Virus record (IMG/VR): IMGVR_UViG_3300027965_000213
Coordinates: 1 to 34,259 of that record
DNA length: 34,259 nt
Strand: one strand, 5' to 3'
DNA from: a virus
Made by a program: the position numbers and the translations under genes. The notes under the pieces are model-generated. The model ran no database searches. It was not told where the DNA came from and worked only from the letters and a program-made list of their open reading frames with translations. Below, piece by piece: positions 1 through 34,259 of the stretch. Positions within the stretch are counted from its first letter, which is position 1. Each line of letters begins with the position of its first letter.

Positions 1-405
1 ATGCCTGCTCTCGGCAAATCGCGTCGCGCCAAAACGACCGCGCCTCCTGGCGGGAGGAAGCCGGCGCGCAGGAAGCCTGGCGCGCCTCCGAGAGAGCCGG
101 CCGCGGCGCCGCTCGATGCTAAAGATTTCGCCCAACAGCAAATCGAACGGCTGGAATCGATGCTCGAAAGCCTCGTCGAAAAAGCTCATGACGGCGAGCT
201 TGGCGCCGTCGACCGGGTTCTGAAAGTTCTCGACCGGCTCGATCGATATCGCGGCTATTCCCCCGCCGTCGCGCCGGGAGAAGCGGAGGAGGACGCGCGC
301 GAGCGTATTTTAAGAAAGCTGTCCGAAGTGGACGCGCGCCGCGCCGCCGCTGAAGAAGATCAAGACGCCGCGGAGGCCGCGGATGAAGCGTCCGCCGGCG
401 CCTGA
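1..405 (+). CDS. Putative terminase small subunit (GTA gp1-like)
   Basis: A 134-residue protein whose ATG is the first base of the window. It has a basic, Pro/Arg-rich N-terminus (about residues 1-35), then a predicted helical, coiled-coil-like stretch (about 38-85, rich in Glu, Leu and Arg) and an acidic Ala-rich tail. The role is inferred mainly from position: it overlaps the large terminase gene by 23 bases, as small terminase genes do in GTA-like clusters. Small terminases recognise packaging DNA and regulate the large subunit. Sequence alone does not identify the family. It could also be an unrelated small protein of the packaging operon. The upstream context is outside the window, so the start is not verified. 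Confidence 0.6.
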   Translation: MPALGKSRRAKTTAPPGGRKPARRKPGAPPREPAAAPLDAKDFAQQQIERLESMLESLVEKAHDGELGAVDRVLKVLDRLDRYRGYSPAVAPGEAEEDARERILRKLSEVDARRAAAEEDQDAAEAADEASAGA

Positions 406-1747
406 GACGAGGCCCGCCGCTTTCCGCCACATCCGGGATCTGATGCCGCTGACGCCGAGGGAGCGGCAGCTCCAATTGGGGCGCTTGACCGCCCTGGAAT
501 GCACTGAGCTCTTCTACGATTGGAATTTTTGGGCGCGCGCCGATCAATTGCCGCCGGAGGGCGAATGGATCGCCTGGCTTATCCTTGCCGGCCGCGGCGC
601 CGGCAAGACCCGCACCGGCGCCGAGACGGTGCGGCGTTGGGTCACGAAATACTCGCCGGTCAACCTGATCGGCGCGACCGCGGCGGACGCGCGCGACGTG
701 ATGGTGCTCGGCGAATCGGGCCTGCTCGCCTGCTGCCCGCGCGCCCAGCAGCCGACCTATGCGCGCGCCGCGCGGCGCTTGACCTGGCCGAACGGGGCGA
801 CCTCGCTGCTCTTCTCGGCCGAGGAGCCGGATCGGCTGCGCGGCGAGCAGCACGCCAAACTCTGGTGCGACGAATTGGCGGCTTGGCGCTACCCCCAAAC
901 GTACGATCAAGCGCTGCTCGGCTTGCGGCTCGGCGATCGGCCGCAAGCGGTGATCACGACCACGCCGCGGCCGATCAAGATCGTCAGGGACTTGGTCGCC
1001 GACCCGAACACCAAAGTTACGCGCGGCGTCACGTTCGACAATTCGGATTTTCTCGCCACGGCGTTCATCAGACGAATCGCCGCGCGTTACAAGAATAGCC
1101 GCATCGGCCAGCAGGAAATCTACGCCGAGATCCTCGACGAGACGCCCGGCGCGCTATGGACGCGCGAATTGCTGGAGCGCGGCCGCGTCCCGCCCGGCTC
1201 GGCGCCGCGCGAATTCCGCGAGGTGGTCGTCGCCGTCGATCCGCCGGCGACGTCGGGGAGAGAGGCCGACGAATGCGGCGTCATCGTCGCCGGCCGCGCC
1301 GAGAATGGCGGCGTCTATATCCTCGCCGATTTGAGCAGCCAGGGCGAGACGCCGGCCGGCTGGGCCGCGCGGGTAGCGGGCGCCTATCGCCGCCACCGCG
1401 CCAATCGCGTCGTCGCCGAATCGAACAATGGCGGCGAGATGGTCGCCAATGTCCTGCGCCAATGCGACGCCAATCTGCCGGTGCGGCTGGTGACGGCGAC
1501 GCGCGGCAAGTATCTGAGGGCCGAGCCGGTCGCAGCGGCCTATGAGCGCGGCCTCGTCCATCATGTCGGCGTCTTCGGCAAGCTCGAGGATCAACTCTGC
1601 GCCCTGACGCCGGATTTCGACGCCCGCGCCGCCGGCTATTCGCCCGACCGCGCCGACGCTCTGGTCTGGGCGGCGACGGATTTGATCGGCGGCGGCGCGA
1701 ATGCAGGGATGGTGGACTATTATCGCGAGGCGGCGAGAAGGGGGTGA
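383..1747 (+). CDS. Terminase large subunit (packaging ATPase/nuclease)
   Basis: A 454-residue DNA-packaging motor that pumps DNA into the prohead through the portal and cuts it. The N-terminal ATPase has a Walker A motif at residues 69-76 (AGRGAGKT) and Walker B ending in D163-E164 (LWCDE), then TTTPRPIK at about 192-199, typical of the GTA/Terminase_6 group. The C-terminal RNase H-like nuclease shows the expected acidic residues: D286 (AVDPP), E346 (AESNNGG) and D425 (RADALVWA). Length is normal for RcGTA g2-like proteins. The start overlaps the upstream gene. Nothing suggests damage. Confidence 0.95.
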   Translation: MKRPPAPETRPAAFRHIRDLMPLTPRERQLQLGRLTALECTELFYDWNFWARADQLPPEGEWIAWLILAGRGAGKTRTGAETVRRWVTKYSPVNLIGATAADARDVMVLGESGLLACCPRAQQPTYARAARRLTWPNGATSLLFSAEEPDRLRGEQHAKLWCDELAAWRYPQTYDQALLGLRLGDRPQAVITTTPRPIKIVRDLVADPNTKVTRGVTFDNSDFLATAFIRRIAARYKNSRIGQQEIYAEILDETPGALWTRELLERGRVPPGSAPREFREVVVAVDPPATSGREADECGVIVAGRAENGGVYILADLSSQGETPAGWAARVAGAYRRHRANRVVAESNNGGEMVANVLRQCDANLPVRLVTATRGKYLRAEPVAAAYERGLVHHVGVFGKLEDQLCALTPDFDARAAGYSPDRADALVWAATDLIGGGANAGMVDYYREAARRG

Positions 1748-1936
1748 CAGGAGCGCGAGCGCAGCGAGAGGGATGAAGCGATCCATTCGGAGGACGGCGC
1801 TCCGTGAAGGGGCATTGTTTCCGCGCCTTATCCTGCGTGCCATCGCCGTGCTCGGCGTCAATCCCAAGCCGCTTCGCGGTCGCTCCGCTTCGCTGCGCGA
1901 GGATTGACTCCTCCGCTCGGCGATGGCGTTTTTGCT

Positions 1937-1997
1937 ACCAAGAGCTTTGCTGATGAAACTGTCCGAAGAGGACAGTTTCATCAGCAAAGCTCTTGGT
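1937..1997. repeat. 28-bp perfect inverted repeat, 5-nt loop
   Basis: Arms 1937-1964 and 1970-1997 are exact reverse complements and the loop is gaaga (1965-1969). The arm begins accaagagctttgctgatga. No T-run follows, so it is not a standard intrinsic terminator. It would fold into a long uninterrupted RNA duplex or a DNA cruciform. Confidence 0.9.
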
Positions 1998-2030
1998 CGG
2001 TCACCCGAAGGGCCGAAGCGCAGCGGAGGA

Positions 2031-2095
2031 GCGGCCATAGTCCGCCCACCCAGGTACTTGGAAAAGGCTCAGGCCTTCGAGCGGACTATGGCCGC
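2031..2095. repeat. 15-bp inverted repeat, 35-nt loop
   Basis: The arms gcggccatagtccgc (2031-2045) and gcggactatggccgc (2081-2095) are perfectly complementary. It lies just beyond the 28-bp hairpin and just before the end of the convergent minus-strand gene. It may be part of the same inserted element. Confidence 0.8.
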
Positions 2096-2153
2096 TTGAC
2101 GGCGATCGGCCGGCGTGGCGCCGCGGTGTCGCTCATCGGCCCCCGCCACCGCC

Positions 2154-2489
2154 CTACCGCGGCGGAAACTCCCTTGCCGGCACGCCGTGCAGGACCGAGC
2201 CAAGTTTGCGGTTGAACTCCTCGGCCGTGGTCTGGGCGTTGACGGCGGAGACTTTGTCCTCGGTCGGCCGTGGACATTGGGCGACGATTCGCGGATGCCC
2301 CTGGCGCTCGAGCAGCGCCTTCAATTCCTGCTCCAGCCTCTCGCGATTGGCCTCGGCCGGAAACAGGCTGGTGATCCAGATGTCCTTGGTGCCGAGCGCC
2401 GAAGCGACGCAGAAGGTCCATAACGGGCTCGCCGCCGCAGGCGCCGCGGCGAAGGACAGGGTCAGGATGAAGAGGAAGCGACGAATCAC
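2154..2489 (-). CDS. Small secreted or periplasmic protein, function unknown
   Basis: A 111-residue protein on the strand opposite to the phage operon. From a GTG start at 2489 it opens with a classic signal peptide: VIRRF, then a hydrophobic core (LFILTLSFAAAP), then an AAAS-like cleavage site. The mature part is short and polar, with two Cys (WTFCVAS and AQCPRP) that could form a disulfide after export. Frames starting further upstream add a non-secretory N-terminus, so the GTG is preferred; a GGAG lies about 11 bases before it. Opposite orientation between terminase and portal suggests a moron (an accessory gene transcribed on its own). No family recognised. Confidence 0.6.
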   Translation of the reverse strand: MIRRFLFILTLSFAAAPAAASPLWTFCVASALGTKDIWITSLFPAEANRERLEQELKALLERQGHPRIVAQCPRPTEDKVSAVNAQTTAEEFNRKLGSVLHGVPAREFPPR

Positions 2490-2578
2490 GGCGGGTCTCG
2501 GCTCCGACGTCGAGCTTACACAAAGTCGGCAAGAAGGGAATCGGCCGGCGTACCACGCATCAACGAGGGCGACGCGCG

Positions 2579-4384
2579 ATGAGCGATGAAGGGATGGTGC
2601 GGCCGCTGCCGCCGAGCGTGTTCGCGCGGATCGCAACCGCGGCGCGCTATGCGATCACCGGCGTCGCGCCGGCGACCTGGTTCGGGCCGTTGCAGCCGCT
2701 CCAGCCGATGGCGCCGCCGGAGGTCAAGGGGCGGCAATTCGATTATCCGTTCGGGGCGAACGTCTCCTATATGCCGCGCGCTTCGGCGGCGATCGGCTTC
2801 GCCGAATTGCGCGCCCTCGCCGACGCGCTGCCGCTGCTCAGGGCGGTGATCGAGACCCGCAAGGATCAGATCGCCGGTCTCGCCTATACGGTGCGGCCGC
2901 GCGATCCGAAGGCGGCCGCGCCGGACAGCGCCGCGCGGATCAAGGCGGCGCTCGCCTTTCTCGCCCGGCCGGACCGGCGCCATTCCTTCGCCGCCTGGCT
3001 GCGCATGCTGCTCGAAGACATGCTGGTCATCGACGCGGCGACGATCTATCCGCGCTTTTCGCGCGACGGTTCGCTTTATTCGCTCGACATCGTCGACGGC
3101 GCGACGATCTTTCCGCTGATCGGCGAGGACGGAAGGGCGCCCGATCCGCCTGATCCCGCCTATCAGCAAGTGCTGCACGGCGTGCCGGCGGCGGATTTCT
3201 CGGCCGACGAGCTCCTCTATCTGCCGCGCAACGCCCGCGTCCACAAGCTCTATGGCATGAGCCCGGTCGAGCAGATCGCGCTGACCGTGAACATCGCGCT
3301 GAGGCGCGACGTCGCGACGCTGGAATATTACCGGGTGGGCTCGGTCCCCGATTCGTTCGCGACCTTGCCCAAGGAATGGACGCTCGACCAGATCAAGCAA
3401 TTCCAGGACTATTTCGACGCGCTCATGATCGGCAATTTGAGCCGGCGGCGCATGCTGAAATTCATGCCGTCGGACTTCAAGCTGCAAGAGCCGCGTCAGC
3501 CTCCGCTCAAGGACCAGTACGACGAGTGGCTGGCGCGGCTGATCTGCTACGCCTTCTCGGTGCCGGTCTCGCCCTTCGTCGGCACGGTCAACCGCGCCAC
3601 CGCCGAGACCCTGCGCCTGCAGGCGACGCAGGAAGGCCTCGCGCCGATGCGCGCCTGGGTCAAGGACGCGATGGACCGAGTGATCCAGCTCTATCTCGGC
3701 GACGACGATCTGGAATTCGCCTGGGCCGGCGACGACGTGACCGATCCGCTGCAACAGGCGCAGACGCTGCAAATCCTGATCGGAAGCGGGGTGAAGACGG
3801 TCGACGAGGCGCGCGCCGATTTGGGGCTGACGCCGTTAGGGAAGGGCGGGGAGGAAGAAAAGCCGGCGGGGTTCGGGAAATTCAACCCGTATCATGACGA
3901 GCGTGGAAGATTTACAACCGCGGACGGCGCGCAAGAGGGCAATCCTAAGGACAAAAGCAAAAATCAGCGGCTTGTCCATCAGGCGGCCTATCAAGGTCAT
4001 TTCCACGATGCAGTTCAGGAGCAATGGGCGACTTATCTGCGCGGGCTTGGATTTCGAGTCACAACGGAGGCTTATCTGAGCGTCGGCGGCATAACGGCGC
4101 GATTGGACATCCTTTATAGGCTGCCATCGGGCGTTTTGATGGGGATCGAGATAAAGACCGGCGACGATCCAACATTCACCCCGGAACAAGCAATCGTATA
4201 TAGTCACGCAATTCTAGGAGCAGGAGTCATGTATTCCGGCGCGAGGGGGGACGAAATCGGCTTGACGTCCGGCGCGCGCTTGCCCGCTGTTCCTATCTTG
4301 GTCATTTATGCTCCGAAGCCTGGAGCCGACTACAGGTTTTTTGTTCCAAAACCTGAGCAGCTAGACAAGCTCGGACTCGTTTAA
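2579..4384 (+). CDS. Portal protein with C-terminal nuclease-like toxin extension
   Basis: A 601-residue protein. Residues 1-420 are an HK97/GTA g3-type portal, the dodecameric ring through which DNA enters and leaves the head (DxxDEWLxRLICYAFSVPVSP core at about 313-332). Such portals normally end near the DLGLTPLG at 414-421. Here a linker leads to NPYHDERGRFTTADGA (436-451) and about 150 extra residues. The extension looks like a PD-(D/E)XK nuclease: D510 in ARLDIL, then E524-I-K526 in GIEIKTG. Two immunity-type genes follow directly, and a copy of this portal tail with a different C-terminus lies downstream. Portal assignment is firm. Toxin activity, and whether every portal subunit carries the extension, is inference. 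Confidence 0.92.
   Translation: MSDEGMVRPLPPSVFARIATAARYAITGVAPATWFGPLQPLQPMAPPEVKGRQFDYPFGANVSYMPRASAAIGFAELRALADALPLLRAVIETRKDQIAGLAYTVRPRDPKAAAPDSAARIKAALAFLARPDRRHSFAAWLRMLLEDMLVIDAATIYPRFSRDGSLYSLDIVDGATIFPLIGEDGRAPDPPDPAYQQVLHGVPAADFSADELLYLPRNARVHKLYGMSPVEQIALTVNIALRRDVATLEYYRVGSVPDSFATLPKEWTLDQIKQFQDYFDALMIGNLSRRRMLKFMPSDFKLQEPRQPPLKDQYDEWLARLICYAFSVPVSPFVGTVNRATAETLRLQATQEGLAPMRAWVKDAMDRVIQLYLGDDDLEFAWAGDDVTDPLQQAQTLQILIGSGVKTVDEARADLGLTPLGKGGEEEKPAGFGKFNPYHDERGRFTTADGAQEGNPKDKSKNQRLVHQAAYQGHFHDAVQEQWATYLRGLGFRVTTEAYLSVGGITARLDILYRLPSGVLMGIEIKTGDDPTFTPEQAIVYSHAILGAGVMYSGARGDEIGLTSGARLPAVPILVIYAPKPGADYRFFVPKPEQLDKLGLV
3592..3841 (+). repeat. Portal 3' segment, source copy of a 250-bp repeat
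   Basis: This part of the portal gene recurs at 5175-5424 at a constant offset of 1583 bases. I count 6 mismatches in 250 positions, four of them clustered where DAMDR becomes DMLDR. The repeat stops at the end of the portal core (DLGLTPLG), just before the variable linker and toxin tip. Confidence 0.95.
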
Positions 4385-4413
4385 TTGTCCAAGGCGGAGG
4401 AGATTCGCTGCCA

Positions 4414-4749
4414 ATGGAAACGCGCAAAACAACCCCCGCATCTCTTAACATGCAGCAACGCAGGGCTGCCGGCCAAACTCTGATTACCGAAGACATGGCG
4501 CTGGAAATCGCTCGGTTGATCGTGCTTGAAGAAATCGGCGAGGGCGGCCTCAAGGCGCAGCTCCCGCTTTCGGCGTCCTCTCAAGGAGAGTATTGGCGTG
4601 TGGTTGGACACGACAATGATGCTTTCGAAGAGAACGAATTTGGCAGGCGAGTTCCCTTTGGGACCGTGAATATGCTGATCTCGAAATACAATGGTCAAAT
4701 CTCCGACTTATCTTACGAGGTACGATTTTCGCAATTCGAGACGCCTTGA
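4414..4749 (+). CDS. NTF2-fold-type immunity protein, copy 1
   Basis: A 111-residue acidic protein, 29 bases after the portal-toxin stop and preceded by a GGAGGAG ribosome site. It has an alpha-helical start with ITEDMALEIARLIVLEEIG and then GEYWRVVGH, the pattern of NTF2-fold immunity proteins (helix, then a (D/E)YWxVxG strand). The expected job is to bind and neutralise the nuclease tip of the adjacent portal in the lysogen. The next gene is a paralogue. The family match is from memory of the pattern; binding partner is inferred from adjacency. Confidence 0.7.
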   Translation: METRKTTPASLNMQQRRAAGQTLITEDMALEIARLIVLEEIGEGGLKAQLPLSASSQGEYWRVVGHDNDAFEENEFGRRVPFGTVNMLISKYNGQISDLSYEVRFSQFETP

Positions 4750-4825
4750 TAACTCGAGTCGGCGCGCCGTCGAAAATCACTCTCTTCGATAACACGTCCT
4801 TAAAATATCGTAGGTAGGTGGATAA

Positions 4826-5131
4826 ATGGAGACTCATGAGCTCAACCATCCATCAATGATGATGCGGCGATTGGCCGGCAAAAAGATCATCAGCCAGGCA
4901 ATCGCTACGACGATCGCGCGGATGATCTTAGTCCAAGACTTTGGCGAGGCGGCTGCTCGCGCCCAAGAGCCCCTGACAGCTTCCGCCGATGGCGACTACT
5001 GGCGGGTTCTTGGCAGCAAGAGCAATGCGCTGGCATTGTTGGCGCGGGATCGATCTGTGGGGTTGCTGAATATCAAAATCAGCCAGTATGACGGTCAGAT
5101 TGTTGATCTGCACTACGAAGATGTTTCGTGA
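4826..5131 (+). CDS. NTF2-fold-type immunity protein, copy 2
   Basis: A 101-residue paralogue of the preceding gene. Both have METxx at the start, an ISQAIATTIARMILVQDFGE-type helix, GDYWRVLGS, and an ending with INxKISxYDGQIxDLxYE. Divergence is high enough that the two may recognise different toxins. It lies between the portal toxin and the displaced portal-tail cassette, so it may protect against either. Start ATG at 4826 follows taggtaggtgg. Pairing with a particular toxin cannot be decided from sequence. Confidence 0.7.
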   Translation: METHELNHPSMMMRRLAGKKIISQAIATTIARMILVQDFGEAAARAQEPLTASADGDYWRVLGSKSNALALLARDRSVGLLNIKISQYDGQIVDLHYEDVS

Positions 5132-5174
5132 TGTGCGGTTCAACCTGAGTTGAGACCTTTAGGCGTCAGAGATT

Positions 5175-5424
5175 CCGCGCCACGGCCGAGACCCTGCGCC
5201 TGCAGGCGACGCAGGAAGGCCTCGCGCCGATGCGCGCCTGGGTCAAGGACATGCTCGACCGAGTGATCCAGCTCTATCTCGGCGACGACGATCTCGAATT
5301 CGCCTGGGCCGGCGACGACGTGACCGATCCGCTGCAACAGGCGCAGACGCTGCAAATCCTGATCGGAAGCGGGGTGAAGACGGTCGACGAGGCGCGCGCC
5401 GATTTGGGGCTGACGCCGTTAGGG
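5175..5424 (+). repeat. Displaced copy of the portal 3' segment
   Basis: Counterpart of 3592-3841 with 6 differences in 250 bases. It keeps the portal reading frame, and the copy is too recent, or too often converted, to have drifted. It ends at the same point as the portal core. Confidence 0.95.
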
Positions 5425-5802
5425 GAGGACTCCACTGGACGGGCTTCCGCAACGTCAGAGGCAATTGCGAAATGTAATCCCTATCACGACGAGCGGGGGC
5501 GGTTCACGACCGCCGATGGAGCGGAAGCGACAGCCATTGCATCGCCAACGCATCCCTCGCATGGAGAGCAGCTATCCTTCGCTGGAACGTTGATGGACCG
5601 GCGATATGACAAAGATCTTGATATTACTCATTGCACATATTCCTGGTATCCGAATACGTTCACAATTGAGCACCACGGATATTACCAGTGTGAGCCGACT
5701 TTTCGGGCCGAGAGGATCAGGTGGCTGAAATGGCGAATGTCTCGATCTCCACAGAAGCGCTGGTCGCCATCAAGCGGAATCGTCGCCAGGCTCTTTCCTT
5801 AG
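5175..5802 (+). pseudogene. Orphan portal-tail/toxin cassette without its own start
   Basis: The frame is open from 5149 (after a TGA at 5146) to 5802. It begins with about 84 residues of portal tail, then a new linker, the motif NPYHDERGRFTTADGA (codons 5476-5523) and a different C-terminus of roughly 90 residues with two Cys (THCTYSW and YQCEPTF). No ATG, GTG or TTG with a ribosome site precedes the portal-derived part; the first ATG (5230) is internal. It is therefore best read as a silent, recombinable tip, as with CdiA and Rhs orphans. The last about 25 residues overlap the next gene in another frame and look like readthrough after a shift, so the tip may also be truncated. No toxin family recognised. 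Confidence 0.7.
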
Positions 5803-6077
5803 GAAAGATAGAGGAGAAGTCGTCACTTGTGCCGTTGTTGGCGTGGAGTCATCGATCCTACTTGACGTTCGCGGACGGAGGCGTTGTGGAGTGTGGACCA
5901 CGTTTCGTGTTGTCCTATCAGGCGCTGAGGGATATTAGCGAGCCGTTGATCGTGCGCACCGACGAAGGGGAGCAAGTAGCTGTAAGGCCAGCCAGAAAAT
6001 TCGAACGCGGGTATCATCGGATCGGATTCGATAACAATGACTTTACTTTGGAATCTTATGAGACCAATCCGAGCTGA
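5721..6077 (+). CDS. Unknown small protein next to orphan portal cassette
   Basis: A 118-residue protein. GTG at 5721 has AGAGGA four bases upstream; ATG at 5730 is an alternative. It overlaps the orphan cassette frame by 82 bases. The sequence is soluble and mixed alpha/beta, with no signal peptide or recognised motif. By position it is a candidate immunity protein for the orphan tip. Alternatively its first part could be the displaced end of that tip after a frameshift, since the orphan frame loses its character exactly where this one opens. Confidence 0.5.
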   Translation: MAEMANVSISTEALVAIKRNRRQALSLGKIEEKSSLVPLLAWSHRSYLTFADGGVVECGPRFVLSYQALRDISEPLIVRTDEGEQVAVRPARKFERGYHRIGFDNNDFTLESYETNPS

Positions 6078-6259
6078 GTGTTTCGAGCGCTGCGAAGTAA
6101 GCCTCGTCTTCTTGATGCGCGTGGGCAAAGATGTGGCCGTTTCGCTCCTTGCTCTAAGCGAGTATTTGGACGGCGTGAGGCAAAGATGTTTGACGAGACT
6201 TCATCAAGCATTGAAAGCGAGGTTGAAGAGGGTTGAGCGATTTGGAGGCGAGCTGCGAG

Positions 6260-6595
6260 ATGGCGGATCAGCCCTATAGCTTCGGCGCCGACGCTGACGC
6301 CAAACTCCCCCAAATCGCGGAAGATTGGGCGAGCGGTCGCTTTGACGAGAGCCTGGCCGAGGCGTACGCGCTCTTCTTGAGCGTGAAAGACGACCGGACT
6401 TCGCGTCTCCGCGAGGCCGCTATCGAACTGATCCGACTCAGCGCGGAGCGCCTGAGGGAAGGACATCAAAACCCGAAAGAGGAGGCGATCGCCTGCTCGT
6501 TCTGTGGGAAGAGCGCGTCCGACGTACGCCTGGGGGCGGGACCGAATGTGTTCATCTGCCATGAATGCGTCGAGACATTTTACAGCGTTCTCTAG
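6260..6595 (+). CDS. Small protein with C-terminal ClpX-type zinc finger
   Basis: A 111-residue protein with an acidic helical N-terminal part (residues 1-75). It ends in CSFCGKSASDVRLGAGPNVF followed by ICHECVE. That gives C79-x2-C82-x17-C100-x2-C103, nearly identical to the N-terminal zinc-binding domain of the ClpX unfoldase, which recruits substrates and adaptors. There is no AAA+ domain. The start at ATG 6260 has GGAGG eleven bases upstream; a TTG at 6233 would add nine residues. It sits among immunity-type genes, so it may be an immunity factor or an adaptor that delivers a protein to ClpXP. Function is inference; the finger is clear. Confidence 0.7.
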   Translation: MADQPYSFGADADAKLPQIAEDWASGRFDESLAEAYALFLSVKDDRTSRLREAAIELIRLSAERLREGHQNPKEEAIACSFCGKSASDVRLGAGPNVFICHECVETFYSVL

Positions 6596-6668
6596 GCGCG
6601 CCGCCTGTAGGCGCGCGGACCTGTAAAGTTCCTTCCTCGGCCGAGGACATCCATTTGCGACGGACGCG

Positions 6669-7100
6669 GTGATCAACATCAGCGAAACGATATCGAAGCT
6701 CGTCGAGGCCGTTCGGCGCGTGGATTTTCCGGACGCGAAAACCACCGCCGCGCTGCGCGACCTGGACATTGCCGGCGCGAGAATCACCGAGACCAAGGGC
6801 GGCTCCTGGGGAATCGACATAGGACGGTTGGCGGGCGGCGCGATCGAAGTCGCAGTCTTGGGCGGCGTCAAGCCGCGCCGCACGCTGCATCTGATCTTTC
6901 TGAATCCGGCGATACCTTTCCGTAACGTCAGCGGCGAGACGTTCGGCGCCAACCAGCGCGTTAAGCTGTCAAAATGCAGCCCTGGCCTCGGCCTGGTTTT
7001 TGAAAAGGCCGGCCTCCCCTGCGGCATGACCGCCTCTGCGCCAGACGGCGTGATCGAGAGCCTCTTCTGCGAAGAGCCGCCTGTCGCGCCGCATCGCTGA
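6669..7100 (+). CDS. Unknown small protein, candidate immunity gene
   Basis: A 143-residue protein with a GTG start. The N-terminal 40 residues are helical and amphipathic, followed by glycine-rich beta-like segments (GGSWGIDIG and AIEVAVLGG). No membrane segment, signal peptide or known motif is seen. It closes the run of small genes between portal and protease and ends 119 bases before the protease. Immunity function is a guess from neighbourhood only. Confidence 0.5.
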   Translation: MINISETISKLVEAVRRVDFPDAKTTAALRDLDIAGARITETKGGSWGIDIGRLAGGAIEVAVLGGVKPRRTLHLIFLNPAIPFRNVSGETFGANQRVKLSKCSPGLGLVFEKAGLPCGMTASAPDGVIESLFCEEPPVAPHR

Positions 7101-7178
7101 CTCGTATTTAACCGGTTCTCGCGCCGAACGCCCGCGCGCAACCAGCTCATTTCTATGACGTCAACGCCCGCTTTCGCG

Positions 7179-7200
7179 GCGGCGCGCGCTTGCGCGCCGC
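7179..7200. repeat. GC stem-loop ahead of the protease gene
   Basis: gcggcgcgc (7179-7187), loop gctt, gcgcgccgc (7192-7200): a 9-bp perfect stem ending 10 bases before the protease GGAG ribosome site. It could shield the start or stabilise the mRNA. No T-run follows. Confidence 0.5.
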
Positions 7201-7219
7201 GCTCATGCATGGAGCCGCC

Positions 7220-8257
7220 ATGTCCGACCTGAAGCTTTTCGTTCCGCTCGCCAAGGTCGATCTCGACCAGCGCCTGGTTCATGGCGTCGTCACCGCCGAA
7301 ATTCCCGACCGGTCGGGCGAGATTTGCGACTATGCGTCGACCAAGCCTTACTACCAAGCGTGGTCGGCCGAGGCGACGGAGGCGAGCGGCGGCAAGTCGC
7401 TCGGCGCGGTGCGCGCCATGCATGGCCGCGTCGCCGCCGGCAAGCTGACCGACATCGCCTTCGACGACGCGCAAAAGCGCATTCTCGTCGCCGCCAAGAT
7501 CGTCGACGACGAGGAATGGCGGAAGGTGGAGGAGGGCGTCTATACCGGCTTCAGCCAGGGCGGGCGGTATGTCGCGCGCTGGCCCGATCCGGATAGCGGC
7601 CATACGCGCTACACCGCCGAGCCGCGCGAGATTTCCCTGGTCGATTTTCCCTGCCTGCCCGATGCGACCTTCGAAGTGGTGAAGGACGGCCGTTCCGAGC
7701 GGCGGAGCTTCGCGCACGCGCCGCTCGAAGCGGGCGCGGAAAAATCCGCGGCGCCGGAGGCCGGCGAGAGCGCCGCCTCGCGCCTCGACGAGCTCGCCGC
7801 GCTTCTCGCCGAGGCGCGGGCGCTCAACCAGACGCTCCAGAAGCAGATCGAGGCGACGGGCGCCACCGAAGCCGCCGCGCCCGCGCCATCCTCCGAACCC
7901 GATGCGGCGCAAAGCGCCGCATCGTCCCTCGCAGCGCCGCCGTCCCCGAGCGGACGCGAGCCTGCCCTCCCTCCCGAAGCGCTCGCCAAGGCGCTCGGCG
8001 AGATGGCGGCGCTGCGAGACCAGATCGCCGAGCTCGGCCCGACCCTCACAGCGCTCGCCGCGCGGGTCGCCGCGCTCGAAAAGCAGCCGCTGCCGGCCAA
8101 GGCCGCGATCCGCGCCGTCGCGAAGGCGCATGACGATGAGGACCGCGCCGGCGGCTCAGTCGACGATGCGGTAAAGCGGCTCGCGGCGCTGCCCTCCGAG
8201 GAGCGCGCCTATGCGCTGATGAAGATCAGCCTGGCCAACCCGATTTCGCGGCGTTGA
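7220..8257 (+). CDS. Prohead protease with C-terminal scaffold-like region
   Basis: A 345-residue protein. Residues 1-155 resemble the XkdF/HK97 prohead serine protease group: HGVVTAEIPDRSGEICDY near the start, MHGRVAAG with H68, VYTGFSQGGRYV with S112, and REISLVDFPCLPDA (E137) at the end of the domain. H68 and S112 are the likely catalytic pair. Residues 165-345 are Ala/Glu/Pro-rich and coiled-coil-like, as expected for a cleavable scaffold (delta) domain that organises capsid subunits and is then digested. ATG 7220 is chosen for its GGAG five bases upstream; a TTG at 7190 would add ten residues. It sits before the capsid gene as usual, apart from the inserted toxin locus. Confidence 0.85.
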   Translation: MSDLKLFVPLAKVDLDQRLVHGVVTAEIPDRSGEICDYASTKPYYQAWSAEATEASGGKSLGAVRAMHGRVAAGKLTDIAFDDAQKRILVAAKIVDDEEWRKVEEGVYTGFSQGGRYVARWPDPDSGHTRYTAEPREISLVDFPCLPDATFEVVKDGRSERRSFAHAPLEAGAEKSAAPEAGESAASRLDELAALLAEARALNQTLQKQIEATGATEAAAPAPSSEPDAAQSAASSLAAPPSPSGREPALPPEALAKALGEMAALRDQIAELGPTLTALAARVAALEKQPLPAKAAIRAVAKAHDDEDRAGGSVDDAVKRLAALPSEERAYALMKISLANPISRR

Positions 8258-8289
8258 CGCGCCCTTCCATCTCAGGGGCAATCAAATCG

Positions 8290-9123
8290 ATGACGCCTGA
8301 CGCGTTGCGCGAGCAATGGCGCATGCGCGGCGCGACTGCGCCGCTGCGCGCCGAGATGACGTTCGAAGGCGACGCGCTCGTTCTCGGCGCGGGCGTGGTC
8401 CTCGCCAAGATTGGCGCGGCGAACGGTGGCGGATCTGAGGACGCGCGTCTCGCTGCGCTCCTCAACGTGGCCCATCGCCGATCGATCGCGCCGCGCGCGC
8501 TGGGTCACATCCGGCGCGCCGTCGTCAAGAAACGGGAAGACGACACGACGTTGGCGCTGATCCATCTCGCGCTCAGCGGCGTCGCGAAGCTGGAGCGGCC
8601 GACGGAAGGCGCGCGGCGACTCTTCGTAGCTGACGAGCTGATGAAGGCGGGGATCGCTCCGGGCGCTGTAATCGGCGCGTTCAGCCGCTTCGAGGGAAGT
8701 CTGGATGATCTCGAGCGCCGCTACGACCCGGATCAGCCGCGCGTGCCTTCAGGTAATGGGCGTGAAAGCGGGCAGTGGACGAGCGAGGATTGGGCGAACG
8801 CGACGGCGGCGAGTACTTCCGTAACATCAAGCAATCATGCTGCCCCCAATCAAAGCTCAACCAGACGGATTCAAATCGCAGACAATTCATCGAATTGGTT
8901 TCGATATCTCAACTATCTCAATCCGATCGGCGAGGCGCACGCCCAGACCGCCGAGGCGGAGCTGGAGAGGGAAGAAAACGAACCAAACTCTGAGGAGAAA
9001 GAGCCGTTCGTAACCTATTTCGATCCGGAAACGGGCCGCTATTACCAATATCCCCCCGCCAATCGCCCGCCAGCAGGCTGGGTCAATATGGAGCGCCTGC
9101 CGAAAGGCGAGACATTCATCTAG
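8290..9123 (+). CDS. Toxin-carrier protein, locus B (amber-truncated)
   Basis: A 277-residue product ending at TAG 9121. Residues 1-150 are a carrier domain shared with the protein at 23373: FxGDALxLGAG, DxRxxALLxxAxRR, LAxIHLAL and GARRLFxADxL all match. It ends in the constant motif YDPDQPRVPSGNGRESGQWT. Alphaproteobacterial polymorphic toxins often carry an RVPAGxxxxGQWT-type motif just before the variable tip. A low-complexity linker follows. The reading frame continues past the TAG into a nuclease-like tip (9124-9606), so the gene is probably a broken full-length toxin. ATG 8290 is preferred over the TTG at 8254 that overlaps the protease stop. The role of the carrier domain is unknown; packaging into the virion is a guess. 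Confidence 0.65.
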   Translation: MTPDALREQWRMRGATAPLRAEMTFEGDALVLGAGVVLAKIGAANGGGSEDARLAALLNVAHRRSIAPRALGHIRRAVVKKREDDTTLALIHLALSGVAKLERPTEGARRLFVADELMKAGIAPGAVIGAFSRFEGSLDDLERRYDPDQPRVPSGNGRESGQWTSEDWANATAASTSVTSSNHAAPNQSSTRRIQIADNSSNWFRYLNYLNPIGEAHAQTAEAELEREENEPNSEEKEPFVTYFDPETGRYYQYPPANRPPAGWVNMERLPKGETFI

Positions 9124-9606
9124 CCGGCAGAAACGCCAAACGAATCAGATGCTGACAATAGTACGAAAGAGCCCGTCAACGGGGAGAGTCGCCAGCCAGA
9201 ATCGCGCGGACCTATCGCTGCCGCTACGGCAGCCATCGCGACGGCGGCCGCGCGCGCCATGCAACTGGCAAGGAATCGCGCGGTCGGCAAGGGGTTTGAA
9301 AAAACAGTCGAACGGAAGATCTCTGAAGCTGGACTTGATTACGGAGAACAAGTTACGGTCAAGACTGACAGCGGCGTTCCTTATCGCAGTGACTTTATAA
9401 CTAGAGACCCAGCGACAGGTGAAATTGGCGGCGTCGAAGCGAAGGGGTCGGCCACCGCGCCTTTAACTTCCAACCAACAAAGGGCGATTCCGTAGATAGC
9501 GGAACGTGGCGCAACGATTGTTGGACGAGGTAAGCCAGGCTTTCCTGGGGGCATGCGCATTCCGCCGACGAGGTTTAGAATTGTCCGACCGGGATCGGAG
9601 AAATTC
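9124..9606 (+). pseudogene. PD-(D/E)XK nuclease toxin tip, in frame after amber codon
   Basis: This continues the frame of the carrier at 8290 with no indel. Residues resemble a restriction-endonuclease-fold toxin: GKGFEKTVERKI, then YRSDF with D (codon 9391), VEAKGS with E (9436) and K (9442), LTSNQQ, then after a second TAG (9493-9495) IAERGATIVGRGKPGFPGG and IPPTRFRIVRP, which reads like the normal end of the domain. Both TAGs would arise from CAG by a single C-to-T change. No stop separates this tip from the immunity start at 9607. An internal ATG at 9259 could give a short piece that still lacks the end. Most likely an inactivated toxin. Confidence 0.75.
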
Positions 9607-9987
9607 ATGACCATCGAACAGACTGATGTCATCGATTTCTGGGCGACCAAAGATGACAGCCCAGAAATATCGTTGATCATAGCCGACCATCTTCCATGGG
9701 ACGTCGACGAGGCGGAGCACCTTTGGATGCTGCAAGCTAAGATAAATAAGTACCTAGCTGCAATTGGGAGCGGCGAACTTTACGAAAAGGTGCCAAAGGC
9801 GCTTGACAAACGTATCGTCATTACGCTTGCGCCAAAATACCTCTTGAGCAAAAATGCGCAGTATTTTGTCGACAGAGTTCAAGGACTTATCCGATCCTAC
9901 GGTTTCGATTTCCGAGTGGACGACAAGCTATCGGACCGTAACGAAATGCCGGATGAGTTAAAACAATCGAATGTGAAACCGGTATAG
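9607..9987 (+). CDS. DUF6572-type immunity protein, copy 1
   Basis: A 126-residue protein starting MTIEQTDVIDF. The motif IADHLPWDVDEAEHLWMLQ, then KINKYLAAIGSGELYEK, is the signature of DUF6572, small acidic proteins commonly found beside polymorphic toxins. The start has only a weak purine run (ggatcggag) upstream and is in the same frame as the toxin, so amber readthrough could give a toxin-immunity fusion. The likely role is neutralising the nuclease tip just upstream. A paralogue lies at 10373. Confidence 0.75.
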   Translation: MTIEQTDVIDFWATKDDSPEISLIIADHLPWDVDEAEHLWMLQAKINKYLAAIGSGELYEKVPKALDKRIVITLAPKYLLSKNAQYFVDRVQGLIRSYGFDFRVDDKLSDRNEMPDELKQSNVKPV

Positions 9988-10092
9988 ACCCGTCGAGCTC
10001 CGGACGCGGATATCTTATCTTTGGTTGGAGATTCGGTTCGGTGGAATGAACAAACACTCCTAGTTAAGTTTCTTAGACGGATAGTGCTGCGT

Positions 10093-10317
10093 ATGGACAG
10101 AGATGTCGCCTTAAGAATTGATAGTATGATTATGGGCCCTCTCGGAACCCTAGACGGTATCGCTCACTATAAGAAGAACAATCTATCGGAGCATGACTAT
10201 TCCGAGTTGGTTCGTCCAATTGGGCGAGCAATGGGTGAACTGATCGAAATATCAGAATCGCTTCACTGCCGCTTTCCGGATATCGTGCCTAAGGAGCTAA
10301 TACCGCCCAAGAGATGA
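10093..10317 (+). CDS. Small helical protein between two DUF6572 genes
   Basis: A 74-residue, largely helical protein starting MDRDVALRIDSMIMGPL and ending at TGA 10315-10317. Spacing such as LSEHDYSELVRPIGRAMGEL and a final FPDIVPKEL recall small helical-bundle hypotheticals often seen beside toxins. TTG 10021 would lengthen it by 24 residues, but the sequence from there looks non-coding. Probably a further immunity-type gene; its target is not identifiable. Confidence 0.5.
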   Translation: MDRDVALRIDSMIMGPLGTLDGIAHYKKNNLSEHDYSELVRPIGRAMGELIEISESLHCRFPDIVPKELIPPKR

Positions 10318-10372
10318 ATTGGGGTAACCTTTGTGAAGAGGAAGCGGAGCTCCGCTTGCGGCTGAAATCAGT

Positions 10373-10756
10373 ATGACGATTGACCAAATGGACGTCGTCG
10401 ACTTCATCGTGGGCTCCGAGCGGGACCCGGAAATTCGCCTCGTCATCGCAGATCACCTGCCTTGGGACATCGAAGAAGCCGAGCATCTCTGGCTTCTGCA
10501 ATGCAAGATCAACAAGTATCTTGGCTTTATCGAGAGCGGCGAGATCTACGAAAAATGGCCGGCGGCGAGAGGCAAGCACCTCGTCATCGACCTTGCGCCG
10601 AAATATCCTCTAAGCGATCGCGCGCGTAATTTGGTTGTGAAATTCCAAGCGCTCATCCGGTCCTTTGGGCTCGAACTCCGCGTGAGACAAGCAGCGCTTG
10701 CGCCAGAATCAGAAATCGCCATCGGCCGAGGACCAGTCGGCGAAGGGCTGCAGTGA
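10373..10756 (+). CDS. DUF6572-type immunity protein, copy 2
   Basis: A 127-residue paralogue of the gene at 9607: MTIDQMDVVDF, IADHLPWDIEEAEHLWLLQ, KINKYLGFIESGEIYEKWP and LAPKYPLSDRARN all align. The last about 25 residues differ, and base composition is more GC-rich than in copy 1, which suggests different histories. No second toxin tip is visible between the copies, so this is an orphan immunity gene, a common feature where toxin tips have been exchanged. Confidence 0.75.
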   Translation: MTIDQMDVVDFIVGSERDPEIRLVIADHLPWDIEEAEHLWLLQCKINKYLGFIESGEIYEKWPAARGKHLVIDLAPKYPLSDRARNLVVKFQALIRSFGLELRVRQAALAPESEIAIGRGPVGEGLQ

Positions 10757-11085
10757 GAGTAATTTTGGCTTACGGGACTCTAGCTGGCCTAGCGCTCGAA
10801 TCTACGCCAAAATCTCAAGCGCATCCTTAGACGCCCGGCTAGGGGATTTGCGGCCGCATTTCTGACGAACGGTTTACCGACGAGCTCGCCGCCTTAAGGG
10901 CGGCGCGCAATTCTTAGCAGCGCCTGCAGCGCGCTCAGACCGTCACCATAGCAGCGACGAACGATCCAGCAACCCGGTCATGGGCCGCGGCCCTGCGAGC
11001 GGATCATGTCGTTTTGGGCAGTTGAGCGAAATTGCTCGCCTGAAAAGTCGCCGCCTTCCCTTCAACCAGCAGGAAAGAACCTTAA
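10757..11085. other. Non-coding interval before the capsid gene
   Basis: These 329 bases have no convincing frame on either strand. One imperfect stem (cgccgcc at 10887-10893 with ggcggcg at 10899-10905) is seen, without a T-run. In related clusters protease and capsid genes are adjacent, so part of this is probably debris of the toxin island plus the leader of the capsid gene. A capsid promoter may lie here, but I see no clear -35/-10 pair. Confidence 0.4.
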
Positions 11086-12594
11086 ATGAGCATCCTTCAA
11101 ATCACCGAAGAGACCCTTCGTCTCACCAAGGAATCCCTCGCCCATCCGAACGAGGCGCTCGCCAAGTCGGTCACGGTCGCGACGGGGCTGAACGCTTATG
11201 ATCTCCAAGCGCCGGCGAAGAACCTCTATCCGGTCATCACGCCGCTCCGGAACGCCATCCCCCGCGTGCAGCGCGCTTCGCCTGGCGATGCGGCGCGCTG
11301 GCGCACGGTCTCGTCGATCATGGGCTCGGGCTTCGATGCGATGGGTTGGGTGCCGGAAGGCCAGCGCTCGGCCAGCATGTCGTACCAGTCCGCCTTGCAG
11401 GTTGCGCCCTATATGACGCTTGGCGAAGAGGACACGGTCACGTTCGAAGCCGAGGCGGCGTCGCAGGGCTTCGAGGATATCGACGCCACGGCCACGCTTC
11501 GCCTGTTGCAAAAAACGATGCGCAAGGAGGAGGCCGGGCTGCTCGGCGGCAACGCCTCGCTGGCGCTCGGCGCGCCGGCTGCGCCGTCGCTGTCGGCCTC
11601 CGGGACCGGCGCCACGCTGCCGGCTGCGACCTATTCGGTGATCGTCGTCGCGCTTTCGTTCGAAGGCTATCGCAATTCCTCGCTCAGCGCCGGTCTCGCC
11701 ACGGTGAAGACCATTACCGGCAATGACGGCTCGACCTATACGCTGAACGGCGGCTCTTCGATGAAGAGCGCCAACGCGACGCAGGCGGTGACGCTCGGCC
11801 AGACGCTGTTCGCCACCGTACCGGTCGTCAACGGCGCCGTGGCCTATGCCTGGTTCGTCGGCGCGGCCGGCTCGGAGACGCTGCAGGCGATCACCACGAT
11901 CAACAGCGTCGCGATATCCGCGCCGCTCATCGCCGGGCAGCAGGCGGCGAGCGCGATCACCGCCGATTGCTCGCGCAACGCTTCGCTCGCCTTTGACGGG
12001 CTTTTGACGACCGGCTTCAATCCGATCAACAGCGCTTATGTCCAGTCTTTGGCCACCGGCGTCGCCGGGACCGGCTCGTTCCTGACCTCTTCAGGTCGCG
12101 GCTCGGTTGTCGAAATCGACAACATGCTGCTGCAGATGTGGACGAATTACAGGCTCTCGCCGACCGTCCTCTATGTCAATGCGCAGGAGCAGAAGAACAT
12201 CACCAATAAGTGTTTGACCAACGCTTCCGGCCCGCTGATCCGCTACAATGTCCAGGCGGACAGCGGCGAGGGCGGACCTTATGGCGTCTCGGCCTCGGGC
12301 GTGGTGCGCTGGTACTATAATCCGTTCAGCGTCGACGGCGGCTTCGACATTCCGCTCAAGGTCCATCCCGATCTGCCGCCGGGCACGATCCTCGCCTATT
12401 GCGAGCGGCTGCCGGTTTGGTACCAATCGAACGAGACGCCGAACGTCGCCGAGGTGCTGACCCGGCGCGATTATTATCGGGTCGACTGGCCGGTGCGGAC
12501 CAGGCGGCGCGAATTTGGCGTCTATGCCGAAGAGGTGCTCGCGGTCTACGCGCCGTTCGGCGTCGGCGTCCTTACCAATATCGGCAACGGATGA
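11086..12594 (+). CDS. Major capsid protein with Ig-like insertion
   Basis: A 502-residue protein placed after the protease and before the connector, as the HK97-fold major capsid protein is. Residues 1-160 and about 295-502 read as capsid core (YPVITPLRNAIPRV; DLPPGTILAYCERLPVWYQS; RRDYYRVDWPVRTRRREFGVY near the end). Between them, about residues 163-290, lies a Gly/Ser/Thr/Ala-rich beta segment beginning APAAPSLSASGTGATLPAATY, typical of Ig-like or fibronectin-like surface domains displayed on capsids. The core alone is about 375 residues, a normal HK97-type size. It starts at ATG 11086 after aggaaagaacctta. The capsid role is strong from context; the inserted domain is read from its pattern. 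Confidence 0.85.
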   Translation: MSILQITEETLRLTKESLAHPNEALAKSVTVATGLNAYDLQAPAKNLYPVITPLRNAIPRVQRASPGDAARWRTVSSIMGSGFDAMGWVPEGQRSASMSYQSALQVAPYMTLGEEDTVTFEAEAASQGFEDIDATATLRLLQKTMRKEEAGLLGGNASLALGAPAAPSLSASGTGATLPAATYSVIVVALSFEGYRNSSLSAGLATVKTITGNDGSTYTLNGGSSMKSANATQAVTLGQTLFATVPVVNGAVAYAWFVGAAGSETLQAITTINSVAISAPLIAGQQAASAITADCSRNASLAFDGLLTTGFNPINSAYVQSLATGVAGTGSFLTSSGRGSVVEIDNMLLQMWTNYRLSPTVLYVNAQEQKNITNKCLTNASGPLIRYNVQADSGEGGPYGVSASGVVRWYYNPFSVDGGFDIPLKVHPDLPPGTILAYCERLPVWYQSNETPNVAEVLTRRDYYRVDWPVRTRRREFGVYAEEVLAVYAPFGVGVLTNIGNG

Positions 12595-12842
12595 GCCGGC
12601 GAAAGAAACGCGCCAAGCCGGCCAAGGCGGGGCGCGAGCTCGTCAGGCTCAAGGCGCCGGCAGGCTGCGCGCCGTTCAAGCGCGGCGGCCGGCGCTACGT
12701 CCCGTCGAAGGACGGGATCGTCGCGGTTCCGAAAGGCCTGCTCGACGATCTCGTCGCGCATGGCTTTACGCCGCTCGCCGAGGCCGAGCCGGCGGCGAGC
12801 GCGGACGAACAGAGTGGCGGGGAGAGCGATGGCGGCGGATGA
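12591..12842 (+). CDS. Small basic protein between capsid and connector
   Basis: An 83-residue protein whose ATG overlaps the capsid stop (ATGA, 12591-12594). The N-terminus is very basic (SRRKKRAKPAKAGRELV), the middle has GGRRYVPSKDGIVAVPKGL, and the tail is acidic and Gly/Ser-rich. It overlaps the connector start by 14 bases. Translation is therefore coupled to capsid. It may be a head-decoration or head-completion factor. No family is recognised and the function is not established. Confidence 0.7.
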   Translation: MSRRKKRAKPAKAGRELVRLKAPAGCAPFKRGGRRYVPSKDGIVAVPKGLLDDLVAHGFTPLAEAEPAASADEQSGGESDGGG

Positions 12843-13650
12843 CCTGACCAATTTGGCCGCAGTGAAGGCCTGGCTCGGCCTGCCGAGCGGCGCTTCGCCG
12901 AACGACGCGACGCTCGCCGCGCTCATCACCGCGGCCAGCCGGTCGATCTATGCCTGGCTGTCGCGGCCGGCTCTGCTGCCGCGCGCCTATAACGAGACGC
13001 TCGACGGCGAAAGCCGGCGGATCGTTTTGCGGCAATGGCCGGCGCTGAGCGTCGCGTCGGTTGCAATCGAGGGGCGCGCGATCGAGCCGGTCGGCGCGCC
13101 GCAAAGCCGGCCGGGCTGCGGCTATCTGCTGCAAGCCGCCGAGAGCGCGCCGCCCGGGCGGCCGCAAGCGCTCGACATTTTCGGCTGGCGCGTGCCGCGC
13201 GGGCGGCAGAACGTGACGATCGCCTATACGGCCGGCTACGCCGTGATGAGCGAAGCGCAGAGCGTTCCGTCCGCCTCGCCCTGGCAGGTCGCGGTCGCCG
13301 CGCCTTATGGGGCCTGGGCTTCTGATCTCGGCGTCGTTTATGCGGCGAGCGGCGCGGCGTTGACGCAAGTCGCCGCCGCTCCGGCCGCCGGACAATACAG
13401 CGTCGCCGGCGGCGTCTATTCCTTCTCCGCCGCCGATTCCGGCGCGGCCGTCGCGATCTCCTATGGTTATATCCCGCAGGACGTCGCCCAGGCCGCGACC
13501 GAACTCGTCGCCGAGCGCTTCCGCGCCGCCGATCGCATCGGGCTGCGATCGAAGGCGGTGGGCGGACAGGAGACGGTCTCGTTCGATACGTCCGCCATGT
13601 CGGCGGCAGTGCTGGCGCTGTTGCAGCCGTACCGGCGGGCGTCGTTCTAG
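12829..13650 (+). CDS. Head-tail connector (gp6-like adaptor) with inserted beta module
   Basis: A 273-residue protein. The N-terminus LTNLAAVKAWLGLPSGA, then NDATLAALITAASRSIYAWL, is the usual start of phage gp6-like head-tail connector proteins, which dock on the portal. VTIAYTAGY at about 129-137 and the C-terminal helix from VAQAATELVAERFR complete the fold. Between them, residues 165-214 (SDLGVVYAASG to AVAISYGY) form an extra beta-rich module that reappears in the tail tube protein. The extra module explains the length, larger than the usual 190-200 residues. ATG 12829 lies inside the end of the previous gene. It ends TAG, directly abutting the next ATG. Confidence 0.85.
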   Translation: MAADDLTNLAAVKAWLGLPSGASPNDATLAALITAASRSIYAWLSRPALLPRAYNETLDGESRRIVLRQWPALSVASVAIEGRAIEPVGAPQSRPGCGYLLQAAESAPPGRPQALDIFGWRVPRGRQNVTIAYTAGYAVMSEAQSVPSASPWQVAVAAPYGAWASDLGVVYAASGAALTQVAAAPAAGQYSVAGGVYSFSAADSGAAVAISYGYIPQDVAQAATELVAERFRAADRIGLRSKAVGGQETVSFDTSAMSAAVLALLQPYRRASF

Positions 13651-14139
13651 ATGATCTCCGTCGCGCTCGACGGCGAAGAGGCGCTGCAAGCGCGCTTCGC
13701 GGCGTTTCCGGCCGAGATGATCGCGAGCCTGTCGGCCAAGGCCGCGATCCTGGCCGAGGCGCTCGCCGCCAAGGTGAAGGACGACAAGCTCTCCGGCGGC
13801 GTTCTCAATGCGGCGAGCGGCGCGCTCCGCGCTTCGATCGTCGCGGAAGCCGGCGTCGGCGGCGACGGCGTCTTCGCCAGCGTCGGTTCGGCGGGCGACG
13901 TCAAATACGCGGCGATCCAGGAATACGGCGGCAAGACCGCGGCGCATGAAATTGTCGCGGCGAAGGCGGGCGCTCTGGCCTTCGCGGTCGGCGGCGCGAC
14001 GATCTTCGCCAAGCGCGTGCGCCACCCGGGCTCGGCCTTGCCGGAGCGCTCGTACCTGCGCTCGTCGCTCGCCGAAATGGCCGACGAGATTGTCGCGGCG
14101 CTTGCCGATGCGCCACGTGAGGCTTGGGAGCGGTCATGA
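13651..14139 (+). CDS. HK97 gp10-like tail/neck protein
   Basis: A 162-residue protein that begins at the base after the connector stop. The pattern of a helical start (LQARFAAFPAEMIASLSAKAA), then LSGGVLNAASGALRASIV, then KYAAIQEYGG and a final RSYLRSSLAEMADEIVAAL is that of HK97 gp10-like proteins at the head-tail junction. Length is normal. It overlaps the following gene by four bases (ATGA), which indicates translational coupling. Confidence 0.85.
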   Translation: MISVALDGEEALQARFAAFPAEMIASLSAKAAILAEALAAKVKDDKLSGGVLNAASGALRASIVAEAGVGGDGVFASVGSAGDVKYAAIQEYGGKTAAHEIVAAKAGALAFAVGGATIFAKRVRHPGSALPERSYLRSSLAEMADEIVAALADAPREAWERS

Positions 14140-14570
14140 GCAGAGAAGCGGCTTTCTCAGCCTTGTTCGACGCCGTCGTCGGCGCCTATCCCTGGGCGCT
14201 GGCGTCGCGGCGCCTGCGGGTGTGGAGCGAGGTCCCGGCGCCGATGCGGCCGGCTCTTTTCCAACTGGAAAGCGGCCCGGAAGCTTATCAATGGACCTCG
14301 CTGGCGAGGCCGCGTCGCACGCTCGAAGCCAAGCTCTTCCTCTACTTCGATTCGCGCGATCCGCTGACGCCCGGCGCCAGCGCGATCAACGCCGCCCTTG
14401 ACGCGATCGACGCGGCGCTGACGCCGCAAGGCGCGGACGCCGCGGCCGGCCGCCAGACGCTCGGCGGCGCCGTCCATGACTGCAAGATCGCCGGCGTGCC
14501 GGTGCGCGATACAGGCGACATCGATGGGGATGGGGTGGCGGTGTTGAGCGTGAGGCTGGTGCTGGGATAA
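14136..14570 (+). CDS. Tail completion/terminator protein
   Basis: A 144-residue protein with ATG at 14136 overlapping the gp10-like stop. SALFDAVVGAYPWA at the start, the RVWSEVPAPMRPALFQLE strand, LEAKLFLYFDSRD, and a C-terminal GDGVAVLSVRLVLG are the usual elements of DUF3168-like tail completion proteins, which cap the tail tube before joining the head. It is the last gene of the head-neck block; the accessory island follows. Confidence 0.75.
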   Translation: MSREAAFSALFDAVVGAYPWALASRRLRVWSEVPAPMRPALFQLESGPEAYQWTSLARPRRTLEAKLFLYFDSRDPLTPGASAINAALDAIDAALTPQGADAAAGRQTLGGAVHDCKIAGVPVRDTGDIDGDGVAVLSVRLVLG

Positions 14571-14635
14571 GGGGTCAGCACAGTGCGTCAAGAAAAGGGC
14601 GCGATGCGGCAAATTGCGCAAGCTGGTCTTGTCGG

Positions 14636-14649
14636 CCGTCAATTGACGG
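14636..14649. promoter_or_regulatory. Candidate HigA operator palindrome
   Basis: ccgtcaattgacgg is a perfect 14-bp palindrome 13 bases before the HigB-like start. HigA antitoxins repress their own operon by binding palindromes here. Weak flanking matches to -35 (ttgtcg, 14629-14634) and -10 (tacatc, 14652-14657) would place it between them. Confidence 0.5.
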
Positions 14650-14662
14650 TTTACATCTCCTC

Positions 14663-14941
14663 ATGATCAAACGGTTTCGACACAAGGGGCTCGAACGGCT
14701 GTTCCTGAAAGGCAGCGCCAAGGGGATCGACGCCCGGATCGCGTCCAAGCTCCGCCGCATGCTGGCGCGTTTGAACGATGGTCCCTTGCCCGAGGCGATG
14801 GCGCTGCCCGGTTACCGGTTGCACCAGCTCAAGGGTGATCGGGCCGGCTGTTGGTCGGTATGGGTGACCGGAAACTATCGTTTGATCTTCGAGATCGACG
14901 GCGATGACGCCACCAATGTCGATTTCGAGGATTATCACTAG
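14663..14941 (+). CDS. higB: HigB/RelE-family toxin (mRNA interferase)
   Basis: A 92-residue protein of normal family length. [14 protein letters not shown] at the N-terminus, then [20 protein letters not shown], then [16 protein letters not shown] and the terminal VDFEDYH are diagnostic of HigB toxins, ribosome-dependent mRNA endonucleases. Toxin precedes antitoxin, the HigBA order. The pair lies inside the tail-gene operon, an uncommon place, and may act as an addiction or anti-phage module. Confidence 0.92.
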
Positions 14942-14958
14942 CCAGGAAGGAGGCTGTC

Positions 14959-15258
14959 ATGGAGATGTTTAACCCGCCTCATCCAGGCGAAATTGTCCGC
15001 GAGGACTGCCTAAAGCCCGCTGGGCTGTCCGTGACCGCGGCGGCCAAGTGGCTTGGGGTCTCGCGCCAATCGCTTTCCGAGTTGCTGAACGGCCATAATG
15101 CGATGTCGCCGGACATGGCGATCCGTCTCGAAAAGGCCGGATGGGGATCGGCCGAGTCCTGGCTGCGCAACCAGCTCTCCTATGACCTTTGGCGCGCCAA
15201 GCGGCGCGCCGCCTTTATTAAGGTGAAGAAATATCCGTTGCCTCGCGCAGCCGCCTGA
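14959..15258 (+). CDS. higA: HigA-family antitoxin (HTH, XRE type)
   Basis: A 99-residue protein with ATG at 14959 after a strong AGGAAGGAGG ribosome site, 17 bases after the toxin stop. [20 protein letters not shown], then a helix-turn-helix [18 protein letters not shown], then [15 protein letters not shown] and [13 protein letters not shown] are the hallmarks of HigA. It neutralises HigB and is expected to repress the operon, possibly at the palindrome upstream of the toxin. Confidence 0.92.
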
Positions 15259-15295
15259 GCTGCCGCTTCACTCTCCTCGCCGAGAAATCCTTTGA

Positions 15296-15604
15296 TTAGG
15301 GGCGCTTTCCCCTAATGTCGCGCCAGTATTCTTCCGCGACTTCGTCGTCAATCTCGACGGCTAGAGAGCTCTCCGGATAGAGGCGATCGTTCCCGTCTCG
15401 GCGAGGGCCGGAAATCCAAAATTCCTCACCAGTTTCACTGTCGCGGTAGTTCGCCTTGGAGCCTCTGCCGCCAAGGCCGTGGAATGTGCGCCCACGATAG
15501 TAGATGGTTTTGCCCGTCTTCGAGAATGTCACACGGCCGATCCGCGCCGGCCCATTGAGGGACGACGCCTTGTTTTCAATGTACATGATCCGGCTCTTGG
15601 GCAT
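15296..15604 (-). CDS. Conserved hypothetical protein (MPKSRIMYIE family)
   Basis: A 102-residue protein on the minus strand. It opens MPKSRIMYIENKASSLNG and contains RIGRVTFSKTGKTIYYRGR, ANYRDSETGEEFWISGPRRDG and EVAEEYWRDIRGKRP. This is a widespread small family in bacteria with no established function, often with a wrong metabolic name in databases. ATG at 15604 is chosen because the additional N-terminal residues from 15634 do not look conserved. It is convergent with the HigBA operon. Confidence 0.75.
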   Translation of the reverse strand: MPKSRIMYIENKASSLNGPARIGRVTFSKTGKTIYYRGRTFHGLGGRGSKANYRDSETGEEFWISGPRRDGNDRLYPESSLAVEIDDEVAEEYWRDIRGKRP

Positions 15605-15634
15605 CGTTTGATTATGAAGGCTACGCCGGAGCAC

Positions 15635-15786
15635 GCAACAGCTAGATGAGTGCGCAGCGCATTTAATTACATGTTACTCCGAATCTCAATCCCCCTCGCT
15701 TCGCTTCTGCCAATGATGGTTCAACGCTTCAGTCCGATGTGACCAAAAGCCGCTCCGCGTCGAGAACGGGGGAAACGTGTGGGACG
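15635..15786. other. Short non-coding interval
   Basis: AT-richer than the structural genes. I see no gene, repeat or clear promoter. It could contain the promoter of the minus-strand gene ending at 15296. Confidence 0.3.
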
Positions 15787-15996
15787 TCATTGGCGGTCAT
15801 CCAGAACGGAGGGAGGAATGGATAGGGGGTCGGCGAAAGGGGGCCAATCAAAATGGCCATTTCGAAAGTCGATGGCGCAATCGTCCCGTTCTGGAACTGA
15901 GTAGAGCGTTCGTGGGTTGTCGGTGCGCGAGGTAAACCCAGCCGCTAGCCGGCCCTGGGAGGCTTCGATGGCCTGATAGTCAACTACTGAATCCGA
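15787..15996 (-). other. Unannotated open frame, possible gene remnant
   Basis: On the minus strand a frame of 69 codons is open from 15996 (TAA at 15997-15999) to a TGA at 15787-15789. It reads like protein (DYQAIEASQGRLAAGF, TDNPRTLYSVPERDD, DFDWPPFADPLSIPP-like segments) but has no ATG, GTG or TTG start. It slightly overlaps the end of the upstream minus-strand gene in the -1 frame. It may be a decayed gene, or the end of a protein split by a frameshift. Confidence 0.35.
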
Positions 15997-16337
15997 TTAG
16001 GGAAGAAATCACCAGTTTGAGGATTATAGGCGTGCAGGCCGTGCTTATGCGCTGTTTGCACGATAAATGGCGCAGCCTCTTCGTATCGCGACCAGACCAG
16101 CGATATGTTGATGAAATCGCCGATAATATTTCCCACGAGTGGACCGTCTCCCCAAACCGTGTCCGTAGTTTCGGCGAGGTCGGGATAGCGCGCAATGAGA
16201 TCGCTGACGAACATCACGAGCGTTTCAGAGGGAGGAACTTTTGATCTCCCTTGAAGCGCACGAACTTTATCTCGGAAATTAGAGTCCGCCGGATCGAGCT
16301 GGAGGTTAGGAGCCCAGCAGTAGATATGAGCGGTCAC
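15984..16337 (-). CDS. Candidate immunity-type small protein
   Basis: A 117-residue protein from a GTG start. MTAHIYCWAPNLQLDPADS at the start, then VMFVSDLIARYPDLAETTDT, a hydrophobic NIIGDFINISLVW, and AHKHGLHAYNPQTGDFF at the end. The last motif is typical of small immunity-like hypotheticals beside polymorphic toxins. No toxin tip is visible beside it, so it may be an orphan immunity gene. Family not named with confidence. Confidence 0.6.
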   Translation of the reverse strand: MTAHIYCWAPNLQLDPADSNFRDKVRALQGRSKVPPSETLVMFVSDLIARYPDLAETTDTVWGDGPLVGNIIGDFINISLVWSRYEEAAPFIVQTAHKHGLHAYNPQTGDFFPNRIQ

Positions 16338-16545
16338 GAGCTAGAGTCCTCACGAGTACGCATGGACCGGCTCCGCAATTGATTCAGGCTAGCCGCAGAA
16401 AACAATCGACATATCAAAGCTGACCGCATCGATCTAGGACGCTCTCATCGCTCCGTAAGAGCCGCTGCGCGCAGGGGCGACGGCGCGCCGTTGCAATTTC
16501 CGAATCCCTCGCTTCGACCTCTTTCTTACTAATGGAGAAACGTCA
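16338..16545. other. Leader region of the tail operon
   Basis: 208 bases lie between the GTG of the minus-strand gene and the tail tube start. They must hold the divergent promoter for that gene and may hold one for the tail genes. The only clear element is the ribosome site in aatggagaaacgtca just before ATG 16546. Confidence 0.35.
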
Positions 16546-17280
16546 ATGTTCGTCTTCGGATCCGGCGTGCTGATCGGCACGCCGCAAGGCGGCTCGCCGA
16601 TCAATTTCGGCTTGGCGCAGGAAGTCTCGCTCAATGTCAGCACGACGACCAAAGCCCTGTTCGGCCAGTACAACTTTCCGGTCGCGATCGGCTCGGGCAC
16701 GCGCAAGATGGCCGGCAAGGCCAAGATGGCGCGGATTTCCGGCCAGGCGCTCGGCGCCTTGTTCTTCGGCGTGACGCCGACTTCCGGCGGGACTTTGACG
16801 CAATTCGGCGAGGCGGCGGCGGTGCCGGGCGCGTCGCCCTATACATACACGGTCGTCAATCACACGACGTTCGTTTCCGACCAGGGCGTCGTCTATGCGG
16901 CGAGCGGGCTGCCGCTGAAACAGGTGGCTTCCGGCCCGGCGACGGGACAATATTCGGTTGCTGCCGGCGTCTATACGTTCGCCGCCGGCGACGCAGGCGC
17001 GGCCGTGCTGGTCAGCTATACCTATACGAATACGTCGAGCGGCGAGAACGTCGCCGTCGCTTCGCAATTGATCGGCCCGACCGTCTCCTTCTCGGCCAAT
17101 CTCTTTGCCGCCGATCCGACCACCGGCAAGCAATTCTCGGTGCTGCTCTATAATTGCGTCGCCGAGAAACTCGCCTTCGGCACCAAGCTCGAGGATTTCG
17201 TCATGCCCGAGCTCGACTTCCAATGCTTCGCCAACAGCGCCGGCCAGGTGTGCCAGCTCAATTTCGGAGACGCCGCGTGA
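16546..17280 (+). CDS. Major tail tube protein with beta-rich insert
   Basis: A 244-residue protein in the g9 position of GTA-like clusters. FGSGVLIGTPQGG near the N-terminus, FGLAQEVSLNVSTTTKALFG and MAGKAKMARISGQALGALFF are usual for this class of tube protein, and VSFSANLFAADPTTGKQFSV, LEDFVMPELDFQCFA close the tube core. Residues 111-161 (SDQGVVYAASG to AVLVSYTY) are a module also present in the connector at 12829; it probably faces outward. Tube subunits stack as hexamers around the tape measure. The stop overlaps the next gene's GTG. Confidence 0.88.
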   Translation: MFVFGSGVLIGTPQGGSPINFGLAQEVSLNVSTTTKALFGQYNFPVAIGSGTRKMAGKAKMARISGQALGALFFGVTPTSGGTLTQFGEAAAVPGASPYTYTVVNHTTFVSDQGVVYAASGLPLKQVASGPATGQYSVAAGVYTFAAGDAGAAVLVSYTYTNTSSGENVAVASQLIGPTVSFSANLFAADPTTGKQFSVLLYNCVAEKLAFGTKLEDFVMPELDFQCFANSAGQVCQLNFGDAA

Positions 17281-17657
17281 ACGAAGAGCCGTTTACGGTC
17301 GCGCTCGGCGGCCGGTCTTGGGCGCTGCCGCATCTGCCGTTCCGCGCCATCAAGAAAATCCAGCCGCTCCTGTTTCAGCTCTATGGCGAGCTCGGCGGCG
17401 CCGAGGCTTCGCTACAGAGCCTCGCGCGCTTCACCGAGGCGCAGCTCGACCGGCTGGCCGAGGCGGCCTATGTCGCCGTCGCCGTCGTCGACAAGGAGCT
17501 CAGCCGCGAGGCGTTTTTCGAGCTGCCCTTCTCGGTCGGCGAATTGATGCTCGCCTTTCCGGCGATCGCGCGGGCCGCGGGCCTCAAGCCGATCCCGCCG
17601 GAGCAAGCGGCGGCGGAGGCGCCACGCCCTTTGGGGGAGTCGATTTCGACCGGCTGA
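17277..17657 (+). CDS. Tail assembly chaperone, 0-frame product
   Basis: A 126-residue protein from GTG 17277 (GTGA overlap with the tube stop). FTVALGGRSWALPHLPFRA, IQPLLFQLYGELG and FFELPFSVGELMLAFPAIA match GTA-type tail assembly chaperones, which coat the tape measure during tail building and are absent from the finished virion. Near its 3' end is a slippery CCCTTTGGGGG, giving a longer -1 product. The 0-frame tail after the site (GESISTG) is short and featureless, as in lambda G. Confidence 0.85.
   Translation: MNEEPFTVALGGRSWALPHLPFRAIKKIQPLLFQLYGELGGAEASLQSLARFTEAQLDRLAEAAYVAVAVVDKELSREAFFELPFSVGELMLAFPAIARAAGLKPIPPEQAAAEAPRPLGESISTG
17627..17637 (+). promoter_or_regulatory. -1 ribosomal frameshift site
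   Basis: The 0-frame codons are cgc cct ttg ggg gag. C CCT TTG (17627-17633) is a canonical X XXY YYZ heptamer, and T TTG GGG (17630-17636) is a second overlapping one. Slippage gives CCC TTT GGG GGA in the -1 frame, which stays open to 17887. Such sites in this gene are conserved in siphoviruses as the G/GT system. Confidence 0.85.
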
Positions 17658-17887
17658 TCGCTCACGTCGTCGCCAATACCGGCTGGACCTGGGACGAGGT
17701 CGAAGACGGCCTCACCTTGCCGCGCCTCGCCGCGCTACAGGCCGAGTGGCGCGACAATCCGCCGGCGCATTGGCTGCTCGCGGCGCTGGCGAAGTACAGG
17801 CGGCCGTCGGAAACCGAGGGTTCAGAGGGTCGCCGGCAGACGACCATCGCTGCGATCCAAGCTGCTTTTCCGCATGGGCGATCGTGA
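17634..17887 (+). CDS. Tail assembly chaperone, -1 frame extension (GT-like)
   Basis: About 84 residues read only after -1 slippage, making a fusion of about 203 residues. The sequence FDRLIAHVVANTGWTWDEVE, LTLPRLAALQAEWRDNPPAH and AALAKYRR has clear coding character, yet the frame has no ATG, GTG or TTG start before a TTG in LTLP. RcGTA instead encodes the equivalent pair as separate genes (g10 and g10.1), so this frameshift arrangement is the phage-like state. The extension is expected to bind the tape measure. Confidence 0.8.
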
Positions 17888-17912
17888 TGCGCGCGAAAAC
17901 TGAGGGTGCCAG

Positions 17913-19229
17913 ATGTCCGACGCCAATCTCGAAGTCCGCTTTTCCGCCTCGGTCGACGACCTGACCCAAGGCGTCGCCGAGGTGAAAGACGCGCTCGCCG
18001 ACCTCACCGAGGCGGCGGGCCGGATGAACGGCCAATATCAGACGCTCGGCGCCTCGATCGTCGCGGCGATGTCGCCGGATAAGTTGCGCGCCTTCGATGC
18101 GGCGCTGCTTTCGTCGGCGTCGCTCGAAAAATCGCTCGCCGCCGCGCATGATCAGGCCGCCAAGGCGATTCGCGACGGCGACGACGCTTCTTACGCTGAC
18201 GCCGTGCGCGCGGCCAAACTCGCGGTGAACGAGGAGGTCAAGGCCGTCCAGGACGGTTTAAGGCAGAAGCTTTCGCTCTACGCCGCCGAAACGCAGCGCC
18301 ATGAAATCACTCAGGAGCAGAAAGCGGCGCTGTCGCGCCAGGCTATGGACGAAGAATATCAAGCCGAGCTCGCGCTGCTGCAGAAGGAGATGGCGCTGAG
18401 CGGGCAGACGCTAACGCAGAAGCAGCAGATCGACGACAAGATCCTCGACGCTGAGCGCCGCCATCAAGATCAGGTCGCGCAACTCATTCAACGATCGCTC
18501 ACGGCGCAGCAGCGCGAATACGAGGGCTACGCCAACGCCGTCACGCAAGCCTTCAATTCGCAATTGCGCGGCCTGCTCGCCGGCACGACCAACTGGCACA
18601 CGGCTTTCAAGAACATGCTCAGCGATCTGCTGATCAGGTTCATCGAATGGGGCGAGACGACGGTCGTCCAACATGTCGCCAACGAAGCGGCGAAGACCGC
18701 GGCGACCTCCGCCGGCGTCGCGGCGCGAACCGGCGCGGAGCAGGCGGGCGCGTCGGCCTCGCTCGCCATGCAGGCCTCGACGATCATCCGCTCGATCCTG
18801 TCCTCGGCGGCGGAGGCCTTCGCCGGCGTCTTCGGCTTCTTGTCGCCGATCTTGGGGCCGCTCGCGGCGGGCCCGGCTGCGGCGGCGCATGCGATGGTCG
18901 CCGGCATGGCCGGCGAGGTCGCCTCGGCTGATATCGGCATGTGGCGCGTTCCGTCCGACATGCTGACGCTGGTCCACCACAACGAATTGGTCATGCCGGC
19001 GGCGCAGGCTTCGGCTTTCCGCGACATGCTCAGCGATTCGGCGAACGGCGGCGCGGCCTCGGGCCGTGCGGTTCATATTCATCCGACCACTAATTTCCAC
19101 GTTTCGGCGATCGATTCCGGCTCGGTCGCGCAATGGATCAAGGCGAACAGCGCGTCGATGGCCAAGGCCATGGACGAGGCGGCGCGCCATGGGGCGCTGC
19201 TCGGGTTGCGACGGCTCGCCGGCGCTTAA
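17913..19229 (+). CDS. Short tail tape measure protein
   Basis: A 438-residue protein. Residues 1-220 are long helices with many Ala, Gln and Glu (AAHDQAAKAIRDGDDAS; LLQKEMALSGQTLTQKQQ). Next comes a membrane-interacting region (about 225-345) with IRSILSSAAEAFAGVFGFLS and a Gly/Ala-rich hydrophobic stretch. The conserved MWRVPSDMLTLVHHNELVMP-type segment and a terminal AMDEAARHGALLGLRRL complete it. At about 1.5 angstrom per residue it predicts a short tail of some 65 nm. It follows the frameshifted chaperone as usual. Confidence 0.85.
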   Translation: MSDANLEVRFSASVDDLTQGVAEVKDALADLTEAAGRMNGQYQTLGASIVAAMSPDKLRAFDAALLSSASLEKSLAAAHDQAAKAIRDGDDASYADAVRAAKLAVNEEVKAVQDGLRQKLSLYAAETQRHEITQEQKAALSRQAMDEEYQAELALLQKEMALSGQTLTQKQQIDDKILDAERRHQDQVAQLIQRSLTAQQREYEGYANAVTQAFNSQLRGLLAGTTNWHTAFKNMLSDLLIRFIEWGETTVVQHVANEAAKTAATSAGVAARTGAEQAGASASLAMQASTIIRSILSSAAEAFAGVFGFLSPILGPLAAGPAAAAHAMVAGMAGEVASADIGMWRVPSDMLTLVHHNELVMPAAQASAFRDMLSDSANGGAASGRAVHIHPTTNFHVSAIDSGSVAQWIKANSASMAKAMDEAARHGALLGLRRLAGA

Positions 19230-19247
19230 GATCGAGAAGGCCAGGCC

Positions 19248-21731
19248 ATGGGCTTCATCGGCGGCGTGCATCTCCTGCCCGCCACGGGCGAATTCACGTA
19301 CGACACCGTCGCTCATCAAGCCGCGCAAGCGGGCGGCGCGATGGCGGGCGTGAACACGTTCCATGCGCCTGGCGGCGCCAAGACGGACTATTCCTACGCG
19401 ATCGATCAGTTGCAGGCCGCGCATCCGGAATGCGGGACCGTCTCGGTCCTCTGCGCCTGGTTCGGCGATTCGCTCGATGCCGCGACCTGCCGGATCTATC
19501 CATCGACCAATTTCATCGGCGGCTCTTTCGAGCAGTTGTCCGGCTCCTCATGGACCGCCGATTCTTGGCGCGTCTCGGGCCTGACGCAGTCTTCGCCCGG
19601 CCTCATTCCGATCCCGACGAGCGGCGGCGGGGCGGTTTATGGCGGCACGCCGTCCGATCAGAGCGTCGTGCGCTGCATGCAGGACCTCAAGAGCCGCGGT
19701 TTCAAAGTCGTATTTTATCCGTTCATCCTGATGACCGCGGCCGGCCTGCCCTGGCGCGGGCGGATCGCTCATGCGCCGGATATGAGCAGCGCCGCGACCA
19801 GCGCGGTCCAAGCTTTCCTTGGCGACGCGACCCGCAATCAATTCACGCCGAATGCGGCCAACCTTACCGTCTCCTATTCCGGCTCGCCGACGGACTTCAC
19901 TTATCGGCGCATGATCCTTCACTACGCCTGGCTTTGCGCCTTGGCCGGCGGCGTCAATCTGTTCTTGCTCGGCTCGGAATTGCGCGGGCTCGAGACGATC
20001 CGAGGACCGGCCTGGACCAAGGTCGGGACGACCGACGGTTCGGGCGCCGCAATCTGGGACTATCCCTTCGTCGCTGGCTTGCAGGCGCTGGCGACCGACG
20101 TGCGGGCGATTTTCGACGGGCAAGGCCTGAGCAAGGACACGGCTAATCTCGAGAATCTCATCGCCTATTCGGCCGACTGGTCCGACTGGATGGGCTTTCA
20201 GCATCCGGGCGAGGGCGGGCAATGGCCGCATCTCGACCAGCTCTTCGCGCAAAACGAGATCGACGTCGTCGGCGTCGACAATTACCTGCCGCTCTCGGAT
20301 TGGACCAGCGACGGCGGCCTCGACGCGCTCACCTGGTCCGCGCCGGCGCCCTCCGGCGCCTGGCCGCCTTCAAGCGCGACATTGGGCGGCCTGGGGCTCT
20401 CCGGACCGCCGACCATCTATGATCTCGATTATCTCAAGGCCAATATCGAGGGCGGCGAGAAATTCAACTGGTACTACAACGACGGCGCCAATCTCGGCCG
20501 TGGTCTCGACCCGAACGGCTCGGACCAGCAACTCTCGCTGCCAGAAGGCGATCGGCTGGCTCAGGCTCGCAATCCGTACTATCCGAACCAGCAATTGCTC
20601 GCCAACAAGCAATTCCGCTGGTGGTGGTCCAACTCGCATCAGGCGATCTACGATGCCGGCGACGGCCTCGGCTGGGCACCGCATGGGCCGCAAACCGAGT
20701 GGCGAGCGCAGTCGAAGCCGCTCGCCTTCATCGAATACGGCTTTCCCGCCGCCGACCGAGCGACCAACCAGCCGAACGTGTTCTTCGACGCTGGCTCCAG
20801 CGAGAGCGCGACGCCCTATTGGTCCTTGTGGGCGGAGGCGGAAGGCGGCGCCTATCAACCGCAGCGCGACGATACGCTGATGATGCTGGCGCTGCAGGCG
20901 ATCTATGAATATTGGAACGGCGACGGCCACAACGAGACCTCGCCCGGCGGCGCCAAACTGATCGAATTCGCCTTGTCCTGCGTCTGGGCGTGGGACGCGC
21001 GGCCGTTTCCGACCTTTCCGCTCCTGACCAGCGAATGGGCGGACGCCGCCAATTGGCGGACCGGCAATTGGCTTTCCGGCCGCGGGCCGGCTTTGCCGCC
21101 GATTCCGCCTTCGCCGCCGCCGGCGCCCGGCGTCTATGCGAGCTTTCCGACGCTCGGAGCGCTCTCCTGGTCGACGCATATCGCGCCTCGCTTCGCGACC
21201 GATGTCGCGGCGCGCGTTTCGGGCCGCTCGAGCCGAAGGCCGCGCTACGCCGCAGCGCTTTACGACGTCGAGTTGACCTACGAGGTTTTGCGCGGCGATG
21301 CGGCGCATCTCGAACTGCAGACGATCGCCGGCTTTTTCGCGGCGATGCAGGGACGAACTCAGCCGTTCTGGCTCGCGCCGCCGGGCTTGGCGGAAGTCGC
21401 GGGCCAAGCGCTTGGGGCGGGCGACGGCGCGACGGTGAAATTTCCGCTCGTTCGCTCTCTTGGAACGTATGTCGAACTGGCCGCAGGAACGTCCGGCGTC
21501 GCCGCGGTCTATGTGAACGGCGCCGTAGCGCCGCCGACGAGCTACTCGGTCTCGGGCGGTTATGCGCCTGCGGTCGTATTCGTATCGCCGCCCGCACGCG
21601 GCGCGGCGGTCGCGGCCGATTTCGGTCTGCTCTGGCTCTGCCGATTTTCCGAGGACGTTGTCGATCTCGAGGAGTTCATGGCGATGCTCTTCGAATTGCG
21701 CATGCTGAAGCTGCAAACGGTGCGGCTGTGA
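19248..21731 (+). CDS. GTA TIM-barrel glycosidase-like domain fused to DUF2460
   Basis: An 827-residue protein. Residues 1-600 correspond to the GTA TIM-barrel-like domain that in RcGTA is part of the tail-tip protein gp15 (MTAAGLPWRGRIAHAPDM, FTYRRMILHYAWLCALAGGV, FLLGSELRGLETIRG, WSDWMGFQHPGEGGQWPHLD, DVVGVDNYLPLSDW). It probably binds or cuts surface polysaccharide; the catalytic acids are not certain. After a Pro-rich hinge (about 605-628), residues 630-827 are DUF2460 (VYASFPTLGALSWSTHI, TQPFWLAPPG, LGAGDGATVKFPL). The next gene is a second DUF2460 protein. The TIM barrel is thus on a different gene than in RcGTA. Confidence 0.82.
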   Translation: MGFIGGVHLLPATGEFTYDTVAHQAAQAGGAMAGVNTFHAPGGAKTDYSYAIDQLQAAHPECGTVSVLCAWFGDSLDAATCRIYPSTNFIGGSFEQLSGSSWTADSWRVSGLTQSSPGLIPIPTSGGGAVYGGTPSDQSVVRCMQDLKSRGFKVVFYPFILMTAAGLPWRGRIAHAPDMSSAATSAVQAFLGDATRNQFTPNAANLTVSYSGSPTDFTYRRMILHYAWLCALAGGVNLFLLGSELRGLETIRGPAWTKVGTTDGSGAAIWDYPFVAGLQALATDVRAIFDGQGLSKDTANLENLIAYSADWSDWMGFQHPGEGGQWPHLDQLFAQNEIDVVGVDNYLPLSDWTSDGGLDALTWSAPAPSGAWPPSSATLGGLGLSGPPTIYDLDYLKANIEGGEKFNWYYNDGANLGRGLDPNGSDQQLSLPEGDRLAQARNPYYPNQQLLANKQFRWWWSNSHQAIYDAGDGLGWAPHGPQTEWRAQSKPLAFIEYGFPAADRATNQPNVFFDAGSSESATPYWSLWAEAEGGAYQPQRDDTLMMLALQAIYEYWNGDGHNETSPGGAKLIEFALSCVWAWDARPFPTFPLLTSEWADAANWRTGNWLSGRGPALPPIPPSPPPAPGVYASFPTLGALSWSTHIAPRFATDVAARVSGRSSRRPRYAAALYDVELTYEVLRGDAAHLELQTIAGFFAAMQGRTQPFWLAPPGLAEVAGQALGAGDGATVKFPLVRSLGTYVELAAGTSGVAAVYVNGAVAPPTSYSVSGGYAPAVVFVSPPARGAAVAADFGLLWLCRFSEDVVDLEEFMAMLFELRMLKLQTVRL

Positions 21732-22345
21732 CCGCGCCGCCCGCCTTTCCGAATCTCGCCGGCCAAGGCTGGTCGGTCCACAAGAAGCCCGTATTCGCGA
21801 CGCTCGTCGCCGACCATGCCTCGGGTCGCGAAGTCCGCGACGCGCTGTGGCAATATCCTCTGTGGGAGTTCGAGCTTTGCTTCGACGGGCTTGCTTCGGA
21901 TTCGACGAGCTATCCCGGCCTTGGCGCGCAGTCGCTGCAGACCCTCATGGGACTATTCCTGCAAGCGCAGGGGCAGTTCGGGACATTCCTCTATACCGAC
22001 CCGACCGATTGCCGCGTTTCCGGCCAAGTCCTCGGAGCCGGCGACGGGGCTACGACTTCGTTCGCCTTCGTCCGTACGCTTGGCGGCTTCGCCGAGCCGG
22101 TCGGCTGGGTGACGAGCGTCGCGAGCGTGGCGCTGAACGGAGCGCCCCAAAGCTCGGGCTGGTCATTGACCAGTCCGAACACGCTTGTCTTCTCGTCGGC
22201 GCCCGGCTCGGGCGTCGCAGTAACGGCGAGCTTCTCCTACGCCTTCCAGTGCCGCTTCCTGGAGGATGGCCAGGACTTCGAGCAATTCATGCAGAATCTC
22301 TGGGCCGCGCCCAGCGTGAAATTCCGCTCGGTGCGCTCGTCATGA
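21728..22345 (+). CDS. DUF2460 distal tail protein (RcGTA g12-like)
   Basis: A 205-residue protein from GTG 21728 (GTGA overlap with the previous stop). FPNLAGQGWSVHKKPVFATL, LWQYPLWEFELCFDGL, MGLFLQAQGQFGTFLYTDP, GAGDGATTSFAFVRTLGG and a final FLEDGQDFEQFMQNLWAAPS mark DUF2460/TIGR02217, the distal tail ring. The C-terminal domain of the preceding protein is a paralogue, so two copies of this ring-type fold are encoded in tandem. Confidence 0.9.
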   Translation: MTAPPAFPNLAGQGWSVHKKPVFATLVADHASGREVRDALWQYPLWEFELCFDGLASDSTSYPGLGAQSLQTLMGLFLQAQGQFGTFLYTDPTDCRVSGQVLGAGDGATTSFAFVRTLGGFAEPVGWVTSVASVALNGAPQSSGWSLTSPNTLVFSSAPGSGVAVTASFSYAFQCRFLEDGQDFEQFMQNLWAAPSVKFRSVRSS

Positions 22346-22353
22346 CCATCCAT

Positions 22354-22436
22354 GTCATTTCCCGCGCAAGCGGGAGTCCAGGCTGAGCGAGGCTTCGAGC
22401 ATCCGGTTGTCTGGATGCCCGCTTCCCGCGGGCATG
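22354..22436. repeat. REP-like paired palindrome between tail genes
   Basis: catttcccgcgcaagcggga...tccag and, inverted, ctggatgcccgcttcccgcg...gcat form an imperfect nested palindrome. Its second half is itself a perfect 8-bp stem (22415-22422 and 22428-22435). It looks like the widespread bacterial REP family with a cccgcn(4)gcggg core. It is placed within the tail operon just before the hub gene. Confidence 0.65.
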
Positions 22437-22452
22437 TAAAGGGAGCGTCTCC

Positions 22453-23322
22453 ATGAAATCGGCCAGCCCGGCGCTGATCAATTTTCTCAACGCGGCGCGC
22501 GCCGCGCCGGACGCGCCCATCGCCTTCGCCGATTGCTTCACCTTCATCCTTTCGACCGGTCTCACCCTCGCCTATACGAATGTCGATCAGTCTGTCGCCT
22601 ATAGCGGCGTCACGTTCGCCGCGAACGGTCCGCTGGTTCAAGGCCTGAAATATCGCTGCTCGGTCGGGCTCGAAGTCGACAAGCAGCAGATCGCCATCGC
22701 GGCGCGGCCGACCGACCTTGTCGGCGGCGCGCCCTTCCTCGCCGCTTTGCGCGACGGGGCTTTCGACGGCTGCCGCGTCCAGCGCGACCGCGTCTTCATG
22801 AGCGCGCTCGGCCAGCCGCCGGTCGGCGGCGTGACATTGTTCAAAGGCCGCGTCGCAAGCGTCGATCAGGTCGGCCGCACCAGCGCCAAGGTGACGGTCG
22901 CCTCGGACCTCGTCCTGCTCGACATGGACATGCCGCGCAACCTCTATCAGCCGACCTGCCTGCACACGCTCTACGATTCCGGCTGCGGCGTGCCGCGCGG
23001 GACTTACGCGACGAATGGAACGGTCGGCGCGGGCTCGACCGTCGGCCTGATCAACTTCGCCGGCGCGCTCGCCATCCACACGCAAGGCTCGATCGTGATG
23101 ACGTCCGGCGCCGACGCCAATCTGCGCTCGACAGTGAAGGGCGTCGTCGCGGGGACGTCGCTGACGTTGATGTATCCCCTGCCGATCGCGCCGGCCGTCG
23201 GCGACGCCTTCACGGTTTACGCCGGCTGCGACCACACCAGCGCGACCTGCCAGACGCGGTTCAACAACCTGGCGAATTTCCGGGGTTTCCCGTACGTGCC
23301 GCCGCCGCAGGTGGCGTACTGA
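22453..23322 (+). CDS. DUF2163 baseplate hub protein (RcGTA g13-like)
   Basis: A 289-residue protein. N-terminal ALINFLNAARAAPDAPIAFA, FADCFTFILSTGLTLAYTNV, GLKYRCSVGLEVDKQQIAI and CTL-type segments match DUF2163, and the C-terminus from TLYDSGCGVPRGTYAT to GCDHTSATCQTRFNNLANF and GFPYVPPP matches the phage_BR0599 domain. The C-terminal Cys cluster could bind metal, as in related hubs, but that is family knowledge. A stretch at 23049-23091 is copied before an orphan toxin tip at 25742. It starts ATG 22453 after gggagcgtctcc. Confidence 0.9.
   Translation: MKSASPALINFLNAARAAPDAPIAFADCFTFILSTGLTLAYTNVDQSVAYSGVTFAANGPLVQGLKYRCSVGLEVDKQQIAIAARPTDLVGGAPFLAALRDGAFDGCRVQRDRVFMSALGQPPVGGVTLFKGRVASVDQVGRTSAKVTVASDLVLLDMDMPRNLYQPTCLHTLYDSGCGVPRGTYATNGTVGAGSTVGLINFAGALAIHTQGSIVMTSGADANLRSTVKGVVAGTSLTLMYPLPIAPAVGDAFTVYAGCDHTSATCQTRFNNLANFRGFPYVPPPQVAY
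23049..23091 (+). repeat. Hub segment, source copy of a 43-bp exact repeat
   Basis: gatcaacttcgccggcgcgc and the following bases recur without mismatch at 25742-25784, in the same reading frame (INFAGALAIHTQGS). Flanking bases do not match on either side. Confidence 0.9.
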
Positions 23323-23372
23323 CGCGCCGCGGCGCGGAACCGCCGCGCTTCTTTATCGCAATCGAGGTCCGC

Positions 23373-23987
23373 ATGCTCGTCGAAGAGATCGAGAAGGCGT
23401 GGGTTGCGCGCGCGAAGAGCGCGCCATTCTATCCGACGCCGACTTTCGTCGGCGACGCGTTGACTCTCGGCGCGGGAACTGTGATTGCGCGTACTAAAAG
23501 GCCTCTTGACACGCAAGAGAAGTCATCCGGCGATACGCGTGTCGTCGCGCTGCTCGCCACGGCGTTTCGGCGGGCGATCGGGCAAAAGGCTCGCGCTCAT
23601 TTGCGTTGCGCGCTGGAAAAGCGCGCGGAAGGCGACGAGCTTGTCGCTTCGATTCACCTGGCGTTGATGGGCTTGCCGCGTCTCGATCGGAACAATGGCG
23701 CGGCGCGCCGCCTTTTCGCCGCCGACCGATTGCTGCAGAAGGGCGTGACTCCGGAGACGATTTTCGCGGCGCTTGATCTCGACCCCACGTCGTCCGGCGA
23801 GTCGCTACGCAAATACAATCCCAATCAGCCGCGCGTCCCAGCCGGCAGTGGCCGGATGAGCGGGCAATGGACCTCGGGCGGCGACGCGCAAGCGGCAGCT
23901 ACACCTGCGCCTAACCTGCTGACAAGCCTTCCGCTCAAGGTCATTCGGAGACCTCCGCCGCCACAATGGCGACTGCCGCTGCGTTAA
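23373..23987 (+). CDS. Toxin-carrier protein, locus C (frameshifted)
   Basis: A 204-residue product. Residues 1-155 are the same carrier domain as in the gene at 8290 (VGDALTLGAGTVIA, DTRVVALLATAFRRAIG, LVASIHLALMGL, GAARRLFAADRLL, then KYNPNQPRVPAGSGRMSGQW). After about residue 178 the frame turns into an unlikely Pro/Arg-rich end, while the -1 frame from about 23915 reads on naturally (ADKPSAQGHSETSAATMATA) into the toxin region at 23966. A single-base loss near 23908-23920, a stretch of cct repeats, explains both. The gene follows the hub and is the third toxin locus. Carrier function is unknown. Confidence 0.7.
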   Translation: MLVEEIEKAWVARAKSAPFYPTPTFVGDALTLGAGTVIARTKRPLDTQEKSSGDTRVVALLATAFRRAIGQKARAHLRCALEKRAEGDELVASIHLALMGLPRLDRNNGAARRLFAADRLLQKGVTPETIFAALDLDPTSSGESLRKYNPNQPRVPAGSGRMSGQWTSGGDAQAAATPAPNLLTSLPLKVIRRPPPPQWRLPLR

Positions 23988-24877
23988 GCGCCGCGCGGCC
24001 GGCCAGCTCGGGCCTCGCGGAAGCCGGCTCGTTCTTCGCCGAAACCGTCATGCCGAGAGCGCTCGCCGCCCTGGCGCAGCTCGCGCTGCGAGCCGCAGGT
24101 CCGGTGGCTCTCTTCGGCATGCTGGTCGTGCCTTCGCCTTCAGGGAATCAGACAGTCGAAGGCGCGGTCCCCGGCCGGCCTGACCTCAAATACGAATGGC
24201 CCACAGGCGGGTCGATCCTCTATCTCCACCGGCTGATTCAAGGCCAGTGGGTCACCGTCGCGCTAGGGCATTTGGGCACAGACTGGATCTTTCGCGACGA
24301 CGCCGGCAAGCCGATCGCGCGGGTCATCGATGCGAAAAATCGCGTAATCGCCATCGACATCGCGGCGATTTCGCAGGCCGAGCGCGACGACAAAAACAAG
24401 CAGAACAGCCAGGCTGCCGTTGGCGCCGCTGGAGCCGCTGCCGCCGGCGCCAAAGCAGGGACGGCTGCGCGAGTAAAAGAGGAGCCCAAGCTCTGTCCGG
24501 AGCCTGTTGGGGAATTCAGTGAGTCGTGGTCAGAAAATTCGAGAGAATATCAGGCAAGAGTTACAGGACTTCCTCCACCGCTCGCGATCTTTTTTAATGG
24601 AGAGTGGTTCGACGGCTGCGTGGAGGAAGAAAAAGGCAAGCTGCAGCAAGCCACAGGCGGTCGCGAAAACTTTTTAGACGGGGATGGAGATTGGTACACC
24701 TGGTTTCAGGGCGGATGGAAACTCCCTGATCAGATTGACCGCAGCTATAAGGCGGCAAAAACTGCCGGAAGGCTGATCGATTGGCATGTTCAAAAAAAGC
24801 GTGTCTACGACTGGATCGCCGCTTACGTAAAGCATGAAAACTATGGTGATGTGATTAAGGTTATCTACGACCCCTAG
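23966..24877 (+). CDS. Tox-REase-5-type nuclease toxin, second part of locus C
   Basis: A 303-residue frame that is the natural continuation of the carrier at 23373 after a one-base shift. Residues 1-165 are a linker with GTDWIFRDDAGKPIARVID and an Ala-rich helical stretch. The last about 130 residues fit Tox-REase-5: LCPEPVG, YQARVTGLPPP, FNGEWFDGC, EEEKGKL (FDG-Asp and ExK as candidate active site) and DWHVQKKRVYDWIAAYVK near the end. ATG 23966 has no ribosome site and may be just an internal Met. An Imm52-type gene follows directly, which supports the identification. Confidence 0.75.
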   Translation: MATAAALSAARPASSGLAEAGSFFAETVMPRALAALAQLALRAAGPVALFGMLVVPSPSGNQTVEGAVPGRPDLKYEWPTGGSILYLHRLIQGQWVTVALGHLGTDWIFRDDAGKPIARVIDAKNRVIAIDIAAISQAERDDKNKQNSQAAVGAAGAAAAGAKAGTAARVKEEPKLCPEPVGEFSESWSENSREYQARVTGLPPPLAIFFNGEWFDGCVEEEKGKLQQATGGRENFLDGDGDWYTWFQGGWKLPDQIDRSYKAAKTAGRLIDWHVQKKRVYDWIAAYVKHENYGDVIKVIYDP

Positions 24878-24885
24878 GAGAACCA

Positions 24886-25605
24886 ATGGCTGAGGAATCA
24901 TATGCGCTGCATTGCTGGTGGGGTAGCCGTAGAGAAGAAGCGGCGGCCTGCGCAGAACATCTGGTTCAGACCCTCAACGGACTGGCAGAAGAAGACCATA
25001 CTTTTCACAACTGGGATTGCTGTGATCTTCCCGCCGGCCTCGAAGAGATCACAGCACTTTTTAACGCCAATCGCCCGTTTCACTCGCCTCCCTCCAGGGA
25101 GCCTTGGCCAGAGTTGGGGTTCGGGCTCAAGATAAAAAATCGACTGAACGACTCAGACGGCGCTCTAATTAGTTTGCGTGTTGGCGCTTTCGGCGACGCG
25201 AACCCACATGCGAATAGTCTGGCCCTCGTCTTTAGCAAGCGTCGTTCCTCGACAAGGCGGCCGTGGACGGCAAGCGATCTTCGGAAAATCATGCGTTTGA
25301 TCATCAAGGAATGGCGTCCCGAAGAAGCTTCGGTGGACTGTTTTCGATACATGAAGTTCCTTCGCCACTATCTCAATTCGAATGGTCAGGAAGGGCTTTA
25401 CCTGCCTTGGGAGGGGTGGATCACATATATTCCAGGACTTCAGGTCTCCCGGATCGATCCGCCGCACGGCGTCGATGTTGAGCGTCTTGATGACGGCAGC
25501 GCCCTCTACTCGCTTTGCGAGGAGCCATTTACAATAGACAATCCGAAGCATATGGCGCTTGCTGCAAGTATGCAGAAGGCATTGGAGCCGATCCAAACGC
25601 GGTAA
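24886..25605 (+). CDS. Imm52-family immunity protein
   Basis: A 239-residue protein with ATG 24886 and an AGGAG site that overlaps the toxin stop codon. LHCWWGSRREEAAACAEHLV, LAEEDHTFHNW at the start, a WTASDLRKIMRLIIKEWRPE centre and ITYIPGLQV near the end agree with Imm52, the family usually paired with Tox-REase-5. It should neutralise the preceding nuclease. It is complete, unlike its toxin. Lower GC than the structural genes suggests it came in as a cassette. Confidence 0.82.
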   Translation: MAEESYALHCWWGSRREEAAACAEHLVQTLNGLAEEDHTFHNWDCCDLPAGLEEITALFNANRPFHSPPSREPWPELGFGLKIKNRLNDSDGALISLRVGAFGDANPHANSLALVFSKRRSSTRRPWTASDLRKIMRLIIKEWRPEEASVDCFRYMKFLRHYLNSNGQEGLYLPWEGWITYIPGLQVSRIDPPHGVDVERLDDGSALYSLCEEPFTIDNPKHMALAASMQKALEPIQTR

Positions 25606-25733
25606 ATTAGCCGCGAAAACCGATGTGATTTTTCGATCCCGTTTCCCTATTAGTCGTCCTTAGCTCGCAGAAAAGCGGTCTTGCCGGCGCGGCGCAACTC
25701 TAGCGACGAACATGACGGTCGCTGCCGGCATCG
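25606..25733. other. Short interval before the orphan tip
   Basis: No gene or repeat seen. A TGA at 25713 closes the frame of the orphan tip upstream. Confidence 0.3.
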
Positions 25734-25985
25734 GTGAGCCCGATCAACTTCGCCGGCGCGCTCGCCATCCACACGCAAGGCTCGGAGCAAAGCTTTGATT
25801 GGGACGGCACGGTTCGTTACGGCCTGGACGGGAGTATAAGAACTGATGTCATATTGTGGGATGAGAACAGGGAAAAGGTAATCGCGATTTGGGATCTGAA
25901 GACTGGAAAAGCGAAACTTTACGGCGCAAGAGTTCGACAATTGAAGGCAATGGTTCCCGGAGGGAGCAAGGCGATAGTTTCATAA
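25734..25985 (+). pseudogene. Orphan nuclease-like tip behind a hub-derived stub
   Basis: GTG 25734 opens an 83-residue frame. The first 14 residues after the start (INFAGALAIHTQGS) are an exact 43-bp copy of the hub gene. Then comes a different C-terminus: DGSIRTDVILWDENREK, then IAIWDLKTGKAKLYGARV, with D and DxK spaced as in a PD-(D/E)XK nuclease core. It is short for a complete domain and has no ribosome site, so it is an orphan tip, probably truncated. It runs convergently into an immunity-type gene on the minus strand. Confidence 0.6.
25742..25784 (+). repeat. Copied hub segment (43 bp, exact)
   Basis: Second copy of 23049-23091. It joins an unrelated sequence right after the shared codons for TQGS. 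Short exact homology of this kind is a suitable substrate for tip exchange. Confidence 0.9.
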
Positions 25986-26648
25986 GACTTGGTCGAGCTC
26001 TTCGAAGCAATCCTCGATTGGCGGGAGACCCGCCTCCTCGCGACGTTGATCGATTATCGCGCGGATCGCCGCTCTGAAAGCAACCGGTTCGTCAAGAAGC
26101 GCTGCAAGAGTTGCGGCCTGAGCTTTGTACTCACGATCTCTGTCGCTTTCGACTTCCGCGGCTTCGATCGCGGAGAATAGTTGGCGTGACGCATCGAATT
26201 CAAGATTTAACCCGCTCGCGACCGCGGCATGAAATAGATGGGCGAGCAGTCCATGAGGCTCGGCTTTTAAAACGCGGCTTATCGCTGAGAGGTTGCAGAA
26301 TTTCGCTCTGAGTGCGCGCACCTCGTCTGCGGCGCGAGCTGCTGCGCGTCCTATGAGGGGTCGAAATTGTTCTGGCGCTTCGAATGGAATAAATCCGACA
26401 TCTGCAACACGATAGCCGTAGCTAAAATTCAGCCCTAGATTGCTCTTCCGGTACCAGAGCCAACTAGCGCCGACGTTCAAATACGTGCCTTTCGAAAAAC
26501 CGCTCGGCTGAAACTCGACCATGATCGCCCAAAAACGCTCGTCTGATAACCAAACGCGTGATTGGCCGCGGCGGAAACAGCCGATCGGCGCGAGAGCCGC
26601 CTTTGCAGCGTTGGCGATCAAGCGGCCGTGTTCGTTCTGCATCGCCAT
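25980..26648 (-). CDS. Candidate immunity protein, VEFQPS family, copy 1
   Basis: A 222-residue protein on the minus strand, ending six bases into the convergent orphan tip. The first about 60 residues hold IANAAKAALAPIGCFRRGQS, RVWLSDERFW, VEFQPSGFSKGTYLNVGASW, a conserved pattern in alphaproteobacterial hypotheticals that resembles DUF4304-like immunity proteins. The rest is helical and differs strongly from the paralogue at 26927. The orphan nuclease tip it faces is a plausible target. Family and target are inferred, not certain. Confidence 0.65.
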   Translation of the reverse strand: MAMQNEHGRLIANAAKAALAPIGCFRRGQSRVWLSDERFWAIMVEFQPSGFSKGTYLNVGASWLWYRKSNLGLNFSYGYRVADVGFIPFEAPEQFRPLIGRAAARAADEVRALRAKFCNLSAISRVLKAEPHGLLAHLFHAAVASGLNLEFDASRQLFSAIEAAEVESDRDREYKAQAATLAALLDEPVAFRAAIRAIIDQRREEAGLPPIEDCFEELDQVL

Positions 26649-26650
26649 TG
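26537..26650 (-). repeat. Immunity-gene 5' repeat, copy 1
   Basis: The first about 110 bases of the gene ending at 25980 are nearly the same as 27497-27610 and recognisable in 28680-28797. Identity falls abruptly after about codon 40. Confidence 0.75.
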
Positions 26651-26926
26651 AGTAGCTCTAAAGCATTTGCAATCTTGACTTCAAACTTATGCCTCTCGGC
26701 CAGGTTGCTCAACGAATTTTGTCTATCGCAATCGCTGAGGCTTTTGGCGCGGAACCCAAGCGAGCTTGCTGCGCCCTTTCCACCTCAGTGGGGCCTAGTC
26801 AACAGCCGTCCCAAACCGATCCGATAGTTCCACCTGTTCCAGGGCTCAGTGACAGTCGCTCATACATGATCCGAGGATCGATACGACAGGGTCACCGACA
26901 AGCGAGTCGACAGAATCCTACAGAGG
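26649..26926. other. Interval between two minus-strand immunity genes
   Basis: 278 bases without a clear gene. Bases about 26650-26755 (including cctctcggccaggttgctca) recur at about 28799-28885, upstream of the decayed third copy, so the repeat unit covers upstream DNA as well as the gene start. It may hold the promoter of the minus-strand gene at 25980. Confidence 0.5.
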
Positions 26927-27607
26927 CTAGACGGCTTCTGGAGCCTTTCTTTCAACTGGCCAGAAGCAATCATCGATTGATGGTAATCCAATCGCGAGGC
27001 GACGGCGCCTGATTCCTTCGGCAACAGTTTTACGAAAGCTGTCGAGGTCATTGAGCTCCCGAACGAGTCGCGCTGCTTCGCCACGGAGCTCCCGTTGCCA
27101 GGCGAAGGCGGCGGGCAGGGCGTCGAGCCGCCGAAAAAAAGAATGTGCGGAATCGGCATCGTGATTGAGTCCTGCGGCGACGGCCGCATGGAAGAAACCC
27201 CAATCACTCGATTTTGGCTTCGCGCTCAAATGGCGGCTGATCGCCTCAATGGAAGGAAACTTCTTCCTCAATGCTAGGACTTCCCGAGCGGCGCGCTGCG
27301 CCATGTCCTTGGTCAAAGGCCGAAACTGCTCCGTGCTTTCGAAAGGCGCGAACCCGGCGTCATGGACACGATCGCGATGATCGAAGGACAGCGCCGATTT
27401 CTGCAGCTCCGACCAAAGCCAGCTCGCTCCGACGTTGAGATACGAGCCTTTCGAATAACCACTTGGTTGAAACTCGACTAAGATTATCCAATAGCGTTCA
27501 TCCGACAACCAAACGCGTGATTGGCCGCGACGGAAACAGCCGATCGGCGCGAGAGCCGCTTTCGCAGCGTTGGCGATCAAGCGGCCGTGTTCGTTCTGTA
27601 TCGCCAT
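26927..27607 (-). CDS. Candidate immunity protein, VEFQPS family, copy 2
   Basis: A 226-residue paralogue of the gene at 25980. Residues 1-40 differ at only about two positions (MAIQNEH start, DERYW), and VEFQPSGYSKGSYLNVGASW follows, but beyond about residue 70 only scattered positions match (PFESTEQFRPLTK, GFFHAAVAAGL, LPSIDDCF). Immunity proteins often diverge in the part that meets the toxin. No toxin tip is left next to it, which suggests an orphan immunity gene. Confidence 0.65.
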   Translation of the reverse strand: MAIQNEHGRLIANAAKAALAPIGCFRRGQSRVWLSDERYWIILVEFQPSGYSKGSYLNVGASWLWSELQKSALSFDHRDRVHDAGFAPFESTEQFRPLTKDMAQRAAREVLALRKKFPSIEAISRHLSAKPKSSDWGFFHAAVAAGLNHDADSAHSFFRRLDALPAAFAWQRELRGEAARLVRELNDLDSFRKTVAEGIRRRRLAIGLPSIDDCFWPVERKAPEAV

Positions 27608-27610
27608 TGA
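27497..27610 (-). repeat. Immunity-gene 5' repeat, copy 2
   Basis: Matches 26537-26650 almost base for base from the start codon to about codon 38, including aaacgcgtgattggccgcg. Confidence 0.75.
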
Positions 27611-27861
27611 GAGCTCCGAAGCGTCCGTCGAAAGTTATCTCTCGAATCCGGTTCGATCAACGAGAGGTACTACGTGAAAATGCATTGTAATTGACACGAG
27701 TTGGGATCCGACGCTGGATCTCGCAATTTGCGCTGACGTTGCGGCAGCTACGGGTCCGCCAACCGGAGAAAAAGACGATAAACGGGCGTCATTTATCTAT
27801 ACTCAGATAATAACACCAATTACCGTGCGGTCTGCATAACTTACGTGGCTGGGAGCCAGAG
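27608..27861. promoter_or_regulatory. AT-rich divergent promoter region (candidate)
   Basis: 254 bases between divergent genes. They include ttgaca (27691-27696) without a good -10 at 17 bases, and tatact (27798-27803) within an AT-rich stretch about 60 bases before ATG 27862, without a good -35. The exact promoter cannot be fixed, but a promoter for the secreted-protein gene must lie here or close by. Confidence 0.35.
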
Positions 27862-28344
27862 ATGCGAGGCTTTATTTGGGGCGTCGCGGCGGCGCTTACT
27901 GTCGGGGCCGCTTTCGCGGGAACCCCTGAGCGCGACAAGGCTTGGAACTCGTTGATCGCCGAAGCGAAGAAGCACGGCGGCGTCGAGACTGTGGCGCAGG
28001 ACTCCGCATCCTACGTGTTTCAAAGGCCGGACGGCTTGTTGGTCACGTTCACGCGGATGCTGGACGGCCGCATCCGCGCGGTGTGCATCCTCGCTAAAGA
28101 TCAGAACCTCGTGGTCTGCGGGGATTGGGATACCGGCAAAATCCGCTACGGAAAGCGCGCCGACGCCAATTCGCCCTTGATCTATAGCGATACGCCGCCG
28201 CCCGACGAGGCGGGCGCGCAAGGAGCGGGCCTGCTCGAAACGCTGCTTTCGATGCTTGCGCCCGGTCACACCGCACGTTCCTGGGGGCAGGGCGGTTATT
28301 GGCGCCTGCGCAGCGGCGGCTGGTCATGGGTTAATCGGCGCTAA
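27862..28344 (+). CDS. Secreted protein, function unknown
   Basis: A 160-residue protein with a signal peptide (MRGFIWGVAAALTVGAAFAG, cleavage after AFA). The mature part has YVFQRPDGLLVTFTRMLDGR, a CILAKDQNLVVCGDWD segment with two Cys that may form a disulfide, and a Trp-rich end (GGYWRLRSGGWSWVNRR). ATG 27862 has GGGAG six bases upstream. It stands apart from the toxin cassettes and is not phage structural. It is a likely moron gene changing the cell envelope. No family recognised. Confidence 0.6.
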   Translation: MRGFIWGVAAALTVGAAFAGTPERDKAWNSLIAEAKKHGGVETVAQDSASYVFQRPDGLLVTFTRMLDGRIRAVCILAKDQNLVVCGDWDTGKIRYGKRADANSPLIYSDTPPPDEAGAQGAGLLETLLSMLAPGHTARSWGQGGYWRLRSGGWSWVNRR

Positions 28345-28440
28345 TTGCCGCGAACCCAGACAGGGCGGGAATTTGGTTACGCTCCGAACGGAAAACCTCA
28401 TATCGACGGTCCTAGAATCGATAAGCTTATCGACACATTT
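28345..28440 (+). other. Possible remnant of a toxin C-terminus
   Basis: The frame after the preceding stop codon (28342) reads GREFGYAPNGKPHIDGPRID, then KLIDTF and TGA (28438-28440). It looks like the very end of a protein rather than random sequence. It may be the last piece of a lost tip; no domain can be named. Confidence 0.3.
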
Positions 28441-28539
28441 TGAAGACTTTGCAGTCCGAGGGGCGTGGGGCTACAGCGAGTGGCCTATTCCAAGCCCGCT
28501 GCGACGGCCGCGTTATAAATATCCCAAACAGATTCATTT

Positions 28540-28791
28540 AGTCCGGAACTCTACGCGATATCCGCCGCTAAGGTTCAGCTCTCCGATCTTTTTGTACCAT
28601 AGCCAACGAGCGCCAACACTAAAATACGAGCCCTCGAAAAACCGCGCGGCTGAAACTCGACCATAATCGCCCAATAGCGCTCAACCGATAACAAGACGCG
28701 TGATTGGCCGCGACGGAAACAGTCGATTGGCGCGATCGCCGCCCTTTGCGGCGTTGGCGATCCGACGGTCGTGTTCGTTCTGTATCGCCGT
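28540..28791 (-). pseudogene. Decayed third copy of the VEFQPS immunity gene
   Basis: The minus strand from 28791 reads like the paralogues, but the start is ACG instead of ATG (AIQNEHDRRIANAAK follows). A shift comes after about 17 codons, then APIDCFRRGQSRVLLSVERY and VEFQPRGFS, then another shift to FSVGARWLWYK and GGYRVEF, and the rest is missing. This is a gene fossil of an earlier toxin-immunity cassette at this spot. Confidence 0.75.
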
Positions 28792-28797
28792 TGAGAA
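28680..28797 (-). repeat. Immunity-gene 5' repeat, copy 3 (decayed)
   Basis: Third, more diverged copy of the repeat at 26537 and 27497; the homology extends upstream to about 28885, matching 26650-26755. Confidence 0.65.
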
Positions 28798-28895
28798 GCT
28801 CCAAAACATTGCAATCTGGGCCTCAAACTCATGCCTCTCGGCCAGGTTGCTCAACGAACCTTGTCTATTGCAATCGCCGAGGCGTCATATTTCCA

Positions 28896-29378
28896 ATGGC
28901 TCACGATTTAGTTTGCCCTAAGGTCAGGTCGTCGACTGGCGCCCGCGCCGCGGTGGTCGCCGCGGCGCGCGAATGGATCGGCACGCCGTATCACAACTGC
29001 GCGGACGTCAAGGGCGTCGGCGTCGATTGCGGCATGCTGCTGGTCCGCGTCTTTGTCGATCTCGGTCTCGTCGAGCCGTTCGACCCGCGGCCCTATGCCC
29101 CGGATTGGCATTTGCATCGCAGCGAGGAGAGGTATCTCGGCCATTTGCTGGCGCGCGCGACGCGCGTCGCGCAGCCGGCGCCGGGCGACGTCGCCCTCTT
29201 CCGCTATGGCCGCTGCTATAGCCATGGCGGGATCGTCACGGGCGCCGAGCCGCTCGCCATCGTCCACGCCTTCCATCCGGCGCAGATCGTGCTCGAGGAG
29301 GAGGTCGGCCGCAACGCAGAGCTGGCGGAGCGGCTCGCCGACGCGCGCTATTTCAGCTTGTGGAGCCCAGCGTCGTGA
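28896..29378 (+). CDS. NlpC/P60 tail peptidase (RcGTA g14-like)
   Basis: A 160-residue protein. AREWIGTPYHN, GVGVDCGMLLVRVF with C45, CYSHGGIV with H110 and AIVHAFHPAQ with H124 form the catalytic set of NlpC/P60 cysteine peptidases. In GTA-like phages this enzyme sits at the tail tip and opens the peptidoglycan of the recipient during DNA entry. ATG 28896 is the most upstream plausible start, as the frame before it belongs to the decayed island. The stop overlaps the next gene's GTG. Confidence 0.9.
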   Translation: MAHDLVCPKVRSSTGARAAVVAAAREWIGTPYHNCADVKGVGVDCGMLLVRVFVDLGLVEPFDPRPYAPDWHLHRSEERYLGHLLARATRVAQPAPGDVALFRYGRCYSHGGIVTGAEPLAIVHAFHPAQIVLEEEVGRNAELAERLADARYFSLWSPAS

Positions 29379-31486
29379 GCTTTCTGCGCACCGCCAAATC
29401 GAAACGCGCCGTCAGCCCGGACTATACCGGCCTGCAACTTCAAACATCGGTCAACACGCTACCCGTGCCGATCATCTGGGGCCAGAACAAGCTTTCAGCC
29501 AACGTGCTCTGGTACCAGAACTTCAAAGCCAATCCGGTCAAGACGAAGTCGACCGGCAAGGGCGGCCCGTCGAAAGCGACGACGAGCTATAATTACACCG
29601 CAGACATCATCATGGGCCTCGCCGAGGGGCCGATCGGCGGAATGGGGATCATCTGGCGCGACCAGTCGACCTATACGCTCGCCCAGCTTGGCCTGACGCT
29701 GTTCAACGGAACGACGCCGCAGACGGTATGGGGCTATCTGAACGCCGCCTATCCCAATCAGGCGCTCGCCTATCAGGGCACGGCGTATATTTGTGCGGCG
29801 AGCTACGGACTCGGCAGTTCGGCCAATATCGGCAACCACAATTTCGAGGTGATCGGTCTCCTGGCTGGAACCGGGATCAACGGCGTCGACGCCGACCCGG
29901 CCCAGGTCATCAGCGATTTTCTCGTCAATCCGCAATACGGCCTCGGCTTCGACGGCGCCAGCGTCGATGCGACCACCTTGTTCGGCGCCTCGGGCGATTC
30001 GTCGCTGCAAACCTATTGCCGGGCGATGGGCTTTTGCTTCAGCCCGGCGTTGATCGATCAGGAACAGGCGGCGAGCATCCTGGCGCGCTGGCTGCAGATT
30101 CTCAATTGCGCTGCTGTATGGAGCGGCGGCCGGCTCAGATTCATCCCCTATGGCGATTCGCCGGTAACCGGCCATGGCTATACGTTCAATCCGAGCATAG
30201 CGCCGATCTACGATCTCACCGATCACGATTTTGTCGTCGCCAAGGGCAACGAGGATCCTGTCCTGGTCTCACGGCTCGATCCGTTCTCGCTGCCGACAAT
30301 CCAGCGCCTCGAAGTCTCGGCCCGGACCAACCAATACGCGATGCAGACGGTCGAAGCGCGCGATCAATCGCAAATCGAGCTTTACGGCCCCTTGGTCGGC
30401 CCGACGATCACCGCCCATGAAATCTGCGATCCGATGCTGACCGGCGCGATGGCCGCGCAGGCGCTCCTGCAGCGCGGCCTTTATGTGCGGGCGCACTTCA
30501 CGTTCAAACTGTCGTGGGAATATTGCCTGCTCGATCCGATGGACGTGGTGACGATCAACGACGCCGGTTTGGCGCTCGCCGCTTACCCCGTCCGCATCGT
30601 CTCGATCGAGGAGGGAGACAGTGGAATTCTGACCGTCACGGCCGAGGAGATGACGATCGGGGTGTCAACGCCCAGTCTTTACCCGACGCAAATCCCAGCC
30701 GGCGCGTCGCTCAATCAGGGAATCGTCCCCGATCTCGTCAATGCCCCGCTGATCTACGAGCCGCCGCCCGTTCTGACCGGCGGCGTCCCGCAGCTCTGGG
30801 TCGGCGCATCGGGCGGCTCGGGCGGCGTCGCCGACCCGAATTGGGGCGGCGCCTATGTCTGGGCCTCGACCGATAACGTCACCTACTCGCAGATCGGCAC
30901 GATCACACAGCCGATGCGGCAGGGTTTTCTCCTCGGCGCGATCACCGCCGTCAGCGGTTGGGATACGACCAACGCCTTGCCGATCAATCTGACGGAAAGC
31001 GACGGCGAACTCGACGGCGCGACGAAAGCTTCGGCCCAGCAGGGCGTCACGCTGGCGCTCGTCGACAATGAGCTGCTCGCCTACGAAACGGCGACGCTCG
31101 CCGCGCTCTATAAATACAATCTCACCGGTCTGCAGCGCGGCATGTATGGGACGAGCCCAGCCGCGCACGCGGCCAATGCGGCTTTCTATCGTCTCGACGA
31201 AGCCGTCGTGAAATACGACCTGCCGGCCAATTACATCGGCGCGACGCTTTGGCTGAAGTTTCAGAGCTTCAACATATTTTTCTCGGGCCTGCAGAGTCTC
31301 GCCTCCTGCGTCGCCTATTCGTACCAGACCAAGGGGGTCGGCGTGATCAATCCTATTTTCGCCCAGCTTCAGACCGGGCTGCCGGTCGATCTCGGGCCGG
31401 TCTCTGTCGCCGCCTCAGTCTCCGACAATTTCGGCTCGGCGCCCGGGACGACGATCGATCTGATTGACCTAGGAGCAGCCTCATGA
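29375..31486 (+). CDS. Tail tip/host-specificity protein (gp15-like, no TIM barrel)
   Basis: A 703-residue protein from GTG 29375 (GTGA overlap). SYNYTADIIMGLAEGPIGGM, IWRDQSTYT, GVDADPAQVISDFLVNPQYG and TYCRAMGFCFSPALIDQEQA are typical of the phage-tail_3-like hub region. RLEVSARTNQYAMQTVEARD and LLDPMDVVTINDAGLALAAY continue it, and LTGLQRGMYGTSPAAHAANA closes it. RcGTA gp15 is nearly 1300 residues with an N-terminal TIM barrel; here that barrel sits in the protein at 19248. It likely forms the tail tip that binds the cell. Confidence 0.88.
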   Translation: MSFLRTAKSKRAVSPDYTGLQLQTSVNTLPVPIIWGQNKLSANVLWYQNFKANPVKTKSTGKGGPSKATTSYNYTADIIMGLAEGPIGGMGIIWRDQSTYTLAQLGLTLFNGTTPQTVWGYLNAAYPNQALAYQGTAYICAASYGLGSSANIGNHNFEVIGLLAGTGINGVDADPAQVISDFLVNPQYGLGFDGASVDATTLFGASGDSSLQTYCRAMGFCFSPALIDQEQAASILARWLQILNCAAVWSGGRLRFIPYGDSPVTGHGYTFNPSIAPIYDLTDHDFVVAKGNEDPVLVSRLDPFSLPTIQRLEVSARTNQYAMQTVEARDQSQIELYGPLVGPTITAHEICDPMLTGAMAAQALLQRGLYVRAHFTFKLSWEYCLLDPMDVVTINDAGLALAAYPVRIVSIEEGDSGILTVTAEEMTIGVSTPSLYPTQIPAGASLNQGIVPDLVNAPLIYEPPPVLTGGVPQLWVGASGGSGGVADPNWGGAYVWASTDNVTYSQIGTITQPMRQGFLLGAITAVSGWDTTNALPINLTESDGELDGATKASAQQGVTLALVDNELLAYETATLAALYKYNLTGLQRGMYGTSPAAHAANAAFYRLDEAVVKYDLPANYIGATLWLKFQSFNIFFSGLQSLASCVAYSYQTKGVGVINPIFAQLQTGLPVDLGPVSVAASVSDNFGSAPGTTIDLIDLGAAS

Positions 31487-32775
31487 GCGAGCAGCTTCAA
31501 CTGAGACGCGGGACCGAATCGCAGATCGCGGCCTTCGTCGGCGCGCAAGGCGAAGCGACGCCGGCGACCGACACGATGCGGCTGCATGTCCATGACGGGG
31601 CGACGGCGGGCGGTTGGCCGCATGCGCTGGAGGCCAGATCGGCCGTCTCGGACGCCAATTATTCGGTCAAAATCACCGATCGGCAGGTCGCGTATACGGC
31701 GATCACCGCCGCGCGGATCGTGAGTTTGCCGGCCGCATCCTCCTATCCGGTCGGCGCGACGCTTACGGTCATCGACGAATCCGGCGCATGCTCGCCGGTC
31801 AAGACGATTGCTCTCAGCCGGGCGGGCGCCGATACAATCAACGGCGCGGCCAGCGCGGTCATCGCGTGCGCCTATGGATACCTGGCGCTCGAAAGCAACG
31901 GCGCAAACGCATGGACGATCGTCGATCAGTCGACATTCGCTTCGTTGGTCGCTAATGCGGCGGGCGGCGTGCTTAGCGCATCGGGCGCTTACGCAATCCT
32001 GGCCGGCTCGCTGAGCGCTCCGATACTGATCGGACAAGCCTACGGAAACGGGTCGCAGCCGCCCAAGAACACGTTCTTGGGCGAAGCGTCGCGCAGCGGC
32101 GCTCCCGGAACATTCTCCGCCGTCCAAGCCGGCGACACCCTCGCCGGCTATACCGGCGCAGGCGATAACGGCTCCGCGTTCACGGCCCCTGCGGCCTCCA
32201 TTCATTTTGTCACCACCCAGGCTTGGACTTCGACCGCGAACGGCGCCGCGATCACATTCGGCGTGACCGCGAACAACGCGACGGCCGCCGGCGGCGGCGC
32301 CGAGGCGATGCGGATCGACAATACGGGTTATGTGGGGATCGGCACCACGTCGCCCGGCGCGCCGCTCGACGTCGCCGGGAATATCCAAACCCACGGCTCG
32401 CATGGCTCGGCCGTCCAACTCGGCGTAATCGAGGACGTCATCGCCTGTTCGGGAGCGACTTCGACCTCGACGCAGCAAATCCCCAACCGCGCAATTGTGA
32501 TCGCCGTGTCGGTTTATGTCGTCGCCGCGATCACCGGCGCGAGCTCCTACAATGTCGATGCGACGACGAATTCGACCGGCGGCGCGGGCGGAAGCTCGGG
32601 CCAGTTCGGCTCGAATCTCGGAATTGCGGCTGGATCGAACAATGTCGGCGTGATCGGCCCGACCGCGTGGTACGCGCCGTCGACAATCAAGCTGACCGCG
32701 AACGGCGGCAATTTCACCGGCGGCCAAGTCCGCGTCTCGATCCAATACCTGCTCTGCGGCGCGCCAACTTCTTGA
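31483..32775 (+). CDS. Tail fibre with Mtd-like N-terminus
   Basis: A 430-residue protein with ATG overlapping the previous stop (ATGA). LQLRRGTESQIAAFVGAQGE, then MRLHVHDGATAGGWPH, is the virion-attachment motif found at the start of many fibre proteins, including the Bordetella phage tropism determinant. A repeat-like beta-rich middle follows, then MRIDNTGYVGIGTTSPGAPL, a common fibre motif, and a Gly/Ser-rich tip. It probably decides host range. No reverse transcriptase or variable-region repeat is visible nearby. Confidence 0.8.
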   Translation: MSEQLQLRRGTESQIAAFVGAQGEATPATDTMRLHVHDGATAGGWPHALEARSAVSDANYSVKITDRQVAYTAITAARIVSLPAASSYPVGATLTVIDESGACSPVKTIALSRAGADTINGAASAVIACAYGYLALESNGANAWTIVDQSTFASLVANAAGGVLSASGAYAILAGSLSAPILIGQAYGNGSQPPKNTFLGEASRSGAPGTFSAVQAGDTLAGYTGAGDNGSAFTAPAASIHFVTTQAWTSTANGAAITFGVTANNATAAGGGAEAMRIDNTGYVGIGTTSPGAPLDVAGNIQTHGSHGSAVQLGVIEDVIACSGATSTSTQQIPNRAIVIAVSVYVVAAITGASSYNVDATTNSTGGAGGSSGQFGSNLGIAAGSNNVGVIGPTAWYAPSTIKLTANGGNFTGGQVRVSIQYLLCGAPTS

Positions 32776-32785
32776 GACCGCCGAG

Positions 32786-32812
32786 GGCGCGCCCTTAGCG
32801 CCAGGCATTTTT
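32786..32812 (+). terminator. Weak candidate terminator after the fibre gene
   Basis: ggcgc (32786-32790) pairs with gcgcc (32798-32802) across a 7-base loop, and attttt follows at 32807-32812. The stem is short, so termination would be partial. It would separate tail from lysis genes. Confidence 0.3.
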
Positions 32813-32841
32813 CAATCGACAGCAACGTTAAAGGAGCGCCC

Positions 32842-33225
32842 ATGGCCGCGCATCTCCTTGCGCCTTTGCTCGCCTTCTTGCTCAGCGCGGGCGGCGCGTC
32901 GTCGCCTTGGATTTCGGCCGCCGCCAAAGGCGAGGCGGTCGTCGCCGGCGTTTATGCCGACCTGCCGACGATCTGCGCGGCGAGCGATCCGCTGATCGAC
33001 GCGCTCGAAGACGCAAATCCGCATTCGGCGACTCTGGCGCGGCTGGCTTTGGTCGCCGACGCAATCTGCGCCGCTGCGAACAAGCCTAACAATCCGATCG
33101 ATCAGGTCGGACTTGTCGTCGCCGCGGTTCAAGCTTTGTCCAGGGCGGCGCGAATGGCTGGGGCGCCGTCCGAGGCGACGAGCGCCGACCCGCCGCCGCC
33201 GCGCCTTCGCGGCAGGTCGTTTTAG
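32842..33225 (+). CDS. Exported small protein in lysis region, unknown
   Basis: A 127-residue protein with a strong AAAGGAG site before ATG 32842. The hydrophobic N-terminus (HLLAPLLAFLLSAGGASS) is a signal peptide or a membrane anchor. The rest is Ala-rich and helical with two Cys (PTICAASDP and DAICAAAN), ending in a Pro/Arg-rich tail. Location before the lysozyme suggests a lysis or envelope role, such as a spanin- or holin-like accessory, but no motif proves this. Confidence 0.6.
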   Translation: MAAHLLAPLLAFLLSAGGASSPWISAAAKGEAVVAGVYADLPTICAASDPLIDALEDANPHSATLARLALVADAICAAANKPNNPIDQVGLVVAAVQALSRAARMAGAPSEATSADPPPPRLRGRSF

Positions 33226-33312
33226 CCTCTCATCCGAGACCGCGCCGCTCGAGGCCGCGGTCGCGCGCGTCGGATTGGGGACCAAATTCGTCGACCATCG
33301 AAGGAGCGGATC

Positions 33313-33399
33313 ATGGCCCAAGCTCTCTTTTGCGTCGCGTCGCCGCCGCCTGTCGCCGCCGACGCCGGCAGGGTCGCGCATGCCGTCGGCGGGATTTAA
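33313..33399 (+). CDS. 28-residue open frame with strong ribosome site
   Basis: ATG 33313 is preceded by AAGGAG six bases upstream and runs to TAA 33397-33399, five bases before the lysozyme ATG. The product, MAQALFCVASPPPVAADAGR and eight more residues, has no known match. The lysozyme start lacks its own ribosome site, so this frame may serve as a translational leader that couples lysozyme synthesis. Confidence 0.5.
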   Translation: MAQALFCVASPPPVAADAGRVAHAVGGI

Positions 33400-33404
33400 C
33401 GCCG

Positions 33405-34259
33405 ATGGCCGCGGCCAATCGCATGCCGTGTTTTCTCGCAACGATGAAATGGGAGGGCGGCGACAAGCTGTCGCTCGACCGACGCGATCCCGGCAACTGG
33501 ACCGGCGGAAAAGTCGGGGTCGGCCTGCTTAAAGGGACGAAGTGGGGAGTTGCGGCGGCGGCGTACCCTACACGCGACATCGCCAAGCTCACAGCCGACG
33601 AGGCGTTGTCCATATTCGTCGAACATTACTGGCGGCCGATCGGCGGCGACGATTTGCCGGCGGGATTGGATCATGCGGTCAGCGACGACGCGTATAATTC
33701 CGGACCGGGCGCCGCCCTGCGCCGGCTGAAGAAGGTGGAGGCAGGCGGCGCCCGCCTTTCCGTGGCGGCGCGCATTCAGGCCTATTCGCGCTCACGTCTT
33801 TCCTTTTTGGAGGGTCTGCGGAGCTGGCGCGCCTTTGGCCGGGGCTGGGCGCGCCGCGTCGCCGGCGTCGAAGCCGAAAGCCTGAAGATGGCGCTTGCAG
33901 CGCAACCCGGTTCGCCGCTGCCCGCCCTCCCGGCGGCCATGGATCGCGACGGCTTTCTGACGCCCGCCGATATTCCGCCAATACGCGCCGCCGCGATCAC
34001 GCAAAGTACGATTGCCCAGGCTGTTGCCGACGCCGACTCCGCCGGCGCCGCGGCGCGCCGCCGCGCCGCAATCATCGTCGTGACGTCTCTCGCCGCGGCG
34101 CATTGGCGCAGCGCCTTCGCGCCCGCTTGGTGGGTCGGCCTCGTCCTGCTCGCAGCGGGGCTGCTCGCGACGCAGCTTTGGGCGTGGCGCGTTCACGCGG
34201 CGCGGCGCGACGCGTTGGCGCTTCTGACGAACGAACTTGGCGCCGAACCGACCGATTGA
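33405..34259 (+). CDS. GH108-type lysozyme with C-terminal membrane segments
   Basis: A 284-residue protein. Residues 1-165 match glycoside hydrolase family 108: MKWEGGDKLSLDRRDPGNW with the expected catalytic Glu at E17, then a LKGTKWGVAAAAYPTRDI segment, a YWRPIGGDDLPAGLDHAVSD pattern, YNSGPGAALRRL, and a PG_binding_3-like end. Residues about 221-262 are hydrophobic (AAIIVVTSLAAAHW and WWVGLVLLAAGLLATQLWAW) and probably cross the membrane once or twice, which ordinary GH108 lysozymes often lack. It would degrade peptidoglycan at lysis. The gene ends at the last base of the window. Confidence 0.82.
   Translation: MAAANRMPCFLATMKWEGGDKLSLDRRDPGNWTGGKVGVGLLKGTKWGVAAAAYPTRDIAKLTADEALSIFVEHYWRPIGGDDLPAGLDHAVSDDAYNSGPGAALRRLKKVEAGGARLSVAARIQAYSRSRLSFLEGLRSWRAFGRGWARRVAGVEAESLKMALAAQPGSPLPALPAAMDRDGFLTPADIPPIRAAAITQSTIAQAVADADSAGAAARRRAAIIVVTSLAAAHWRSAFAPAWWVGLVLLAAGLLATQLWAWRVHAARRDALALLTNELGAEPTD

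Follow-up and report, generated by a model that had tools for sequence, protein, structure and literature searches.

A predicted programmed −1 frameshift in the tail assembly chaperone pair of a viral DNA stretch, with a conserved Shine-Dalgarno-bearing block upstream of the slip site

The tail assembly chaperones G and GT of phage lambda are reportedly made by a programmed −1 frameshift, in which a shift near the end of G gives a minor G-T fusion. At dnaX, an internal Shine-Dalgarno (SD) sequence pauses ribosomes. PMC5009743 cites Levin 1993 and Xu 2004 on lambda G/GT. According to PMC5506516, the tail assembly genes of corynephage phi16 are annotated with an internal SD (GAGG) and the sequence GGGGGAA, and a downstream pseudoknot is proposed. 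GGGGGAA is the 'fivetwo' slip motif, present at all of about a thousand actinophage sites, for which the PRFect paper (PMC10274946) argues G:U re-pairing. Rhodobacter phage RcDormio (MW677510) has a GTA_TIM tail protein; its tail assembly chaperone is annotated as joined, and GGGAAAC occurs near the junction.

The window, that is, the whole stretch of 34,259 nucleotides analysed here (positions 1 to 34,259 of IMG/VR record IMGVR_UViG_3300027965_000213), holds two open reading frames (ORFs) between its major tail protein and tape-measure genes. The second, T, overlaps the first, G, in the −1 frame. Judged from sequence comparison, the two very probably constitute a lambda-type tail assembly chaperone pair in which a programmed −1 frameshift yields a G-T fusion. 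The genes and signals concerned are as follows.

16546–17280, + strand: upstream gene, probable major tail protein (phrog_8234; weak match to phrog_2729, virion structural protein)
17277–17657, + strand: G, upstream chaperone ORF, 126 amino acids, GTG start, stop codon at 17655–17657
17633–17887, + strand: conserved part of T, the −1-frame extension of 84 amino acids, phrog_8018 family, entered by the predicted frameshift
17913–19229, + strand: tape-measure protein gene (phrog_2854, phrog_339)
19248–21731, + strand: GTA_TIM/DUF2460 tail protein, the mark of a GTA-type tail tip
17607–17625, + strand: position of the upstream hairpin of relatives, GCGACG-NN-GGAGG-CGTCGC, kept in relatives; the window alone is not above shuffles
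17615–17619, + strand: internal SD-like GGAGG, with the same spacing to the slip site as in the main clade
17627–17637, + strand: run CCCTTTGGGGG, in phase at the G/T overlap
17627–17633, + strand: candidate slip site 1, C CCT TTG, shared only with L033 (the same element) and L041
17630–17636, + strand: candidate slip site 2, T TTG GGG, in X XXY YYZ phase
17633–17639, + strand: candidate slip site 3, G GGG GAG, coinciding exactly in position with the GGGAAA[A/G] of 49/54 close relatives and kept in all five members of the window subgroup

The gene order (major tail, G, T, tape measure), with two overlapping ORFs and a −1 shift near the end of G, is that of lambda G/GT, and the GGGAAA[A/G] slip site used by most relatives of the window is a further likeness. 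However, there is no sequence match to the lambda proteins, the slip run of the window is CCCTTTGGGGGAG, and in the group of the window a conserved SD-in-hairpin block lies upstream while no downstream structure is detectable. The phi16 and actinophage 'fivetwo' sites share with the window an internal SD and a GGGGGAA-type slip site in tail assembly genes, but the window has GGGGGAG with an overlapping CCCTTTG, and no pseudoknot was detected, in contrast to the proposal for phi16. RcDormio is similar in its tail protein and joined chaperone; nonetheless, its G and T proteins are not among the tblastn matches of the window G and T. The frameshift is a textbook device known in phages, here in a new protein pair. 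What is new is the sharply conserved SD-hairpin block, the overlapping non-canonical slip site and, as set out below, the finding that frameshifting does not separate phages from gene transfer agents.

Reading frames, candidate slip sites and protein identity

The GTG start of G overlaps the stop of the preceding gene as GTGA (17277), and relatives keep both an NTGA overlap at this position and a GGAGA-type SD upstream of G. The −1 frame is open from 17072 to 17887, ending at the TGA of 17885–17887, and contains neither ATG nor GTG between 17277 and 17656. The statement in the earlier note that this frame has no start of its own is correct to that extent; two start-like codons are nevertheless present, one a TTG at 17318, within G, and the other a CTG at 17654, which overlaps the stop of G. 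That the frame is protein-like up to 17887 agrees with the concentration of T-frame differences at third codon positions described below.

Near the end of G the zero frame reads GAG GCG CCA CGC CCT TTG GGG GAG TCG. The two overlapping heptamers listed in the earlier note, CCCTTTG and TTTGGGG, are both in X XXY YYZ phase. GGGGGAG overlaps both and is non-canonical, not having the X XXY YYZ form. Of 5,000 codon shuffles of G, 5.5% contained one or more in-phase heptamers in the final 36 nt, and 17% contained two or more anywhere in the gene. The heptamers of the window by themselves are weak evidence, within reach of chance; the case is carried by conservation.

In the proposed mechanism most ribosomes would stop at 17655–17657 and release G, and what is presumably a minority would slip back one base in the run CCCTTTGGGGGAG and produce a G-T fusion of 203 amino acids. 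Derived by hand from the reading frames, the predicted fusion has this length whichever site is used and only the junction peptide differs: PLGGVDFDR (...AAAEAPRPLGGVDFDR) is predicted for a shift at CCCTTTG or TTTGGGG and PLGEVDFDR (...AAAEAPRPLGEVDFDR) for a shift at GGGGGAG. The GGAGG block would pair with 16S rRNA and stall the ribosome; by analogy with dnaX, pausing at this internal SD is likely. As in lambda, G would coat the tape-measure protein and the T part would recruit the major tail protein.

The case for a chaperone role comes mostly from gene order and the frameshift itself. No named family among the Pfam, PHROG and NCBIfam profiles was matched by G or T of the window. The AlphaFold model of G has a pLDDT of 80.5, and its BFVD neighbours include several phage proteins named tail assembly chaperone, all weak (best E 0.05, probability 0.95). 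Against the PDB, Foldseek returned no match for G, the best VIA Z score was 4.6, to unrelated helical proteins, and the sequence-profile search gave nothing credible. The T model matched no viral structure.

Conservation of the junction and of the upstream block

Homologues of T were collected from 23 IMG/VR loci, then from 78 IMG/VR loci with alignment, together with 8 genome loci. They include loci of Methylocapsa sp. S129, Roseiarcus fermentans and a MAG labelled Bradyrhizobium, and an identical copy of T occurs in the Alphaproteobacteria MAG Centralia_MAG_152 (L033). Merging of identical 180-nt stretches reduced 89 listed loci to 75 distinct junctions; the set of 54 close relatives leaves out L002, L003, L039, L040 and all from L098 upwards. 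In 72/75 distinct junctions an in-phase slip site precedes the zero-frame stop at a point where the T frame is open; in the other three (L039, L114 and L115) none was made out. The relatives gave no case of two independent genes lacking a slip site, the finding that the earlier note named as contrary to its proposal, and they support that proposal, a frameshift in a chaperone pair flanked by the major tail and tape-measure genes.

At the exact position of window 17633, the 54 close relatives carry GGGAAAA (28), GGGAAAG (21) or GGGGGAG (5). The zero-frame stop is at +22 in 48 of them, and in the remaining six a TAG at +7 follows the slip site directly. None of the 54 has an ATG, GTG or TTG in the T frame within 120 nt upstream of the junction. 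A TGA ending 3 nt before the slip position closes the T frame of L037, L078 and L090, which places the shift there or later, never upstream. In the T-only stretch the window differs from its relatives mainly at T-frame third codon positions (against L034, for example, 6, 5 and 17 differences at positions 1, 2 and 3, respectively), and this concentration indicates coding selection on T in the T frame. Sequence comparison thus establishes where the junction lies and in which phase, that T lacks a usable start and is under selection in its own frame, and that an SD-like block stands upstream at fixed spacing. Taken together, the 72/75 slip sites, the missing T start in 54/54, T-frame selection and the constant SD block make −1 frameshifting very likely.

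Two of the loci are decayed copies: in L090 an apparent deletion has shortened G and joined it to the gene before it, and L179 has a broken T frame behind an intact slip block. In the Acinetobacter phages 5W (L002, 3001–3270) and MD-2021a (L003, 3001–3273), GGGGGAATAG and GGGGGAATAA, respectively, lie between two hypothetical proteins, and this junction appears from its sequence to be an unannotated frameshift homologous to that of the window.

The homologous slip position of the relatives, 17633–17639, lies 3–6 nt downstream of the heptamers named in the earlier note. The subgroup of the window (L033, L034, L041, L042 and L052) has GGGGGAG throughout, and CCCTTT precedes it in L033 and L041 alone, being missing from three of the window's four nearest distinct relatives (L034, L042 and L052). 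In these alignments the evolutionarily fixed slip position is 17633 (G GGG GAG), and the upstream CCCTTTG and TTTGGGG may be an addition to it, or a substitute for it, in the window lineage.

A rival reading concerns the exact site only, within the frameshift explanation. That the window shifts at CCCTTTG or TTTGGGG alone, with GGGGGAG as a bystander, is a serious possibility that falls a little short of an even chance. C_CCU_UUG is a slippery heptamer measured in E. coli, shifting above 0.10% without stimulators according to PMC4066793, L041 retains CCCTTTGGGGGAG although it has diverged elsewhere, and GGGGGAG departs from the canonical form. On the other hand, GGGGGAG stands without CCCTTT in the three relatives just named, in the outgroup L109 and the two Acinetobacter phages a stop follows GGGGGAA directly, most further relatives have GGGGGAA or GGGGGAG, and the 13-nt SD spacing of the main clade holds to 17633. 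In PMC4066793, G_GGA_AAG, the form seen in many relatives, ranks among the best heptamers. The published slipperiness of C_CCU_UUG, the GGGGGAA precedents and the GGGGGAG of the relatives render all three overlapping sites plausible.

A quite different explanation, that translation restarts at the CTG overlapping the stop of G (CTGA, 17654–17657), much as G itself starts at GTGA, and yields T as a protein of its own, is very improbable. An overlap of this kind is common among the 49 relatives with GGGAAA, which at base +21 have C (43), T (3), G (2) or A (1), with TG next in 47. However, CTG is a poor start codon, the six close relatives with a stop at +7 end the zero frame elsewhere, the T residues ahead of the CTG (G-K-x-D-F-D) are conserved, and the constant SD block is too far upstream to serve such a start; moreover, re-initiation would not require a conserved slip site. 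Damaged host copies of the cluster do exist (the Bradyrhizobium-labelled MAG, L090 and L179), but the suggestion that the frame break is a sequencing error or the mark of a decayed gene has a negligible probability and was rejected, given the same −1 relation with a slip site in 72/75 junctions and the selection on T-frame codons.

The predicted frameshift site is preceded by a block of 19 nt, from −26 to −8, that is near-invariant in the 49 GGGAAA relatives (GCGACG-NN-GGAGGCGTCGC) and is bordered by variable stretches on both sides. Each of the six consecutive codons from −26 to −9 has a single synonymous codon among the sequences with the commonest amino acid, and the flanking codons vary. 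At codon −20 to −18 the amino acid varies, and the third base (−18) is G in 48/49. Single synonymous codons and a fixed G despite a varying amino acid indicate constraint on the nucleotides. A scan of IMG/VR for GCGACGNNGGAGGCGTCGC-N6-8-GGGAAA returned 67 contigs with a spacer of exactly 7 in 67/67, and by the strict pattern T lies directly downstream in 64/67; of the others, L150 has a variant T, L192 ends and L179 is broken. Treatment of the block as a dispersed repeat was rejected, as each of six host genomes has 0–1 copy and each matching locus has one.

In the relatives a hairpin holds the GGAGG in its loop, and the distance from there to the slip site downstream is constant. The structure alignment comprised 51 sequences, L034, L042 and L052 being left out because 9 nt are missing between the SD block and the slip site. 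It has a 6-bp stem around the GGAGG-bearing loop with 99.0% of 300 cells paired, above all 500 shuffles, and three compensatory cells (A-U to G-C), likewise above all 500 shuffles. The covariation is thin, because just one stem pair changes on both sides and 111/500 shuffles do equally well. In the window the arms 17609–17612 and 17620–17623 (GGCG/CGCC) can pair, a G-C replacing the A-U of relatives; taken by itself in the window, this 4-bp stem is no stronger than those of shuffled sequences (z +0.41). The window keeps, to 17633, the 13-nt SD spacing of the main clade, which compares with a stimulatory range of 6–17 nt given in PMC4066793. PMC6321510 describes hairpins just upstream of slip sites that attenuate −1 shifting in other settings. 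A downstream pseudoknot or hairpin as stimulator was rejected, with none standing out in the window (z −0.51) and no signal in the 49-sequence alignment. The signal is sharp, consisting of a 19-nt block with GGAGG in a hairpin loop, a 7-nt spacer and the slip site, and offers a clean test of internal-SD stimulation outside enterobacteria.

GTA clusters and the chromosomal locus of the element

In position and two-part layout, G and T resemble g10/g10.1 (PF11836/PF09550) of RcGTA-type gene transfer agents (GTAs). Genomes with PF09550 numbered 41, from which 30 loci were fetched and 18 Hyphomicrobiales genomes were taken further, each with a full-length GTA_TIM match a few kilobases downstream of adjoining PF11836 and PF09550 matches. 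In 17/18 of these clusters T is in the −1 frame of G. A T-frame ATG, GTG or TTG for g10.1 is missing in 12/18, a proportion not to be extended to all GTAs since at least six of the 12 fetched loci left out have a start overlapping the stop (L120, L122, L128, L136, L141 and L146). Eleven of the 12 have an in-phase slip site, and in three of these (L126, L133 and L147) GGGAAAG stands directly before TAA; in other clusters the second ORF begins at a start that overlaps the stop, for instance ATGA. GTA clusters thus include both layouts, and many GTA g10/g10.1 pairs (L119–L148) likely use a −1 frameshift that is unreported: the portions of the literature on gene transfer agents and RcGTA that were covered yielded no report of frameshifting in the tail assembly chaperone or g10.1.

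No homology of the window G and T to g10/g10.1 was detected. Neither matched the PF11836 or PF09550 profile, PF11836 was reached weakly by 1/29 members of the G alignment (E 0.0035), and profile-profile comparison by hhalign gave probabilities of 4.3% for T and 0.7% for G.

The window continues in a Centralia contig that matches it at 99.98–100%, in which the lysozyme gene at the window end runs straight into thioesterase, fmt, patatin, purD, creA, cysS and leuA-like genes. The same fmt-purD flank adjoins the cluster in the Bradyrhizobium-labelled MAG (a decayed cluster), in bog_939 and in R. fermentans. This right flank is common to 4/6 genomes, the other two contigs ending before it, and on the left dapD and a second gene are common to R. 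fermentans and Methylocapsa. The cluster accordingly occupies a conserved chromosomal locus (dapD ... fmt-purD) in different host genera of Hyphomicrobiales, as expected of a GTA or domesticated prophage. Between loci, best-segment identity is 34–86% for cluster proteins (most 54–86%, the lowest in the decayed copy) and 47–80% for flank proteins. Matches to tyrosine integrase or serine recombinase (PF00589, PF00239) are absent from the six cluster-bearing contigs, four of which are short and two of which are 113 and 210 kb, and the six cluster-bearing genomes have no RcGTA-type PF11836 or PF09550. A host fmt gene was found in 0/50 IMG/VR records, which is uninformative because such records can be partial or have had their host DNA removed.

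The earlier note read the frameshift as speaking for a phage rather than a domesticated GTA. Neither the 12 GTA clusters lacking a T-frame start, 11 of them with a slip site, nor the single chromosomal locus of the window cluster in several genera, with no match to an integrase or serine recombinase there, bears this out, and by these comparisons the frameshift is no mark of a phage as against a GTA. From its sequence the window cluster looks like a fixed, GTA-like or domesticated element with polymorphic-toxin cassettes; related prophages that insert at one common site by means of a recombinase missed in these searches are another possibility. A joint reading may be offered tentatively, as one that we hold to be distinctly less than probable: the window would be most of a GTA-like element not recognised before, a permanent occupant of the interval from dapD to the fmt-purD region in Beijerinckiaceae-like Hyphomicrobiales without an RcGTA-type cluster, carrying polymorphic toxin/immunity cassettes that include variable portal C-termini; selection would maintain its tail assembly by way of a −1 frameshift under the control of an internal SD presented on a hairpin. 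If this reading is true, alphaproteobacterial GTAs would commonly use programmed frameshifting. Should a head-tail cluster fixed in the chromosome retain an intact frameshift under selection, its hosts would still be building tails from it.

Toxin cassettes and other features of the window

In the region 2579–5802 the portal gene has a C-terminus that is variable after 'NPYHDERGRFTTADGA'. An Imm-NTF2 gene (4826–5131) lies between the portal gene and an orphan portal tail end (5230–5802), which is 82% identical over 99 amino acids and then different; R. fermentans has many portal pieces. In the tail region, 23966–25605 encodes a Tox-REase-5 domain protein followed by an Imm52 protein, an apparent toxin/immunity pair. 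The combination of portal/Imm-NTF2 with Tox-REase-5/Imm52 would be a polymorphic-toxin layout comparable to the MuF toxins of temperate phages (PMC5576092).

Relative to L034, L014, L015 and L041, the window has an insertion of ~1.9 kb at about 14570–16530, which carries a gene for a helix-turn-helix protein resembling those of plasmid antitoxins (phrog_1381). At 26451–28883 a ~200–290 bp repeat is present in three diverged copies, 82–87% identical. Near the head genes, two paralogous DUF6572 genes (9553–9987 and 10373–10756) are 61% identical. The connector-like protein (12760–13650, residues 163–237) and the major tail protein (16546–17280, residues 87–160) have a common domain that is 57% identical and that also shows as a DNA repeat.
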